Shown: positions 1-64,000 of the stretch, piece by piece | Layout of the letters: the number at the start of each line of letters is the position of its first letter | Position numbering within the stretch: position 1 is the first letter of the stretch | DNA from: Nitrospira sp. MA-1 | GTDB taxonomy: Bacteria; Nitrospirota; Nitrospiria; Nitrospirales; UBA8639 | Reading direction: 5' to 3' | Assembly (NCBI GenBank): GCA_032139905.1 | Contig: JAQJDB010000005.1 | Span: 355,001-419,000 of the forward strand | Length of the DNA: 64,000 nucleotides | Program-made: the position numbers and the translations under genes | The notes under the pieces: generated by a model | Told to the model about the DNA's origin: nothing | Database searches by the model: none | The model's input: only the letters and a program-made list of their open reading frames with translations

Positions 1-51
1 CTCGATTGTGGCCAAAATCCCATAGGTGACTTTGATGGGGAACTTGTTCAT
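1..51 (-). CDS. partial CDS at window edge, possible Rrf2-type regulator
   Basis: A minus-strand reading frame starts with ATG at 51 and runs off the left edge, giving MNKFPIKVTYGILATIE. The DNA upstream of the ATG is A+T-rich and non-coding, as expected for a promoter region. The Tyr-Gly followed by a hydrophobic helix resembles the first residues of Rrf2-family winged-helix regulators, but 17 residues are too few to be sure. It could equally be another small protein or chance. Confidence 0.35.
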   Translation of the reverse strand, partial: MNKFPIKVTYGILATIE

Positions 52-347
52 TTTCAATTCATACTAAAACGATAGGAATAATATGCAATATAAAAGGCGC
101 AGAAAACATTTGTCAAGAACTGTGAGCCGTACTTTTTCTCTCAAAAAATGCATGGGATTAAAAATGGGTATGGACGATTGCCTCCTGGACGGATCTGTCA
201 TCAGGAGTCCATGGAATCAATCAAACGAAAAGCTGAACAACAATCGAATGGTCTCTAAATATTGGTGAAAAATGGGCCGATACCTGACTGGGAACGTATT
301 ATGAAAAGCAACGGTTGCAACCTTTCGGAGCTGTGAGGACCATTGAG

Positions 348-734
348 ATGAAAGATATTGCTGATCTGCTTGAAGAAGTTCAGTCCATCGTCCAGGCGAT
401 GCGGGGAGAGAAGATGATGCTAGAGGAACGACTGAAAAAATTGGAGGATGATGTCTCAACGATGGAGAAAACGAAAGAGGCTATGACTCGCGAACTAAGC
501 GAAACGAAGGAAAAACTGGGACGGGAACTACAAGCTACTAAGAAAAAATTGGACCAGGTGCATCCGGAAATACAAAGTTTGCAAGATGAACTTCAGAATG
601 TCGAAGTACAGAATAATCTTCTGGTTATGGATCTCAAACAAAAAGACGAGGAAATAAAAATATTAGAATTGCGCCTTCAAGGATACACTTCGTTGACTTC
701 TCCCCCTTTTCGAATTGAAGAACCCATCGGTTAA
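348..734 (+). CDS. hypothetical coiled-coil protein
   Basis: This encodes a 128-residue protein that is almost entirely charged heptad sequence, rich in Glu, Lys and Leu from about residue 5 to 110. It has no signal peptide, membrane segment or catalytic motif. The ATG at 348 (MKDIADLLEEVQ) is preferred over an in-frame start at 315 because GAGGA lies about 9 bases upstream. The C-terminal 15 residues (SPPFRIEEPIG) are not coiled coil. I do not recognise a family. It stands alone between an intergenic stretch and a decayed transposase. A scaffold or filament-like role is only a guess from composition. Confidence 0.6.
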   Translation: MKDIADLLEEVQSIVQAMRGEKMMLEERLKKLEDDVSTMEKTKEAMTRELSETKEKLGRELQATKKKLDQVHPEIQSLQDELQNVEVQNNLLVMDLKQKDEEIKILELRLQGYTSLTSPPFRIEEPIG

Positions 735-1195
735 GCCCTAGGGAATGCCTTCCACTTTAAATCCCCTGGCGACGGGATGAGGTCTTTAATTCCGATCAAG
801 AGTTTGTCCCTTCCTGGATCGAATTCGTAACTCCAGCCAGTTTTCTTCTTCCTGTTATTATGGTGTCTTTAGAGGACCGGCAAGTGTGGGGAAGCTCCTC
901 TACTTAGTCACGTTCCAATAAGGTGTGTGAGACAAAAATGGAAATACGCGTAGAGTTGAAATCACAATTCTGAGCGTTGTGATGTCAGGATTCGTTGAGG
1001 GAAGAGCAATTCATCCCCATGCTCGACCTTACGCCAGGATAATTCGATATTTCCGGATTGCCTCAACTCCTTTTGCCATTTTTTCGCGGGGTACACCCAA
1101 TACTCGGTCTTTTAGGTGTGATTCTGACGGAGAGGGGAGATTGTCGAATCTGGTGTCTGGGCATTACCTACGTGGCGACCGGGTCCCTGGCTTCC
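735..1195. other. non-coding stretch between coiled-coil gene and transposase relic
   Basis: I see no convincing gene here. The short open frames have no ribosome binding site and low-complexity, proline- and arginine-rich translations. The right-hand part may still contain the outer end of the decayed IS element that follows, but I could not recognise terminal inverted repeats. Confidence 0.4.
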
Positions 1196-2227
1196 TGTTC
1201 AATTCCATCAACAAAATGAGTTCTCTTCATGACTTTGGCTAGCTGTTTTAATCCGCGCAAGCGTCCCTCTGTCTTTTCACCACATTATCTTGAACAACAT
1301 GTGAATCATCCCGTCACGGGCGAGGTAGTTGCTCGTTTGCTTCGTCCGATGCCGGATTGGCCCGAAGACCGATTCAATTGGGTTCATGGTTCGCAGGCTC
1401 TGCTAGTGATGAGAGGAAAAGGCATAGAATCCCAGTAATGCCTCCCGATTTTTCTCTAGGGACGGGGTCGCTTTTGAAAATTTCGGTTCATAGTTCTTCT
1501 GAAAACGGTTTATGGCCTGTGCTCTGAGTCGGTTTTGGTCTCGGCCCTCAAATGTCCTGTAGCGTTTGTTCTTCCGTATGTACGGTTTTGGGTAGGGTAT
1601 TCAAGCCATTTTATGTGTCTTATGGACAACAGCGTTGCGACCGAGTGGTGGGATAGGGTTATTCCACGCCAGTCCTAACCTTCAGGGATCCATCATCCAC
1701 GGCGACTGCCTGGTCATTCAACCCCTGGGCCTAAATGCATCAGAACGTCTAGCCAACTCTGCGTGGATACACGATTGCCATCTCAAATTGCCAAGAAGTG
1801 TTTCTCGCCATGGGCGTTGACGCCAATCGTCAACCAGACACAAAGTCGCTGCTGCTCAGCTCGAATCTTCCTGCCAATGCCACCTACCCAAACATACACT
1901 CACTACTCGGCCTCGGGGTGCCGATGCTGCCAGGCCTCATACTCCGCCCTCGATTACCCGCGCGACGGAGCTTTCAGTGAGACTCTTACCATCATGCCCC
2001 ACCAATTGCTTCCAGGGCCCTCTGCATCTCCTAGGTCGGGTGTGAGCCATTGAGAACCAAGACACCCAGCCCTTGCCATTTTGCTGCTTGGCATACGCAA
2101 CAAACAGTTTAGCCATCTTGGCTTCGCACAATTGGGAAATGAGCTGTCGGGTGGCAAGGTCGCATCATTTCTTCAGCGCCTCCCTGGGGCCTCGAACTTT
2201 ATGATCCGTTTTGTTACTCTTTGTCAT
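1196..2227 (-). pseudogene. decayed IS256-family (Mutator-type) transposase
   Basis: On the minus strand, pieces of an IS256-type transposase appear in order but in several frames with stops. The start is MTKSNKTDHKVRG after a GGAGAG site at about 2227. Next come IGVNAHGEKHFLAI (about 1780-1830), EKNREALLGFYAFP (about 1425-1470), NPIESVFGPIRHRTKQ (about 1330-1390) and HFVDGIEQ near 1200-1225. In intact members these correspond to the N-terminus, the core around the catalytic acidic residues, the conserved NxIES...RHRT block and the C-terminal FxDGI motif. Frameshifts, stops and probably an internal deletion (about 1.03 kb against about 1.2 kb) make it non-functional. Identification rests on motif order, not alignment. 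Confidence 0.7.
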
Positions 2228-2398
2228 CGGGGTGTCTCTCCTTTCTGTTTGAGGTGCGAATGTTAGGGGACACCCATTTCAACGCGAAACGCCGCGACTT
2301 TCAACTCACCGCAACCCCTACCTTCAAGGATAGAACCTTTTATTCGACAAGCATCTTCAAAAATTAACCTGTCTTAATCTCAGTGGTTTAATATACTT

Positions 2399-3826
2399 AT
2401 GATAGAAAAATTTGATCTGATTATAGTCGGTACAGGTTTCGCTTCATCATTTTTTTTAGATGCTTACCTTGCCAAAGCCAATCCAACCACACGCATTTTA
2501 GTCTTGGAACGAGGGCGATTAGATACCCATGCTTGGCAAGTAAAGAATCGACGTAATACGAGCCAAGATCAAAATGACACCTTTATAAATAAACATCCAC
2601 AAAAGAAGTGGATATTCACGCCAAGTTTTGGTGGTGGTTCGAATTGTTGGTGGGGCGTAACGCCAAGGATGATGCCCAATGATTTTCGGATGCAGTCTGT
2701 CTACGGGGTGAGTGTTGATTGGCCTATAAGCTATGAGGAACTAGAGGCATTTTACGCTCAAACCGAAGAAATTATGTCTATTTCTGGCCCTGACGATGGG
2801 TCACCCTTTCCCCGAAGCACACCCTACCCCCAACCTCCACATCGCTTTACAGACCCAGATAAAGTTTTGAAGGAGGCCTATCCTGATCTCTTTTTCCATT
2901 TACCCACCGCACGTGCCAGCAAATCTACTCCTAATCGTCCCCGGTGTTGCGCTACCGGTGTCTGTAATTTATGTCCAATCAATGCGAAATTCACGATCCT
3001 CAATGAAATGAATCATCTGTATGAGGATTCTAGGGTTACCTTAATTCTAGAAGCAACTGTCCAAACCGTTGAAACAAAGGGGGGCGTAGCAACTGGAGTA
3101 AGTTACCTCAAAGATGGCGTGGTATCTCAAGCAGGGGCAGAAATAGTTGTGTTAGGGGGTAATGCGATATTCAATCCGCATATTTTACACAGATCAAATA
3201 TCAGACACCCACTTCTTGGGAAATATCTAGATGAACAAATAGCCTTAAAGGTATCAATTGATTTGCATGGTCTCAATAACTTCCAGGGAAGTACCAGCAA
3301 TACCGGACATGGGTATATGCTGTATGACGGAGAGCATAGAAGGGAACACGCAGGTTGCTTAATAGAGACGTGGAATACACCCAATGATCTTCGTGTTGAG
3401 CAAGGGAAATGGCAACAAAGATTGATATTGCGGGTCATCTATGAAAATCTGCCCCGGCAACAAAACTATGTTAAATATGATCAAGATAATCCTGACTTAC
3501 CAGAGACCGTTTACACTGGTCCTTCTGACTATGCCCTAAAAGGTATGGAAAAGTTGCCATCCATTCTGCCGGGATTATTAGGTCCGCTTCCAGTTGAAAA
3601 TGTACTTATTAGCGATAGGCCACATTCAACGGAGGCGCACATACTAGGCACAACTGTAATGGGTCATGATCCCCAAACGAGTGTAATTGATAAGCATCTA
3701 ATCCATCACCAAGTTAGGAACTTGTTGGTTTTGGGTAGCGGGGCCTTCCCAACTGTCGCTCCAGCTAATCCTACATTGACTATATCTGCACTATCGCTTT
3801 GGGCAGCTCATCATTTACTGAATTAA
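2399..3826 (+). CDS. GMC-type FAD-dependent oxidoreductase
   Basis: This 475-residue flavoprotein oxidises an alcohol or sugar-type substrate that cannot be named from sequence. The N-terminus is a Rossmann FAD-binding fold (DLIIVGTGFASSFF, residues 5-18) followed by a glycine-rich GMC block (FGGGSNCWWGV). The C-terminus has the GMC_C pattern (STEAHILGTTVMG, then APANPTLTISAL). A cysteine cluster (RCCATGVCNLCP, about residue 182) is unusual and may bind metal or form disulfides. The Tat-signal gene 12 bases downstream suggests a two-gene unit in which the partner may carry this enzyme across the membrane, as in gluconate-dehydrogenase-like complexes. The gene is more A+T-rich than most neighbours and lies next to an IS relic, which suggests acquisition. 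Confidence 0.85.
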   Translation: MIEKFDLIIVGTGFASSFFLDAYLAKANPTTRILVLERGRLDTHAWQVKNRRNTSQDQNDTFINKHPQKKWIFTPSFGGGSNCWWGVTPRMMPNDFRMQSVYGVSVDWPISYEELEAFYAQTEEIMSISGPDDGSPFPRSTPYPQPPHRFTDPDKVLKEAYPDLFFHLPTARASKSTPNRPRCCATGVCNLCPINAKFTILNEMNHLYEDSRVTLILEATVQTVETKGGVATGVSYLKDGVVSQAGAEIVVLGGNAIFNPHILHRSNIRHPLLGKYLDEQIALKVSIDLHGLNNFQGSTSNTGHGYMLYDGEHRREHAGCLIETWNTPNDLRVEQGKWQQRLILRVIYENLPRQQNYVKYDQDNPDLPETVYTGPSDYALKGMEKLPSILPGLLGPLPVENVLISDRPHSTEAHILGTTVMGHDPQTSVIDKHLIHHQVRNLLVLGSGAFPTVAPANPTLTISALSLWAAHHLLN

Positions 3827-3838
3827 GGTAGGTAAATT

Positions 3839-4267
3839 ATGGGGAAAAAGATAAGTCGTCGGACTTTTATTTTATCTGCGTTGGCTTCCGGACTATTATC
3901 CTCTCTTGGAGGCTGGTGGATTATTAAGGTGCCAAACAATGTGGATATGATAGAGGGTCTTGTTCGTAAGAAACTAAACTATCTTCAAATTGAAGAAGCC
4001 GGCTTAAATGCCTTTGCTAAAGATATTGCTAAAGAAGGATACAGGGCCTCAAGGAAACTAATAATAATTAGCCAGTTATTTATTCACACAAATTTACTCG
4101 ATTCAATGAGTAGAATGAATGATCTTGGAGACCGCTTTGCAAAACGCTTTTTGCTTTCAAGTGATTTTTTCTGGTATGGGTCCGATGTGACGCGTGTGGT
4201 TAAATATCTTGGATTTTACGATCCATATGTTAAGCCATGTCGTAATCCTTTTGCTAAATTTAATTGA
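3839..4267 (+). CDS. small Tat-signal protein paired with GMC oxidoreductase
   Basis: This is a 142-residue protein. Its N-terminus has a twin-arginine signal (KKISRRTFILSALASG), so it should be exported folded, possibly with a bound partner. The remainder has no domain I recognise. It has aromatic segments (DFFWYGSD, YLGFYDPYVKPC) and two or more amphipathic helices. It starts 12 bases after the oxidoreductase stop, after the site GGTAGG. By analogy with the Tat-bearing gamma subunits of membrane gluconate dehydrogenases, it may be a small chaperone or export subunit of the flavoprotein. That role is inferred from position and signal only. Confidence 0.7.
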   Translation: MGKKISRRTFILSALASGLLSSLGGWWIIKVPNNVDMIEGLVRKKLNYLQIEEAGLNAFAKDIAKEGYRASRKLIIISQLFIHTNLLDSMSRMNDLGDRFAKRFLLSSDFFWYGSDVTRVVKYLGFYDPYVKPCRNPFAKFN

Positions 4268-4852
4268 AAGGGGCTTTCTTTAAAATTCTAGAAAGAGATA
4301 GTCTAAGCCACCTATATCTGTACCAGTTCCTGTAGTGTGCGTGTTCTGGCTGAGCCGCCCAGAAAATTAAGCTAAACTTGTGTCACCCTCGAAATTCGTG
4401 GTTCGTATAAATGCCCGTTCACCGAAACAGGATCGTATGTGAACAGGACGCCCCCCGCTGATTGTGACCATTCAAAAATGTAACACGCTTGCCCCGCCCG
4501 CCCGGATTATCCTGGCTGTGGGAAAGGACAGTCGAATACGGATGGCACTCGTGCTCTGCAGATCACACCCCAAATCATCCGCAAATGCCTTCAGCACTTT
4601 CTGACTGCCCGGCTCGATGGCTTTGTTGATGCGTGGCGCCAATGCCAGACGCGATTCGTCCGTGAGCAAGGATTCGAAGCATGTTGCCTGTTTCCTTGAA
4701 AAAATAGAGGAATGGAACCTGTCAACCATTGTACAATGGGCTCTCATCACCAGGGAGATGACGAGAATCTCCTGGATTGAGGAAGGGTAGTTTCGTCCAG
4801 CGAAAGAATTGACACGCCACGTTTTACTTACTTGTCATCAGAGGAGGATTCT
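4268..4852. other. intergenic stretch upstream of bcp
   Basis: No supported gene. A 92-codon minus-strand frame (4472-4750) lacks a ribosome binding site and resembles no family I know. The strong GAGGAGG site just before 4853 belongs to the peroxiredoxin gene. Confidence 0.4.
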
Positions 4853-5536
4853 ATGGCATCCAAAGCGAAAAAAGCCCAGCCTAAGAAAAAGGGCCCGTTA
4901 CCATCAAAACCGACAAAACCAAAGGTTGCTGCAAAAAAGAAGGCCACTCCCAAGCCTTCCTCATCAACCGGCCATGGGGTGGCTTCAACATCTCGAAAAA
5001 CTTCAACAACGGTCAAAAAGGCATCCGCCCCTAAAACGAAAAAGCCCGCTCAGGTGAGTCCTCGTATCGTTTCTTCGCGTGAGTTACAGGTTGGTGATCC
5101 TGCTCCAGCCTTCTCCCTTCCCGATGACACGGGAAACATTGTGAACTCATCTGAACTTCGAGGGAAAAAAGTGGTCGTGTATTTCTATCCGAAAGATGAC
5201 ACGCCCGGATGTACGACAGAAGCCTGTTCCTTTCGGGATGGTATTCAGGAATTGAGAAAGAGCGGGGCAGTCGTGTTCGGAGTGAGTGCCGATTCAGTCT
5301 CGTCCCACCGGAAGTTTTCCGATAAATTTCAACTTAATTTTCCCTTATTGAGTGATGAGTCCAAGGCCATGATCCAGGCCTATGGCGTGTGGAAGGAGAA
5401 ATCAATGTATGGCCGAAAATATATGGGGATTGAACGAACAACGGTGGTGATTGATGAAGACGGGACCATTAGGAACATATTTCCTAAGGTCAAAGTGAAC
5501 GGGCATTTTTCGGAAGTGCTTGAATCCCTTAGATAG
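4853..5536 (+). CDS. bcp: Bcp/PrxQ-type peroxiredoxin with lysine-rich N-terminal tail
   Basis: This is a thiol peroxidase reducing H2O2 and organic hydroperoxides, 227 residues long. Residues 1-72 are a Lys/Pro/Ser/Ala-rich basic tail resembling histone H1 or AT-hook-like linkers. The peroxiredoxin fold runs from about residue 77 (LQVGDPAPAFSLPDD). The peroxidatic Cys is C120 in TPGCTTEACSF and the resolving Cys is C125, the spacing of the BCP/PrxQ subfamily. Typical BCPs are about 150-160 residues, so the tail is an addition. The ATG at 4853 follows GAGGAGG at good spacing; an upstream in-frame start at 4832 would put that site inside the gene. The tail could bind DNA or another polyanion (inference). 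Confidence 0.9.
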   Translation: MASKAKKAQPKKKGPLPSKPTKPKVAAKKKATPKPSSSTGHGVASTSRKTSTTVKKASAPKTKKPAQVSPRIVSSRELQVGDPAPAFSLPDDTGNIVNSSELRGKKVVVYFYPKDDTPGCTTEACSFRDGIQELRKSGAVVFGVSADSVSSHRKFSDKFQLNFPLLSDESKAMIQAYGVWKEKSMYGRKYMGIERTTVVIDEDGTIRNIFPKVKVNGHFSEVLESLR

Positions 5537-5574
5537 TGTTGCCCGGAGAACCATGACAGGTAAGGGAAAACCTT

Positions 5575-6018
5575 CTACCCATTCTGCTCGTGAGCGTCGC
5601 CAATTTGAGAAAACGTCTCTTCCCCGAAGATGGCATTCGCATTAAGGTAATATTTGAATTCAAGCAGATTATGCGAAGGATCCTCTAGAAAAAACGTTAA
5701 ATGTTCGAGAGGAGTGCCAGAAAAACGTCGACTGGGCTCACGAAAAAATATGAGGCTATTCGTGTGGGCCCGATTCCGGAGTTCATTCCACTCCTCTTCT
5801 GTCTGGCAGATTAACCCGAAATGGCGGGGGTAGATGCTCGTTTGTTGGGGGCCAAGGTCCTTGGTCACATGGGCGACAATTTGGTGTCCGTGAAAATTCA
5901 ATGTGATGGCGACGGAAGACTGGCGGCCCACGCCGCATCCTAAGCCTTGCGCGTAAAACTCTTTCGTGGATTCAATATCCTTGACCGGAATAGAGAGATG
6001 AAAGGTAGAAGAAGACAT
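5575..6018 (-). CDS. VOC-family protein (glyoxalase/dioxygenase fold)
   Basis: This encodes a 147-residue, single vicinal-oxygen-chelate domain starting TFHLSIPVKDIESTKEFY, the usual first beta-alpha unit of glyoxalase I-like proteins. Candidate metal ligands are His near the N-terminus, a middle His (RHFGLIC) and the C-terminal Glu (HNLLEFKYY). The phrase DPSHNLLEFKYY is typical of the glyoxalase-like group that includes fosfomycin and bleomycin resistance proteins. The start at 6018 (MSSSTFHL) is preferred to 6078 because the family motif follows it at once and AAAGGAAT lies upstream. The substrate is unknown. It lies with two other minus-strand genes, but spacing does not prove an operon. 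Confidence 0.8.
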   Translation of the reverse strand: MSSSTFHLSIPVKDIESTKEFYAQGLGCGVGRQSSVAITLNFHGHQIVAHVTKDLGPQQTSIYPRHFGLICQTEEEWNELRNRAHTNSLIFFREPSRRFSGTPLEHLTFFLEDPSHNLLEFKYYLNANAIFGEETFSQIGDAHEQNG

Positions 6019-6137
6019 AGTATAGATTCCTTTACGAATTATCGCATGTTTTGAATGATCAATGAAAATCTGTTGCAATTTTTCGATAAACGGCTAGGGT
6101 TGAGCGTTTCAAAAACAAAGGAGCTTTAAGCAACCCT

Positions 6138-7058
6138 TCAGGGAAAACGGCTTTTTACAACAGGTTTGCCGCGGCCGTTCCAATACCCGGCGCTCATCCA
6201 TGGGGTGGTATGTCGAATCGCAAACCTGCCAGTGCGGTCGAGGATGAGGCATCCGGCCTCCCCCTGTATTCGGCTGACGAGCGCCTTGAGTGCGTAGTTG
6301 GCAGCTTTTAAGGGCGTCCAGCCGAGCCCGAGCAGGATGGCCATATGTTTGGCCATACCGGCACGTATGATGGATTCTCCTAAGCCGGTCATGGAAATGG
6401 CCCCGGCGGTATCATCGGCATACACTCCCGCACCGATTAAGGGGGTATCCCCAACCCGGCCAGGTAACATGACCGCCACTCCCCCTGTTGATGCCCCTGC
6501 GGCAAGATGGCCGGCACGGTCCATGGCGACCGCACCTACGGTGTCATACAATCCTAACTGGCGGTAAAGAGCTTGGGATTTAGTATTCAGGGTGTTTCGT
6601 GAATTTCGTTTGTTCATCAGTGGAGTCGAACTCTTCCGATGGACCAATCGGGCAAGACCGAAATGCCGAGCCAATCGATTCGCATGCCGGCCTACGATTA
6701 ATACATGATCGGTATCGGCCATAATTCGTCGCGCGGCGCAAATTGGATGGAGATATCCTTCCAACCCGGCCACAGCACCAGCCGATAAGGATTGCCCTTC
6801 CATAATCGATGCGTCCATCCGTTGAAATCCGTCGAGTTGTCGAAGCGATCCTCGCCCGGCATTAAACAATCCGGACTTTTCGAGATAGCAGATCATACTT
6901 TCTACAGCATCCAGGGGTGAATGCCCTGTTTTGAGGCATTCGTATCCTCCTATGAGTGCCTCTGTGAGGCACATGGACTGACTGGGGGTCGGTTGTCGGG
7001 AACCTGCACCCCCATGGATCAGGACCCTCGGTATGGGAATAGGTGTTGACCTAGGCAA
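6138..7058 (-). CDS. isoaspartyl peptidase / type III L-asparaginase (Ntn hydrolase)
   Basis: This is a 306-residue member of peptidase family T2, which cleaves itself to expose a catalytic threonine and hydrolyses isoaspartyl dipeptides or asparagine. Visible markers are VLIHGGAGS near the N-terminus, FNAGRGS (residues 65-71) and MDASIMEG. The cleavage site is YDTVGAVAMD, with Thr173 as the new N-terminal nucleophile. After it come the substrate loop GRVGDTPLIGAGVYAD and the TGLGE turn. The length fits the family. The start appears to be TTG at 7058, since no ATG or GTG precedes the conserved VLIHGG strand at a suitable distance. The ribosome binding site is weak. Confidence 0.88.
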   Translation of the reverse strand: MPRSTPIPIPRVLIHGGAGSRQPTPSQSMCLTEALIGGYECLKTGHSPLDAVESMICYLEKSGLFNAGRGSLRQLDGFQRMDASIMEGQSLSAGAVAGLEGYLHPICAARRIMADTDHVLIVGRHANRLARHFGLARLVHRKSSTPLMNKRNSRNTLNTKSQALYRQLGLYDTVGAVAMDRAGHLAAGASTGGVAVMLPGRVGDTPLIGAGVYADDTAGAISMTGLGESIIRAGMAKHMAILLGLGWTPLKAANYALKALVSRIQGEAGCLILDRTGRFAIRHTTPWMSAGYWNGRGKPVVKSRFP

Positions 7059-7111
7059 AGTGCGAAGGGATTAAGAAAAACGGGCGAGGTGAATCGTATT
7101 TTTTTTCATAA

Positions 7112-8629
7112 TCAAACGGATTGTTCAGTTTGTATTTTGTCATAGGAGGTGTACCTGTTGCCACCTTGGGTTTTAGAATAATAGACGGCTTCATCTGCGG
7201 CATGGAGCAAGTCGGTGACCGTGGGATAGGGGTGATCCGGCGTGTGCGTCGCGATGCCAAGAGAAATGGTGACGATGAGTTTGTCTCCGGCTATGTCATG
7301 GGTGGTGCCCCGAAATGCGGAGAGGATTCTCTCGCACACCATGACGGCGGTGGCTGAGGAGGCTTTTGGCAGGATGAGCACGAACTCTTCTCCTCCGTAG
7401 CGTCCGACCGAATCGGTCGTGCGAAGCTTCGACTGTAAGAGATGGGCGGTAGATTGAAGAACCCCATCCCCTGCCTGATGACCATAGGTATCATTGACGG
7501 ATTTAAATTTATCAAGGTCCCCAAAAACCAGGGTCAGACATTCTTGGTTGACGAGAGCATGCTCAAAAGAGGCTTTTAAGTATTTGTCCAAGTAGGCTCT
7601 TGCCAATGCCCCGGTGAGGGGATCATGACGGTGGATTTCTTCCAAATTGTGGAACTTGGCTTCCATGGCGGCATTATTTTGTTGGAGCTCCTGAACTTCC
7701 TTAAGAGTCTGAAGGCTTCTGAGAAGAAGTGCCTCCCGGGCTTTTTCCAGAATGGCTTGAGGTTCGGTCCATGGTTGTAAGTCAGTCCGGAATATTTTCT
7801 CTGTTTCCGGAAGAAGCCCTTGTGTTGTTTCCAATACTTCCATGAGCTCTGCTGGATTGAGATTCAGCGAAGTCTGGGCATTCTCTCTGACCTCTTGTAT
7901 ATAGGCGCTTTGAGAGTCGCGTAAAAAAATTTCCGCAATTTTCCCCGACAGAGACACACAATGGACAAATTTTGCAAGTTCATCTCCCTGGGGAATGCGA
8001 GAGGGGTCATCGCTACCGGCCACGGCCAATCGGAGGCGATCGGGAAAATTCCACTGCGTCAGGAGCCAACTCCCCACGGCGGCATGATTGACTCCCAGGC
8101 ATTGGTATTCATGGGAAATGATTCTGGCATGGGATGTCTGATCCAGGTTAGGGGGATTATAGAGGTCATGGAACACCTGATCGAGGGCGAGCATTCCCAG
8201 ATCTTGCATGAGACTCGAAAGATATAACTCTTCAATTTCAACTAACCCACAGGCCGCTCCAAGAGCCCGGCTGGCTGTTCCTGCCAAAAGCGCACGTTTC
8301 CAATACAGTCCATAATCCAAGCCAGTTCCGCGACTGGTTTGCAGCGATTTCATTAATGAAAAGGACAAGGCAAGTGAAATAGTCGCGTTGAGACCCAGGA
8401 CCAGGACTGCTTGATGAAGGCTTTCAACTTTTTTGCAGTATGGGTATAAGGGAGAATTGGCGATTCGTAGAATTTTACTGGCCAGCGCCGGGTCACAATT
8501 GAGAATTCTGATAATGCTGTGGAGGTCGGTTTCAGGTTCGTTGGCTAAGTTGATAATTTGTACGGCGACGTGTGTTGGGCTGGGAAGACTAGGGCAGGAT
8601 TGTAGTTTCTTTTTCAGTTCGGGTGTCAT
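7112..8629 (-). CDS. HDOD-GGDEF signalling protein (diguanylate cyclase)
   Basis: This is a 505-residue cytoplasmic regulator. Residues about 5-210 form an HDOD domain (SLPSPTHVAVQIINLANEP; ILNCDPALASKILRIANSP), an HD-related fold without the catalytic metal site. A helical linker follows, then a GGDEF domain (HDPLTGALARAYLDKYL; GRYGGEEFVLILPK). The GGEEF loop and a canonical RxxD inhibitory site (RTTD) five residues before it argue for an active, product-inhibited c-di-GMP synthase. The start at 8629 (MTPELKKKLQ) begins just before the conserved HDOD sequence. An in-frame ATG at 8680 would add 17 unstructured residues, and neither has a strong ribosome site. The signal it senses is unknown. 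Confidence 0.9.
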   Translation of the reverse strand: MTPELKKKLQSCPSLPSPTHVAVQIINLANEPETDLHSIIRILNCDPALASKILRIANSPLYPYCKKVESLHQAVLVLGLNATISLALSFSLMKSLQTSRGTGLDYGLYWKRALLAGTASRALGAACGLVEIEELYLSSLMQDLGMLALDQVFHDLYNPPNLDQTSHARIISHEYQCLGVNHAAVGSWLLTQWNFPDRLRLAVAGSDDPSRIPQGDELAKFVHCVSLSGKIAEIFLRDSQSAYIQEVRENAQTSLNLNPAELMEVLETTQGLLPETEKIFRTDLQPWTEPQAILEKAREALLLRSLQTLKEVQELQQNNAAMEAKFHNLEEIHRHDPLTGALARAYLDKYLKASFEHALVNQECLTLVFGDLDKFKSVNDTYGHQAGDGVLQSTAHLLQSKLRTTDSVGRYGGEEFVLILPKASSATAVMVCERILSAFRGTTHDIAGDKLIVTISLGIATHTPDHPYPTVTDLLHAADEAVYYSKTQGGNRYTSYDKIQTEQSV

Positions 8630-9069
8630 AAAAGACTCAGGGTCAGAAGACCTTCGCGAGTGCCTCGAAAGACTCGGCATCTTGGGCTGTTCTAATGCTC
8701 AAATGCCCGGATCCACGAACACGAGGATATATCCGTGATGTTTTCTGATTATGGACATTTCGGCATATTGTTTTGCCATCTGAATAGGCATGACATGATA
8801 AGGCCTTTCTCTCCTTTTGATTCGTAGGCGATCGTCCTGATTTCCTGAATCGAAGCGAGAAAACGGGTTTAAGAAAGCCCAAGTGAAAAGCATGATCCCT
8901 CGATTATGAAGTTGATGTTCCGTAACATTGATGTTGACTGGATTATTTTTGTTGATCTTGCAAAATCTGTGGATGATGAGACGGCCCTCCCGGATAATCT
9001 GGTGAGGTAGCGAATAGAGTCCTCCGGGTGGGGGTCGGGAGCTAAGGGAACTGTTTGGAGGAAGAGTGT
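8630..9069. other. intergenic stretch without a supported gene
   Basis: Two short minus-strand frames (8643-8882 and 8699-8893) overlap each other in different frames, lack clear ribosome sites and show no family motif. I treat the stretch as leader and spacer between two minus-strand genes. Confidence 0.4.
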
Positions 9070-9633
9070 TTAGTGGAAAAGGTGGCTTTGTGCTTGGTTC
9101 AGGCTAGGATCTTGAAAACGGTCAAGGTCCAATCGGACAAAGCCTAGGCCCGCGACACAAAGTTCAAAATTTGTTGAAAGCGTTTGAAAGAGCGCTGGTG
9201 GATTTTTGCCCTGTGGATCTTGATGGGTAGCGACAATGCTGTAGGAGCGTTTGCCGGCTTTGACGTAATCCACCAAAAAGTCTTTGTGGTGAATAAGTCC
9301 GGAGCATTTTATTCGTTTGCAATATTCGGGGAAGAGTCCGGCGAGGAACAGGGTCAGGTCCCCGATGTGACGATGAATATCCCGCTCTTTTTCGGCAGAA
9401 GACTGTTGGCTATGGGATTCGGCCGCATACAGGAGTTCTACTACTGTTTCAACGGGTTCTCCCTCATGGTCTTTGATACGGGCGAGTTGATCGATATGGA
9501 TAAATTCGAGGAGCAGGTTTGAAACGTATTCCGTTACTTGAAAATCCGGCCATCCCAATGCTTCGGAAAAGTTTCGTTCTGTCAACCGGCCAAATAACTG
9601 TCTTAGAGGATGTTGTTCAGGGATTGGTGTCAT
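9070..9633 (-). CDS. conserved-looking hypothetical protein
   Basis: This encodes a 187-residue soluble protein with no signal peptide or membrane helix. Notable stretches are HPLRQLFGRLTERNFSEALG, DFQVTEYVSNLLLEF, an HRHIGDLTLFLAGLFPEYC helix and the C-terminal FELCVAGLGFVRLDLDRF. The composition is that of a normal helical protein, and codon use matches neighbours. The ATG at 9633 (MTPIPEQHP) follows GAGAGGGAAGG at good spacing, so it is preferred over an ATG eight codons upstream. It lies 55 bases before dtd on the same strand. I do not recognise the family and suggest no function. Confidence 0.75.
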   Translation of the reverse strand: MTPIPEQHPLRQLFGRLTERNFSEALGWPDFQVTEYVSNLLLEFIHIDQLARIKDHEGEPVETVVELLYAAESHSQQSSAEKERDIHRHIGDLTLFLAGLFPEYCKRIKCSGLIHHKDFLVDYVKAGKRSYSIVATHQDPQGKNPPALFQTLSTNFELCVAGLGFVRLDLDRFQDPSLNQAQSHLFH

Positions 9634-9688
9634 AGATGCCCTTCCCTCTCTTTCCACCGAATGTCCCTTCGTCAGGGTGTGTCGGTTT

Positions 9689-10186
9689 CTATGTATGTCT
9701 ATCGGCCTGATGTAAAAGGTTCTTAACCTTTTTTACTCCTTTGCCTACCCTGCTGTCCAGGATGAGGGTCATTGGACCATCATTGTCCAGTGCCACGACC
9801 ATCGTCGCACCAAATTTCCCTGCTTGTACCGATAAGCCAAGAGCCAGGAATTGTTCGAGTGTTTCCTGGTATCGCATGCGTGCTTCTTCCGGAGGTGCTG
9901 CCAATTCAAAGCTTGGACGTCGTCCCTTTTCGGTATTGGCCAGTAAGGTGAATTGAGAGACTAGAAGGAGTTCACCATTGATGTCTTGAAGCGCATCAGT
10001 CATTTTCCCTTGTGTGTCAGGAAAAATTCGTAGTCGAGGAATTTTCTCGACCATGAAGGTCACGTCTTGACCGGTATCGCCTTGGGCTACCCCTAATAGA
10101 ATGACGAGCCCACGGTTGATGTGGGCGATGACTTGGTTTTCAACCGTAACTGAAGCCTGTCTGACGCGTTGAATGACGGCAATCAT
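9689..10186 (-). CDS. dtd: D-aminoacyl-tRNA deacylase
   Basis: Dtd removes D-amino acids (and glycine from tRNA-Ala) mischarged onto tRNA. The 165-residue protein begins MIAVIQRVRQASVTV. It carries the catalytic block LLVSQFTLLA and the C-terminal NDGPMTLILDS; most DTDs have GPVT, so the cross-subunit Gly-Pro is kept with a Val-to-Met change. The frame is open far upstream, to 10747, but that part is antiphase to murJ. The ATG at 10186 gives the normal family start and length. It lies 74 bases after murJ on the same strand, so the two may be cotranscribed. Confidence 0.93.
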   Translation of the reverse strand: MIAVIQRVRQASVTVENQVIAHINRGLVILLGVAQGDTGQDVTFMVEKIPRLRIFPDTQGKMTDALQDINGELLLVSQFTLLANTEKGRRPSFELAAPPEEARMRYQETLEQFLALGLSVQAGKFGATMVVALDNDGPMTLILDSRVGKGVKKVKNLLHQADRHT

Positions 10187-10260
10187 GAAACCCTTTCGTG
10201 TGATATCGCCTATCTCAAGCCCAGCGGTCATAAGGACGGTAGGCGTGTCAGTTTGAATGC

Positions 10261-11880
10261 TTATGTTGTGGTAGATGGTTTTCGTATTTTTCGTCGCAAC
10301 ATGAGCTTCAGGTGCGTAAGTTCCTCCGACTTGAATGCGTGGTGAACGGAAAAATATCCAATCGTGCTTGCCGCAAGTGCCAGACTCAACCAGGCAATTT
10401 TTTCTAGGCTCTGTCCTGTTGTCTGCCATAGCGGAAATCCTGCAATCCAGGCGGAAACGGCAATGAGAGGGACAAGGGCTATGGCTGTGCGTACCAGAGA
10501 TAGTCCGAGTGTCTTCCATAGTAATCCCTGAAGCCGATTCCCTAGAATAGTGAGTAAAATGAGTGTGTTTCCCATTGCAGCTAATGCGGTGGCCAGGGCT
10601 AATCCGGTGTGTTGGAGCCATTGCATAAGCCATATTGACAGCACAATATTGAGGATAACCGAAACCACAGCCACAATGGCCGGGGTCTTCGTATCTTGAA
10701 GGGAATAAAACGCGGTTGCCAGAATTCGATAGCTGGCGAACGCCCACAATCCAATTGAAAACCCAAAAAGTGCCGAAGCGGTTCCAACTGTATCTATAGC
10801 CGAAAAGGCACCATGCTCAAAAAATACATGAATAATCGGTATACGCAACATCATCAGCCCAACCATTGATGGAAGGATGATAAATAGCACCATGCGTAAG
10901 CCAAAATTCACCGTTTCCCGAAGTTCATGAATGGCCCCACGGGCTGCTTGGCCGGATAGGGTGGGCAAGATGGCTGTGGCCATTGCCACACCAAATATCC
11001 CTAATGGGAATTGAATGAGGCGCATCCCATAAAACAGATACGTGGGGCCTCCTTGAAAATACGATGCTAAAATCGTGCTGACGGTGAGATTGATTTGGGT
11101 CACAGCTAATCCCAGCAAGGAAGGAATGAGCAGTAACCCCATTCGTTTCACTCCGGGATGCCGCGGATGAAAATTCCAGTACAATGGGAAACCCTGTTTG
11201 TGCAAACTGGGTAATTGCATCAGGAATTGAGCGAGCCCTCCCACTACAATGCCTATGGCTACAGCCAGAATCGCCTGATCAAATAACGGCGAAATGGCCA
11301 CTGCAAAAAAAATGACACAAAGATTGAAAAAGACAGGAGCCAAGGCAGGAACGGCGAATGAATGGAGGGAATTGAGTATCCCCATGGCTAGGGCCGCTAG
11401 GCTTACGAACAGTAAGTAGGGGAACATGATCTGCGTGAGGAGCGTGGTTGTGGCAAGTTGATTCGCTTGACCATGGAGGCCTGGTGCCAGAATCCAGACG
11501 AGATTTGGGGCGGCAACGATGCCCATTAAGGTGACAAAGGTCACGAGCGTCAGGAGTGTGGTGAATGCTGCGCTGGCTAACTCCCAGGTTTCCTGCTTGG
11601 AGCGGGTCGAATGATATTCGGTGAAAATCGGGATAAAGGCGGAAGACATGGACCCTTCCGCAAAAAGTTCTCGCAACAAATTGGGAATTCGATACGCGAT
11701 GTAAAAGGCGTCTGCTGAAGCGTTGGCGCCAAACAAATTGGCGAGAATGACATCTCGGATAAATCCGAGAATCCGACTGCAGAAAGTGGCTACGCCGATC
11801 AGCCCGGCCGCACGACTAATCCGACTGGTCTCTCCGTGAGGAGAAGACGGGACTGATGGAGGTTGAGCTGATTGGGACAT
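10261..11880 (-). CDS. murJ: MurJ/MviN-type lipid II flippase
   Basis: This integral membrane protein of 539 residues exports lipid II for peptidoglycan synthesis. The N-terminus carries the family signature AAGLIGVATFCSRILGF with IRDVILANLFGA, followed by YIAYRIPNLLRELFAEGS. About 14 hydrophobic segments follow, as in the MOP superfamily MviN group. The N-terminal 20 residues are a polar Ser/Pro-rich cytoplasmic tail. The divergent neighbour at 12078 shares the upstream region. The length and all signature blocks are intact. Confidence 0.95.
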   Translation of the reverse strand: MSQSAQPPSVPSSPHGETSRISRAAGLIGVATFCSRILGFIRDVILANLFGANASADAFYIAYRIPNLLRELFAEGSMSSAFIPIFTEYHSTRSKQETWELASAAFTTLLTLVTFVTLMGIVAAPNLVWILAPGLHGQANQLATTTLLTQIMFPYLLFVSLAALAMGILNSLHSFAVPALAPVFFNLCVIFFAVAISPLFDQAILAVAIGIVVGGLAQFLMQLPSLHKQGFPLYWNFHPRHPGVKRMGLLLIPSLLGLAVTQINLTVSTILASYFQGGPTYLFYGMRLIQFPLGIFGVAMATAILPTLSGQAARGAIHELRETVNFGLRMVLFIILPSMVGLMMLRIPIIHVFFEHGAFSAIDTVGTASALFGFSIGLWAFASYRILATAFYSLQDTKTPAIVAVVSVILNIVLSIWLMQWLQHTGLALATALAAMGNTLILLTILGNRLQGLLWKTLGLSLVRTAIALVPLIAVSAWIAGFPLWQTTGQSLEKIAWLSLALAASTIGYFSVHHAFKSEELTHLKLMLRRKIRKPSTTT

Positions 11881-12015
11881 CCGAATAGGAATAATACCGG
11901 AAAGGGTTGAGTTGTTTCACCTGTCAGATGTCAGAGGCGAATGTCTTTCTTTATGATAAGGGAACGCAGAATCTCACGCAGAATCTGGACGCGCACGTTT
12001 TCGCTTAGGCTTGAA

Positions 12016-12044
12016 TTGACACCCTCTGAATCATGCTTTAGCAT
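12016..12044 (+). promoter_or_regulatory. predicted sigma70-type promoter for the spermidine-synthase-like gene
   Basis: A perfect -35 TTGACA (12016-12021) and a -10 TAGCAT (12039-12044, four of six matches) are separated by exactly 17 bases. They lie 34 bases before the start codon at 12078, in the divergent region with murJ. This is prediction only. Confidence 0.45.
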
Positions 12045-12077
12045 CACTTCCCTTTTGTCTATGCACTTCTCCATCTT

Positions 12078-13619
12078 ATGACAAGATCTTCGTTGACTCA
12101 ATCCAGTCTGCCACGATGGTGGTGTTTTGCGACCGCGTTTTCGACCGGTGCGGTGGTGATGGCGCTGGAAATTTTAGGAAGCCGACTCCTCGCGCCGGTT
12201 TTTGGTAGTTCACTGTTTGTCTGGGGCGGGCTGATAGGAGTGGTCCTGGCTGCCATGAGCAGTGGGTATGCTGCGGGCGGTTGGCTGGCTGATCGATACG
12301 CTCCGCAGAGGGTTTTGGCCGGGCTGTTATTGCTGTCCGGTGTTTGGACTCTTTTGTTGTCATGGGCAGGCCAGCCCGTAGTTTTTGGGGTGTCTCGATG
12401 GATTCAGGATCCTCGTTGGGGCCCCTGTTTTGCTGCCAGTGTGCTGTTGGCGGTTCCGGCATTTGGATTGAGCGGTGTTCTCCCGGCCCTTTTGCGTTTG
12501 GCTATCGGGGATATGGGGCATCTTGGACGTCATACCGGAGGCATGATTGCGATTTCAACTATTGGGAGTCTTGTCGGAACCTGGGGGACCTCGTTTTATC
12601 TGTTAACCTGGCTGGGTAGTACCACATTAGTCGCTATCCTTGGCGTAGTCCAGATCTGTCTTGGTCTATGGTGGACATTGAGAGCTGGAATCCTCCAGCC
12701 TGGTTTACAGGTCATACTCCTTTCCTGTGTAGGCGGAATAACCTGGATGGGTTTTCATCCGGTCACCATTTTGCCACCGGCAATTTATCAGGAAGATAGC
12801 CCGTATCAACAGGTGAGGGTGAGTGAAAATGATTTATTCCGTTATCTTATTTTGGACAATACTTTCCACGCGGTGATGTGGAAAGCGACGCCGGAATCGC
12901 TTGCCTTGCCCTATAGTCAAGTCATGATGGGTGTGTTGCCACTTGTTGAGAATCCTAAGCGAGGACTGATCTTAGGCCATGGCGGAGGATCATTGGCAAA
13001 GTGGTTAGGCAAGCACTGGCCGGATTTGGAGTTAGATGTTGTCGAAATGGACCCGTCTGTCGTCCAAGCCGCAGAACGGTATTTTGGTTATACGCCACCG
13101 CTCAACCATCATGTGTATGTGGAAGACGCTCGCACGTTTTTACGAAACAACCCTTACCAGTATGACGTGGTGTGGGTCGATGTGTTTGCCAGGCATCTCA
13201 TTCCGTTCCATGTGACGACTCATGAATTCTTTGAAGAATTACGGAAGCATGTGAACCCTGAGGGTGCCGTTGCCGTGAATCTGGCTTCCTCCGATGCGCC
13301 GGCCAATGTTCGTCGCGCACAAGCGGTGTTGACCACTATGCAACAGACGTTCCCTGAAGTGGTGCCTTACGGGGTCGCGGGCCCTGAATGGTTAGACACT
13401 GCAAAAGGGTCCGTGAACCTGATTTTTTTTGGTGGGAAACCTGTCTCCGTTATGCGCTCTTCGAACTTTTTGGATGTTTTGGCCCGTCAGATGAATCGGG
13501 ACCGATTTCCGTCAGAAGGGTTTGCATTTTTCATGTCACAGGAGCCGGTCGTACTGGCTCCTGGAGAAATTCTGACCGATGATTTCTCTCCGCTAGATTT
13601 ACTTCAGGGGGAAGGGTAA
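12078..13619 (+). CDS. membrane-anchored spermidine synthase-like methyltransferase-fold protein
   Basis: This is a 513-residue fusion. Residues about 15-225 contain roughly six to seven hydrophobic segments (FSTGAVVMALEILGSRLLAP; GLIGVVLAAMSSGYAAGGWL). The C-terminal half is a spermidine-synthase-like Rossmann domain with the nucleotide-binding loop LILGHGGGSLAKWL, the acidic strand VVEMDPSVVQAAERYF, VYVEDARTFL and YDVVWVDVF. Such fusions are common in environmental bacteria, but polyamine synthesis by them is mostly unproven. The aminopropyltransferase active-site pattern is only partly recognisable, so the substrate is uncertain. Start 12078 follows a good predicted promoter. Confidence 0.82.
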   Translation: MTRSSLTQSSLPRWWCFATAFSTGAVVMALEILGSRLLAPVFGSSLFVWGGLIGVVLAAMSSGYAAGGWLADRYAPQRVLAGLLLLSGVWTLLLSWAGQPVVFGVSRWIQDPRWGPCFAASVLLAVPAFGLSGVLPALLRLAIGDMGHLGRHTGGMIAISTIGSLVGTWGTSFYLLTWLGSTTLVAILGVVQICLGLWWTLRAGILQPGLQVILLSCVGGITWMGFHPVTILPPAIYQEDSPYQQVRVSENDLFRYLILDNTFHAVMWKATPESLALPYSQVMMGVLPLVENPKRGLILGHGGGSLAKWLGKHWPDLELDVVEMDPSVVQAAERYFGYTPPLNHHVYVEDARTFLRNNPYQYDVVWVDVFARHLIPFHVTTHEFFEELRKHVNPEGAVAVNLASSDAPANVRRAQAVLTTMQQTFPEVVPYGVAGPEWLDTAKGSVNLIFFGGKPVSVMRSSNFLDVLARQMNRDRFPSEGFAFFMSQEPVVLAPGEILTDDFSPLDLLQGEG

Positions 13620-14046
13620 CCATCCCTTTTGCCTTGAGTCAGCAGGGTTCTTCCTTTAATTCCAAAATACAGCGAAGGATATCCCCAGCACCTTGCTGGG
13701 GAAGCTTCACTAGACAGTTAACCTATTCTTGGTTTTCATTGTGAGAATGGCAGGTGTTAAAAAAGGGCAAGAGGCCACTGTAACAAAAAATGGGTTCCAC
13801 TCATTTGGCGTTCGGCGGGGACTGATTTGCGGTTTTTCTTTCACACGTTTACCAGGTGTCCGTAAGTACAACAGTGGGTGCATGCAAGAATTGCTGGCAT
13901 GAGTTGTCCCGTCCTTCTTCATCCTAGCCGTCGGGAATGGTTCCCGCGTTCTCGCCGTTATCCTAAGGCCGAAGACAAAGGCTGTTGTGGAGACAAAATC
14001 GAAGGGGGAAACATTGTTTAAAGGTGCTGGAGTCCCAGAAACAATC
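13620..14046. other. intergenic stretch with a hairpin
   Basis: No supported gene. At 13685-13703, CCCCAGCA and TGCTGGGG form an eight-base stem with a three-base loop, but no T-run follows. It could be a weak terminator or an RNA end for the preceding plus-strand gene. The rest shows nothing recognisable. Confidence 0.4.
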
Positions 14047-14370
14047 TTAGTTTTGACAGACAGCTTCTGGCCAAAATTTGTAACGGATTTGTGGTAGCTG
14101 AGCGCCGTCAAAATTCGGGAGATCATAAAGACATCGATCAACCACGGCTACCTCATCTTGAGTAAATTCGAAGACTTTCCGTGTTTTCCAAAATTGATCC
14201 AGCGTATAGTAGTCCCCTGTGGCCGGCTTCTCCGCCAGTGCAGCCTGAAGTGCTTTGAATACTGCGGTATCGCAGCCAGGGATACGTCCATTGTTGCGGG
14301 TAATGCACCATTTAATGATTTCGGCTACCCCGTACATGCTTAGATCAATTTTTTGCTTTTCCTCAGCCAT
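14047..14370 (-). CDS. small hypothetical protein
   Basis: This encodes a 107-residue soluble protein beginning MAEEKQKIDLSMYGVAE. The start at 14370 has a near-perfect AAGGAGGAAACC site directly upstream, better than an in-frame start at 14394. It has two cysteines in the middle (KWCITRNNGRIPGCDTAV), a tyrosine-rich stretch (TGDYYTLDQFWKT) and an acidic helix with another Cys (DRCLYDLPNF). There is no signal peptide. Strong translation signals argue that it is real. I cannot assign a family. Confidence 0.7.
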   Translation of the reverse strand: MAEEKQKIDLSMYGVAEIIKWCITRNNGRIPGCDTAVFKALQAALAEKPATGDYYTLDQFWKTRKVFEFTQDEVAVVDRCLYDLPNFDGAQLPQIRYKFWPEAVCQN

Positions 14371-14634
14371 GGTTTCCTCCTTACAAACAGACAAAAAGAC
14401 AAGAGATCTCTATAACATAAAGAGAGTCGTGGCATCCAGTGGGCTACGGTCATCCCTTTCAAAGTAACTTTTGACAAAGTCTGTAGCTTCCTAGAAAAAA
14501 CGAGATTTTTCGGACTACTCGCCGGTTTTACATCATTTGGAAAAATCCGTATACTCGATGCGCTGTGCATGGGTTATCCTGCATCTATTTTGGTACCCTC
14601 TCCACCCACATATTCTGGAGAAAGGCAAGAAGAA

Positions 14635-15822
14635 TTGTATTCCAGTCAGTCCTTGCGTGCTCGACTTGTCATTCCTCTGGGGCTTTTGGGTCTGCTGTCC
14701 TTGGTCGGTTGTCCTACACGCGAGGAGTACCATCCTCCTGATTTGATTTATCATTACCTAGACATTCCAGTGGGGAAAAATCCTACCTCAATCCGGGCAA
14801 GTGATTTTAACGGTGATGGATTTACGGATTTGATCACCAGCAATATTCAGGGAAATTCCTTGTCCCTGCTTTTGGGAAAAGGGGACGGGAGTTTTCAGGA
14901 CCAAAAAACGATTTCTGCTTGTCAGGAGCCGAGGAATGTGGCTGTTGATGATTTTAATCTTGACCACGTGCCCGATTTCGTCGTGGCGTGTTCGGGGGAT
15001 AATCATGCTCTCGTGTTTTTGGGGCAGGGCGATGGCACTTTTTTGCGTGGGGCCCAATACCTGGTTCATCGTACTCCGGTGAGTATTGCCACAGGCGATT
15101 TTAATGAAGATTTTCTTCCTGATTTGGCGGTGGCTCTCCGCAACGACAAAATTCAAATCCTGTTGGGTATGGGCAACGGAAAATTTCGATTGGGGTCATT
15201 ATATGAATATGGAGATACGCCGACCTCTGTGGCTACCGAGGATTTGAATGGAGATAAACATTTGGATCTGGCTGTGACCAATGGAGGGCCGATGAGTCAT
15301 GCTGTGTCGATCTGGTTGGGTTTGGGGGATGGCACCTTCCAAGCTCCAACTGACTATCGAACCGGCAAGCGGCCCTTGGGGGTCTCCTTTGCGGACTTCA
15401 ATACCGATCGAGCCCTAGATCTTCTCGTGATTAACGGTGAGATGAACACGATTACCGTATTTTTAGGAAACGGGGATGGGACTTTTCAAGAGGGAAGAGA
15501 ATCAGGAGGCGATGCCGGTCCAAATTTTGGCGTGGCCCAGGATTTTGACGGAGATAAATTGCCGGATGTGGCGGTTGCCAATATTCAATCCGGGAGTATT
15601 TCGTTGCTATTTGGGAATGGCGATGGGACGTTTCACTATCCTCCAAGGGATTATCCCACCCCGCATGCCCCCTTTGCATTGACCACCCTATTAATTGCCA
15701 CCGATCGGGGAGAAGAACCAGGGTTGGCGGTGGTGAATAATGCATCTAGTAATGTCTCCATTTTTTTACATCATGGGTTGAATCTCCGGAAGAGCCAACT
15801 TTCGGGAACTCCCGCTTCTTGA
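14635..15822 (+). CDS. FG-GAP/VCBS repeat lipoprotein
   Basis: This is a predicted outer-surface lipoprotein of about 395 residues built from FG-GAP/VCBS beta-propeller repeats. Each repeat reads like DFNGDGFTDL, DFNLDHVPDF, DFNEDFLPDL, DLNGDKHLDL, DFNTDRALDL and DFDGDKLPDV, followed by a SVSIWLGLGDGTFQ-like strand. The Asp-rich loops are calcium-binding type, and there are about six to seven blades. The N-terminus has Arg, a hydrophobic core and the lipobox LVGC. The longest frame begins at ATG 14569, but TTG 14635 has GGAGAAAGG nine bases upstream and gives a normal lipoprotein signal, so I prefer it. The ligand is unknown. Confidence 0.82.
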   Translation: MYSSQSLRARLVIPLGLLGLLSLVGCPTREEYHPPDLIYHYLDIPVGKNPTSIRASDFNGDGFTDLITSNIQGNSLSLLLGKGDGSFQDQKTISACQEPRNVAVDDFNLDHVPDFVVACSGDNHALVFLGQGDGTFLRGAQYLVHRTPVSIATGDFNEDFLPDLAVALRNDKIQILLGMGNGKFRLGSLYEYGDTPTSVATEDLNGDKHLDLAVTNGGPMSHAVSIWLGLGDGTFQAPTDYRTGKRPLGVSFADFNTDRALDLLVINGEMNTITVFLGNGDGTFQEGRESGGDAGPNFGVAQDFDGDKLPDVAVANIQSGSISLLFGNGDGTFHYPPRDYPTPHAPFALTTLLIATDRGEEPGLAVVNNASSNVSIFLHHGLNLRKSQLSGTPAS

Positions 15823-15935
15823 TACTTCGAAGGTTTGTTCTTGATACCCGAATTCTGCCATGTTTACAATACTATTGCCTTTTAGAATGAGGCGTAACCC
15901 CGTTTCAAAGCGTGGTTCAGCCTTGTGAGGAGAAT

Positions 15936-16136
15936 GTGCGAACTTTTGGCTGGTGGTTTGGAATGGGATCTCTGCTGACCTTGGCCGTCTTGCTGGTTCA
16001 AGGCGGAATGAGAGACCTGATTTACGGTTCTTCTCATTCCGGGACGTGGGAAGGAATTCTTTCTATGGGACTGACGGTTTTTGGGGGCGGAGTCCTTGCG
16101 GGATGTGTGGCGGTTATTTTAAATCGACTTCGATAG
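15936..16136 (+). CDS. small two-helix membrane protein
   Basis: This encodes about 66 residues with two hydrophobic segments (FGMGSLLTLAVLLVQGG and GLTVFGGGVLAGCVAVIL) joined by a short polar loop. The frame is open from a GTG at 15912, but GTG 15936 lies directly after GAGGAG, so the later start is plausible even though the spacing is short. There is no family assignment. It sits between the FG-GAP lipoprotein and a zinc-ribbon protein, all plus strand but separated by 100 bases or more. Confidence 0.5.
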   Translation: MRTFGWWFGMGSLLTLAVLLVQGGMRDLIYGSSHSGTWEGILSMGLTVFGGGVLAGCVAVILNRLR

Positions 16137-16271
16137 GCAAATTGGATGCCTCAGGAAGAGGGCTGAAAGGGACTGTAGTTATTTAGATTGGCCCTGGGGA
16201 AAAGAAAGAAGATGGGTGTTATCCCATCCGTTCACGCGGGTGTCTAATCAGGGAAATAGGTTTGTATTGAT

Positions 16272-16454
16272 ATGACGTGTCTCAGATGCCAAGGAACGAT
16301 GCTGGTTGAACGTCAGTACACCAGGGAGTCGCGCCGGTTCAACGCGAAATGTATCAATTGCGGTTTTTGGTTTGACTTAGCAGATGTGTTGCGTTTTTTT
16401 AAGCGAGTCCTCGAAAGCGGCTACAACGGCCAAAAAATCCGTGAAACCCTTTAG
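16272..16454 (+). CDS. small zinc-ribbon protein
   Basis: This is a 60-residue protein with two CxxC knuckles, CLRC at residues 3-6 and CINC at about 27-30, the layout of a treble-clef or zinc-ribbon fold. The rest is basic and aromatic (FWFDLADVLRFFKRVLE). A role in nucleic-acid or protein binding is usual for such proteins but is not shown here. No strong ribosome site is visible, though the paired cysteine motifs make chance unlikely. Confidence 0.6.
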   Translation: MTCLRCQGTMLVERQYTRESRRFNAKCINCGFWFDLADVLRFFKRVLESGYNGQKIRETL

Positions 16455-16985
16455 CCTTTCTGAATCCAACCCACCGTACTTTCAGTTCTGCAACGTTAAA
16501 ATTTTTAAGACCTGATCGGGTCCTTGTTAGGATTGTTTGTGGCGGGCAGGCGTTGGAGTGAATTCCACGAATTATCCAGTGGCCTATTAGGTTTTAGTTT
16601 CTTGTGCCAAAGTTTAATAACGGCAGTATTGAAAAAGTCCGCCCGCAGAGTTTTCGCCGCTTGGCCGTGTCCACATACTCCTCCCTACGCTTCGCTCGTC
16701 CAATCGGATGTGGTCTTCCCTTCGAAAGCCATCAGGGCAGGACTGAACGCGCCTTTATGGACTCTCACTTATTTTGCCCGTTCGGGATTCTGCTACTCAT
16801 CTATGTGGTGAAAAAGCCAAATATGGGAAATATTCAACAGTTCCCCAATCTCGGTTTCCGGGATGAAATTTTTTCCCCTCTGTCCCTGATTTCACATTTT
16901 GGTAACAGCTTTTTTAGAGAAAGAATTCCATACTCCTAGACTTTGACCAATACTCTAATAGTCAGGAGTGGTCATTACCTATGAG
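16455..16985. other. intergenic stretch, possibly containing a decayed dispersed repeat
   Basis: No supported gene. The segment at about 16650-16770 is more G+C-rich than its flanks, and its open frames have an odd Ser/Arg/Pro-rich translation in two phases, as in dispersed non-coding repeats. No second copy exists in this window, so the repeat idea is untested. Confidence 0.3.
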
Positions 16986-17007
16986 ACGGAGGAAATAACG
17001 CCTCCGT
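16986..17007 (-). terminator. hairpin directly after ruvA
   Basis: ACGGAGG (16986-16992) pairs with CCTCCGT (17001-17007) around an eight-base loop, directly beyond the ruvA stop codon on the minus strand. No clear T-run follows, so it may be a weak or RNA-stabilising hairpin rather than an efficient intrinsic terminator. Confidence 0.4.
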
Positions 17008-17619
17008 TTAACCTTTAGCTAATTCTTTGAGGGTCGTGCGGATGAGGTCTTCGAGTTCGTATCCTTCGTCCAACTTAACTGTTGCGAGATTCATGGCCTT
17101 TTTGACTTCTGGGGCGCGGTATCCCAAATTGATGAGTGCGGAGGCAGCTTCTTCTTGGAGAAAGTTGATAGGTTCCATTGCCGCTGTTGAGGGTTTGTGG
17201 GAATCCGAAATCATGATGCGATTGGTTTTGTCTTTTAACTCCAGGACGATTCGACTCGCCGATTTTTTCCCAACGCCGGGGATGGAACCTAAGGTTTCAA
17301 GATCGCCGGTTTCAATGGCCTTACATAAATCTGGGACGGAAAGGGTTGATAACGCACTCAGTGCGAGTTTCGGTCCGACGCCGCTGATAGTAGTGAGGAG
17401 CGAAAAGGCCTGCTTCTCCTCGGTGGTAGAAAACCCAAAAAGTTGAATGGTGTCGTTCCGCAGGTGAGTGGAAACAAAAACCTGGACTGCAGAATTGATT
17501 TCAGGAAGAGTGAAATAGGTAGAAAGGGCTATGAACAGATGATACCCCACACCCTGCACAGAAATGACGGCATCTTGTGGCGTCTTAGAAGAGAGGACTC
17601 CCGAAAGTGAGGCAATCAT
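17008..17619 (-). CDS. ruvA: Holliday junction branch-migration protein RuvA
   Basis: RuvA tetramers bind Holliday junctions and load the RuvB motor. The 203-residue protein starts MIASLSGVLSSKTPQDAVI. It has the OB-fold domain I, tandem helix-hairpin-helix motifs (TTISGVGPKLALSAL and SIPGVGKKSASRIVLEL) and the small C-terminal domain III that contacts RuvB (AASALINLGYRAPEVKKAM). It lies 109 bases after yebC on the same strand. The usual yebC-ruvC-ruvA-ruvB order is broken: neither ruvC nor ruvB is next to it. Confidence 0.96.
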   Translation of the reverse strand: MIASLSGVLSSKTPQDAVISVQGVGYHLFIALSTYFTLPEINSAVQVFVSTHLRNDTIQLFGFSTTEEKQAFSLLTTISGVGPKLALSALSTLSVPDLCKAIETGDLETLGSIPGVGKKSASRIVLELKDKTNRIMISDSHKPSTAAMEPINFLQEEAASALINLGYRAPEVKKAMNLATVKLDEGYELEDLIRTTLKELAKG

Positions 17620-17728
17620 TTTGGCAGACTCAGTTGTTCGTCAAAGTGGAAGGTGACAGGAGAATTCAAGATCAATGAGAGAAAGCGGTAAGAGAAAAAG
17701 ATCAGAGAATGGAGTGGGATCAAAAGGG

Positions 17729-18484
17729 CTAGGTGCTTTCTGCAGCCATTTTCTCCATCAGTTCGTCAGATATCTCAAAATTGGCATGGACCTTGGATAC
17801 ATCTTCGTTCTCGTCTAGGAGATCCAAGAGCTTCAAGGCTTGTTCTGCATCTCTGCCTTCAAGTTGAATATGGTTTTGCGCGAGGAAAGTGAGCTCGGAC
17901 AGGCTGGTTTCAATCTGGGCCTTCTGTAAGGCTTCCTTGACGGCTTCGAAATTTGCTGGTTCTGAAATGACCTCAAATCCGGTGGGAGTTTGTTTCACGT
18001 CTTCAGCTCCCGCTTCCAGCGCCAGATCAAATAGTTGTTCTTCAGTCACCGCCTGGTTTTCGATGACCAGTAACCCCTTTTTTTGAAATTGCCAGGCAAC
18101 CGCGCCGGCTTCAGCCATCGTTCCATTATTTTTTGTGAGAATATTTCGAACTTCGGCTACGGTCCGATTGCGTTTATCGGTCGAAATCTCCAGGAGGAGT
18201 GCCGTCCCTCCTGGTCCATACCCCTCTAGCATAAACTCCTCGAATTGCATTCCCGGAAGTTCTCCAGTACCTCGCTGAATAGCCCGTTTGACCGTATCGG
18301 CGGGCATATTGACTTCTTTGGATTTCGCAATGGCTTGGCGTAAGGCTGGATTACCGTCTGGGTCGCCGCCGCTACGTGCGGCAATGGAAATTTCACGGAT
18401 GACGCGCGTGAAGATTTTCCCACGCTTGGCATCCTGTGCGCCTTTGTGGCGCTTAATTGTTGACCAGTGGCTATGTCCACCCAT
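17729..18484 (-). CDS. yebC: YebC/PmpR-family regulator
   Basis: This 251-residue protein has the invariant N-terminus GGHSHWSTIKRHKGAQDAKR and the three-domain layout of the YebC family (FTRVIREISIAARSGGDPDG; KRAIQRGTGE; EGYGPGGTALLLE). Some members act as transcription regulators, and recent work on the family points to help in translating proline-rich stretches. Either role is possible here. The length (about 245-250 is usual) and all signature segments are intact. Together with ruvA it forms the conserved yebC-ruv neighbourhood, minus ruvC. Confidence 0.93.
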   Translation of the reverse strand: MGGHSHWSTIKRHKGAQDAKRGKIFTRVIREISIAARSGGDPDGNPALRQAIAKSKEVNMPADTVKRAIQRGTGELPGMQFEEFMLEGYGPGGTALLLEISTDKRNRTVAEVRNILTKNNGTMAEAGAVAWQFQKKGLLVIENQAVTEEQLFDLALEAGAEDVKQTPTGFEVISEPANFEAVKEALQKAQIETSLSELTFLAQNHIQLEGRDAEQALKLLDLLDENEDVSKVHANFEISDELMEKMAAEST

Positions 18485-18707
18485 GGTTGCGGTCCATTTC
18501 CTAAAATTAAGGGGTCAAGAATATTATAGGTGTTATAGTAAGCCCCCGGGTGGGCTTCTATCACAGTAATTGAAAGGGAGTCAATGCACGCGGGCATGGC
18601 AAAAGAAAGGTTGGCAAAGCAGACGGGATGTTATTGTCCTGGAGAGTCAACAAGCTTTATTCTGTGCATTTGATTTTCCTCTTTTTCCAGTGTTAAGGAA
18701 ATTAGTC

Positions 18708-19691
18708 ATGCGCATTGTATTTATGGGAACTCCCGCCTTTGCAGTTCCTACGCTTCAACAGTTATTGAAGACTGAATTTTCTGTCGTGGGTGTTGTGTGT
18801 CAGCCTGACCGACCGAGTGGGCGTGGGAAGAAAGTTCAAGTCGGCCCGGTAAAGGGGCTTGCATTGTCACAAAATATCCCGGTGGTGCAGCCTGAAAAAA
18901 TGAAGGATCCCAAATTGATGGAGACTCTTCGAGCATGGGAACCTGATCTGGTGGTGGTTGCCGCGTTTGGGCGTATTTTGCCAAAAACTATTCTTGAGCT
19001 CCCCCCGAAAGGGTGTCTGAATGTTCATGGGTCCCTCCTTCCGAAGTATCGGGGTGCTGCTCCCATTCAATGGGCTGTGATCGATGGAGAGGCGGAGACC
19101 GGTATTACGATCATGCTCATGGATGAAGGGATGGATACGGGGGCCATTCTACAGCAGGAAGTGATTTCTATAGGTCAGGACGAGACTTCCGGAGAGTTAG
19201 CTTCACGAATGGCTGAGATTGGCGGAGCGCTTCTGGTCCGGACTCTGCGTGGATGGGTCGCTGGCACAGTGACTCCTTCGGCTCAAGATGATTCGGCAGC
19301 GACCTTGGCGCCCATCTTAACCAAAGAAGATGGCTTGATGTCTTGGGGACAATCGGCGCGATGCCTTGCCAATCGTATTCGGGGGCTGTCGCCATGGCCT
19401 GGTGTGTATACCTTCCTGGAGGGTGAGCGATGGGGAATTTGGAAAGTTCAGATTGAAGACCAAGAATCAGGTATATTGCATACTACTCATGACGCTCCTC
19501 AGGCTCCAGGAACAATTACTGCCATCACGAAACAGTCCATCCGCGTCCAGACTGGTCAGGGAAGTTTGCATCTTTTGGAGGTTCAACCTGAAAACAAAAA
19601 ACGCATGCACGTTTCTGACTATTTAGCCGGGCATCGGATTACACTCGGTATGACCTTCTCAATGGGGCAGCAAGATGATTGTGCAGTGTAA
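18708..19691 (+). CDS. fmt: methionyl-tRNA formyltransferase
   Basis: Fmt formylates initiator Met-tRNA using 10-formyl-THF. The 327-residue protein starts MRIVFMGTPAFAVPTL, the standard family N-terminus, after AAGGA. The catalytic region is LNVHGSLLPKYRGAAPIQWA, with the Asn-His pair and the SLLP loop; a catalytic Asp is expected in MDEGMDTGAI. The C-terminal OB-like domain (LSPWPGVYTF to the end) binds tRNA. The frame is open to 18570, but that extension overlaps the yebC promoter region and is not conserved-looking. No def gene is adjacent. Confidence 0.95.
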   Translation: MRIVFMGTPAFAVPTLQQLLKTEFSVVGVVCQPDRPSGRGKKVQVGPVKGLALSQNIPVVQPEKMKDPKLMETLRAWEPDLVVVAAFGRILPKTILELPPKGCLNVHGSLLPKYRGAAPIQWAVIDGEAETGITIMLMDEGMDTGAILQQEVISIGQDETSGELASRMAEIGGALLVRTLRGWVAGTVTPSAQDDSAATLAPILTKEDGLMSWGQSARCLANRIRGLSPWPGVYTFLEGERWGIWKVQIEDQESGILHTTHDAPQAPGTITAITKQSIRVQTGQGSLHLLEVQPENKKRMHVSDYLAGHRITLGMTFSMGQQDDCAV

Positions 19692-19784
19692 TCGTGTGGT
19701 TAAAATAAAAAAAAGTGTGGCACCGGCAGCCTGGAATTGCCAGGTGTTTTCGTATGACCTGTTTTGGTGGAAAAGGATCCAATA

Positions 19785-20099
19785 ATGACCGATCAATCCT
19801 CCGAGCTATTAGCGTTTATACAAAGTCAAATCGAGGAAATTAACACCATTCATGCACAGGCCGAGAAGGCCCTCAATGCGGTGCAGGGGAAAGACCATGT
19901 CACGAAATGGAAAAGGAAGGTCGTTGAAGGCCTGGCACCCTACGTGAGTCAGACATATCTTCAACTCATTACCAAGGAATGGCTGGAAACCACCTATTTT
20001 GTGGGCGATGTGTTTGACGAATTAGCCGATGAAGTGGATATGTGTCGGCGCCATCTTAAGAAGTTGCTTAAAGACATTCAGACCACCGGCATCCCCTGA
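19785..20099 (+). CDS. small helical hypothetical protein
   Basis: This encodes 104 residues, mostly helical and charged. The N-terminal stretch (ELLAFIQSQIEEINTIHAQ) looks coiled-coil, and the C-terminal part is FDELADEVDMCRRHLKKLLK. There is no signal peptide or membrane helix. The ATG at 19785 follows AAAGGA; an in-frame start seven codons upstream lacks a site. It lies between fmt and rsmA, both tRNA/rRNA modification genes, but this does not define a role. I do not recognise the family. Confidence 0.7.
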   Translation: MTDQSSELLAFIQSQIEEINTIHAQAEKALNAVQGKDHVTKWKRKVVEGLAPYVSQTYLQLITKEWLETTYFVGDVFDELADEVDMCRRHLKKLLKDIQTTGIP

Positions 20100-20157
20100 T
20101 GCCCCTGACCCTATGAATCACCGGTATGCCTCTTCTCATTTTTCTCCTTGCCTATAA

Positions 20158-20976
20158 ATGATGGCACCGCTTCCTCCTTATCCGCGCAAACGGCTCGGTC
20201 AACATTTCCTTATTGACCCCAATTTACTCCGAAAAATTATCGATCTGGCGGATCTCCAGCCGAATGATTATGTCTGTGAAATTGGACCGGGGGGCGGCGC
20301 CTTAACCAGATTGTTGTGCCAATCGGCAAGGCAGGTGTTAGCCCTGGAAGTCGATCCCCGTATGGTGGATTTTTTGAAAGAGGAATTTTCGGGATATTCG
20401 AATCTTGATATTCGAGAACACGATGCGCTTCGTTATCCCTTCGATCAACTACCGGAACCTGCTGTCGTAGTGGCCAATCTGCCCTATAATATTTCAACCC
20501 CCATTATGTTTCGGTTATTAGAAGCCCGGCCAAAGATCCGTCGGATGGTTTTAACTGTACAGCTGGAAGTCGCAAAACGGTTAACCGCCAACCCCAATAC
20601 TAAAGACTATGGGGTGCTCTCGGTTATGGCGCAGCGTTTAGCTGATGTCCGTTTCGGTTTCCCCGTGTCTCGAAAATGCTTTCGCCCCGTTCCTGATGTA
20701 GATTCCGGAGTTGTACGGTTGGATATTCGTTTTTCTCAGCCTTCCTTTGGGCAGGAAGCCGACGCGTTTGCTTCGCTGGTACGGGCGGCATTTGGGCAAC
20801 GGCGAAAAACCCTCCTCAACGCACTACGAGGGGCGGGTTTTCCTTTGATCTGCTTGGAAAGGGCTCAAGAGCGTACAGGTATCATGTTGACCCGACGAGC
20901 GGAAACGCTGTCGGTGGGGGAGTTTCAGAATTTAAGTGAAGCGCTCAATGACCCGACGTTTCCTTCCACTTCTTAA
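20158..20976 (+). CDS. rsmA: 16S rRNA dimethyladenosine transferase RsmA/KsgA
   Basis: RsmA dimethylates two adjacent adenosines near the 3' end of 16S rRNA during small-subunit assembly. The 272-residue protein has RKRLGQHFLIDPNLLRKI, the SAM-binding loop EIGPGGGALTRLL, LEVDPRMVDFL, and the family catalytic motif VVANLPYNIS (NLPY). The C-terminal segment VRAAFGQRRKTLLNAL is also diagnostic. The gene starts with tandem ATGs at 20158 and 20161, so the exact start is uncertain by one codon. Confidence 0.96.
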   Translation: MMAPLPPYPRKRLGQHFLIDPNLLRKIIDLADLQPNDYVCEIGPGGGALTRLLCQSARQVLALEVDPRMVDFLKEEFSGYSNLDIREHDALRYPFDQLPEPAVVVANLPYNISTPIMFRLLEARPKIRRMVLTVQLEVAKRLTANPNTKDYGVLSVMAQRLADVRFGFPVSRKCFRPVPDVDSGVVRLDIRFSQPSFGQEADAFASLVRAAFGQRRKTLLNALRGAGFPLICLERAQERTGIMLTRRAETLSVGEFQNLSEALNDPTFPSTS

Positions 20977-21056
20977 CGACTCCGGGACCTTGGGCAGGCT
21001 TGTCATATGCGTAAGGGTTGTTTGCTCGATAGAAACACTTATGGTAGGATTTTTTG

Positions 21057-23435
21057 ATGAGTATCTTCCCTAGTTCGAAGAGCAAGACAACAAAGGACCA
21101 ACCTAAGGGATTTTCTATTTTAACTACACAAGTTGTAGGAATTTTGCTTGCCACCTTGGGTATTCTGGGCCTACTCAGCATGGCCACCTTTTCTCCAGCC
21201 GATCCGATCCTTTTTAATGACTACCCCTCATCAAATTCTGTTCCCGAAAATGCGGTAGGCCCGATTGGGGCTACTCTCGCGTTTTCCCTCTTAACTGTTG
21301 TGGGAGGGGGAGCCTATGTTGTGCCTTTGCTGCTTGTTATGTTGGGTTTAAGTGTTTTATGGGGCGAAAAAATTCGTATTACGTCAGGAAGTCTTCTTGG
21401 ATCGCTGATTGGAGTTCTATCTGTCAGTGCGCTGCTACATCTTCAATTTTCAGCCGGGCCTCAAATATCCGGGATGGATGTGCTAGGAGTTGGCCAAGGT
21501 GGAGTTGTGGGACAATGGGTGGCGGTCGGACTCGGGTCGTATCTGGCGGTCACCGGTGCCACGATCCTGTTAGGGGCACTGTTACTGATTGCTTTTCTTT
21601 TGCTTGTGCCGGTATCGATTGGGCAAATTGTTCGAACAACCCTGAATTTCGGGGGACGCCTCAAAAATACCCTGGTGGAGTCGGTGAAAGAGCGAGACTG
21701 GTGGGCATCAGATGCCCAACCAAAAATGAATAAATCCATACGGATTAATCGTCAATTGGCTGCCCGTGGGGGTATTGGCACGATGGTATTGGAAACTTTG
21801 GAACCCAAATCCAAGTTATCCAAGGTAAAAGATGATCCCCCAGCCACAATCGAGATTGCACCTACTCTCCCCATCCTGGAGGAAGTCGACGACACCTTTA
21901 TCTCTCGCAGGCAAATTTCAAAGTCCTATCAAATGCCTTCCCCCGTTGACCTCTTGGATACTCATGCTGCGCGGGCCGCGCACCAGACTGATGCGGTGCT
22001 GAAATCCCAGTCCGAAATTCTCGTGAACACGTTGGCAAGTTTTGGGATTGAGGGGGGCGTCACGGATGTGCACCCCGGACCGGTGATTACTATGTATGAA
22101 TTTGCTCCCGGCCCCGGCATCAAAGTCGCCCGCATTGTAAATTTGGCGGATGATCTGGCCATGGCCTTAAAAGCCTTAAAGGTTCGAGTGGTGGCTCCTC
22201 TCCCAGGAAAATCCACAGTAGGTATTGAGGTACCGAATCCTCAACGGGAAACGGTTGGATTGAAAGAGATGTTGACATCGGAGGCTTTCACCCGGGCTCG
22301 CTCAAAGCTGGCTTTGGCCTTGGGAAAAGATATCTTTGGGCGACCGGTGGTGACGGATCTCCGAACCATGCCCCATTTGTTAGTAGCAGGTGCGACGGGG
22401 TCAGGCAAAAGTGTGGGGCTGAACTGCCTGTTATTGAATATCCTGTTTACCGCGCATCCCGATGAGGTGAAGCTCCTGTTAATCGATCCAAAAGTGTTGG
22501 AATTGCAGGTGTATGATGGGGTTCCGCACCTCATTCGCCCGGTTATCACGAATCCTAAAGAGGCGGCTCGTGGGCTTGGGTGGGTCGTACAGGAAATGGA
22601 GCGGCGTTACCAGGTGTTAGCGGAATTGGGAGTTCGAAATATTGATGCCTATAATAAAAAAGTTACCGACTCTCAGGAGACAGGTTCTCCACTTCGAACC
22701 ATGAAGAAATTGAGCAAGGGCCAGTCGATGAATGTGGAGGAAGGGGCACCCTTGTTGGAGTCTTCGCAGGAAGAGCGGGTTCTGTTGCCCTACATCGTGG
22801 TGGTCATTGATGAGTTTGCCGATCTGATTATGGTGGCTCCGAAGGATATTGAAGATCGCATTGCCCGACTCGCCCAAATGGCCCGTGCGTCGGGCATTCA
22901 TCTCGTCTTGGCAACGCAAAGACCATCCGTTGACGTCGTAACTGGGCTCATAAAGGCTAATTTCCCTGCACGTATTGCTTATCAGGTTTCTTCCAAAATT
23001 GATTCCCGGACCATTTTGGATGCGAATGGAGCAGAAAGCCTTTTGGGAAAAGGTGATATGCTGTTTTTATCTTCTGGCACCGGCGGAATTAATCGACTGC
23101 ACGGTCCCTATGTCTCAGATGAGGAAGTGCGCGGGGTAGTCGAATGGGTGAAATCCCAAGCCACCCCCGTCTATGACCCGGTGGCTTTGGAGTCCGTTCA
23201 AGAACCCTCGGTGGATGAACAGGAACGAGATGAGACCTATGAGCGGGCTAGGGAATTGGTGATGACTACGGGGCAAGCCTCAGCTTCGTTTATCCAGCGT
23301 CGCTTGAGGGTAGGGTACCCACGAGCAGCCAGAATGATTGAGCAAATGGAGGAGGAAGGTCTGGTGAGTGCCCCAGGGCGTGATGGGAGACGAGAGGTCC
23401 TCGCTCGAAGTACGGCCATTGCGGAGATAGGATGA
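21057..23435 (+). CDS. ftsK: DNA translocase FtsK/SpoIIIE
   Basis: FtsK is a septum-anchored ATP-driven DNA pump that clears chromosome ends and promotes dimer resolution. The 792-residue protein has four hydrophobic N-terminal segments (to about residue 180) and a short linker. The RecA-like motor has Walker A GATGSGKSVGLNC, Walker B VVVIDEFADLIM and the LATQRPSVDVVTGLIKANFP block. A C-terminal winged-helix gamma domain (ASFIQRRLRVGYPRAARMIE) recognises polar DNA sequences. The linker is short compared with enteric FtsK. The ATG at 21057 follows GGTAGGA; the frame also has a TTG one codon earlier. It overlaps lolA by four bases. Confidence 0.96.
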   Translation: MSIFPSSKSKTTKDQPKGFSILTTQVVGILLATLGILGLLSMATFSPADPILFNDYPSSNSVPENAVGPIGATLAFSLLTVVGGGAYVVPLLLVMLGLSVLWGEKIRITSGSLLGSLIGVLSVSALLHLQFSAGPQISGMDVLGVGQGGVVGQWVAVGLGSYLAVTGATILLGALLLIAFLLLVPVSIGQIVRTTLNFGGRLKNTLVESVKERDWWASDAQPKMNKSIRINRQLAARGGIGTMVLETLEPKSKLSKVKDDPPATIEIAPTLPILEEVDDTFISRRQISKSYQMPSPVDLLDTHAARAAHQTDAVLKSQSEILVNTLASFGIEGGVTDVHPGPVITMYEFAPGPGIKVARIVNLADDLAMALKALKVRVVAPLPGKSTVGIEVPNPQRETVGLKEMLTSEAFTRARSKLALALGKDIFGRPVVTDLRTMPHLLVAGATGSGKSVGLNCLLLNILFTAHPDEVKLLLIDPKVLELQVYDGVPHLIRPVITNPKEAARGLGWVVQEMERRYQVLAELGVRNIDAYNKKVTDSQETGSPLRTMKKLSKGQSMNVEEGAPLLESSQEERVLLPYIVVVIDEFADLIMVAPKDIEDRIARLAQMARASGIHLVLATQRPSVDVVTGLIKANFPARIAYQVSSKIDSRTILDANGAESLLGKGDMLFLSSGTGGINRLHGPYVSDEEVRGVVEWVKSQATPVYDPVALESVQEPSVDEQERDETYERARELVMTTGQASASFIQRRLRVGYPRAARMIEQMEEEGLVSAPGRDGRREVLARSTAIAEIG

Positions 23436-24127
23436 TGCCACTATTGTTTCTGCGCGGTACGCTCCTTTTAGTCATCGTTGGTTTAATGATGCCTGTATCC
23501 GATGTCTCGGCCGCCTCCGCTTCTGCTTCCGTCATGGAAGATGTCGCTGGGAAAGTTGATGCTCGTTATGCTCAGACCAAAGATTTGCAAGCTGACTTTG
23601 TCCAGGAAACCATTCTTGAGGGATTTACGACGGGGTTTACGTCTTCAGGGCGGCTCTATTTAAAAAAACCTGGATTGCTTCGATGGGATTATCTTCACCC
23701 GTCCGAAGAGCAGATTTATGTGGATGGTGATCAGGTGATGATGTATGTCCCTGAGCATCAGCAGGTGGTCAAGGGAGCCCTCACGCAAATGGCCGCGTCC
23801 AAGGGTCCTCTGGCGCTTCTTCAGGGGGCAGGAAACCTTTCTCAACAATTTACGATTTTGGAATCCACAGATGGGTCCAGGGATGCGGACAAGTTCCCGA
23901 GTCTCACCCTGGTCCCAAAGCCTGTTGGCCAAACCCCTCCAACTATCAAGAAGATTGTACTCAAACTCTTTCCTGATACGTATTTCATTCAGGGTATTAC
24001 CTTGTTTGAGGTGAGCGGGAATATCTCCCGAGTGGTATTTGACCACATTCAAGCGAATACGGGTCTTTCGTCCAGTCAGCTCACCTTCGATGTTCCACCT
24101 GATGTCGTGGTGGTCGAACTACCCTGA
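23432..24127 (+). CDS. lolA: outer-membrane lipoprotein carrier LolA-like protein
   Basis: LolA is a periplasmic chaperone that ferries lipoproteins from LolCDE to the outer membrane. The 231-residue protein has a signal peptide (LLFLRGTLLLVIVGLMM, cleavage expected after VSA near residue 27) and the LolA signature TKDLQADFVQETILEG. Next comes SGRLYLKKPGLLRWDYLHP, with the conserved R-W-x-Y, and then IYVDGDQVMMYVPEHQQV. The start codon overlaps the ftsK stop (ATGA), indicating translational coupling, and ftsK-lolA adjacency is common in bacteria. Confidence 0.93.
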   Translation: MMPLLFLRGTLLLVIVGLMMPVSDVSAASASASVMEDVAGKVDARYAQTKDLQADFVQETILEGFTTGFTSSGRLYLKKPGLLRWDYLHPSEEQIYVDGDQVMMYVPEHQQVVKGALTQMAASKGPLALLQGAGNLSQQFTILESTDGSRDADKFPSLTLVPKPVGQTPPTIKKIVLKLFPDTYFIQGITLFEVSGNISRVVFDHIQANTGLSSSQLTFDVPPDVVVVELP

Positions 24128-24194
24128 TTGCAACTTTCGGGTCTATCGTTTTTGATGGTGTTCGTGTTCTCTGATAAGGAAAAGGTGGAAAGAA

Positions 24195-24671
24195 ATGGCT
24201 GAGCGCATCTTGGTTGTTGATGACGACAAGGGAGTCCGGGAGGCCTTGTCAGAGTTCTTGCTATCGTTGGGTTATACCGTCGTGATGGCCGAAAATGGTG
24301 AAGAGGCCTTGAATCAGTATCGTAAGGGTGATTTTGACGTGATTATGGCGGATCTGATTATGCCCAATATGGATGGGATGGAGTTGTTAAGGCGTATCAG
24401 AGACATCAAAAATGATGAGGTGATTTTTCTGATGATCACTGGGCATCCCTCTATTGGTACGGCTGTGGAGGCTATTAATCGTGGAGCCGATGATTATATT
24501 ACCAAACCCTTCCATCTCGAGGACGTAAGGTTGCGAGTCACGAAAGCGTTGGAAAAGCAAACCTTAAAAGGTCGCTTGAAAACCGCACAAGGTTTGGCTT
24601 GGGGTTTAATGTTGTCCATTCCGCTTTGGCTCTTGTTGGGGATAATTCTGGTTATCCTGTTTAAAGGATAA
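24195..24671 (+). CDS. receiver-domain protein with a C-terminal membrane anchor
   Basis: This 158-residue protein has an intact CheY-like receiver. Acidic residues are in LVVDDDKG (residues 6-13), the phospho-acceptor is Asp53 in VIMADLIMPNMDG, Thr82 is in LMITGH and Lys104 is in ITKPF. There is no DNA-binding or enzymatic output domain. After a short basic segment (LKGRLKTAQG), residues about 135-157 form one hydrophobic helix ending in LFKG, a tail anchor. The receiver would therefore be held at the inner face of the membrane. No kinase gene is adjacent. The ATG follows GGTGGAAAG. Confidence 0.88.
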   Translation: MAERILVVDDDKGVREALSEFLLSLGYTVVMAENGEEALNQYRKGDFDVIMADLIMPNMDGMELLRRIRDIKNDEVIFLMITGHPSIGTAVEAINRGADDYITKPFHLEDVRLRVTKALEKQTLKGRLKTAQGLAWGLMLSIPLWLLLGIILVILFKG

Positions 24672-24730
24672 GCGGTTTTTTTCTCAAGTGGTTCTCGTGT
24701 GGTCATTGCTCAATCGCCAATCCTTTATTC

Positions 24731-25309
24731 ATGGTGAGCCTGTTGTCCTTGTTCATGCAGGCCTTACTGTGTGTTTTGGGTATTGTGGTGTTCGGTGCAA
24801 GCTCTCTTTCGGCCATTAGTGGCCAAATCACTGAAGATCCCACCAAAATTTTACAGAAATATCTTTCCCTAGATAAAAAAGGTGTTCGGTTGGAGGCGCA
24901 TTCCTGGCAGGTGGTGAGGCCTTTTGTGGCTTGGCTGGAAGAACCGGTCTGGGGGCAAGTGGTTGTGATTTCTCAATATGAGGTTGTAGACGATGTGTCG
25001 CAATGGGAAATTCTTGGTGTGCTAGAGGCCAAAATTCCCGTGATCTTCGAGGTGTTAGGAGCAATGCATTGGGAACGTGTCACGTATGTGTCCAATCCAC
25101 ACCGTGAAATACAATATTTTCATTTGAAGGCGGTTGAGGACCGGTGGCAAATTGTTGGGCCTCAATTGCCTCCACATGTGGGCCGTCAACGTCTGGTGGA
25201 CTTTGTCCGTTGGGCGGAGTTAAATGAATCTGTGCTGGAAAGAAAAGTTTTTTTCAATTCTTTAATACAACAACTAGAACATAATAATGAGAAAGATACG
25301 CAGAAATGA
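24731..25309 (+). CDS. hypothetical exported protein
   Basis: This is a 192-residue protein with a clear signal peptide (LLSLFMQALLCVLGIVVFGASSL in pieces, cleavage near SAISG). The mature part alternates beta-like hydrophobic strands (GQVVVISQYEVV; EREIQYFHLKAVEDRWQIVG-like), with a conserved-looking PQLPPHVGRQRLVDFVRWAE near the end. No catalytic motif or known domain is visible. The stop overlaps the next start (ATGA at 25306), so it is translationally coupled to the gph-like phosphatase. The function is unknown. Confidence 0.75.
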   Translation: MVSLLSLFMQALLCVLGIVVFGASSLSAISGQITEDPTKILQKYLSLDKKGVRLEAHSWQVVRPFVAWLEEPVWGQVVVISQYEVVDDVSQWEILGVLEAKIPVIFEVLGAMHWERVTYVSNPHREIQYFHLKAVEDRWQIVGPQLPPHVGRQRLVDFVRWAELNESVLERKVFFNSLIQQLEHNNEKDTQK

Positions 25310-25953
25310 CTACTTGGCGTGCGGAAGTGTTGTTCTTTGATTTTGACGGAACTTTGATCGATTCGAAAATTGATATAGCCACATCGGTAAACCTAACCCT
25401 AAGGGATTTGGGGTTGACCATACGATCGCGGGAAGAAATCTTTAGTTTTGTGGGTGATGGGGTGAAGCGGTTATTGCGGTTATCGGTGGGAGAAGAAAAT
25501 TGTGGTCAATATGAAAAAGCCCTGGAGATTTTCCGGAAACATTATTTAGAGCATTGCGTGGAAACCACACGGTTTTATCCTGGGATATGGGAAGTGCTCC
25601 ATCACTATCAGGACCGCCGGAAAGCCATTGTGACTAACAAATCTTTAGAGTATACCCTTTCAATTGTTGATGGGTTACATGCACAGGATCTCTTTCATCA
25701 TGTGGAAGCTCCTCGGGATACGATGGAATTGAAGCCGGAACCCGTGATGTTACTGCGAGCACTTGAAGGGTTGGGCATTGATCCATCTGAAGCGGTGATG
25801 ATTGGGGATAGTACGAATGATGTCCGGGCAGCTCAGGCCGCCGGCATACGATCTTGTGCTGTGGGCTATGGTTATGGGAACCGAGAAAAAGTTGCGGCAT
25901 TACGGCCTGATTTTTATTGTGAAAATCCGAAGGATCTTCTTGGCCTGTTTTAA
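25306..25953 (+). CDS. gph: HAD hydrolase, phosphoglycolate phosphatase-like
   Basis: This is a 215-residue haloacid-dehalogenase phosphatase of the Gph/PGMB group. Motif I is LFFDFDGTLIDS (nucleophile Asp13 and acid/base Asp15), motif II is AIVTNKS, motif III is the Lys in LKPEP, and motif IV is MIGDSTNDVRAAQAAG. The cap insertion (residues 20-85, LRDLGLTIRSREEIFSFVGDG) is typical of phosphoglycolate phosphatases. Clearing 2-phosphoglycolate would suit an aerobic autotroph, but other phosphosugars are possible. It overlaps the preceding gene by four bases. Confidence 0.88.
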   Translation: MTTWRAEVLFFDFDGTLIDSKIDIATSVNLTLRDLGLTIRSREEIFSFVGDGVKRLLRLSVGEENCGQYEKALEIFRKHYLEHCVETTRFYPGIWEVLHHYQDRRKAIVTNKSLEYTLSIVDGLHAQDLFHHVEAPRDTMELKPEPVMLLRALEGLGIDPSEAVMIGDSTNDVRAAQAAGIRSCAVGYGYGNREKVAALRPDFYCENPKDLLGLF

Positions 25954-26121
25954 TTAATCCCACCTCCATTTCATTCTTTTCGAGGGACGACAGCTGTCAA
26001 AAGGGTACTGCTCGCCACGGGATTTTTCTAGTTGTGGCTAATGCAGGAATTCTTTTATGATCATTTGAGATTTTTGATGCCTTTTTACATTTTTTGAAAT
26101 TTTTTACGAGAAGAGGACTTG

Positions 26122-26742
26122 ATGGCGCAACCGATTGTCACCTGTTTGGATATGGAAGGAGTGTTATTTCCTGAAATCTGGCTAGCTTTGGCGGATAAAG
26201 TGGGAATACAAGAGCTACGTCTGACCACCAGGGATGTTGCGGATTATGATGTCTTGATGAAAAAACGACTGGAAGTTCTGAAGGCGCATCGCATTACTCT
26301 TCGCGATATTCAGGATGTTGCCAGTTCAATTTCTCCCCTCCCTGGAGTTCCTGATTTTATTGCGTGGTTACGCGAACGCTGCCAAATTATAATATTGTCG
26401 GATACGTATTATGAATTTGTAGCGCCACTCATGAAGAAACTCCAATTCCCTACGATTTTTTGCCATACATTGGGGGTTGATTCCCATGGGTTTATCACAG
26501 ATTACTTCCTGCGCCAACCTGACCAAAAGCGACATGCCGTTAGTGCGATGAAGGGTATCGGGTTCCGGGTGTTGGCGGGAGGAGATTCTTATAATGATGT
26601 TTCAATGTTAAAGGAGGCCGACGCCGGAATTTTTTTCTGTCCTCCTGATTCGATAATCCAGGAATTTCCCCAATTCCCTGTAGCTCGTTCGTATGCAGAA
26701 TTCCAGGAACATCTTGGGCGGGCAGGCGGCTTCCCGTCCTGA
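26122..26742 (+). CDS. thrH: ThrH-like phosphoserine phosphatase / homoserine phosphotransferase
   Basis: This is a 206-residue HAD-family enzyme. Motif I is CLDMEGVLFPEIW, where Asp-Met-Glu-Gly replaces the usual DxDGT, a hallmark of ThrH. Next comes the helical cap (LKAHRITLRDIQDV), motif II IIILSDTYYEF, a Lys before the C-terminal domain, and motif IV AGGDSYNDVSMLKEADAG. Characterised ThrH removes phosphate from phosphoserine and can pass it to homoserine, so it may serve serine synthesis. ATG 26122 follows GAAGAGGA; a TTG one codon earlier is less likely. Confidence 0.88.
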   Translation: MAQPIVTCLDMEGVLFPEIWLALADKVGIQELRLTTRDVADYDVLMKKRLEVLKAHRITLRDIQDVASSISPLPGVPDFIAWLRERCQIIILSDTYYEFVAPLMKKLQFPTIFCHTLGVDSHGFITDYFLRQPDQKRHAVSAMKGIGFRVLAGGDSYNDVSMLKEADAGIFFCPPDSIIQEFPQFPVARSYAEFQEHLGRAGGFPS

Positions 26743-27059
26743 TATGGTCATGCTGATGTAGGTTTGTATTCCTTTCCCCTTTTTTTGTTAAAGAGGTCTC
26801 TGGCTGATGCCAAGCAATATGGAAGGTTTTCTGAGGGGGAAACATTGTTGCCTTTCCCCATGGTACTTGCTAGATGTATCACGCTTTATAGATGGCTGAG
26901 ACGGGTACTGATGGTGACGGGAAGGGAAATCAAAGAGTTTAAATTGGAAAGAGATGTAATCATCAGAAACTTGCCGGAAAATTTTTCTGGATCCTCTGAG
27001 ACTGTTGGCCGCAAAGTTTTTATGCCAAGAGCACTGACAAACTTGAAAGGAGCATCTAC

Positions 27060-27812
27060 ATGAGGGCCTCTCGCATTCGCCTGTCTGTGTTGGTAATGTT
27101 GTTTTTCTGTTTTTCCACTGTAACAGGCTGTCTAGGAAAACGGGATTGGCAATATCCCCCGGTTTCTACGGGTTCATTCTTGAACGAAAAAGCTGCCTCG
27201 CCAATCCCGGCCAAAGCCATTGTTCTTCCGTTGGAAGATTTGAGAGGGAATGAGGCAAAAGAGGAATATTGGAAAGCTGCTATTCCCTTTGTTCCCTATG
27301 GGGATACGAAATATCAACGCCCTGAAACTGTGAAGCACCCAGAAGAGGTCGATGTCGTCAAGTTTGATCCGACTAATGATCTTGCTCAATCCATCGCTGC
27401 GGAATTAAGTCATGCAGGAGTTTTTTCCTCGGTCAACTTTTCCAAAGATGAAGGACAAGAGCCGGCAGATCTGGTCTTTCGAGGCCGTCTCCGTTCTACC
27501 GATTGGAGCCGGCGATTGTATTCGTACCTATTCGCTCCAGTTGGAGTGGTTTTTTGGATGTTAGGTCTTCCCATGAGTGAAACCACTACCGCTTTGGAGA
27601 TGGATCTTCGACTAACTCCCCTAAGTGACCCGTCGAAGGTGTTATGGAATATGACGATGGAGTTCGAAGGGAAGCAGCTCGATGGACCATATTATGGTCT
27701 TGAAAATGCGGCCGAAAGTTATCCTGAGGCTCTACAGGAAGCCTTAAAACCAGCAGTTGCAGATTTAATTGGCCTAGCCAAGGAGGACCCCAACCGTCTA
27801 ATGCCACGCTAA
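27060..27812 (+). CDS. hypothetical lipoprotein
   Basis: This is a 250-residue predicted lipoprotein: basic MRASRIR, a hydrophobic core (LSVLVMLFFCFS) and a lipobox ending TGC at about residue 24. The mature domain contains AIVLPLEDLRGNEAKEEYW and an AQSIAAELSHAGVFSSVNF segment, which recalls lipoproteins with a stress- or LPS-assembly-like alpha/beta domain. The middle SYLFAPVGVVFWMLGLPM is hydrophobic and may touch the membrane. A strong AAAGGAG precedes the ATG. The family name is not certain and the function is unknown. Confidence 0.8.
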   Translation: MRASRIRLSVLVMLFFCFSTVTGCLGKRDWQYPPVSTGSFLNEKAASPIPAKAIVLPLEDLRGNEAKEEYWKAAIPFVPYGDTKYQRPETVKHPEEVDVVKFDPTNDLAQSIAAELSHAGVFSSVNFSKDEGQEPADLVFRGRLRSTDWSRRLYSYLFAPVGVVFWMLGLPMSETTTALEMDLRLTPLSDPSKVLWNMTMEFEGKQLDGPYYGLENAAESYPEALQEALKPAVADLIGLAKEDPNRLMPR

Positions 27813-27968
27813 GTGATTGAAATTATTGCCATGTGAAAAATCAAGAAAAAATATGAAATATCTGGTTGATATTTGGCAAGCAGAAGATTATTTTAATCTT
27901 CAGGAATTGTAAAAACGGCCGATAATGATTAGGAAATACTGATATCTTGCAATGACCTTTGGCAGCGT

Positions 27969-27988
27969 CTCTCATGAATTCATGAGAG
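27969..27988. promoter_or_regulatory. perfect 20-bp palindrome upstream of cutA
   Basis: CTCTCATGAATTCATGAGAG is a perfect inverted repeat with no loop, 47 bases before the cutA start. CGTTTCCTTTTC follows. A loop-free 10-bp dyad fits a dimeric repressor site better than an intrinsic terminator, but either is possible. Confidence 0.45.
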
Positions 27989-28034
27989 CGTTTCCTTTTC
28001 ATTCAAGATTTCAGGCATTTGGTGCTATTTTTAA

Positions 28035-28373
28035 ATGGAAGAAATCGTCGTTTTGGTGACGGTAAGTTCTGAAGCGGAGGCTACAAGCCTGTCAAGGATC
28101 TTGGTGGAAAACGGGTTAGCTGCCTGCGTCAATATTATCCCAGGGGTGCGGTCAATTTTTAAATGGGATGGGAAAATTTCGGAGGAACAGGAAATTTTAT
28201 TGTTGGCAAAAACTGGGAGACAGGCGTTTGACCAATTAGTTATTATGGTGAAAGCCAATCATAGTTATACCGTTCCGGAAATCATTGCTCTTCCGATTCA
28301 GCTTGGGAGCAAAGAATATTTAGCCTGGATTCAAGATGCCACCAAGAGCCGAGTAGGTATGGTCGAAGGGTAG
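28035..28373 (+). CDS. cutA: CutA divalent-cation tolerance protein
   Basis: This is a 112-residue trimeric, ferredoxin-like-fold protein linked to copper tolerance in enterobacteria. Visible family motifs are VLVTVSSEAEA (first strand), LVENGLAACVNIIPGVRSIF with the conserved Cys, SIFKWDGKISEEQEILLLAKT and HSYTVPEIIALPI. All match CutA1 and the length is usual. The biochemical role is debated even in model species. A perfect palindrome upstream may mark regulation. Confidence 0.94.
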   Translation: MEEIVVLVTVSSEAEATSLSRILVENGLAACVNIIPGVRSIFKWDGKISEEQEILLLAKTGRQAFDQLVIMVKANHSYTVPEIIALPIQLGSKEYLAWIQDATKSRVGMVEG

Positions 28374-28449
28374 TGGAAGGTGTATTTGGCTTTATTGGCT
28401 GTAATTCTAAGAACCTTAGAAGTTCTTAACTTTTTAATTTTGGTGAATT

Positions 28450-29448
28450 ATGAAAGAATCTGAAGATGCCTTGACGGTGATCATATTTCGAGGCGCACGA
28501 GCAAATCCTTGGCGCCTCAAATTCAGGAAGTCTTTTGTGAAATATGGAATAATTGTTGGTTTAGTGTTACTGCTCGTTCAGGGTGGGGTAATTACGCATT
28601 ATGTTTACCAGTGGAGCCAACTCAGTGAATTAGGAGAAATAAAACAAGAATTAAATACGTCACGTGCTCGAACCAGCAATTTTTCAACAGAAGTAGATGG
28701 AATGAAGAAGCGAATGTTGGTGTTGGAGACCCTCAATCGGAAACTTCAGACCATGTTTGGTCTGGAGGCGGATGAGATTCAGGGGTTGCCTACTGGCCTT
28801 CCTGGGCAAGGGGGAGAAGAGTTGCCATATGAGGAGGTGCCATACGATGGGCTGCAAGAGGAGGCACCTTTGGAGTCAAAGCCTGCAATTGCAAGGACCG
28901 GGGTCCCAGCGGTTTCTGGATTAGATTCGACCATTGACCGAAAAATAACCGAGATCAAAGCTGGGCTAGAGTGGCTAAACCAACAAACTGAATTAGAAAA
29001 TAAAATTTTGGAAGAACTTTCTGCTGCGGCTCAGAAAAAAGCTGATCAATGGGCTTCCATTCCTTCCATCTGGCCAGTTAAAGGTGTCTTAACCTCAAAA
29101 TTTGGTCCTCGCGTTTCTCCTTTTACAGGGAAAAAAGCCTTGCATGCAGGAATTGATATCGGTGCACCAACTGGCACAGAGGTTCGGTCCCCCGCTTCGG
29201 GGAAAATTGTTGTAGCCGCTTATGATGGGCGGATGGGGAAATTTGTTCGTATTGATCATGGTTACGGCATAGAAACGACCTACGGTCATATGTCCAAAAT
29301 TAATGTGAAATATGGGGATAAAGTTCAAAGAGGCGACCTTGTCGGTCTTGTCGGGAGCACGGGAAAGTTTTCTACGGGACCCCATCTGCACTATCAAGTG
29401 GCTGTGAATGATAGAGTTGTAGATCCCATTCATTATATTTTGGATTAG
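28450..29448 (+). CDS. M23 (LytM-type) peptidase family protein
   Basis: This is a 332-residue envelope protein. A short basic cytoplasmic segment precedes a single membrane helix (residues about 32-52, GIIVGLVLLLVQGGVI). A coiled coil follows (about 56-100), then a Glu/Pro-rich linker, and a C-terminal LytM domain from about residue 205. Zinc-site motifs are intact: HAGIDIGAP (HxxxD), then the central block HGYGIETTYGHMSK and GPHLHYQV (HxH). It should be an active peptidoglycan endopeptidase or a regulator of amidases, like MepM. The close match to the family start KGVLTSKFGPRVSPFTG supports this. Confidence 0.93.
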   Translation: MKESEDALTVIIFRGARANPWRLKFRKSFVKYGIIVGLVLLLVQGGVITHYVYQWSQLSELGEIKQELNTSRARTSNFSTEVDGMKKRMLVLETLNRKLQTMFGLEADEIQGLPTGLPGQGGEELPYEEVPYDGLQEEAPLESKPAIARTGVPAVSGLDSTIDRKITEIKAGLEWLNQQTELENKILEELSAAAQKKADQWASIPSIWPVKGVLTSKFGPRVSPFTGKKALHAGIDIGAPTGTEVRSPASGKIVVAAYDGRMGKFVRIDHGYGIETTYGHMSKINVKYGDKVQRGDLVGLVGSTGKFSTGPHLHYQVAVNDRVVDPIHYILD

Positions 29449-29579
29449 CCAGTCCCCCACATCAGCTCTGGGATATACGTTAGGCATCTTCCAGGTCCGT
29501 CTGGCATTTCTTTCCTGCAACACTTCCATCTTCTTCTGATAATTTTGGGACAAAAGACCTAAGCAGTTTTATTCGAGAC

Positions 29580-29645
29580 TGGGTCTTCTTTTATAGATGG
29601 TGGGCCTTCTTTTGTGTTGAATTCTCAAAATTAATTACATAGATT
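29580..29645 (+). promoter_or_regulatory. candidate promoter and tandem operator of the 2-oxoacid oxidoreductase operon
   Basis: Two direct repeats, TGGGTCTTCTTTTAT (from 29580) and TGGGCCTTCTTTTGT (from 29601), lie 21 bases apart. A -35-like TTGAAT (29617-29622) and -10-like TAGATT (29640-29645) follow with a 17-base spacer. The second TGGGYC begins 16 bases before the -35 box, exactly as at the icd and acl promoters. The match in the remaining bases is weaker. A second possible promoter, TTGACA at 29758, lies nearer the gene but has a poor -10. Confidence 0.4.
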
Positions 29646-29872
29646 AGCATTGAAGACGTTGAGGAATTTTTGTTTGTTGTGGGATATTTAAGAAAGGTTC
29701 GGGATATTCTGGGGAAATTAATTTAAAATTAAAGTCTAACGGATAAATTGACAATAATTTATTTCCTTTGTTAGTTTGTGTTCTTGCTGGGTGATTTTAC
29801 CTAGCAGAAAATTTTGTGAAAAATAAATATGGTGATGGTTATTTTTGTTTTTAACCAAGGAGGAGGCCCAAT

Positions 29873-30763
29873 ATGAGTCTCGATTACGTAAAATTCACGC
29901 CAGGTTTCGGAAAATTTATGCCAAAAGAATATCGGGATATGGTCGAGCATGGTCCATTTGGAAAGAAGACTTCTGTGTCGCAAGTGGGGACGTTTAAAGA
30001 GATCTTAGAGGAACATCCTATGTGTGCAGGGTGTGCGATGACGTTGTTTATCCGATTGGCTATCATTGCCTTCCCTAACCCGGAAGACACGATTACCGTC
30101 GGGACAGCAGGATGTGGGCGTCTGGCCATTTCCCAGGCGGCTATTCCTTTTGTCTATGGGAATTATGGTGATCAAAATGGGGTGGCCAGTGGGTTGTCTC
30201 GTGGACTGAGATTGCGTTTTGGTGATAAACCCAAAGACGTTGTGGTAATGGCCGGAGACGGAGGAATGGCTGACATTGGTTTTGCGCAGACGTTACATTC
30301 CTGGTTTCGAAAAGAAAAATTTACGACCATCATGTTGGATAACGAGGTTTATGGGAATACGGGTGGTCAAGAAAGCGGAATGACCAACAAGGGCCAAGTT
30401 TTGAAGATGGCCCCTTTGGGCAAAAAATTTGAAAAGATGGATATGTTAGGTATGGCCAAGGTTGCAGGGTGTGCCTATGTGGCAACAGTGGTTCCCAACA
30501 ACCCAAGAAGAGTAGAGAGTGTCATTAAGAAAGCGGTTTTGATTGCACGAGAAGTGGGCCCAACGTATATCCAAGCCTATACCTCCTGTAACATTGAATA
30601 TGCAATTCCAACAGATAAAGTGATGGAAGATGCCAAAGATGTTGAGAATGATCGTTATGCATTTTCTGAATATCTTACGGACGAAGCCAAGCAGCATTTA
30701 GCTGAATTATACGGATATAAAGAGTATCTCCCGAAGCCAGCAGCTGCAGTAACAAAAGGGTAG
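29873..30763 (+). CDS. 2-oxoacid:ferredoxin oxidoreductase, beta (TPP-binding) subunit
   Basis: This is the 296-residue TPP-binding subunit of a five-subunit oxidoreductase that carboxylates acetyl-CoA or succinyl-CoA with reduced ferredoxin in the rTCA cycle. Markers are HPMCAGCAMTLF and GTAGCGR, the [4Fe-4S] and TPP cysteines also found in other beta subunits. The thiamine-binding MAGDGGMADIG (GDG) is followed by LDNEVYGNTGGQESGMT. It is the first gene of the operon, with a very strong AAGGAGGAGG site. Sequence alone cannot tell the pyruvate-type from the 2-oxoglutarate-type enzyme. Confidence 0.93.
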   Translation: MSLDYVKFTPGFGKFMPKEYRDMVEHGPFGKKTSVSQVGTFKEILEEHPMCAGCAMTLFIRLAIIAFPNPEDTITVGTAGCGRLAISQAAIPFVYGNYGDQNGVASGLSRGLRLRFGDKPKDVVVMAGDGGMADIGFAQTLHSWFRKEKFTTIMLDNEVYGNTGGQESGMTNKGQVLKMAPLGKKFEKMDMLGMAKVAGCAYVATVVPNNPRRVESVIKKAVLIAREVGPTYIQAYTSCNIEYAIPTDKVMEDAKDVENDRYAFSEYLTDEAKQHLAELYGYKEYLPKPAAAVTKG

Positions 30764-30825
30764 TCTACTTCCTAAGGGAAGAATGGTTTAGGTGCTTTTA
30801 AAAGGTAAGAGAATGGAGGTTGAAA

Positions 30826-31563
30826 ATGGCTATTCGTTATAACATTCGTATGGCAGGAGTTGGTGGCCAGGGGGTGGTGACTGCATCCCACATTTTTAGC
30901 ACGGCGGTCATTAATGCTGGAGGGGAGAGCACCATCGTTCCGTTTTATGGGTCTGAAAAGCGAATGGCTCCAGTGGAGAGTTATGTGCGGGTCTCGAATG
31001 AGCCAATTTACGAAATTGGAGAAATTACCTTTCCTCATATTCTCATGATCTTTCATCCGCAGTGCATCACCCATGGAAAGAGTTATACGAATCCTTTCTA
31101 TTATGGGTTAAAAAATGAGGGAGTTGTTCTTATCAATAGCAACATACCTATGAATCTTGAACCGGATCAAGCTGCGGAATTGAAAGAACTAAATGCAAAA
31201 ATATATTACCTCCCGGCCACACAGATGTCGCTAGATGTGGCCGGAATTGATTTGGCCACCAACATGGCTATGGTTGGAGCAATCGGGGCAATTACGGGAC
31301 TTTCGACTTTAGAGGCCTCGGGTACGGCTGTGAAAGACCGATTTCTTGGAAAAGGTTTTGTGGTGTCAGGCGGAACTGCCGCATTGGATAGTGTAGTGGA
31401 AAGAAAGTTCAAGAAAAAAGCAGAATTGATTGAAAAAAACTTAGCGGTGGTGAAGGCTGGTTGGGATTACGCCGTCGACAATGGTTGGACATTGGGAGCT
31501 TCCTCAATGGCCGACCAAACAACTAGTGCTGCAGCAGCCAAAGCAGCAAAGGCTTCGGTCTAA
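30826..31563 (+). CDS. 2-oxoacid:ferredoxin oxidoreductase, gamma subunit
   Basis: This is a 245-residue gamma subunit with the family N-terminus RYNIRMAGVGGQGVVTASHI, a glycine-rich loop of the pyruvate/ketoisovalerate oxidoreductase gamma domain. Next comes FYGSEKRMAPVESYVRVS. The C-terminal 55 residues (Ala/Lys-rich, ending AAAAKAAKASV) form a low-complexity extension. The ATG at 30826 lies behind GGAGG; a TTG two codons earlier is less likely. It follows the beta subunit by 62 bases. Confidence 0.92.
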   Translation: MAIRYNIRMAGVGGQGVVTASHIFSTAVINAGGESTIVPFYGSEKRMAPVESYVRVSNEPIYEIGEITFPHILMIFHPQCITHGKSYTNPFYYGLKNEGVVLINSNIPMNLEPDQAAELKELNAKIYYLPATQMSLDVAGIDLATNMAMVGAIGAITGLSTLEASGTAVKDRFLGKGFVVSGGTAALDSVVERKFKKKAELIEKNLAVVKAGWDYAVDNGWTLGASSMADQTTSAAAAKAAKASV

Positions 31564-31594
31564 AAAGAGAAAAAGAAATTGAAAGGGGAGAGCG

Positions 31595-31918
31595 ATGTAT
31601 CTTGTTGCAAATATAGATATAGATATTTGTGCTGCAACCAGCTGTAAGTTGTGCACACAATACTGTCCGGAAGCCAATACGATTCAGTATGATACGGAAG
31701 CGGGAAAGGACAGGGGTTTAAAGTATGGATCGGCCTATGTGGCCGTTGATCGTTGTAAGGGTTGCGCACAATGCGTCTGGGTTTGTGACAATATGGCCAA
31801 GCACCATGCCATTAAAATGGAAATGATCGATCAAATCGGGGATGCTGCACTCACTGAAAATATTTCCTACTTGGAAAAAAATACCAAAGCGGTTCTTGCT
31901 AGTCCGTTAAAGGGATAA
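31595..31918 (+). CDS. 2-oxoacid:ferredoxin oxidoreductase, delta (ferredoxin) subunit
   Basis: This is a 107-residue ferredoxin-like subunit. It has two cysteine clusters: CAATSCKLCTQYCPE near the N-terminus and CKGCAQCVWVC around residue 53. They are expected to hold two [4Fe-4S] clusters that carry electrons from the TPP site to ferredoxin. The first cluster has an irregular CxxxxCxxCxxxC spacing (Cys at 12, 17, 20 and 24). GGGGAG precedes the ATG. The order beta-gamma-delta continues with the epsilon gene. Confidence 0.9.
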   Translation: MYLVANIDIDICAATSCKLCTQYCPEANTIQYDTEAGKDRGLKYGSAYVAVDRCKGCAQCVWVCDNMAKHHAIKMEMIDQIGDAALTENISYLEKNTKAVLASPLKG

Positions 31919-31974
31919 CCTAACAAAGTCTTTTCATTTTCCAGTCATTTTATACTCATCAATCGGAGTTCAAC

Positions 31975-32736
31975 GTGGAATTAACCAAAGAACTAGAAAA
32001 CGCAATCGTGGCTCCAGGGCCGCAAGGCTTCCATCCTCCATCAGCTGCAGAGCTTGGTGTGCTGACTCCAGACTCAGGAATGGGCCTAAAGTTTGGGCAT
32101 ATTGTTGAGGAAGAACGGGCGTTGGAAGCTATGGCGCATTCGATGTTCACAAGGAAGAATGCCACCATTTTTCCTGGGCCAATGGTCTTATGGGCATGGA
32201 ATGAACATGCTGCGGATAAGGCGAAGGCGGTCTTGGAGTTAGCCGCCCAAATTCCTGACGTATTGATTATTCCGATGCCAGATTATAGACCAAAGTATCC
32301 TAAAGTTGAGCCAGAAGAAGTCATCAACCCTAATCATCCCAATCTTACGATATGGGGTAATAAGATTGAGGCTTGTATCTTTATTGGTGTGCATTGTCAC
32401 TATGCTAATTTGACCCTCAAAATGATCCGAGCTGGAACAAATTGCTGGACTTCTGCAATTTGCGCGGAACAAGGCCATGAGGATGCCATGTTCACAGTTC
32501 GAGATTCTGATGCCGCCAAAATTAGGCGAGCCGCAGCCGTGTTTAAGAGAGTGCGGGAAGAAATGGGGATCAAATTGCCAGAAAATAGCAATAATGTTCG
32601 TTTTACCGGACTACAATCCAAGGTCCATGGTGGCAAAACACACACCAATCCACTGGATTTCAGTATAGAAAGCCCTGTTGATGGGAACGCGGCGGCGTTT
32701 GGCCATAAAGCTGAACACATGCAAAAAGAAGCATGA
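31975..32736 (+). CDS. 2-oxoacid:ferredoxin oxidoreductase, epsilon subunit (CODH-beta-like)
   Basis: This is a 253-residue subunit typical of five-subunit oxidoreductases from rTCA autotrophs, often annotated as CO dehydrogenase beta-subunit family. Visible features are ATIFPGPMVLWAWNEHAADKA, VLIIPMPDYRPKYP, and a Cys/His-rich middle (CIFIGVHCHYAN; TSAICAEQGHEDAM). The start is GTG at 31975 after GGAG. No known cofactor motif is seen. Its position inside the operon supports a structural role in the complex, which is the inference used here. Confidence 0.85.
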   Translation: MELTKELENAIVAPGPQGFHPPSAAELGVLTPDSGMGLKFGHIVEEERALEAMAHSMFTRKNATIFPGPMVLWAWNEHAADKAKAVLELAAQIPDVLIIPMPDYRPKYPKVEPEEVINPNHPNLTIWGNKIEACIFIGVHCHYANLTLKMIRAGTNCWTSAICAEQGHEDAMFTVRDSDAAKIRRAAAVFKRVREEMGIKLPENSNNVRFTGLQSKVHGGKTHTNPLDFSIESPVDGNAAAFGHKAEHMQKEA

Positions 32737-32780
32737 TTATATTTGTGAAATTTTTACTTAAGTCATAAGGGGGTAAAACC

Positions 32781-34133
32781 ATGAGCGAAGCCCTTGAATC
32801 AGAAGTTAAAACCAATCCCCAAGGTGATCCAATTACCAGTGCACCGGAAGCACCATCGATTGATAGTGCAAAAGGAAGAAAAGACCCTCACGGCGATGCA
32901 AAAAATCAGCGGGTAGTCTCTCCAGAGTATATGTTTTCGGAAGCTCCTCGTGAACGGGAATTTATTACCGGTAGTGAATGTGCAAAAGAAGCAGTGAGAC
33001 GTTCAAATGTAGATATGTCCGTGGCCTACCCTATTACCCCGCAAAGCGAAACATTACAGTTAATTGGGGTTTTGTATGGAGAAGGGTATGTGAAGGAATT
33101 CTATCGAGGCGAAGAAGAGTATGGTGTCATGTCGGCAATTGCCGGGGCCTCGCGCGCGGGTGTTCGAGCCTTTACGGCCACTGCAGGTCCTGGAACATTA
33201 CGAGGTCTTGAACCCATCGTTTCGTGGGCTGGTCACCGTCTTCCCGCCGTTTGCATGTTTACCTGCAGAGTCGTCAATGCTCCGCTGGCTATCCAACCCG
33301 ATAATATTGAAATTGCCTATCTTTTAAATAGCGGAATGCTCGTTTTTCATGCTGAAAATCAACAGGACCTGTTCGATTTTATTATGAAGGGCTTTATTAT
33401 CAGTGAAAAAAATGATGTCACGCTCCCGGTAGGGGTTTGTTGTGATGGATTTTTTGTGACTCATGCTCGCGGATATTGTGCGATGCCGGATCGTAGCCTT
33501 AAGCTCCCACCTCGAGATCCTTACCGAGGGTCGGTACCGGTCCTGGATGCGGAGAACCCTCCAGCTCGACTGTCTCGTGATGCTCCAGTTCAAAAATCTA
33601 ATTTTATGGCCTATAATATTCACGCGGTGTGGCAGCAGGAAGTATGGGCTGGCGTTGAACGTTCACGGAAATATATTAATCAATATATGGATGGATTGTT
33701 AGAAGCCCAGGACGTGGAAGACGCAGATGTTCTCCTTGTAGCTTCTGGGAGTGCAGCCGCCCAATCTCGCGAAGCAGTTCGACAATGTCAGGAAAAAGGT
33801 ATTAAAGCTGGATTGATCAAAATTCGTTCCTTGCGACCTTTTCCAACAAATGAACTGAGGAAGCTGTGTGGTAATGCCAAGCTTATAGTCATTCCCGAGT
33901 TTAATTATGTCGGGTGGTTAGCTAAAGATGTAGCTACGGCAATTTATGGATTCTCCAACGCAAAAATTGTGGCTGGCCCACATGTCTACGGGGGAATGTC
34001 GATGCCGGTTGAAATGATTACGGATGAAGTGGAATGTGGTCTGACTGGTAAAAAGTCCAATACAGTTCCTCCTTCAGCCATTATGGGTGCGGCCGATCCG
34101 AAGGCCGTTGCAGAATTTATGAAAAGTATTTAA
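32781..34133 (+). CDS. 2-oxoacid:ferredoxin oxidoreductase, alpha subunit
   Basis: This is the 450-residue alpha subunit, holding the pyrimidine-binding half of the TPP site plus a transketolase C-terminal domain. Motifs are VAYPITPQSETLQLIG, the TPP-activating Glu region EEYGVMSAIAGASRAG, then TATAGPGTLRGLEP. The C-terminal domain reads LLVASGSAAAQSREAV and LIKIRSLRPFPTNELRK. The first about 45 residues are polar and look like a linker. It is the last gene of the operon and is followed by a strong terminator. Confidence 0.94.
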   Translation: MSEALESEVKTNPQGDPITSAPEAPSIDSAKGRKDPHGDAKNQRVVSPEYMFSEAPREREFITGSECAKEAVRRSNVDMSVAYPITPQSETLQLIGVLYGEGYVKEFYRGEEEYGVMSAIAGASRAGVRAFTATAGPGTLRGLEPIVSWAGHRLPAVCMFTCRVVNAPLAIQPDNIEIAYLLNSGMLVFHAENQQDLFDFIMKGFIISEKNDVTLPVGVCCDGFFVTHARGYCAMPDRSLKLPPRDPYRGSVPVLDAENPPARLSRDAPVQKSNFMAYNIHAVWQQEVWAGVERSRKYINQYMDGLLEAQDVEDADVLLVASGSAAAQSREAVRQCQEKGIKAGLIKIRSLRPFPTNELRKLCGNAKLIVIPEFNYVGWLAKDVATAIYGFSNAKIVAGPHVYGGMSMPVEMITDEVECGLTGKKSNTVPPSAIMGAADPKAVAEFMKSI

Positions 34134-34160
34134 TTCAATTGTCCAACAATTGAGAATTCT

Positions 34161-34194
34161 AAGGCCCGCCCCAAAGAAATTGGGGCGGGCCTTT
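34161..34194 (+). terminator. intrinsic terminator of the oxidoreductase operon
   Basis: The arms AAGGCCCGCCCC and GGGGCGGGCCTTT flank AAAGAAATT. The 11-12 base G+C-rich stem ends in a T-rich tail (TTTCTGTAT). It starts 28 bases after the alpha-subunit stop. Confidence 0.9.
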
Positions 34195-34231
34195 CTGTAT
34201 CATTTCAACTATTCAGGACAATATACCTTCT

Positions 34232-35050
34232 GTGAAACCGGGAAGAATTCTCGTAACCAATGATGATGGCATTGGTTCGCCTGGCATTCTGGCCCTTGCC
34301 AAAGCCATGAAGGCATTGGGACAAGTTTGGGTTGTCGCCCCAGAGAAAACACAGAATGCAGTAGGGCGGGGGATGACGCTGCATAAACCATTGCGGGTAA
34401 GGCAAATTCGGCCGCGGTGGTATGCCGTGAATGGGACTCCGGCAGATTGTGTCACTCTGGCCATTTGCAAGCTTTTAGAAACGAACGTGCCTGTTCTTGT
34501 GGTCTCGGGAATTAATAAGGGGTGGAATCTGGGAGATGACGTCACCAACTCGGGTACGGTGGCAGGCGCGTTGGAAGGCATGCTCCATGGTATTCCATCC
34601 CTGGCAGTGTCCTTAGAAGATTGCCCAAAAGCATCCTATGCAATGGCTGCCCATTATGCGGTTCAACTGGCGGAGCGGATTTTAAAATCAGGTTTGCCGG
34701 AAGGGACGATTCTCAATGTGAATGTTCCTGGCTCAAGAATGGAAGCGATTGCCGGCCTACAGTTCACGAGTTTGAGCCAACGACGGTATCATAAGCCAGT
34801 GGTGGAAAAAATTGACCCCAGGGGAGTGTCCTATTTCTGGATCGCTGGGGAACGACAATCGTGGGCCAGAAAAAAACCCTCCGACCATGATGCGATGGAA
34901 AAGAACCTGGTTTCAGTCACTCCTTTGCATTTAGATTTAACGGATTACGTGGCGCTCAATAGGCTGAAGAGTTGGGTAAAAACTTTTTCACCCAAAAAAG
35001 GAACTCATGTTTCATCTGTTCGGAAATTGACGAAAATAAAAAGGGATTGA
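34232..35050 (+). CDS. surE: 5'/3'-nucleotidase SurE
   Basis: This is a 272-residue survival protein E, a metal-dependent nucleoside monophosphatase. The acidic metal site sits in ILVTNDDGIGSPGI near the N-terminus. Next are VVAPEKTQNAVGRGMT, VNGTPADCVTLAI, VSGINKGWNLGDDVTNSGTV-like (the SGIN...G block) and TILNVNVPG. The start is GTG at 34232. The C-terminal Lys-rich 25 residues exceed the family core. It shares no operon signal with the upstream unit, which is terminated just before it. Confidence 0.94.
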   Translation: MKPGRILVTNDDGIGSPGILALAKAMKALGQVWVVAPEKTQNAVGRGMTLHKPLRVRQIRPRWYAVNGTPADCVTLAICKLLETNVPVLVVSGINKGWNLGDDVTNSGTVAGALEGMLHGIPSLAVSLEDCPKASYAMAAHYAVQLAERILKSGLPEGTILNVNVPGSRMEAIAGLQFTSLSQRRYHKPVVEKIDPRGVSYFWIAGERQSWARKKPSDHDAMEKNLVSVTPLHLDLTDYVALNRLKSWVKTFSPKKGTHVSSVRKLTKIKRD

Positions 35051-35105
35051 TAATCCTCTAGCCCATTTTGGTAAATATTATCTATTAGCTTTTGGTTCCA
35101 TTGCC

Positions 35106-35708
35106 ATGGACTTGGTCAAACAATTATATGACTGGATGCTGTCCTGGGCTGATTCGCCCTATGGAGTTCCTGCACTCTTTGGCTTGGCTTTAGCCGAATC
35201 CTCATTCTTCCCGCTCCCTCCTGATGTGTTATTAATTGCCATGACGCTTGGCAGTCCTGTAAATGCCTGGTGGTTTGCCACGGTGGCTACAGTTGGGTCA
35301 GTTCTTGGAGGGGCTTTGGGTTATGGTATTGGTTGGTATGGAGGGCAACCCGTTTTAAAAAAAATCATGGGGCAAGATCGAATGGATCTTGTGCATCAGT
35401 ATTTTCAACGGTATGAAGGCTGGGCAATCCTTATTGCCGGATTCACCCCAATCCCTTATAAAATTTTTACGATAGGGGCCGGAGCCTTTTATGTTGATTT
35501 CAAAACCTTTATGGTGGCTTCGATAGTGAGTCGAGGCGGGCGTTTTTTTCTGGTGGCGGGCGCCATTCAATTCTTCGGCCCATGGATAAAAGATAGCATC
35601 GAAAAATATTTCAATCTTTTCTCAATCGTATTCATCGTTCTGTTGATCCTGGGTTTTTGGATTGTGAAACATCAGGGACAAAAACTAGCACAAAAGACTT
35701 CTACCTGA
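35106..35708 (+). CDS. DedA/YqaA-like membrane protein
   Basis: This is a 200-residue integral membrane protein of the SNARE-associated/DedA superfamily, YqaA branch. Motifs: LAESSFFPLPPDVLLIAMTL, with the acidic residue and PLPPD turn of the family; GGALGYGIGWYGG; and FTPIPYKIFTIGAGAF, the conserved P-x-P-x-K re-entrant loop. About five hydrophobic segments are seen. The superfamily includes phospholipid scramblases and undecaprenyl-phosphate recycling proteins; the substrate is unknown here. It is 55 bases after surE and 12 bases before cysS, so likely cotranscribed. Confidence 0.87.
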   Translation: MDLVKQLYDWMLSWADSPYGVPALFGLALAESSFFPLPPDVLLIAMTLGSPVNAWWFATVATVGSVLGGALGYGIGWYGGQPVLKKIMGQDRMDLVHQYFQRYEGWAILIAGFTPIPYKIFTIGAGAFYVDFKTFMVASIVSRGGRFFLVAGAIQFFGPWIKDSIEKYFNLFSIVFIVLLILGFWIVKHQGQKLAQKTST

Positions 35709-35720
35709 GAGCTATAAATA

Positions 35721-37205
35721 ATGTCGATTGTTCTCTATAACACCCAGACCAAGAAAAAGGATATCTTTGTTCCGTTGATCCCAGGGCAGATCAGCATGTA
35801 CGTCTGCGGTGTGACCGTCTACGATGATTGCCATCTAGGCCATGCTCGAAGTGCACTGACTTTCGACATGATCCGACGCTATTTTGAATTTGCTGGCTAC
35901 AAAGTGAAATATGTGAGGAACTTCACCGATATCGACGACAAAATCTTAAATCGTGCCAAACAAGAAGATGTCCCCTGGCAGGAAATCAGCCACCGGTATA
36001 TTCAGAATTTTCACCGAGACATGGGGGCATTGGGCATTAGGAAGCCCTCCGCAGAACCTCGAGCCACCGAACATATTCAGGATATACTTCACATGGTTGA
36101 AGGCTTGATTCACAAGGGCGTGGCCTATCAGCTAGAAGGGGATGTCTATTTTTCCGTCAAGAATTTTTCCTCTTATGGCCAACTGTCCGGAAAAAAATTG
36201 GAAGAACTACAGGCCGGCGCCAGGATTGAGGTTAATACCCGAAAACAAGATCCCATGGATTTTGCCTTATGGAAAACTGCAAAGCCTGGTGAACCTGGAT
36301 GGGACAGCCCCTGGGGAAAGGGACGTCCTGGGTGGCATATCGAATGCTCGGCGATGTCAGTGGCTGAGCTAGGCCCCACCTTTGATATTCATGGTGGGGG
36401 TAAGGATCTCATATTCCCTCATCATGAAAATGAAATTGCCCAATCCTCTGCCTATACGGGCAAGGAGTTTGCGCGGTTTTGGGTACATAACGGGTTTGTG
36501 ACCGTGGACAAAGAAAAAATGTCAAAATCGCTTGGCAATTTTTTCACTATACGCGAGATTTTTGACAAATCGCCGCATTCCGAACCCGTTACCGCTGAAT
36601 GCCTACGTTATTTGTTTTTATCAACACATTACCGAAACGATCTGAGTTTTTCAGATCATTCCATCAACGAAGCAAAAGCAGCATTAGATAATTTTTATGG
36701 ATTATTTCAACGGCTTGAGGAATCTAGTTCTAAGCCTGAAATTGAGAGTGCCCAGGATTGGGAAACTCCTTTCAAAGACTTTACTGAGAAATTCACATTG
36801 GCCATGAATGATGATTTTAATACACCAAAGGCCCTGGGAGCATTTAATGAAATTCGAGGCACTATTAATAGATTGCTTGGCAAGGGACTGTCTGATAATT
36901 CGCAGAAAATCATCTTGGAAACCCTTAAAGTCTATGGGGAAACCCTGGGTCTATTTCAAATTACAGTGAGTAAATGGAATTTAATTGTAGGCAGCCTGGG
37001 AGTGGCTAAATCTGAGGAGACCGCTCTTCCTATCAACGGCATTGTTGGTACAACTGATAAATGGATCGAAGAAAAAATCCGCCTACGCAATGAAGCCCGT
37101 GCCCAGAAAGATTTTTCTACCGCCGATACCATCAGAAAAGAATTAGCCGAACAAGGCATCATCCTGGAAGACCGATCCGATGGCACCACACGATGGAAGC
37201 GATGA
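35721..37205 (+). CDS. cysS: cysteinyl-tRNA synthetase
   Basis: This is a 494-residue class I synthetase. The zinc ligand and HIGH motif lie in YVCGVTVYDDCHLGHARS (HLGH). Further zinc ligands are in GWHIECSAM and FPHHENEIAQ, and the KMSKS loop is EKMSKSLGNFFT. The C-terminal DALR-like and anticodon-binding parts follow, ending with the typical ADTIRKELAEQGIILED segment. The length is normal. The last 26 bases overlap the next gene in another frame. Confidence 0.97.
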   Translation: MSIVLYNTQTKKKDIFVPLIPGQISMYVCGVTVYDDCHLGHARSALTFDMIRRYFEFAGYKVKYVRNFTDIDDKILNRAKQEDVPWQEISHRYIQNFHRDMGALGIRKPSAEPRATEHIQDILHMVEGLIHKGVAYQLEGDVYFSVKNFSSYGQLSGKKLEELQAGARIEVNTRKQDPMDFALWKTAKPGEPGWDSPWGKGRPGWHIECSAMSVAELGPTFDIHGGGKDLIFPHHENEIAQSSAYTGKEFARFWVHNGFVTVDKEKMSKSLGNFFTIREIFDKSPHSEPVTAECLRYLFLSTHYRNDLSFSDHSINEAKAALDNFYGLFQRLEESSSKPEIESAQDWETPFKDFTEKFTLAMNDDFNTPKALGAFNEIRGTINRLLGKGLSDNSQKIILETLKVYGETLGLFQITVSKWNLIVGSLGVAKSEETALPINGIVGTTDKWIEEKIRLRNEARAQKDFSTADTIRKELAEQGIILEDRSDGTTRWKR

Positions 37206-37944
37206 ACCCCCGGCAACGGTGTACGGGTTTCATGCGGTTCTAGAATCTCTCCACTCGCAGTCTCGGCCCGTCCAACGAATTTGGACTCTTCGGGCTGATG
37301 GCCGATTTCTTCCCATTGTAAAATTGGCAAGGGAACGTGGTATTTCCCTGGCCGTCGAATCACGGGAGCGTTTAGATCGCTTAGCTGGTGATCGACATCA
37401 TCAGGGCGTGGTAGCTCAGGTTTCCGCCAAAGAGTATCTGGAGGGAGAGGAGTTGCTGGACCTCCTTTCTCTTAGACCGATTCCTGCCTTATTAGTGGTG
37501 TTAGATCAAATTCAGGATCCACATAATTTAGGCGCGATTGTCCGTTCGGTAGAGGCGGCCGGTGGAGATGGAATTGTTATCCCTAAGCACCGGGCCGTGG
37601 GGCTGACGGGGGGGGTTGCCAAATCATCCGCTGGAGCTTTAGAGCATGTCTCAATTGCGCGGGTAGCCAATACGGGGAAGTTTCTCGAAACATGTCAGAA
37701 GCGGGACATCAGGACCGTGGCATTGGTCCCGGAAGGAGTTGAACCCTATTCAGAGGTCGACTACCTGGAGCCTGTCGCACTGGTGTTTGGAAGTGAAGGA
37801 GAAGGAATCCGGCCGATTGTCCTGAAAAAATGCGACCAACAAGTGAGGATACCGATGTTTGGAAAAATGAACTCGCTGAATTTGTCAGTTGCCGTAGCAG
37901 TGACACTCTTTGAGGCAGTTCGCCAACGGACTCAGAAACGATAA
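37180..37944 (+). CDS. rlmB: 23S rRNA (guanosine-2'-O)-methyltransferase RlmB-like (SpoU/TrmH family)
   Basis: This is a 254-residue SPOUT methyltransferase. The N-terminal substrate-binding domain starts VYGFHAVLESL. The C-terminal trefoil-knot domain has motif 1 LDQIQDPHNLGAIVRSVEAAG, split by the conserved Asn-Leu-Gly, motif 2 VALVFGSEGEGIRP and motif 3 IPMFGKMNSLNLSVAVAV. These match RlmB/TrmH-type enzymes that methylate G2251 of 23S rRNA; the exact target is inferred. It overlaps cysS by 26 bases, and cysS-rlmB adjacency is widespread. Confidence 0.9.
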   Translation: MAPHDGSDEPPATVYGFHAVLESLHSQSRPVQRIWTLRADGRFLPIVKLARERGISLAVESRERLDRLAGDRHHQGVVAQVSAKEYLEGEELLDLLSLRPIPALLVVLDQIQDPHNLGAIVRSVEAAGGDGIVIPKHRAVGLTGGVAKSSAGALEHVSIARVANTGKFLETCQKRDIRTVALVPEGVEPYSEVDYLEPVALVFGSEGEGIRPIVLKKCDQQVRIPMFGKMNSLNLSVAVAVTLFEAVRQRTQKR

Positions 37945-37958
37945 GAGCCATGAACAAA

Positions 37959-38234
37959 CTATTTTATCTGAATCAGGCCTTCCTGAATTGCGGCATTGAG
38001 CAGTTGGGCGGCATTAGAAACCCGAACTTTCTTCATCATATTGGCCCGGTGGGCTTCGACTGTTTTGACGCTAATTTTTAACTGCTGTGCAATTTCTTTA
38101 TTCTTCAATCCTGACCAGATGAGTTGCAGGATTTCTTGCTCGCGTTGAGTCAGCGCCTCCGGGCGTTTTCGCTTAATAGGCGGCATGTCCAATTTTTCCG
38201 GTTTCAGTTGGTTGGTCATGGGTACCTCAGGCAT
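37959..38234 (-). CDS. LuxR/GerE-type HTH regulator without a receiver domain
   Basis: This is a 91-residue protein consisting of a Lys/Pro-rich N-terminus and one LuxR-type helix-turn-helix: LTQREQEILQLIWSGLKNKE, IAQQLKISVKTVEAHRANMM and KKVRVSNAAQLLNAA. All conserved positions of the DNA-recognition helix are present. With no receiver or ligand domain, it is a stand-alone DNA-binding protein. ATG 38219 (MTNQLK) has TGAGGT upstream and may be the true start instead of 38234. It is convergent with rlmB and divergent from the pilus operon, whose promoter region it shares. Confidence 0.85.
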   Translation of the reverse strand: MPEVPMTNQLKPEKLDMPPIKRKRPEALTQREQEILQLIWSGLKNKEIAQQLKISVKTVEAHRANMMKKVRVSNAAQLLNAAIQEGLIQIK

Positions 38235-38344
38235 TTTCTCTAGGCGAATTATCTAAGGGAGAATATCAGGTCATTTTAGGATTGTAAACCGAAAGCGTAC
38301 GTAAACTCACCCTAGTCGAATTAACTACGGAATATGTGACTTTT

Positions 38345-39118
38345 ATGTTTCACTGGATTGTTTGGCCGAGCGTCTTTATTCTGGGAACGATCTTTGGAAG
38401 TTTTTTGACAGTATGTGTGCACAGAGTACCAAAGGGACAATCAGTGGTGGCTCCTCGGTCGGCATGTCCTCATTGCGGAAGGCAGATATGCTGGTATGAC
38501 AATGTTCCTCTTTTGAGCTTTGTCTGGTTGCTGGGGAGGTGTCGTTCTTGCCATGGGGATATACCCCCAAGGTATCCCATTATTGAGTTGGCCAATGGCT
38601 TAGGCTATCTCCTGGTGGTGTGGCGGTTTGGGCTTACGTGGCCAACGCTTGTGTATGCGGGATTAGTATCAGTGTTCCTTGTGGTGGCCTGGATTGATTG
38701 GGACCACAAAATCATTCCGGATGTGATTACATTGCCGGGAATTGTGGTTGGCTTCTTATGCGCATCTTTCCTGTTACCGACAGGCTGGGGCAATTCGCTT
38801 GTGGGTATTTTAGTGGGGGGCGGGTTTTTACTAGCTCTTGCGTGGGTCAGCCCCTTCTTGTTCGGGAAAGAAGGCATTGGGGGAGGCGATATAAAATTTT
38901 TGGCCATGGTTGGAGCTTTTTTGGGATGGCAACAGGCCATACTCACCTTGATGGTGGGATCAGTGGTGGGAGCGGTTATCGGGATAGTGTTGCTGGCCAC
39001 GAGGGTTCTTCAAAAAGGCCAATACATTCCTTTCGGACCCTATTTAGCGCTCGGGGGCCTGATCGCGGTGGTATGGGGAACGGAATTATGGCACTGGTAT
39101 TTTCATGGCTTGTTATAA
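38345..39118 (+). CDS. pilD: prepilin peptidase (type IV leader peptidase)
   Basis: This is a 257-residue, eight-helix membrane protease that trims and N-methylates type IV prepilins. The N-terminal domain has GTIFGSFLTVCVHRVP and the zinc-type CPHCGRQICWYDNVPLLSFV with a second CRSC. Catalytic aspartates are in VAWIDWDHKIIPD and GGGDIKFLAMVGAFLG (GxGDxK). The gene starts at ATG 38345 or GTG 38336. It heads a row of four pilin-like genes whose leaders it should cleave. Confidence 0.93.
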   Translation: MFHWIVWPSVFILGTIFGSFLTVCVHRVPKGQSVVAPRSACPHCGRQICWYDNVPLLSFVWLLGRCRSCHGDIPPRYPIIELANGLGYLLVVWRFGLTWPTLVYAGLVSVFLVVAWIDWDHKIIPDVITLPGIVVGFLCASFLLPTGWGNSLVGILVGGGFLLALAWVSPFLFGKEGIGGGDIKFLAMVGAFLGWQQAILTLMVGSVVGAVIGIVLLATRVLQKGQYIPFGPYLALGGLIAVVWGTELWHWYFHGLL

Positions 39119-39153
39119 GTACCCAACGAATCCTGTAAGGCAGGTACGACCAC

Positions 39154-39657
39154 ATGGAGTCGGTTCAAGTCGTCACTGTAAGAGGGATAAGAGGGTTGAA
39201 GAGGTCTCTTTGGTGTACCAGAGGTTTTACCCTCACTGAATTGATTATCGTGCTTGGCATTATCGGGGTCGTCTTGATGTTAGCCCAAACCTGGTTGGTA
39301 TCCCAGTTACCTCATTGGCGATTGAATGGAGCAACCAGACAGGTGACCTCCGACCTTTTAGGAGCAAAAATGAAGGCGGTGGTTGAGCGGAATAGGCAAC
39401 GAGTCTTCTTTCAGGATAGTCATCGGTATGAGTTATTGGATGATGATAACAATAATGGAAAGTCCGACCCAGGTGAGCATCTTGTCACTCGCGATATTCA
39501 AGAAAGCTATCGAGATGTCAAATTGACGGCATCCAACAATCCCTCCTTTCTGCCAAGAGGAACGGCGTCCAGCTTAGCTTCTATTACACTTTCCAATTCT
39601 GCCGGAAAGCGAATTATTACCGTCAGCATTACCGGACGGGTAAAAGTGAAGTCTTAA
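39154..39657 (+). CDS. GspH/FimT-type minor pseudopilin
   Basis: This is a 167-residue prepilin with a class III leader. A basic N-terminus precedes the cleavage site G/FTLTELIIVLGIIGVVLMLA, with the required Glu at +5 and a hydrophobic stem helix. The globular part (WRLNGATRQVTSDLLGAKMK; a DDDNNNGKSDPGE loop) matches the GspH/FimT pattern, in which the Asp/Asn loop may bind calcium. It likely primes pilus assembly together with the next three products. Confidence 0.88.
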   Translation: MESVQVVTVRGIRGLKRSLWCTRGFTLTELIIVLGIIGVVLMLAQTWLVSQLPHWRLNGATRQVTSDLLGAKMKAVVERNRQRVFFQDSHRYELLDDDNNNGKSDPGEHLVTRDIQESYRDVKLTASNNPSFLPRGTASSLASITLSNSAGKRIITVSITGRVKVKS

Positions 39658-40074
39658 ATGAACGCCAACATTCATGAGCGATATCCGGTAGGGGTGTGTC
39701 TTCGTGATCAACGAGGGTTCTCTTTATTAGAAGTGCTCATGGCTTTGGTGGTGGTTTTCATGGCACTCCTTGGTTTTGCAGGCTATTCCGTTGTTGCCCA
39801 TACAGGCATGTCCGCAAGTGAAAAAATGACCAGAGCTGTCACACTCGCCCAGGAAAAAATAGAAGACGTGCGTCGGGGTGGAGTGCCTATTTCGTTAACC
39901 GACCCATGGATCAATTCAGAACCCTATGGCTCGATTGCCGGTGCGATGCATCATCAACGCACAGTCATCATTCAACCGCACACTCCATTAGCCGGGTTGC
40001 ACACGGTCACCGTCGAAGTGCGATGGGACCATGATGCGCATTCCACCGCACTGACCACCTTTCTCACCCGGTAA
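39658..40074 (+). CDS. PilV/GspI-type minor pilin
   Basis: This is a 138-residue prepilin beginning directly after the preceding stop. The cleavage site is in RGFSLLEVLMALVVVFMALL, with Glu at +5. The short globular domain contains AVTLAQEKIEDVRRGG and a C-terminal beta segment (VTVEVRWDHD), which is typical of PilV/GspI proteins. The tight packing suggests one transcript with pilD through the PilX-like gene. Confidence 0.86.
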   Translation: MNANIHERYPVGVCLRDQRGFSLLEVLMALVVVFMALLGFAGYSVVAHTGMSASEKMTRAVTLAQEKIEDVRRGGVPISLTDPWINSEPYGSIAGAMHHQRTVIIQPHTPLAGLHTVTVEVRWDHDAHSTALTTFLTR

Positions 40075-40076
40075 GA

Positions 40077-40697
40077 ATGAATAAGCAGATACCAGGTATT
40101 TCAAAATGGTCCCAGCAGGGATATACGCTTGTTGAGGTTGTGGTTGCCCTGGGACTGAGTCTCCTGACGGTGAGTGTGGTCTATGCCCTGTATATTCAAG
40201 AACTCAAGGCTCAGGGCGTGCGAGAGCATGTCTTGGACATGCAGCAACAGGCTCGTGTGGTGGTAGATTTGGTGACCAGGGAAATCCTGATGGCCGGCTA
40301 TGATCCCCGAGGAGTGAATCATGATTCCGATCTTACAAATGATTTTGAAGGCATCACGTATGATCCAGGCAAGCTCTCTATTAAGGCCGATTTGAATGGA
40401 AATGGCTTCATCAGCGATGCCAATGAATCAATCGTTTTTGTCTATGATGCCACGACCCACCTGCTCCGGCGTAATACCGGTGGAGGTAATCAACCGTTTG
40501 GTGAGGACATTGAAGCGTTTGTCATAGACTATCTTGATCAGGGTGGAAACCCTACCACGAATTCCAAAGCCATACGACAAGTGGGAATTTCGGTGACAGC
40601 TCGAACGTCACGGCCTGATCCACAGTATGCCAAGAACGGTGGATATCGAACAGTAACTCTCCACTCCCGAATTACGGTAAGAAATAGACAATCATGA
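40077..40697 (+). CDS. PilW-type minor pilin
   Basis: This is a 206-residue prepilin with leader MNKQIPGISKWSQQG and mature start YTLVEVVVALGLSLLTVSVV (Glu at +5). The globular part contains VRDLVTREILMAGYDPRG-like sequence (here VVDLVTREILMAGYDP), the hallmark of PilW. Near the C-terminus are DYLDQGGNPT and ITVRNRQS. It starts 2 bases after the PilV-like stop and overlaps the next gene by four bases. Confidence 0.86.
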   Translation: MNKQIPGISKWSQQGYTLVEVVVALGLSLLTVSVVYALYIQELKAQGVREHVLDMQQQARVVVDLVTREILMAGYDPRGVNHDSDLTNDFEGITYDPGKLSIKADLNGNGFISDANESIVFVYDATTHLLRRNTGGGNQPFGEDIEAFVIDYLDQGGNPTTNSKAIRQVGISVTARTSRPDPQYAKNGGYRTVTLHSRITVRNRQS

Positions 40698-42013
40698 TCG
40701 GACAAAATAGGCATGTAGGAATAAGGCCTTGTCTTAACTCCATGGGTGGAGCGCTCATTGCCGCCTTGTTGTTGGTCGCTATTTCCACAATAATGGGTGC
40801 GACGATTCTGTTTGCCACGTCCACCGATTTACAAATCAGTGGAAATTTCCGAAGGTCGATGGCCACGTTCTATGCCGCAGAGGCGGGCATCGCAGAAACC
40901 GCCATTCGTTTAGGTGGTTCCTCTCTATCAAATTCAGGGCATCTCGGCGATCCTTCTCCCATCTTGCAAGCAAATTGGTCTGCCTATGTGTTGTCCACCT
41001 CCGACTGGAAATCACAGGATGATCAGGAATATTCAGGGCTGTTCACCAACTATTTCCCTCTGAATGGAAATCTCAGCAATACGGCAGTTCTTCCCAATAG
41101 TGTGCAAACGACTCTTCCTTATTGGACTAAGATTCGTCATAAAACCGAGTATGATGCGGAACGGGCGGGGCACAGTTCTCTGACCCCTCACTATCAAGAT
41201 GAGGATGGAAGCACCGCGACCCATTCCACTAATAACCGAGGCAACGTGGTCTTCTTTGGATTTGCGACAGGAAGCGGACTGATGCCCACGTCATTTACGG
41301 CAGCAAATCCCACACCATATTCTCCCGTCGAAATCATCATCAGCCAGGGTCAGGTAGAAGGAGCCATCTCCCTGATTCAGGTGGAGGTGGCGCACCCCTC
41401 TGGCCCCCCATTGCTGGCACCGGTATATGCGAATAGTCAGGTCGTATTTGCTGGCGGAACCGCTGTCGTGGAAGGCTTTGATACCTGTGGCCTCCTGCCA
41501 GGAGGAAGGCCTCCAGTGTGGTTGGGCCCTGCAGGTGCATTGGCAGGAACTGCCACTTTCACAGGTAATCCTCCGATGCCACAAGTGGGCATGGATGCCC
41601 TGGATTTGGTGAATACTCTGGATAGCCTCAAGCGAGGCGCGCAGGTTATTTCAGGAGATCTTATCGGTGTGAATATTGGGGCGCCGGGGAATCCTGCCCA
41701 GTTGTATGCCGAACCGCTTGCAGGGGGATTTTCGAGCCGGCTTGCCATTCAGAATCTCAATGGATATGGCATCCTGTTGGTAAGGGGGAACCTGAACATT
41801 TCCTCCCCTTTTCATTGGGAAGGCCTCATCGTCGTTACTGGACAAGTCACGTTTGATGGTGGAATCGGGACTTCAGTCATTCAGGGTGCCCTCTTGGCGG
41901 ATCAGGTGCAGATACTGAATGGCGAGGTGAAGATGACTTTGGATACCTGTCCGATCGGCGCGTCCCTTCGGGTGCTTCCTGTTGCTACCCTCAGTTGGCA
42001 ACAACTCCTCTAA
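40694..42013 (+). CDS. PilX-like pilus assembly protein
   Basis: This is a 439-residue protein. The N-terminus (GGALIAALLLVAISTIMGA) is a pilin-like stem helix but lacks the usual Glu at +5, as in PilX/GspK-type proteins. It is followed by FRRSMATFYAAEAGIAETA, the PilX signature. The large C-terminal part has beta-rich, Gly-rich sequence (QVVFAGGTAVVEGFDTC; ILLVRGNLNISSPFHWEGLI) resembling the polyfunctional surface domains of PilX proteins in delta- and Nitrospira-type genomes. It probably caps the minor pilin tip complex. It overlaps the PilW-like gene (ATGA). Confidence 0.8.
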   Translation: MIGQNRHVGIRPCLNSMGGALIAALLLVAISTIMGATILFATSTDLQISGNFRRSMATFYAAEAGIAETAIRLGGSSLSNSGHLGDPSPILQANWSAYVLSTSDWKSQDDQEYSGLFTNYFPLNGNLSNTAVLPNSVQTTLPYWTKIRHKTEYDAERAGHSSLTPHYQDEDGSTATHSTNNRGNVVFFGFATGSGLMPTSFTAANPTPYSPVEIIISQGQVEGAISLIQVEVAHPSGPPLLAPVYANSQVVFAGGTAVVEGFDTCGLLPGGRPPVWLGPAGALAGTATFTGNPPMPQVGMDALDLVNTLDSLKRGAQVISGDLIGVNIGAPGNPAQLYAEPLAGGFSSRLAIQNLNGYGILLVRGNLNISSPFHWEGLIVVTGQVTFDGGIGTSVIQGALLADQVQILNGEVKMTLDTCPIGASLRVLPVATLSWQQLL

Positions 42014-42168
42014 GGTCTCTCTAAGACTTTCCAATTTCTCGACTGATACATCTCAATAAAATTCCTTGCAAGACTTCCTCTCAATAATCCCACTCACTTC
42101 CTGTTTCTAGTGGAGTTTTACTTTTCGGTTAAAGTTTCTCGCAAACTTCCCCTTTTTCCGCATCTTGC

Positions 42169-42238
42169 ATGAGACTTTTGATTCGTATCCACATGGGTCC
42201 TTTGATTGATTGCAGAAGTGTGAAACCATTCTTACAAT
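42169..42238 (+). promoter_or_regulatory. icd promoter with tandem operator repeats
   Basis: Two direct copies of ATGRGWCYTTTGA lie here: ATGAGACTTTTGA from 42169 and ATGGGTCCTTTGA from 42193, 24 bases apart. The second runs into TTGATTGATTGCAG. Its TTGCAG (42210-42215) serves as -35, followed by a 17-base spacer and -10 TACAAT (42233-42238). The acl promoter has the same elements. The leader to the icd ATG is about 140 bases and shows no ORF. The rest of the 42014-42380 gap holds nothing else recognisable. Confidence 0.7.
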
Positions 42239-42356
42239 GCCTTACTTCTTGTCACGGCATGGGGATTGGTTTACAAATTTCATTCTCTACCTGGTGGGTG
42301 AGATCCTAAATGATGTGCTTGGAGCGAGGTCTTTGCAGGAAAAAATGTGTTCATAG

Positions 42357-44615
<2,259 letters not shown>

Positions 44616-44671
44616 GTTCTAAACGTAGGCTGGTCTTCCGGTATTATTTTTTATACTGGGGATGTGTGCAA

Positions 44672-44709
44672 CGAGCCGGGTTCCGAACGGAGCCCGGCTC
44701 GATTTTTTT
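44672..44709 (+). terminator. intrinsic terminator of icd
   Basis: CGAGCCGGG and CCCGGCTCG form a nine-base arm, with further TCCG/CGGA pairing inside, followed by ATTTTTTTG. It lies 57 bases after the icd stop and before the methyltransferase start. Confidence 0.92.
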
Positions 44710-44728
44710 GGGGAGAGGAGGTATTTGT

Positions 44729-45403
44729 GTGAGTCATGTGAAAGTCGTGACCCTTTCCAAAATCGGGGATGTTCCCATTGTCTGTAAGACCAAGCGGGAC
44801 ATCTCTGTTGAAACCCCATTAGATGCGAGGGATGACGAATCCCTAGGATGGGGGTACTGGGATCGAATTTGGCCTTCGGCGGTGGCCTTATCAGAATATC
44901 TCATTGAGCAGTTTTTCCCAACAAAACTGCAAGGGGCCAGGGTTCTGGAAATTGGTTGTGGGACAGGGGTGGCCGGAGTCGTGGCTGCTCAGCTCGGGGC
45001 ATTCACCATGTTTTCAGATATGGTGCCGATTACCCTTGAAGCGGTAAAGGATTCCTGCCGTCGGAATCATATCAGCAATTTTGACACATGTCTGTTGAAT
45101 TGGTCGAAGACGATTGAACCAAAAGAACCTTATGATTTGGTCTTAGGCAGTGAAGTTTTTTATGACGAAGAAATTTTAGCGAATATTTCACATGTGCTAG
45201 AACAAATGCTTGCCCCAGGGGGAAAAGGCCTTTTTTGTGATCCAAATAGACTGGGGTGGGATACCATCGAACGTGGATTCAACGAGAAGTTTATCGTGGT
45301 AATAGATGAAATCCCCCTCAACTGGCCTCCGCGAAAAGGTGCTGGGGTAGGAAAAATGGGGTCTCTTTACCAACTCACTCGCAGAAGTCAGCTGGCATCC
45401 TGA
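44729..45403 (+). CDS. protein lysine methyltransferase-like SAM enzyme
   Basis: This is a 224-residue class I methyltransferase. The N-terminal part ends in LGWGYWDRIWPSAVALSEYL, as in METTL20/METTL21-type (Methyltransf_16) lysine methyltransferases. The SAM site is RVLEIGCGTGVAGVVAAQLG, followed by SDMVPITLEAV and the catalytic-region YDLVLGSEVFYD (a DxxY/E-like block). The start is GTG at 44729 after GAGGAGG; the frame extends to 44666 but that would run through the icd terminator. It lies between icd and the acl operon, and its substrate may be a protein of the same pathway, which is speculative. Confidence 0.83.
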   Translation: MSHVKVVTLSKIGDVPIVCKTKRDISVETPLDARDDESLGWGYWDRIWPSAVALSEYLIEQFFPTKLQGARVLEIGCGTGVAGVVAAQLGAFTMFSDMVPITLEAVKDSCRRNHISNFDTCLLNWSKTIEPKEPYDLVLGSEVFYDEEILANISHVLEQMLAPGGKGLFCDPNRLGWDTIERGFNEKFIVVIDEIPLNWPPRKGAGVGKMGSLYQLTRRSQLAS

Positions 45404-45618
45404 CAATATTATTTTCCACGTCCTGATGCTCCATGTGTTCTAACGAGGCTTTCAACCGGTAGTTGGCTCAGAAGGCAAAATATCTAGAGTCGAAAATTGA
45501 TGGGATTTGTGGTGTAAGGAAGGTATAGCGTAAATATCATTCCAACTATCTAATTTTAAATAGGTTTTGCAATTTGGGTTGGCGTGATGTTCCCATGGGG
45601 CTCGGTTATGGTATGACA

Positions 45619-45687
45619 ATGGGACTTTTGAAAGGGGAGCCATGGGTCTTTTGATTGATTGCAGCGGGATGAGGGCATTCGTACAAT
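45619..45687 (+). promoter_or_regulatory. acl operon promoter with tandem operator repeats
   Basis: ATGGGACTTTTGA (from 45619) and ATGGGTCTTTTGA (from 45642) are direct repeats 23 bases apart. The second continues as TTGATTGATTGCAG. The -35 is TTGCAG (45659-45664), and 17 bases later the -10 is TACAAT (45682-45687). A weaker third copy, ATGGGGCTCGGTT, starts at 45595, another 24 bases upstream. The rest of the 45404-45767 gap shows no gene. Confidence 0.7.
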
Positions 45688-45767
45688 GCACCGTTCCGTG
45701 CGGAAGGCGGGTTATGCTACGTTTGTCCTTAACCATCATGATGAGTCCCTGAAGGAAGGGTTGGATT

Positions 45768-46964
45768 ATGGCAAAAGTTCTTGAAGGCCCTGGAATGGGT
45801 CTACTGCGAAAATGGGGAATTTCAACTCCCAACTATGCTGTCGTGACCTCAAGTGATGAATTTGACCAATTATCCCAGGTCAATGATTGGCTCCAAAAAA
45901 GTAAACTAGTGGTCAAAGCCCATGAAGCCCTTGGCTCTCGTTTTAAATTGGGATTAGTTAAGGTTGGCTTGGATTTAACGGCGGCGAAAGCGGCTGTGCG
46001 GGAGATGCTTGGCAAAAAAATGGAAACACTGACGATTAGGCAGGTGATTGTTTCCGAGGCGGTTGATCACAAAGAAGAATATTATGCCGCAGCCAAATCG
46101 ACTCGTGATGGGGTGGACCTCTTGGTGGCAACCTGTGGCGGCATCGAAGTGGAATCTAATTGGGATAAGGTCAAGCATGTTTCTATAGAAACGGGGGAAA
46201 CTCTCACTGATTCTGCGCTTTCCTCCCTGGTGAAAGATGCCGGGTTTTCCGGTGACACGGCGGCCAAAATGGCTGAATTTCTGAAAAAATTACATGCCTG
46301 TTTTGAAAATGAAGATGCCCAATACGTGGAAGTGAACCCTGTTGTGCTTAGCGGCCAGGGAGAACTTGTGGCTCTTGATGCGGTGACCCTCCTGGACGGT
46401 GATGCCAAATTCCGGCATAAAGACTGGACCTTCCCGTTTGCGGCGGAATTTGGTCGCGCCTATACCAAAAATGAAGAAGAAGTCATGGCGGTTGATGCCA
46501 AAGTAAAGGGCTCGGTCAAGCTTATTGAGATTCCCGGAGGCAATATTGCGATGTTACCAGCCGGTGGGGGAGCCAGCGTCTATTATTCAGATGCTGTGGT
46601 AGCCCGTGGTGGGAAACTTGCGAATTATGCAGAATATTCCGGCGATCCACCGGACTGGGCAGTGGAAGTTCTGACTGAAAAAGTCTGCTCTTTGCCTGGT
46701 ATTAAGCATATTATTGTGGGTGGAGCCATTGCGAATTTTACCGATGTCAAAAAGACGTTTGGAGGAATTATCAACGCGTTTCGTAAAGCAAAAGCGGAAG
46801 GCAAGCTTCAGGGTGTCAAAATTTGGGTGCGCCGGGGTGGGCCAAATGAACTGCAAGGACTAGCCGCCATGCGTGCCCTTCAGGATGAGGGTTTTGATAT
46901 CCAGGTATTCGACCGCAAAACGCCATTAACGGACATTGTCGATATGGCCATGGCCGCAAAATAA
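45768..46964 (+). CDS. aclB: ATP-citrate lyase, small (beta) subunit
   Basis: This is the 398-residue ATP-grasp subunit, homologous to succinyl-CoA synthetase beta. With AclA it cleaves citrate to acetyl-CoA and oxaloacetate, the key step of the rTCA cycle. Features are KLVVKAHEALGSRFKLGL, the acidic ATP-grasp segment EDAQYVEVNPVVLS, and the C-terminal IAMLPAGGGASVYYSD and IWVRRGGPNELQG. The ATG at 45768 follows GGAAGGG. It starts the seven-gene rTCA operon and is preceded by the tandem-repeat promoter. Confidence 0.96.
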   Translation: MAKVLEGPGMGLLRKWGISTPNYAVVTSSDEFDQLSQVNDWLQKSKLVVKAHEALGSRFKLGLVKVGLDLTAAKAAVREMLGKKMETLTIRQVIVSEAVDHKEEYYAAAKSTRDGVDLLVATCGGIEVESNWDKVKHVSIETGETLTDSALSSLVKDAGFSGDTAAKMAEFLKKLHACFENEDAQYVEVNPVVLSGQGELVALDAVTLLDGDAKFRHKDWTFPFAAEFGRAYTKNEEEVMAVDAKVKGSVKLIEIPGGNIAMLPAGGGASVYYSDAVVARGGKLANYAEYSGDPPDWAVEVLTEKVCSLPGIKHIIVGGAIANFTDVKKTFGGIINAFRKAKAEGKLQGVKIWVRRGGPNELQGLAAMRALQDEGFDIQVFDRKTPLTDIVDMAMAAK

Positions 46965-46999
46965 CCTATTTGACCTTGAGGATGTAGGAGACCGCTTCG

Positions 47000-48826
47000 A
47001 TGAGTATTCTTGCAACAAAAGATACGCATGTCGTGATTCAAGGTGGGCTGGCCGGTGTGAATGCCGCTCGTCGTATGGCTGAGTTCCGGTACATGATCAA
47101 ACAACCGTTAAATGTCTCTGCGTTTGTGTATCCCCCTGATGCGGGGAAGACCAACGAAATCATTTGCGGGACCGAGTTAGTGATGATCCCCATATACAAA
47201 ACCGTCGCCGAGGCGACCGCCAACCATCCGGAGATAAATACCAGTTTGGTATACATCGGAGCGGATCGGGCCTATGCGGGAACCATGGAAGCGTTGAATG
47301 ACTCGCATATTAAGACGGTCTCCATGATTACCGAAGGGGTGCCGGAAAAAGATGCCAAACTTCTGGGCAAGCATGCCCGCAAGCTTGGAAAGACTTTTAA
47401 TGGCCCTTCGTCTATTGGTGTGGTGTCTGCAGGAGAATGTCGACTCGGAGTGATCGGTGGCGCGTTTGACAATTTGGTGGCGTGCAAACTGTATCGTCCT
47501 GGTTCCTTCGGCGTGGTCACCAAGTCCGGGGGATTGTCAAACGAGATTATTTGGATTTGTTCCCAGTTCGCAGATGGCATTACGACGGCGATCGGTATTG
47601 GCGGTGATGCCTATCCGGGAACCGACTATGTCAGCTATCTGGAAATGTTTGAAAACGATCCTCAGACCAAGGCGGTGGTGATTGTTGGAGAAATGGGCGG
47701 AGATTTGGAAGAGCGCGCCGCCGAATGGTACGGGGCTAAGAAGCGAAGGATTAAATTACTTGCGGTCGTGTCAGGCTTCTGTCAGGAGAGTCTTCCAAAG
47801 GGGATGAAGTTCGGGCATGCCGGGGCAAAAGAAGGATTGAAGGGTGAAGGGTCTGCTCGGGCAAAGTCTGAAGCGCTGAAAAAAGCTGGTGCCATAGTGC
47901 CTGAAACCTTTGGTGCTCTGGGACCGGCCATCAAGGCTACCCACGAAGAGTTGCTGAAAAGCGGACAGGTCAAGCCCATCCCTGATCTGGCTCCGGCGGA
48001 CATGCCGAAGCTCCCCAAAACTGTTCAAGAGAGTATGAAAGAGGGGGAAGTGTTGGTGACCCCCCTGATTCGGTCGACAATCAGTGACGATCGTGGTGAT
48101 GAACCACTCTATCAAGGCTATCCGGCTTCTGAACTAATCAATAACGGATATGACATCCCTCATATTATTGGATTACTGTGGGATAATCGCCTTGTCTCCA
48201 AGCAGGAAGCTGAAATCATAAAACGAATTATCATGCTGTCTGCGGATCATGGTCCTTGTGTAAGTGGAGCCCTGACAACGATTATTGCGGCTTGTGCTGG
48301 AATCGGGTTATCTCAAGCGGTGGCGGCCGGGATGATTATGATCGGTCCACGATTTGGTGGCGCGGTGACGGACGCGGGGCGATGGTTCAAGTACGCGATC
48401 GACAACAAACTTTCGGTCGATGATTTCCTGGTCTACATGAAGAAAAATGTGGGTCCGGTTCCGGGAATCGGTCATCGCGTCAAAAGCTTGAAAAACCCAG
48501 ATAAGCGGGTGAAGGAGTTGGTTGGGTACGTAAAAAGTTTGAATATGGCCACTCCGCACTTGGATTTTGCCTTGGAAGTCGAAAAAATTACCGCTGTCAA
48601 AAAAGATAATCTCATTCTCAACGTGGATGGAACCATGGCGGCGGTGTTAGTCGATATCGGATTTCCGGTGGATAGCCTCAATGGGTTTTTCATTTTGTCG
48701 CGAACCATCGGAATGATTGGCCATTGGACAGATCAAAAGAAGCAAGGGAGTCGGCTCATCCGGTTATTTGACTATCTGGTAAATTATGCCTCTCCGAAAC
48801 GTCGCGAGGTGCCACCGTTAAAGTAA
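47000..48826 (+). CDS. aclA: ATP-citrate lyase, large (alpha) subunit
   Basis: This is a 608-residue subunit. Residues 1-330 resemble succinyl-CoA synthetase alpha. They include a CoA-binding N-terminal domain (THVVIQGGLAGVNAARRM), GVVTKSGGLSNEIIW, and the phospho-histidine loop GMKFGHAGAKEGLKGEGSA. Residues from about 355 are a citrate-synthase-like domain (LFYLWDNRLVSKQEAE-like start, SADHGPCVSGALTTI, then GPRFGGAVTDAGRWF and GIGHRVKSLKNPDKR). This bipartite layout is diagnostic of the two-subunit bacterial ACL. It follows aclB by 35 bases. Confidence 0.97.
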   Translation: MSILATKDTHVVIQGGLAGVNAARRMAEFRYMIKQPLNVSAFVYPPDAGKTNEIICGTELVMIPIYKTVAEATANHPEINTSLVYIGADRAYAGTMEALNDSHIKTVSMITEGVPEKDAKLLGKHARKLGKTFNGPSSIGVVSAGECRLGVIGGAFDNLVACKLYRPGSFGVVTKSGGLSNEIIWICSQFADGITTAIGIGGDAYPGTDYVSYLEMFENDPQTKAVVIVGEMGGDLEERAAEWYGAKKRRIKLLAVVSGFCQESLPKGMKFGHAGAKEGLKGEGSARAKSEALKKAGAIVPETFGALGPAIKATHEELLKSGQVKPIPDLAPADMPKLPKTVQESMKEGEVLVTPLIRSTISDDRGDEPLYQGYPASELINNGYDIPHIIGLLWDNRLVSKQEAEIIKRIIMLSADHGPCVSGALTTIIAACAGIGLSQAVAAGMIMIGPRFGGAVTDAGRWFKYAIDNKLSVDDFLVYMKKNVGPVPGIGHRVKSLKNPDKRVKELVGYVKSLNMATPHLDFALEVEKITAVKKDNLILNVDGTMAAVLVDIGFPVDSLNGFFILSRTIGMIGHWTDQKKQGSRLIRLFDYLVNYASPKRREVPPLK

Positions 48827-48893
48827 TGCTGGTGTAAGTGGGCTTTCTTGGTCGAATCTTATCCATATTGAACCGAACCCAGGAGATGGTGCT

Positions 48894-51140
48894 ATGTCCT
48901 TAGAAATGGTCAAAAAACTCTATACTTCAATGCCGGGAATTGTGGACAAAGCTCGCAAAGCATTTGGACGTCCTCTCACGCTGACAGAGAAGATCCTGGT
49001 CAGCCATGCAGATAATTTCGATACGCAAGTCTGGGAACGCGGAAAGGCCATGTTGGCCCTTCGTCCCGATAGAGTGGCGATGCAGGATGCGACAGCCCAA
49101 ATGGCCATGTTGCAGTTTATGCAAGCGGGTAAGGATAAAGTTGCTGTTCCGAGTACCATCCATTGCGATCACTTGATCCGGGCTGAAGTAGGTTCGGAAA
49201 AGGATCTTTTACGCGCGTGTGATGAAAACAAGGAAGTGTATAATTTTCTGGCGTCGGCCGCGAAAAAATATGGAATCGGATTCTGGAAGCCTGGGGCCGG
49301 GATCATCCACCAGGTGGTGTTAGAGAATTACGCGTTCCCTGGCGGATTGATTATTGGAACCGATTCACACACGCCAAACGGTGGCGGGTTGGGAATGTTA
49401 GCGATCGGTGTCGGTGGAGCCGATGCCGGTGAAGTCATGGCGGGTCTTCCATGGGAGGTCCTTCATCCAAAACTCATTGGCGTGAAGCTAACCGGAAAGC
49501 TGAGTGGCTGGGCTTCGCCCAAAGATGTCATTCTGTATATTTGTGGCCTCCTGACGGTGAAGGGTGGCACTAATAAGATCGTCGAGTATTTTGGCCCTGG
49601 AGCTGAAACCATCAGTGCGACAGGAAAAGGTACGATAACCAATATGGGTGCTGAGTTGGGCGCCACGACTTCTATTTTCCCCTTCGACCAAAAAATGGTG
49701 GCGTATTTAAATATCACCGAGCGCGCCGATATAGCCAAATTAGCCGAAGCCAATCGGGACATGTTGGTTGCGGATCCTGAAGTCTATCAGTCTCCGGAAA
49801 AATATTTTGATGAAATCGTTGAAATCGATTTGTCCACTCTTGAGCCTCATGTTGTGGGACCGCATACGCCTGATCTGGCGCGGCCTATTTCCAAAATGGC
49901 AGCAGAGGCCAAAGAGAAAGGCTATCCCGTTCAGTTAAAAGCGACATTAGTCGGAAGCTGTACGAATTCTTCTTATGAAGATATCGGTCGTGCGGCACAT
50001 ATAGCCAAACAAGGGTTGCAAGCAGGCCTTAAAGCCAAAACCGCTTTCCTGGTCAGCCCGGGATCGGAACGGATTTACCACACCATGAAGCGTGAAGGAT
50101 TTTTGGAGACTTTTGAAAACATGGGTGCAACCGTCCTGGCCAATGCCTGTGGACCCTGTATTGGGCAATGGAAACGCTCGGATGCCGTAAAAGGCAAAGC
50201 TGATTCAATTGTCAGTACGTTCAATCGAAACTTTCCTGGCCGAAATGATGGAGTGAGTGAGACATTATCCTTCCTGGCCAGTCCCGAAGTCGTGACGGCC
50301 TATGCATTTTCCGGTGATTTGGGCTTTGATCCAATCAATAGCACATTGAAAACGGCAGATGGAAAAGACTTTAAGTTTGAAGCGCCTCAGGGAGATGAAT
50401 TGCCTGCCAAGGGATTTGCAAAAGGGGAAGAAGGCTTGGTCCCCCCTGCGGAGGATGGTTCCAAGCTTCAGGTGGACATTCCTCCAACCAGCGAGCGATT
50501 GCAATTATTGAAACCCTTTCCAAAATGGGATGGAAAAGATTTTGAAAAATTGCCCTTATTGATTAAGACCAAAGGGAAGACGACCACCGATCATATCTCT
50601 CCGGCGGGTCCGTGGCTTAAATTTCGAGGGCATTTGGACAAGATCAGCGACAACATGTTTCTTGGAGCCAACAATGCTTTTGCAGACGAAGCGGGCAAGG
50701 CCAATGACGTCCTAACAGGGGAGTCCGGTTTGACACCTGCACAAGTCGCCAGGCGGTATAAAGAAAAAGGGATGGGGTCGTTTGTGGTGGGGGATGAAAA
50801 CTATGGCGAAGGGAGCAGCCGTGAGCATGCGGCGATGTCTCCACGATTTTTGGGTGTCCAAGCTGTCCTGACAAAAAGTTTCGCTCGCATCCATGAGACC
50901 AATCTCAAGAAGCAAGGCATCCTTGCACTGACATTTGCGGATCCGAAAGATTATGACAAAATTGAACAGGAAGACCGGATCAGTGTGAAAGGGTTAAGTG
51001 GACTTGCCCCAGGTAAGCCGGTTCAGGTTGTCCTTCACAAGAAGGATGGGCAGGAAGTGGTCATTCAAGCCAATCATAGTATGACGGAACAACAGCTTAC
51101 GTGGTTTAAGGCTGGTTCAGCATTGAATGCGTTAAATTAA
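48894..51140 (+). CDS. acn: aconitate hydratase
   Basis: This is a 748-residue aconitase of the mitochondrial-like type. [4Fe-4S] cysteines are in LVGSCTNSSYEDIGRAA and LANACGPCIGQWKR. Other landmarks are VPSTIHCDHLI, IIGTDSHTPNGGGLGMLAIG, the swivel-domain TKGKTTTDHISPAGPWL, and the late GDENYGEGSSREHAAM. It converts citrate and isocitrate and links ATP-citrate lyase to isocitrate dehydrogenase in the rTCA cycle. It follows aclA by 67 bases. Confidence 0.97.
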   Translation: MSLEMVKKLYTSMPGIVDKARKAFGRPLTLTEKILVSHADNFDTQVWERGKAMLALRPDRVAMQDATAQMAMLQFMQAGKDKVAVPSTIHCDHLIRAEVGSEKDLLRACDENKEVYNFLASAAKKYGIGFWKPGAGIIHQVVLENYAFPGGLIIGTDSHTPNGGGLGMLAIGVGGADAGEVMAGLPWEVLHPKLIGVKLTGKLSGWASPKDVILYICGLLTVKGGTNKIVEYFGPGAETISATGKGTITNMGAELGATTSIFPFDQKMVAYLNITERADIAKLAEANRDMLVADPEVYQSPEKYFDEIVEIDLSTLEPHVVGPHTPDLARPISKMAAEAKEKGYPVQLKATLVGSCTNSSYEDIGRAAHIAKQGLQAGLKAKTAFLVSPGSERIYHTMKREGFLETFENMGATVLANACGPCIGQWKRSDAVKGKADSIVSTFNRNFPGRNDGVSETLSFLASPEVVTAYAFSGDLGFDPINSTLKTADGKDFKFEAPQGDELPAKGFAKGEEGLVPPAEDGSKLQVDIPPTSERLQLLKPFPKWDGKDFEKLPLLIKTKGKTTTDHISPAGPWLKFRGHLDKISDNMFLGANNAFADEAGKANDVLTGESGLTPAQVARRYKEKGMGSFVVGDENYGEGSSREHAAMSPRFLGVQAVLTKSFARIHETNLKKQGILALTFADPKDYDKIEQEDRISVKGLSGLAPGKPVQVVLHKKDGQEVVIQANHSMTEQQLTWFKAGSALNALN

Positions 51141-51224
51141 CCCTGCCCCTCATTTAAGTGGGGCTAGGTGATTGGAACGCATCACGAGAAATTTGTTAAG
51201 AGTTTAAGGTACTATCTCTAAGCT

Positions 51225-51941
51225 ATGCCTGACACATTGGATAAAAAAAACACGCTGGATCAAGAAGAGAATCTCCAACCCAAGATGGTCACGGTGGAGA
51301 TTGAAGGGAAGCCGTTTCAGGTTCCAGCGGGTATTACACTGATCAAGGCCTTGTGGTATGCCGGGCAGGATGTGATCCGTGGGGTTGGATGCCTAGGCGG
51401 TTTTTGTGGAGCCTGTGCGACCTATTACCGTACGAAAGACGATCCCAAGGTCAAAACCTGTTTGGCGTGCTCGATGGCAGTTGAAGATGGCATGTCCTTT
51501 TCGTTCATGCCGGCTTTTCCAGCGAGAAAAGCGACCTACAATCTTCTTGAGCTCAAAGATCCCAAACAGGATTTGTTTACCCTCTATCCTGAAGCCCCCT
51601 TGTGCCGAAATTGTAATGCCTGCACAGAAGCCTGCCCGCAACATATCGATGTGCGGGAAGGGGTGTGGAAAGCCGTGTTTGGGGATTTTAAAGCGGTCTC
51701 GGAAATGTTCATGGATTGTGTGATGTGTGGAATGTGTGCGCCCGTGTGTATTGCTGATATAGCTCCCAACCTGGTCGCGCTCTATGCCAGTCGGGCCCAA
51801 GGCGTACATTTCACCGAGAAACCTGAAGGTCTGGCGACACGTATTCAAGAGATTACCGATGGGCGTTTTCAGCAGGAATGGGATCGTATCCTTAAGTTGT
51901 CCGATGAGGAATTACAAAATACCACCGCCGCCACAACCTGA
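51225..51941 (+). CDS. frdB: fumarate reductase / succinate dehydrogenase iron-sulfur subunit with an extra [4Fe-4S] ligand
   Basis: This is a 238-residue iron-sulfur subunit. The N-terminal [2Fe-2S] domain has Cys56, Cys61, Cys64 and Cys79 (GCLGGFCGACATYYR ... KTCLAC). The C-terminal part has CRNCNACTEACP (Cys127, 130, 133 and 137) and CVMCGMCAPVC (Cys165, 168, 171 and 175). Cys168 occupies the place of a non-ligand residue in canonical FrdB/SdhB, where the third cluster is [3Fe-4S], so all clusters after the first may be [4Fe-4S]. It resembles the TfrB/HdrC-like soluble types. It lies directly before the flavoprotein; no membrane anchor gene is present. Confidence 0.88.
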   Translation: MPDTLDKKNTLDQEENLQPKMVTVEIEGKPFQVPAGITLIKALWYAGQDVIRGVGCLGGFCGACATYYRTKDDPKVKTCLACSMAVEDGMSFSFMPAFPARKATYNLLELKDPKQDLFTLYPEAPLCRNCNACTEACPQHIDVREGVWKAVFGDFKAVSEMFMDCVMCGMCAPVCIADIAPNLVALYASRAQGVHFTEKPEGLATRIQEITDGRFQQEWDRILKLSDEELQNTTAATT

Positions 51942-51962
51942 ACAGTTTTCTGCGCTTTTCCC

Positions 51963-53540
51963 ATGGAACTTACCAATCAGAGAAATTTAGTTCATCAAAC
52001 CCGAGACGTCCGCCGGTCTAAAAGTTTTCCCAAGCTTTCTCCAGCCGAACGGGACGGCCTTATCAAGAAATACCATCCTGATCATCGGGCGCATGCCTAC
52101 CGGCCAATTATTTTTGGCCCGAATGCCGGTGAATCAACCGTGACCGAAGTGGCGACTCTGTTGGAAGGGGAGAGCCCGGTTCCGGCTGATCTTAACCTTA
52201 CTCCTGATTATTCCGTGGATGTCCTGGTCGTTGGTGGAGGAGGGGCGGGGTGTGCGTCGGCGCTCCATGCCCATGCCCAGGGTGCCAATGTGTTGTTGGC
52301 CACGAAGTTGCGGCTCGGGGATTCCAACTCGGTCATGGCCCAAGGCGGAATGCAAATTGCCGTCGGCTCGGACGATTCGCCTGTTCAGCATTTCTTGGAC
52401 ACCTTAAAGGGCGGGCACATGAAAAATGACCATCAGTTGTTAAAGGTCATGGTGGAAGAGGGACCGTCTATTGCGAAATGGCTGCTGGAATTGGGTGTCC
52501 TATTCGATCGGGATGCCGATGGAAATCTGCATGTAAAAAAAGGGGGAGGAAGCTCAAAGGCCAGGTTGTTAACCTGCTCCGATTACACCGGTTTGGAAAT
52601 CATGCGTGTGCTGAAAGACGAAGTGCTGAACCAGAAGGTTCCGTTGTTGGAATTTGTCGCGGCGGTGGAATTGTTAAGCGATGCCAAGGGCGCCTGCACC
52701 GGCGCGGTGCTGAAGGACTTAGACAACAACCGGTACATCGTCGTTGCGGCCAAAACGGTGATCCTGGCAACAGGCGGAATAGGCCGGTTGCACATTCAGG
52801 GTTTTCCGACCAGCAATCATTTCGGGGCGACAGGGGATGCCCTGGTTCTGGCCTATCGCCTCGGGGTGCCCCTCGTTCAAATCGATACCTTCCAATATCA
52901 TCCTTCAGGTGGCGTGTATCCGGAACAATTAGTCGGTGCGCTGGTCACAGAAGGCATTCGATCTGAGGGCGGCCATTTGGTGAATGGGAATGGCGAGCGT
53001 TTTGTGAATGAATTGGATACCCGAGATGTCGTGTCCTCCTCGATCATTCGAGAATGTGAAGAAGGCCGAGGCGTTCGAACACCATCAGGAAGGGTGGGAG
53101 TCTGGCTCGACACACCATTGTTGGATGTGGAACATGGCCCTGGAACATTGGATAAACATTTTCCCGCGATGGTTCGGCAGTATGAGCGCTACCAGGTTGA
53201 TATCCGGAAAGACCCCGTGTTGATTTATCCCACGCTGCATTACCAAAACGGGGGCGTCAAGATTGATGTGAATGGGGAAACGCCGGTGGCTAATTTATTT
53301 GTGGCAGGAGAGGCCTCCGGGGGATTGCATGGGCGAAATCGGCTCATGGGAAATTCATTGTTGGACTTAATGGTGTTTGGGAAGCGGACGGGTACTCTCG
53401 CAGCCGAGCGATCGAAGTCTCTGCCGAAATGTTCATTGACATTAGACCATCTGAAGCGGTTTCGAGCGGAAGCCAAACGGCATCATGTGTCCGCTGGCAT
53501 CATCTCACCCATGGTCTTGCCGGCCTACACCAACAAGTAA
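51963..53540 (+). CDS. frdA: fumarate reductase / succinate dehydrogenase flavoprotein subunit
   Basis: This is a 525-residue FAD subunit. A 70-residue N-terminal extension precedes the dinucleotide-binding loop VDVLVVGGGGAGCASALHAH. Then come MAQGGMQIAVGSDDS, the FDRDADGNLHVKKGGGSSKA loop in which the active-site region begins, and AAKTVILATGGIGRL. YHPSGGVYPEQLVGALVTEG and the catalytic-domain LHYQNGGVKIDVNG follow, and GRNRLMGNSLLDLMVFGKRTG-like FAD-binding sequence ends the core. No signal peptide or Tat motif is seen, so it is cytoplasmic. In the rTCA context it should reduce fumarate to succinate. Confidence 0.9.
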   Translation: MELTNQRNLVHQTRDVRRSKSFPKLSPAERDGLIKKYHPDHRAHAYRPIIFGPNAGESTVTEVATLLEGESPVPADLNLTPDYSVDVLVVGGGGAGCASALHAHAQGANVLLATKLRLGDSNSVMAQGGMQIAVGSDDSPVQHFLDTLKGGHMKNDHQLLKVMVEEGPSIAKWLLELGVLFDRDADGNLHVKKGGGSSKARLLTCSDYTGLEIMRVLKDEVLNQKVPLLEFVAAVELLSDAKGACTGAVLKDLDNNRYIVVAAKTVILATGGIGRLHIQGFPTSNHFGATGDALVLAYRLGVPLVQIDTFQYHPSGGVYPEQLVGALVTEGIRSEGGHLVNGNGERFVNELDTRDVVSSSIIRECEEGRGVRTPSGRVGVWLDTPLLDVEHGPGTLDKHFPAMVRQYERYQVDIRKDPVLIYPTLHYQNGGVKIDVNGETPVANLFVAGEASGGLHGRNRLMGNSLLDLMVFGKRTGTLAAERSKSLPKCSLTLDHLKRFRAEAKRHHVSAGIISPMVLPAYTNK

Positions 53541-53623
53541 TTATCAAGTCGATTGATCACCAACCGGGATATTGTCATCGCCGAATGTTCCGATTTGAGC
53601 TGTAGAACCTACGAAGAGGATTT

Positions 53624-54799
53624 ATGAATATTCACGAGTTTCAAGCCAAACAGCTCTTTGCGCAATTTGGGATTCCTGTACCCAAAGGCAAGGAAATCAA
53701 AAACGTCAAAGCGGCTGAAAAATGGGCCTCAGTTCTTGATACCCCCGTGTTTGTCGTGAAAGCGCAGATCCATGCCGGTGGACGTGGGAAAGCCGGCGGA
53801 GTCAAATTGACCAAAAATAAAGCGGAAGTGCCTGAGCTGGCGAAGGAAATTCTCGGCAAAACCTTAGTTACGCATCAGACCGGCCCCAAGGGGCGAAAAG
53901 TGCGGCGCCTCCTCATTGAAGAAGGTGCAGGGATTGCTAAGGAATTATATTTGAGTTTACTGGTTGACCGTGAATCAGGATTTCCGACGTTTATTGCCAG
54001 TACCGAAGGTGGCATGGACATTGAGGAAGTAGCCGAACATACACCGGACAAATTGCTGAAAGAGTCCATTGATCCGGCGGTGGGATTCCAGTCGTACAAT
54101 GGAAGAAATCTGGCATTTGGCTTAGGTCTACCAGAGCTTGAGCCGGCTGTGGTGAAGCCGTTTTTTCAAATGTTGGAAAACCTGTATCGCCTGTTCATGG
54201 AAAAAAATGCATCGCTTGTGGAAATTAATCCACTGGTGGTCACCACGGATAAGCGTCTAGTCGCGTTGGATGGAAAAGTCTCCTTTGATGACAGCGGGCT
54301 GTTTAAGCATCCCGATGTTCAAAAGTTCAGAGATTTACACGAAGAAGAACCGTTGGAGATCGAAGCGGGCAATAATAATTTGAACTACGTCAAACTTGAT
54401 GGAGATATCGGCTGCATGGTCAACGGGGCGGGTTTGGCAATGGCCACCATGGATGTCATCAAGTTGGCGGGTTCAGAGCCGGCGAATTTTTTGGATGTGG
54501 GCGGTGGGGCGACGAAAGAGACGGTTGCAGCCGGGTTTCGCATTCTCTTGAAAGATAAAAAGGTCAAAGGCATATTCATTAATATTTTCGGCGGGATTGT
54601 GCGTTGCGAGCGTATTGCCCATGGAGTGATTGATGCGGCGAAAGAAGTCGGCATCAAGTTACCTGTTGTCGTTCGACTTCAAGGAACCAATGCGGAAGAA
54701 GGCCGAAAACTTCTGGCTGAATCAGGCTTGAAAGTGGAAGGGGTCGCTGACCTCTGGGAAGCGGCACAACGCATTGTCGCTCTCAGAAAAAAGAAATAG
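53624..54799 (+). CDS. sucC: succinyl-CoA synthetase, beta subunit
   Basis: This is a 391-residue ATP-grasp subunit with NIHEFQAKQLFAQFGIPVP, KAQIHAGGRGKAGGVKL, the acidic metal-binding SLVEINPLVVT and DGDIGCMVNGAGLAMATMD. GAxxFLDVGGGATKE-like sequence (here EPANFLDVGGGATK) and VKGIFINIFGGIVRCERIA follow. In the rTCA cycle it makes succinyl-CoA, the substrate for the 2-oxoglutarate-forming oxidoreductase. It follows the flavoprotein by 83 bases and precedes sucD by 50. Confidence 0.97.
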   Translation: MNIHEFQAKQLFAQFGIPVPKGKEIKNVKAAEKWASVLDTPVFVVKAQIHAGGRGKAGGVKLTKNKAEVPELAKEILGKTLVTHQTGPKGRKVRRLLIEEGAGIAKELYLSLLVDRESGFPTFIASTEGGMDIEEVAEHTPDKLLKESIDPAVGFQSYNGRNLAFGLGLPELEPAVVKPFFQMLENLYRLFMEKNASLVEINPLVVTTDKRLVALDGKVSFDDSGLFKHPDVQKFRDLHEEEPLEIEAGNNNLNYVKLDGDIGCMVNGAGLAMATMDVIKLAGSEPANFLDVGGGATKETVAAGFRILLKDKKVKGIFINIFGGIVRCERIAHGVIDAAKEVGIKLPVVVRLQGTNAEEGRKLLAESGLKVEGVADLWEAAQRIVALRKKK

Positions 54800-54849
54800 T
54801 CAACCTGATTGTGAGATTATTCTCCTTGATTGGTGAAAGGTGACGTGGC

Positions 54850-55722
54850 ATGAGCATTTTGGTGAATAAAAATACCCGGGTTGTCGTGCAAGGAATCACC
54901 GGCAAAGAAGGGTCCTTTCATGCGACCCAATGCAAAGCATATGGAACGCAGGTCGTGGCCGGTGTGACGCCAGGCAAGGCCGGGCAAGAAGTCGAGGGCA
55001 TCCCCGTGTTTAATACCGTTCGGGAAGCCGTCAAGAAGACGGAAGCCACCACGTCGTTGATTTTTGTGCCACCTCCGTTTGCCGCCGATGCGATTTTAGA
55101 GGCCGCCGATGCGGGGATATGGCTCATCATCTGCATTACGGAGGGGATTCCGGTCAATGATATGGTGAGGGTCCAGCGAGCACTGTATGGGAAAACCACG
55201 CGTCTGATTGGCCCCAATTGTCCGGGAATTATAACGGCCGAGGAATGCAAGATCGGGATCATGCCTGGATTTATTCATAAAAAAGGGCGGGTCGGTGTAA
55301 TTTCACGAAGTGGCACCTTAACCTACGAAGCCGTCAACCAGCTCACCAATTTGGGTCTTGGCGAAACGACCTGCGTCGGCATCGGTGGCGATCCCCTCAT
55401 TGGAACCGGATATATCGATTTGTTGCATATGTTCCAGGAGGATGACGAAACCGAAGCGGTGGTGATGATCGGGGAAATTGGTGGAGATGCCGAGGAACGG
55501 GCTGCCGCCTATATTCAAAAAGAGATGACCAAGCCGGTCGTGAGTTTCATTGCCGGAATAACGGCACCTCCCGGAAGACGAATGGGCCATGCCGGTGCCA
55601 TTATTACCGGAGGAAAGGGCACCGCCGCCGATAAAATGGCCGCCTTAGAATCTGCTGGGGTGATTGTCGTCAAAAATCCAGCAGAAATAGGGGAAGCCGT
55701 GAGAAGCGTTCTACATGCCTAG
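54850..55722 (+). CDS. sucD: succinyl-CoA synthetase, alpha subunit
   Basis: This is a 290-residue subunit with a CoA-binding fold ([37 protein letters not shown]), [19 protein letters not shown] and [13 protein letters not shown]. The phosphorylated active-site histidine lies in [18 protein letters not shown]. The length is normal. It is the last gene of the acl operon; no clear intrinsic terminator is seen in the 378 bases that follow. Confidence 0.97.
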
Positions 55723-56100
55723 CCTTATTCGTTCTTAACGCCTCTTCATTTTCTTCATAAGTTTAATCCCGTTCCATGAACTGAGCGGACACGTTCGTCC
55801 TGATGAGAACATGGAGTTGGTGGAATTTTAGCAACTTCTTCCACAAAACCCCGCAAATCCAATTTTTCGCTTACTTTCCCAAAAATTTGTGTCCTGCTTC
55901 AGCTGGGAATCACTAGAACTATTAGGTGAAGGCCATGCAAAGGCAGGGAAAATTCTGAACGTATTATGTGGTGGGGCAATAATTATCCTCAATATCTGTC
56001 CACGTTATATTTGAAGTCTTATAGAGTTCCATTATTTTGGCAATATTCTTTATTTTATTTAAAAAGAATAGTAAGGTCTTTCACTGGAAAGTGAGGACCT
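55723..56100. other. intergenic stretch after sucD
   Basis: No gene or RNA recognised. The right half is A+T-rich and probably carries the promoter of the DsbA-like gene; I cannot single out a confident -35/-10 pair. No copy of the rTCA operator motif is present. Confidence 0.4.
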
Positions 56101-56952
56101 ATGTCAAAACTACATAATAATTCTGCGACATTTTTCACGTGGCGGATAGTCGGAGGGCTACTCGGATCCCTTCTGGTCTTTCCCCTCCTGCTCTTTGCTC
56201 AGGAACCTTCAATTCCTTCCTCCGATGAAACAACAGATGTTTTTATTCTTCGGCAACTCATCGAAATTCAAAACGAACTGAAAGATGTTCGAAAAGAACT
56301 TGCAGAATTACGTCAATCGGTGGACGAATCAAAGAAAAATTTCAATCTTCCCCTTGCTCCTGCTTCACTTCCTTCTGTTGTTGGCAATGTTGAACTCAAG
56401 GATCATGATCCTACCCTTGGTAATCAGCGAGCAAAAGTGGCGATAGTGGAGTTTACGGATTATCAATGTCCCTATTGTGCTCAATACCATTCAGAAACAT
56501 TTGAAAACCTGAAAAAAGAATATATCGACACGGGAAAAGTGCAATATGTCCTTCGAGATTTTCCGTTGGACTTCCATGCCTATGCCAAAGGGGCCGCTGT
56601 TGCTGCAAATTGTGCCGGTGAACAGGATGCATATTGGCAGATGAACCATCAGCTTTTTTCCCATCAATCCGAGCTTGGGGATGGCTTGTATCAAAAGTTG
56701 GCCGGGTCTTTGGGACTCAACATGGACCTGTTTGAAGCATGCGTCAATAGTCCTGAACAATTACAAAGAGTTGAGGCAGATGTGGTTTACGGCCAAGAGA
56801 TTGGGGTGAACGGAACCCCGACGTTTTTTATTGGACGAGTAGAAAACGGGCAACTCACAGATCCCAAAGAAGTGAGTGGGACTCAACCGTTGTCAGCCTT
56901 TTCAAGAATCATTGAGCCGCTACTCGCAAGTGACGGGCATAGACGCGAATAG
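56101..56952 (+). CDS. DsbA-family thiol-disulfide oxidoreductase
   Basis: This is a 283-residue exported protein. A signal or anchor segment (WRIVGGLLGSLLVFPLLLFA) is followed by a coiled-coil stretch (LRQLIEIQNELKDVRKELAE). The thioredoxin-like domain of the DsbA/BdbD group has active site EFTDYQCPYCAQYHSETF (CPYC), LRDFPLDFH, and the cis-proline loop VNGTPTFFIGR. The leading coiled coil is typical of the Com1/ScsC-like class, which may oligomerise. It likely catalyses disulfide formation or exchange in the periplasm; no DsbB partner is adjacent. It could serve the cysteine-rich exported protein encoded next. Confidence 0.9.
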   Translation: MSKLHNNSATFFTWRIVGGLLGSLLVFPLLLFAQEPSIPSSDETTDVFILRQLIEIQNELKDVRKELAELRQSVDESKKNFNLPLAPASLPSVVGNVELKDHDPTLGNQRAKVAIVEFTDYQCPYCAQYHSETFENLKKEYIDTGKVQYVLRDFPLDFHAYAKGAAVAANCAGEQDAYWQMNHQLFSHQSELGDGLYQKLAGSLGLNMDLFEACVNSPEQLQRVEADVVYGQEIGVNGTPTFFIGRVENGQLTDPKEVSGTQPLSAFSRIIEPLLASDGHRRE

Positions 56953-57106
56953 AAAAATGCTTCTAAATGGCAACAAATAAAATTCGCGGGATTGTGATGG
57001 GGCTGCACAGTTTTTCGGTTGCGTCACTCTTAGGCTCTGTAAGTGAAAAAGCTGTACCGAGCCTCTGCATAAGGCCCTGAAATGATCGAATGAAAATGGG
57101 AGATTC

Positions 57107-59446
57107 ATGAGATACATGAAGACCTTGCTGACTCTTATTGGTCTACTCCTCGTCATGAGTGCCGACGTGGCCGCCTACGAAGTGATTCCGAATGCCGAGG
57201 CGGATGTCCTCTTCAAACAAATGGAAGAATCCATCTTTTTGTATGACAAAGATCCCTACACAATTAGCAAGGCCGTGGAGAAGAACGATGTGGCAGGCCT
57301 GTCCCTTGCCATTATCTATAATGGTAAGCCGGTCATTCATAAATGGTATGGAGATCGTAACCAGAAAAAGAAGGAAAAGACGACTGCAAATACGATCTAC
57401 CAATGTGCCTCGACGAGCAAGATGGTGTCATCATTAGGCTTTGCTGCAGCTTCGAGGCGAGGGGAACTTAGCCTCGATGAGAGCGTCACGGATTTCAATA
57501 AGAAACATCCTGACACCATTATTACAAAATGGGTCGACAAGGTTTTCAAAGATCATAAGTCCTGGCCTGATGACATTACGCCCCGACGTTTGCTGAGCCA
57601 TACGGCAGGTTTGGACACACATGGAATCGCGAATAAGCCATGGCTTCCTTCCAGCGACCCTCTCAAGGGGGTTATTCTCGGCAGAAACCTTGCGCATGAT
57701 GCCGTTAAACCTATCCACGAACCAGGGACTAAGTATGACTACTCTGGAGGTGGGTATACCGTGGCAGAAGCGATGCTCGAGATCGCTACCGATAAACCTT
57801 TCGAGACCTATCTCCAACGGAATGTTCTTGAGCCCTATGGCATGAATAAGAGCACTTTTGAGGATGGCAGTTCGGACATGGTCCATCTGGCTCGTGGGTG
57901 TAGTCGAGGTGTATGTCTCTATGATGTCCAAGTTTCTGAACTCAAAGCTGCAGGTGGATTGCTGTGCCATCCTGTAGATTACGCACGATTAGTCTCGCTG
58001 ATGATGAACGATGGGGCAGAGTATCTTGAGAACAATGCTGGAACGCAGATCATACCGAAGGCCGACATTGATGAGGTTCTGACAAAGGTGCCTCCTGCTG
58101 AGTATGGACTGGGAGTGGACATTTCGGGGTCTCAATTCTCTCACGGAGGCAAGCACCAGGGATTTGCGACGAACTTTTATGCGCATAGCGATAAGCAGGT
58201 AGGCATTGTCGTGCTCGTCAACGGCAAGTATACATGGGCAAGAAATAAGGAAGTCTACGGAGCAGGCACCCTCAATAATGCGGTGGTCAAAGCGTTTAAA
58301 ATTGCTTTTGGGGTGAGCAACGAATCAGGGAAACCCCTTAAACCAACATGTAGCGAAGACGAGGATTGTGCTGAGGGTCAATACTGTGACAAAGGCCCTG
58401 TTGCGACAATTGGGATTAACAAGTGTAAGGCAGGCAAGAAACGTAATGAAACGTGCAGCCGGAACGATGTCTGTGGCCCCAACCTGACGTGTTACGGCGA
58501 GCCGATCGGGAAATGTGGTTTCCTGGGAACGGTCGTCGTCGGTGATCAGTGCTTTAAGGACAAGGAATGCACATCCGGCAAGTGTGAGAAAGATACCTGT
58601 GTGTGTAAGAGTGACGGCGACTGTCCCAATGGACAAGCCTGTTATACCCCAATTGGAAAAGCCAACTATTGTGCAAGTACGAGCAAGGCCCTTGGGGCCA
58701 GTTGTTCTAAAAACAGCCAATGCGCCTCGGATAAGTGTCAACAAGACCAATGCGTGTGTAAGGGGGATGGTGACTGTCCGAACGGGCAGGCCTGCTTTAC
58801 ACCCGTTGGCAAAGCGAACTATTGCGCGAGTACGAGTAAGGCTCTGGGAGCTACATGTTCCAAGAATAGTGAATGTGCGTCGGACAAATGCCAACAGGAT
58901 AAGTGTGTGTGTAAGGGGGACGGTGACTGTCCCAATGGGCAAGCCTGCTATACGCCGGTTGGGAAGGCGAACTATTGCGCGAGTACGAGTAAGGCCCTGG
59001 GGGCCAGCTGTACCAAGGATAGTCAATGTGCCTCAGACAAGTGCGAACAGGACAAATGTGTATGTAAATCAAACGGCGATTGTCCCAACGGGCAAACCTG
59101 CTATACCCCGGTTGGGAAGGCGAATTATTGCGCAAGTACAAGTAAGGCCCTGGGGGCCAGCTGTACCAAGGATAGTCAATGTGCCTCAGACAAGTGCGAA
59201 CAGGACAAGTGTGTATGTAAATCAAACGGCGATTGTCCCAACGGGCAAAGCTGTTATACCCCGGTTGGGAAGGCGAACTATTGTGCAAGTACGAGTAAGG
59301 CTCTGGGAGCGAGTTGTTCGAAGAATAGCCAATGTGCCTCGGATAAATGTGAACAAGGGGAATGTGTGTGTCAGTCCGACAATGATTGTCCAGGATCGCA
59401 GAAATGTAAAACGCCTGTGACCAAAAAGAATTACTGTACGAAATGA
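57107..59446 (+). CDS. secreted beta-lactamase/esterase-fold protein with cysteine-rich repeat tail
   Basis: This is a 779-residue exported protein. A signal peptide (residues 1-23, ending ADVAA) precedes a class C beta-lactamase/D-Ala-D-Ala-peptidase fold. The SxxK nucleophile is Ser102-Thr-Ser-Lys105, followed by RRLLSHTAGLDTHG and the Tyr212-Ser-Gly motif (KYDYSGGGY). A late HGGKHQG motif stands where others have KTG or HxG. From about residue 411 the protein is Cys-rich. A Dickkopf-like module (CSEDEDCAEGQYCDKG) comes first, then six units of about 51 residues (CVCKxDGDCPNGQxCYTPVGKANYC pattern, in pieces). The cysteines imply disulfides. Its neighbour is a DsbA-like gene. The substrate may be an ester, amide or D-amino-acid peptide. 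Confidence 0.9.
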   Translation: MRYMKTLLTLIGLLLVMSADVAAYEVIPNAEADVLFKQMEESIFLYDKDPYTISKAVEKNDVAGLSLAIIYNGKPVIHKWYGDRNQKKKEKTTANTIYQCASTSKMVSSLGFAAASRRGELSLDESVTDFNKKHPDTIITKWVDKVFKDHKSWPDDITPRRLLSHTAGLDTHGIANKPWLPSSDPLKGVILGRNLAHDAVKPIHEPGTKYDYSGGGYTVAEAMLEIATDKPFETYLQRNVLEPYGMNKSTFEDGSSDMVHLARGCSRGVCLYDVQVSELKAAGGLLCHPVDYARLVSLMMNDGAEYLENNAGTQIIPKADIDEVLTKVPPAEYGLGVDISGSQFSHGGKHQGFATNFYAHSDKQVGIVVLVNGKYTWARNKEVYGAGTLNNAVVKAFKIAFGVSNESGKPLKPTCSEDEDCAEGQYCDKGPVATIGINKCKAGKKRNETCSRNDVCGPNLTCYGEPIGKCGFLGTVVVGDQCFKDKECTSGKCEKDTCVCKSDGDCPNGQACYTPIGKANYCASTSKALGASCSKNSQCASDKCQQDQCVCKGDGDCPNGQACFTPVGKANYCASTSKALGATCSKNSECASDKCQQDKCVCKGDGDCPNGQACYTPVGKANYCASTSKALGASCTKDSQCASDKCEQDKCVCKSNGDCPNGQTCYTPVGKANYCASTSKALGASCTKDSQCASDKCEQDKCVCKSNGDCPNGQSCYTPVGKANYCASTSKALGASCSKNSQCASDKCEQGECVCQSDNDCPGSQKCKTPVTKKNYCTK
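58673..59437 (+). repeat. tandem 153-bp coding repeats (cysteine-rich units)
   Basis: Five in-frame units of exactly 153 bases (51 codons) begin at 58673, 58826, 58979, 59132 and 59285, after a first divergent unit. Each encodes ASTSKALGAxC, then CASDKCxQDxCVCK, DCPNGQxCYTP and VGKANYC. The two units from 58979 and 59132 are nearly identical, which shows recent duplication. They lie inside the beta-lactamase-fold gene. Confidence 0.92.
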
Positions 59447-59920
59447 GGTCAACCTGCAAAGATTCTCGGCTTTGCCGGGCCGGGAGTAGTGAACCTCAGG
59501 AAGCATGGCCTGAATCCTGGTATAAGCGGGCCTGCCTTCATTCAGGATGAATTCAATGCGCCTGATTCCCTATTCCGTTGAGAAATTGTCGCACATTATC
59601 GAGGATCTGGATGGGCGTATCGTTCGTGGTGATGGTCATCCATCATCATGAACGAAAATCGGACCCGGTTGTATCACCGTCATGGTAGGAGCACACCATC
59701 CCTCTGATATAATCAGAATAGCGGAAGAGGATCGCTTAGGTCGGTGCCCGCGGGCTGTTTTAGGGTAATACTTACTTTGAGCGCCAGAGGAAGCCGGGAG
59801 ACCACTTTTTCGGTATGTGGTTCATGTGATTTCGTTCACACAGAAGGAAAGTAGTCCTGTTTGGAGGTCAAAACTTTCTTTTCAGACCGATTGATAAAAA
59901 CCACGAGAGACTATCTGGTC
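59447..59920. other. intergenic stretch upstream of lipoprotein genes
   Basis: No supported gene. The longer frame reaches 59861, but that start lies upstream of a better lipoprotein start at 59921. No tRNA or terminator was recognised. Confidence 0.35.
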
Positions 59921-60520
59921 ATGAAAGAAATAAGAACCCTGATGTTAGTCCTCGGAATAGCCTTTCCTTTCCTGGGATGTGCCACGAATATGGCACCTTT
60001 GCCCGCAAATCTTTCAGTTGATCAAACAATCGTGTTTGGGAAAGTTCAAGCGAGTCTCACCGGACCTACGACGCGATGGTATACTCCGCAGATTCGATTT
60101 TTTGAGCTCATGAATCTCACGACAAAAGAATGGTTTCGGGTGGATATCGAATCTGCCGATTCTCCATTTTTTCTCGCACTGCCGCCAGGCGAATATGAGT
60201 TGGTGCGACTCCAGATCAATGAAGGAGCTTTTCGATCTATGGCTCAATTGAATTCGACCTTCGAGGTGAGTAGGGGGGGACTGAATTATCTGGGAATATG
60301 GGAAGTGAAAATTCACCCACCGACGTATCTTCGGTTGGTCGATGTTTCCGTGGAAACTGATCTAGAGGATGCAAAAGCCCAAGTTCTTTCGCTGTATCCC
60401 GACTTAGCCGGTCTTCCTATCACCTCTCAACTCCCGACACCAAGGGATTCAGAAACGCGTCTAGTGGAAATATCTCCCTATCCTCGGGTATGGTGGTTTT
60501 GCCGCCATTTAACCTGTTAA
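59921..60520 (+). CDS. hypothetical lipoprotein
   Basis: This is about 199 residues. The start at 59921 gives MKEIRTLMLVLGIAFPFLGC, a classical lipoprotein signal with lipobox FLGC, so I prefer it to the 20-codon longer frame from 59861. The mature part is beta-rich (FELMNLTTKEWFRVDIES; FFLALPPGEYELVRLQINEG), resembling a carboxypeptidase-regulatory-like or DUF-type sandwich with a PPGEYELV turn. It precedes a second lipoprotein gene with 65 bases between. The function is unknown. Confidence 0.72.
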   Translation: MKEIRTLMLVLGIAFPFLGCATNMAPLPANLSVDQTIVFGKVQASLTGPTTRWYTPQIRFFELMNLTTKEWFRVDIESADSPFFLALPPGEYELVRLQINEGAFRSMAQLNSTFEVSRGGLNYLGIWEVKIHPPTYLRLVDVSVETDLEDAKAQVLSLYPDLAGLPITSQLPTPRDSETRLVEISPYPRVWWFCRHLTC

Positions 60521-60585
60521 TTATGGATGTATAACAAGTGGTGGGAGAGGACATTCCTGCCGAACCTGATGATCGGAAAGTACTC

Positions 60586-60891
60586 GTGAGAAGATTATCA
60601 TTAATTTTTTTGGCATTTTTACTAATTTTGGCCATGGGCTGCGGTCTTTACCCTCAGGCACAAATGTATGGATGGAAGGGAGTTCACCGTGAAGAGCTCA
60701 TTCGGGTGATGGGGCCACCGACTAAGCAAACCGCTTTGCCTAACGGCGGACAACGGTTGGAATTTATTCAACGAATCACTCGCCATCCATTGGCAGGTGA
60801 ATTGTATGGCACTTCGTATGAGTGTCATAAAACGTTTGAACTCGATGCCGAAGGTATCGTTCAACAGGCAGTTTCTGAACCGGTATGTTGA
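60586..60891 (+). CDS. small BamE/SmpA-like lipoprotein
   Basis: This is about 101 residues. GTG 60586 (VRRLSLIFLAFLLILAMGC) is preceded by GGAAAG and gives a short lipoprotein signal with lipobox AMGC, so it is better than GTG 60538. The mature part GVHREELIRVMGPPTKQT has the BamE/SmpA pattern, in which a turn GPP follows a helix. Full BamE identity is uncertain because the family core is short and divergent. Two cysteines at the C-terminus (YECHKTF, EPVC) may form a disulfide. Confidence 0.68.
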   Translation: MRRLSLIFLAFLLILAMGCGLYPQAQMYGWKGVHREELIRVMGPPTKQTALPNGGQRLEFIQRITRHPLAGELYGTSYECHKTFELDAEGIVQQAVSEPVC

Positions 60892-60921
60892 CCAAAAAGC
60901 ACTAACACCGCATTGTTCCAG

Positions 60922-60957
60922 AACACCCCAACTAACCATGTGATGGTGTGGGGTGTT
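60922..60957 (+). terminator. stem-loop downstream of the small lipoprotein gene
   Basis: AACACCCCA (60922-60930) pairs with TGGGGTGTT (60949-60957). An inner ACCAT/ATGGT stem extends the hairpin, and one T (58) and then CAATCA follow. The T-run is short, so termination efficiency is uncertain. Confidence 0.5.
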
Positions 60958-61000
60958 TCAATCAATCACGCCATTCAGTTCAATCGTGAGGAGGGTTGCA

Positions 61001-61702
61001 ATGCCGCGAAAATATCTGGCATTTGATATCGAAACGGCCAAAATTTTGCCTGAAAACTTCGGTGACTTACATGATCATCGGCCACTCGGCATTACCTGTA
61101 TGGCGACCTGGTGTAGCGATGAACCCTCGGCTGTGACCTTTTACTCAAAAAATGCCGATGGATCTCCTGCGCCACAAATGACCAGGGCGGATGTCACTGC
61201 CTTTGTCGAGCATCTCAAAAGCAAGTTACAGGAAGGCTATACCCTCATAACCCATAATGGACTGGGATTTGATTTCGTCATTGTGGCGGAAGAATGCGGA
61301 CAGGTGGATGATTGCCGTGCATTGGCGATGAACCATGTCGACATGATGTATCATTTCTTTTGCGGGAAAGGCTTCCCCATAAAGCTTAATGCGGCGGCGA
61401 AGGCCATAGGGGTGAGTAAGCCTGCTAATGTGGATGGTTCTGTGGCCCCAAGGCTATGGAAAGAGGGAGAATGTCAAACGGTACTGGACTATGTGGCACA
61501 GGATTGTCGGTTAACCTTGGACGTGGCCGAAGCCAGCGAAAAAGCCAAAAAGATCAGTTGGATAACCGGGCGAGGCACCATATCCCATTTTGAATTGCCG
61601 GGCGGATGGCTGACCGTTCAAGAAGCCTCCAAGTTACCTCTGCCTGACACGTCATGGATGGATAAGCCATGGCCGCGATCAAAGTTTATGGAATGGTGGT
61701 GA
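61001..61702 (+). CDS. DEDD-type 3'-5' exonuclease-like protein
   Basis: This is a 233-residue RNase-H-fold protein. Exo I is LAFDIETAKILPE, with the catalytic Asp-x-Glu. Exo II is LITHNGLGFDFVIV, with an Asn-x-x-x-Phe-Asp core. Exo III is DYVAQDCRLTLDVAE, with the final Asp. The fold resembles the DNA polymerase/RNase D proofreading domain and the predicted 3'-5' exonuclease group, but no polymerase or HRDC domain follows. ATG 61001 lies after GAGGAGGG, better than an in-frame start at 60953. The nucleic-acid substrate is unknown. Confidence 0.85.
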   Translation: MPRKYLAFDIETAKILPENFGDLHDHRPLGITCMATWCSDEPSAVTFYSKNADGSPAPQMTRADVTAFVEHLKSKLQEGYTLITHNGLGFDFVIVAEECGQVDDCRALAMNHVDMMYHFFCGKGFPIKLNAAAKAIGVSKPANVDGSVAPRLWKEGECQTVLDYVAQDCRLTLDVAEASEKAKKISWITGRGTISHFELPGGWLTVQEASKLPLPDTSWMDKPWPRSKFMEWW

Positions 61703-61768
61703 ATGAGAGAAGGTGCACACGTTGCATGTGTAAGTGGTCATAGAAAAATTAGAAATAAAGGAGAGAGT

Positions 61769-62260
61769 ATGTCTGTATTGATTGGGAAGAATTCGGTGGT
61801 CAGCGTCAATTATAAACTCACTGACGATGCCGGTAAGGTGTTGGATAGTTCAGATGGCTCAAAGCCCATGGTGTATTTGCATGGGGCGGGGAATATCATT
61901 CCCGGGTTGGAGAAGGCGCTGGCGGGTAAAGCCGAGGGAGATTCTCTGAAGGTAAGAATTGAGGCTGCTGAGGCTTATGGCGAGCTTATTGCTGACGGTA
62001 TCAAGACCATCGAAAAGGCCGCGTTCGAAGGAGTCGAGGCGGTTGAAGCGGGAATGGTCTTTGAGGCCAAGGCGCCGGATGGCGCGACGCAAGAAATTGT
62101 AGTGGTGAAAGTTGACGGTGATGCCGTCACCATTGATACCAACCATCCCCTGGCCGGTGTCGCGCTCAATTTTGATATTAAAGTTGTGAGTGTGCGAGAA
62201 GCCACCAAGGAAGAACTCGAGCATGGGCATTCACATGCTGGTGATGGCCATAGTCACTAG
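61769..62260 (+). CDS. slyD: FKBP-type peptidyl-prolyl isomerase, SlyD-like
   Basis: This is a 163-residue SlyD-type protein with an FKBP domain interrupted by an IF chaperone insert. Motifs are VVSVNYKLTDDAGKVLDSS, MVYLHGAGNIIPGLEKALAG, EAYGELIADGIKTIEKAAFEG and DTNHPLAGVALNFDIKVVSV. The C-terminus is histidine-rich (EHGHSHAGDGHSH), as in metal-binding SlyD. It catalyses proline isomerisation, and some members help nickel or copper enzymes mature. AAAGGAGAGAGT lies directly before the ATG at 61769. Confidence 0.93.
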   Translation: MSVLIGKNSVVSVNYKLTDDAGKVLDSSDGSKPMVYLHGAGNIIPGLEKALAGKAEGDSLKVRIEAAEAYGELIADGIKTIEKAAFEGVEAVEAGMVFEAKAPDGATQEIVVVKVDGDAVTIDTNHPLAGVALNFDIKVVSVREATKEELEHGHSHAGDGHSH

Positions 62261-62349
62261 ATCGTCCCAGGCGTGTAAGGGAATCATTTAATTGAAAAAA
62301 AACTCTGCTTTAAATTTCAGCTTCTAGCCGAGTATTTTTAAATGTACGG

Positions 62350-62548
62350 GAGATGCAGGGTTTCGCCCCTGCAGCCGAGCTCCTTTTGTTTCGGCAAAAG
62401 GAGCCAAAACCAGTGACGCCCCGTCCTGTCTCATCAGATATTGTGGACGCAAGTTTTGAGAGAGCGGTCCAACTCGCGGGGCTCAAACAAGGCCCGCCGT
62501 GAGATAAGAGCGTCCACAATAGGGACAGGACGGCAGGCGTCGATGGGC
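62350..62548 (+). repeat. structured dispersed repeat, copy A
   Basis: A G+C-rich segment with two adjacent hairpins: TGCAGGG-TTTCGC-CCCTGCA and, at 62380-62403, CTCCTTTTG-TTTCGG-CAAAAGGAG. A long inverted repeat follows, with CCGTCCTGTC (62421-62430) and ATTGTGGACGC (62440-62450) pairing with GCGTCCACAAT (62510-62520) and GACAGGACGG (62524-62533). Its internal segment AACTCGC-G-GCTCAAACAAGG also occurs in copy B on the other strand. It ends just before, and has replaced, the start of the DUF433 gene. It looks like a REP/BIME-like or non-autonomous mobile repeat. Confidence 0.75.
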
Positions 62549-62549
62549 G

Positions 62550-62771
62550 AGCTACGCAGATATCATCACAATCAAATTTGGGAAGCGAAGTGGGAAGCCC
62601 TGCATCAGAGGGATGCGGATCACGGTCCAGGATGTATTGGAATACATAGCTTCAGGGATGACCGAAGACGAAATTATTAGTGATTTCCCTGAATTGACCA
62701 AAGATGATATTCATGCGTGTCTCTCGTTTGCCGCTGATCGTGAGAAAAAGCGTTCCGCGCCTCTGGCATGA
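62550..62771 (+). pseudogene. DUF433 antitoxin without a start codon
   Basis: The frame translates as SYADIITIKFGKRSGKPCIR, then GMRITVQDVLEYIASGMTED and EIISDFPELTKDDIHACLSF, then AADREKKRSAPLA. This is a full DUF433 antitoxin helix-turn-helix protein. There is no ATG, GTG or TTG in frame at the normal place; a repeat (copy A) ends immediately upstream, and an in-frame stop lies at 62520. The expected start codon has been overwritten. The stop overlaps the toxin start by ATGA, as in intact DUF433-DUF5615 pairs. Confidence 0.8.
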
Positions 62772-63562
62772 AGTTGCTTATCGACCATAATCTTTCCTTT
62801 AAACTCCCTCCTAGGCTGAATTCCGAGTTCCCTGACTCCAAACATGTCAAGGATTTTAGCCTTTGGTGGTTCCAAATAATTTCCAAAGGCTTCCCCCTCG
62901 GGGCTGACCGACGCCTGCTGTCCGGTCCTGGGGTCGGACGCTTTAATGAACCGGCGGGCCTTGTTTGAGTCCCAGGGTAGACTCCGGAGTTGGCTCTCCA
63001 TAATTAAGGGGGTTCATTGTTTTAGCAGACTCCTCTCCTGGCCTCATGATGTGGCCGAGCCGTGCAGCCGACACCGGAAAAAGTCGCGCATTGTTTGAGC
63101 GCAGCGAGTTTGCGCGACGCGGGCGTCGGCGAACCGCGTAGGGAACCTGAAGGGCCACAGTATGGCCAACATGGTTTTGGGTCCTTTTGCCGAAACAAAA
63201 GGACCTGGGCTGCCGGGCCGAAACCCGGCATTTATCATGAATTCTCATAACTCCAGTTAGTGGAATGTGTTTGAAATGATGTTTCTTTTGCGCTGAACCA
63301 TCGAACGTTAATTCAAATGCCTATAACTCACAACGATGATGAAGCCATTGGGCAATTGGCTTTGGAGCAGAGTTTCGTTATTGTTTCCAAAGATTCCGAT
63401 TTCTTGCATAGAAGTCTTCTCCGTAGGCACCCCCCGAAGGTTATTTAAGTGAGAGTGGAAAATTTTTCAACTCGGAATATCCACGAACTGTTCACTCGTG
63501 GAGTGGAGTTCATCAAGGATTTTTTCAATAATCAGAATGAGGCACTGCTGATTATTAGTTGA
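62768..63562 (+). pseudogene. DUF5615 PIN-like toxin split by a repeat insertion
   Basis: The N-terminal part, MKLLIDHNLSFKLPPRLNSE then FPDSKHVKDFSL (62768-62863), matches the start of DUF5615 (PIN-like, Mut7-C) toxins. About 450 bases of repeat follow. The reading frame resumes near 63317 with DDEAIGQLALEQSFVIVSKD, then SDFLHRSLLRRHPPKVI, a stop (TAA at 63446) where family members have Trp, and VRVENFSTRNIHELF to 63562. The conserved acidic active-site residues Asp7 and the KDSDF Asp are kept. It is certainly non-functional as it stands. Confidence 0.78.
62864..63316 (-). repeat. structured dispersed repeat, copy B (inverted)
   Basis: Read on the minus strand, this segment carries TGCCGGG-TTTCGG-CCCGGCA and GGTCCTTTTG-TTTCGG-CAAAAGGACC (63180-63205), the same two hairpins as copy A with base changes in both arms. 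A GTCGCGCA...TGCGCGAC stem with AACTCGCTGCGCTCAAACAA in its loop follows. A second module like copy A (CAAACAAGGCCCGCCG and CAGCAGGCGTCGG) lies near 62900-62970. It interrupts the DUF5615 toxin. Exact ends are approximate. Confidence 0.7.
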
Positions 63563-63702
63563 AATAACTCAAGTCGGTAATTGTTCGACCTACAAAGGGT
63601 AGTGTCCCTCTTTTAAGCCATGTCATTAGAGATAAAAAATTAGAACTCCACATCTTATGCGGATTAGTCTAATTAAGGTTATCTTTTAAATGGGAGAATC
63701 GA

Positions 63703-64000
63703 GTGGATCAGGATGACTTACATACTCTAATAATTTATCAGAATCGTTATTTTGAAATACTGAATGAATTTTTCGTATCTGTGACGGGAAAGCAACCTAA
63801 TGAGTTTGCTCAGCTAGATAGCTTTTCAGAAGCAGTCAATCGGATGCCAGATAACATAAGGGGAAATATAAGAAGGCAAGTTGAAATACAAAATTCATAT
63901 GCCCTATTAGAAAATAATTTAAAGACTTTATATTCCTCAGAAGGAGCCGATGCCTTTGCCTCTGCTCAGAGGCTAGACGCATGTAAGCTAAATTTAGGTG
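63703..64000 (+). CDS. uncharacterised protein, runs off the right edge
   Basis: An open frame starts at GTG 63703 after GGGAG and continues without a stop to the end of the window (99 codons). The translation begins MDQDDLHTLIIYQNRYFEIL, then NEFFVSVTGKQPNEFAQLDS. It is mostly helical and charged, with no motif I know. The sequence is A+T-rich compared with the operon genes, in line with an accessory gene. An alternative ATG at 63690 is closed by a stop after eight codons. Confidence 0.55.
   Translation, partial: MDQDDLHTLIIYQNRYFEILNEFFVSVTGKQPNEFAQLDSFSEAVNRMPDNIRGNIRRQVEIQNSYALLENNLKTLYSSEGADAFASAQRLDACKLNLG

What the first reader, a model, noticed from the sequence alone, without database searches (positions are those of the whole stretch)
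57107..59446. Beta-lactamase-fold enzyme with a long cysteine-rich repeat tail
A secreted SxxK hydrolase (Ser102/Lys105, Tyr212) is fused to a Dickkopf-like module and six repeats of about 51 residues with eight or so cysteines each. Such knob-like domains are rare in bacteria outside predators and some myxobacteria-like groups. The fusion may act on a surface polymer or on neighbouring cells, and the adjacent DsbA-like gene could help fold it.
Basis: partly seen in the sequence, partly recalled or inferred. Interest (0 to 1): 0.6.

Follow-up and report, generated by a model that had tools for sequence, protein, structure and literature searches.

The report
Cysteine-tailed secreted enzyme with matching foldase
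A nitrite-oxidising bacterium makes a secreted enzyme with a long disulfide-rich tail next to a gene for a disulfide-forming helper protein, and relatives use the same tail on quite different enzymes, always with such a helper next door, which points to a swappable "enzyme plus folding helper" cassette that seems not to have been described.

Summary
Window 57107-59446 encodes a 779-aa protein: signal peptide, PF00144 serine hydrolase (S102-x-x-K105, Y212, H346), a Dickkopf-like module, five full 51-aa eight-Cys repeats and a partial sixth (56 Cys in 375 residues). Intact orthologues, including one in a single-contig genome, and mostly synonymous differences between repeats rule out an artefact. 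The tail is a shared module: in 15 of 235 Nitrospirales genomes (none found in sampled Nitrospirota outside that order) it follows unrelated heads: PF00144, an M43/reprolysin-like zincin, M23, an HEVGHAFGLDDEY zincin and short zincins. All 15 genomes carry a co-directional DsbA-family gene next to the tail gene(s), from three mutually distant DsbA classes (about 25-30% identity). In one chromosomal slot, different DsbA-plus-hydrolase cassettes replace each other. In sister genome G018 the tail is shared, at 97% DNA identity, with an adjacent metallopeptidase-like gene absent from the window genome, probably through recombination between tails. Best reading: an extracellular hydrolase presented or anchored by a disulfide-rigid stalk folded by a dedicated DsbA. 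Substrate, export route and what the tail binds are untested. New variant of a known kind (dedicated Dsb-client pairs; TraA-type Cys stalks).

The parts
56101..56952 (+). DsbA-family thiol oxidoreductase (283 aa, CPYC), the proposed dedicated foldase, class I
   Evidence: PF13462 E 1.1e-33, PF01323 E 2.5e-15; 81-84% orthologues in G003, G016 and G018, the only genus members with the tail gene, versus 49% or less elsewhere
57107..59446 (+). whole gene: secreted PF00144 serine hydrolase with Cys-rich repeat tail (779 aa)
   Evidence: orthologues
57107..57175 (+). probable signal peptide (MRYMKTLLTLIGLLLVMSADVAA, AxA-type end)
   Evidence: read from the sequence; no signal-peptide predictor was available
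57263..58234 (+). PF00144 (S12 / class C beta-lactamase fold) domain, residues 53-376
   Evidence: E 4.8e-46, 157.9 bits against a cut-off of 27
57410..57421 (+). SxxK motif S102-T-S-K105
   Evidence: invariant in A2
57740..57748 (+). second motif Y212-S-G
   Evidence: sequence; invariant in A2
58142..58150 (+). putative third motif H346-G-G
   Evidence: invariant in A2; assignment by analogy with PF00144 enzymes
58349..58597 (+). opening Dickkopf-like Cys module, residues 415-497
   Evidence: best PF04706 stretch 415-463; 36.3 bits in the genome search
58598..58750 (+). Cys repeat 1
58751..58903 (+). Cys repeat 2
58904..59056 (+). Cys repeat 3
59057..59209 (+). Cys repeat 4
59210..59362 (+). 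Cys repeat 5
59363..59443 (+). partial sixth repeat and C-terminus (CVCQSDNDCPGSQKCKTPVTKKNYCTK), no hydrophobic sorting tag
59447..59860 (+). 3' flank, which matches the flank downstream of the metallopeptidase-tail gene of G018: trace of recombination between tails

Best explanation
The locus is a client-foldase cassette. The hydrolase is exported by its signal peptide; the adjacent DsbA-family protein oxidises the 56-Cys tail into a rod of small knotted domains, with its own electrons probably passed to the genome's VKOR-thioredoxin fusion. The rigid tail then holds the catalytic head away from, or attached to, a surface or matrix, where it cleaves a D-amino-acid or ester bond, most likely in peptidoglycan or another envelope or matrix polymer outside the cell. 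Shown: the architecture, the intact catalytic motifs, purifying selection, the tail shared among unrelated hydrolase heads, and adjacency to a DsbA in every tail-bearing genome. Inferred: that this DsbA folds this tail, that VKOR recycles it, and that the tail is a stalk or binding module. Substrate and location are the least certain steps.
For: (1) A profile of the eight-Cys unit finds tails in 15 of 235 Nitrospirales genomes; in all 15 a co-directional DsbA-family gene lies next to the tail gene or heads its array. The window genome has four Thioredoxin_4 genes in 4.76 Mb, so a chance neighbour is expected well under 1% of the time (about 4,500 genes assumed). (2) The DsbAs form three mutually distant classes; on the tree the tail-adjacent label needs 4 changes, at least 3 forced. 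(3) One zincin head (G270 versus G229, 64-66%) sits with class II in one genome and class III in the other. (4) In one chromosomal slot (568-aa gene, ECF-like gene or LuxR-type regulator, Aat) G129, G295, G364 and G370 hold DsbA-II with M43-like, M23 and other heads, while G229 and G123 hold DsbA-III with a zincin. (5) Class I orthologues above 80% occur only in the four carriers among 40 relatives; class II in 8 of 231 genomes, 7 of them carriers. (6) The same kind of tail follows PF00144, M23 (PF01551 E 3e-11), M43/reprolysin-like and other zincin heads. (7) VKOR-thioredoxin protein in the genome. (8) A two-repeat model (pLDDT 74.6) has short hairpins; its best match, weak, is the Dkk4 N-terminal region. 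(9) In TraA of Myxococcus the related Cys repeats are taken to be a presentation stalk (PMC3325183, PMC12045341).
Against: G234 has a class II DsbA without a Cys-tail neighbour. No tail ligand, export route or substrate is shown. The full-length structure model was useless (pLDDT 38.8) and the fold matches of the tail are weak (E 0.12; Z at most 2.6). PF00144 covers beta-lactamases, D,D-peptidases, D-aminopeptidases and esterases, and no close characterised relative was found. The 15 genomes are related, so independent events number about three to five, not 15.
Confidence: 0.6

Rival explanations
1. The tail binds a specific ligand (glycan, peptidoglycan or a receptor on other cells) and aims the enzyme, like a Cys-rich targeting domain; rigidity is secondary.
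For: Same C-terminal place on five kinds of hydrolase head; repeat number varies (five full repeats in the window, four in the G018 orthologue), as in multivalent binding arrays.
Against: Repeats are near-uniform and dominated by Cys, Gly, Asn and Lys; no lectin or LysM-type domain was found; nothing shows binding.
Confidence: 0.3
2. The tail only protects or stabilises secreted enzymes against proteolysis or harsh conditions and has no presentation or targeting role.
For: Very Cys-rich small domains are generally stable (established knowledge); the tail occurs on several peptidases that could digest themselves or each other.
Against: Length and repeat number far exceed what stabilising a head needs; PF00144, M23 and zincin enzymes of other bacteria work without it.
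Confidence: 0.15
3. The tail is a C-terminal secretion signal read by an unknown exporter.
For: Always C-terminal and shared by unrelated heads.
Against: C-terminal ends differ between clades (KNYCTK, KYECK, NNHCE, KCEAKK) and there is no conserved sorting motif.
Confidence: 0.08
4. The DsbA next door is a coincidence or serves general folding; the neighbourhood reflects shared inheritance only.
For: Carriers are related, within three genera; G234 keeps a class II DsbA without a tail gene.
Against: Three distant DsbA classes, partner swaps and cassette replacement in one slot; class I and II orthologues nearly confined to carriers.
Confidence: 0.06

Closest known systems
PF00144 / MEROPS S12 serine hydrolases (AmpH, EstB, ClbP, Pab87 2qmi, Flp-like)
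   Same: fold family and catalytic motifs (157.9 bits; best PDB match 2qmi, E 3e-15)
   Different: no such tail in those; overall resemblance too low to transfer a substrate (about 31% or less to the plasmid-borne relatives found)
TraA of Myxococcus xanthus (TIGR04201 Cys repeats, PMC3325183)
   Same: signal peptide, functional head, long Cys-rich repeat region thought to be a stalk
   Different: head is a PA14-like recognition domain, not an enzyme; carries MYXO-CTERM; the window tail scores 24.3 bits, just under the TIGR04201 cut-off of 25; no DsbA pairing in the passages read
DsbL/DsbI with arylsulfate sulfotransferase AssT (uropathogenic E. coli, Salmonella; PMC6067686)
   Same: an extra Dsb oxidase devoted to a particular secreted enzyme
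   Different: here the client is a repeat tail shared by many unrelated enzymes, DsbA classes are interchangeable, and no dedicated DsbI/DsbB was seen in the cassette
Animal Dickkopf proteins (PF04706) and cystine-knot peptides
   Same: Cys spacing; PF04706 cut-off met; best weak fold match is Dkk4
   Different: bacterial tandem arrays; sequence and fold matches to solved structures are not significant (E about 0.1), so common descent is not shown

Membership tests
PF00144 serine hydrolase | profile match above the curated cut-off | tested here: met
   157.9 bits against 27
PF00144 serine hydrolase | SxxK plus Tyr motif, conserved in orthologues | tested here: met
   S102/K105, Y212-S-G, H346-G-G invariant
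PF00144 serine hydrolase | hydrolase activity | not testable with these tools
   needs purified enzyme
class C beta-lactamase (NF033085) | equivalog cut-off | tested here: not met
   51.1 bits against 415
Dickkopf_N (PF04706) | profile match above the curated cut-off | tested here: met
   62.2 bits against 25, six stretches
Dickkopf_N (PF04706) | Dickkopf fold and disulfide pattern | tested here: inconclusive
   Dkk4 top Foldseek hit, E 0.12; VIA Z 2.0; tail profile against PDB: DKK chains first, E about 0.1
TIGR04201 Myxo_Cys_RPT | curated cut-off | tested here: not met
   24.3 bits against 25 for the window protein; 13.6-20.2 for other tails
MYXO-CTERM surface protein | C-terminal Cys motif, hydrophobic stretch and basic end | tested here: not met
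   C-terminus read directly...KTPVTKKNYCTK, no hydrophobic stretch
DsbA-family oxidoreductase (window 56101-56952) | thioredoxin-fold profile and CxxC | tested here: met
   PF13462 117.2 bits against 23.2, CPYC
Rcas_1661 family thioredoxin-like (seleno)lipoprotein (NF041057) | equivalog cut-off | tested here: not met
   111.6 bits against 190
dedicated Dsb oxidase of the DsbL/AssT kind | specific oxidation of the neighbouring client | not testable with these tools
   only genomic linkage tested (15 of 15 genomes)

The most novel reading that the evidence does not exclude
Nitrospirales carry a previously undescribed modular system in which a Dickkopf-like disulfide-rich stalk is a common chassis for interchangeable secreted lytic enzymes, delivered as swappable cassettes together with their own DsbA, and used to attack neighbouring cells or matrix polymers in biofilms.
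Probability: 0.3. Interest if true: 0.8.

Novelty: new variant of a known kind. Interest (0 to 1): 0.58.

Why it matters
If right, autotrophic nitrite oxidisers, which are not usually thought of as predators or competitors, own a modular set of secreted lytic enzymes built on one disulfide-rich stalk, each cassette bringing its own disulfide catalyst. That would be a clear natural case of a foldase and its client module moving together, would give a DsbA-client rule testable by gene removal, and would offer a bacterial route to making Cys-dense repeat proteins. It also bears on how Nitrospira holds its place in flocs and biofilms.

Tried and rejected
Assembly artefact: rejected (single-contig relative, synonymous divergence between repeats). 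AmpC beta-lactamase: equivalog cut-off not met. Full-length structure prediction: pLDDT 38.8, unusable. Tail on plasmids: no match. Second DsbA paralogue of the window genome beside a Cys-rich protein: checked and not so, although the G010 paralogue is two genes from one. MP head elsewhere in the genus: found only in G018, so whether it was lost from the window lineage or gained in G018 is not settled. Papers: nothing found on Dickkopf-like tails or DsbA-client cassettes in Nitrospira; subscription papers are not held. The single-linkage grouping joins the MP heads with the short zincins, but the MP query listed no short zincin, so they are kept apart. Promoter and terminator scans gave no more than shuffles.

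Full report
Observation. The frame at 57107-59446 is real. It encodes a signal-peptide-like start, a PF00144 domain (residues 53-376, E 4.8e-46) and a Cys-rich tail recognised by PF04706 Dickkopf_N (E 5.6e-17). TRF reports a 153-bp unit, 5.1 copies. By Cys spacing the tail is an opening module (415-497), five full 51-residue repeats with eight Cys each, and a partial sixth; 56 Cys lie in the last 375 residues and four in the head.

Not an artefact. Repeats differ mostly by synonymous changes (for example 30 synonymous and 6 non-synonymous codons between repeats 1 and 2). Between window and relatives dN/dS is 0.02/0.12 to 0.06/0.7 in the head and 0.02/0.30 to 0.07/1.1 in the tail. The single-contig genome G018 encodes the same protein (96%) with one repeat fewer. 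The draft genomes G016 and G003 break inside the repeats, as expected of short-read assemblies.

The tail is a shared module. In G018 the next gene downstream is a 793-aa protein with another head (HEVGHAFGLDDEY, zincin-like) and the same tail, 96.7% identical in DNA over 646 bp. The window genome lacks that head, yet its 3' flank matches the flank after the G018 metallopeptidase gene, and it lacks the spacer between the two genes. Recombination between the tails explains this; the direction is not settled.

Distribution. A profile of the eight-Cys unit (A1) finds tails in 15 of 235 Nitrospirales genomes, three genera, and in 14 of 395 genomes sampled across Nitrospirota, all of them Nitrospirales. 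Heads: PF00144 (G000, G018, G016, G003); M43/reprolysin-like, M23 and HEVGHAFGLDDEY proteins in arrays of up to three genes (G129, G295, G364; parts in G366 and G370); short zincins (G023, G270, G229, G123, G181, G316). The zincin heads are named from HExxH motifs and weak profile matches; M23 is significant (E 3e-11).

The DsbA rule. In every one of the 15 genomes a co-directional DsbA-family gene lies beside the tail gene or at the head of the array; in the 13 loci measured the gap is 4-188 bp in all but G123 (484 bp, with a short frame). The window genome has four Thioredoxin_4 genes, so chance adjacency is improbable even if only three independent events are counted. The partners form three classes about 25-30% identical to one another; class I is closer to a paralogue in its own genome (37%) than to classes II and III. 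The tree needs at least three changes of the 'tail-adjacent' label. G270 and G229 have the same zincin head (64-66%) with different DsbA classes. In one chromosomal slot, marked by a 568-aa gene with an ECF-like gene, a LuxR-type regulator and Aat in varying completeness, G129, G295, G364 and G370 hold DsbA-II with multi-enzyme arrays while G229 and G123 hold DsbA-III with a zincin. Class I orthologues above 80% are confined to the four carriers among 40 relatives. Class II occurs in 8 of 231 genomes, 7 of them carriers; the eighth, G234, has no Cys-rich neighbour, so my prediction failed there.

Mechanism. Shown by sequence: export signal (by inspection), intact catalytic motifs, selection on head and tail, modular tail, linked DsbA, and a VKOR-thioredoxin fusion able in principle to re-oxidise DsbA. 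Inferred: the linked DsbA folds the tail; the tail is a rigid stalk or binding array outside the cell; the head cuts a D-peptide or ester bond in an envelope or matrix polymer. The stalk idea follows TraA of Myxococcus, whose Cys repeats (TIGR04201) are taken to present its recognition domain (PMC3325183, PMC12045341). The dedicated-oxidase idea follows DsbL/DsbI and AssT (PMC6067686).

Structure. The full-length model failed. A two-repeat model built from the window's own repeats and two relatives reached pLDDT 74.6. Its best PDB match is the Dkk4 N-terminal region, weakly (E 0.12), followed by cystine-knot and other Cys-rich peptides; VIA-align gives Z of at most 2.6. The tail profile alone finds DKK1, 2 and 4 chains first, at E about 0.1. 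'Dickkopf-like' is thus fair as a description, not as proof of descent.

Judgement. Parts of it (PF00144, Cys stalks, dedicated Dsb pairs) are known; the combination, its interchangeability and its presence in nitrite oxidisers appear undescribed within the papers searched. That the host is a nitrite oxidiser rests on its place in Nitrospirales next to named MAGs, not on a metabolic test here.

Noticed in passing
L014 7467-9848 (G018) and window 59447-59860: Adjacent genes with unrelated heads share a nearly identical tail (96.7% DNA), and the window genome keeps the 3' flank of the gene it lacks: gene conversion or deletion between tails.
   Followed up: partly
L039 4455-5705, L102 5284-6585, L104 5539-6864, L108 8651-9901, L126 7836-9083: A LuxR-type regulator of about 416 aa sits beside the DsbA-hydrolase cassettes of one genus and also beside the lone class II DsbA of G234; it may control them.
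   Followed up: partly
L073 (G006) 463-7257, 7258-8076, 8533-15375: A DsbA relative (49% to the window DsbA) lies between two giant secreted-looking genes of about 2,270 aa, the second with MopE-like and RHS-like repeats.
   Followed up: no
L074 (G010) 3576-5021: A 481-aa secreted-looking protein with 28 Cys lies two genes from a DsbA paralogue; similar Cys-rich frames appear in L055 and L064 but not beside the window genome's paralogue.
   Followed up: partly
window 59861-60520 and 60538-60891: Two conserved small genes downstream without Pfam matches; the first has a lipobox-like LGCA, the second looks like an SmpA/OmlA-type lipoprotein by eye.
   Followed up: no
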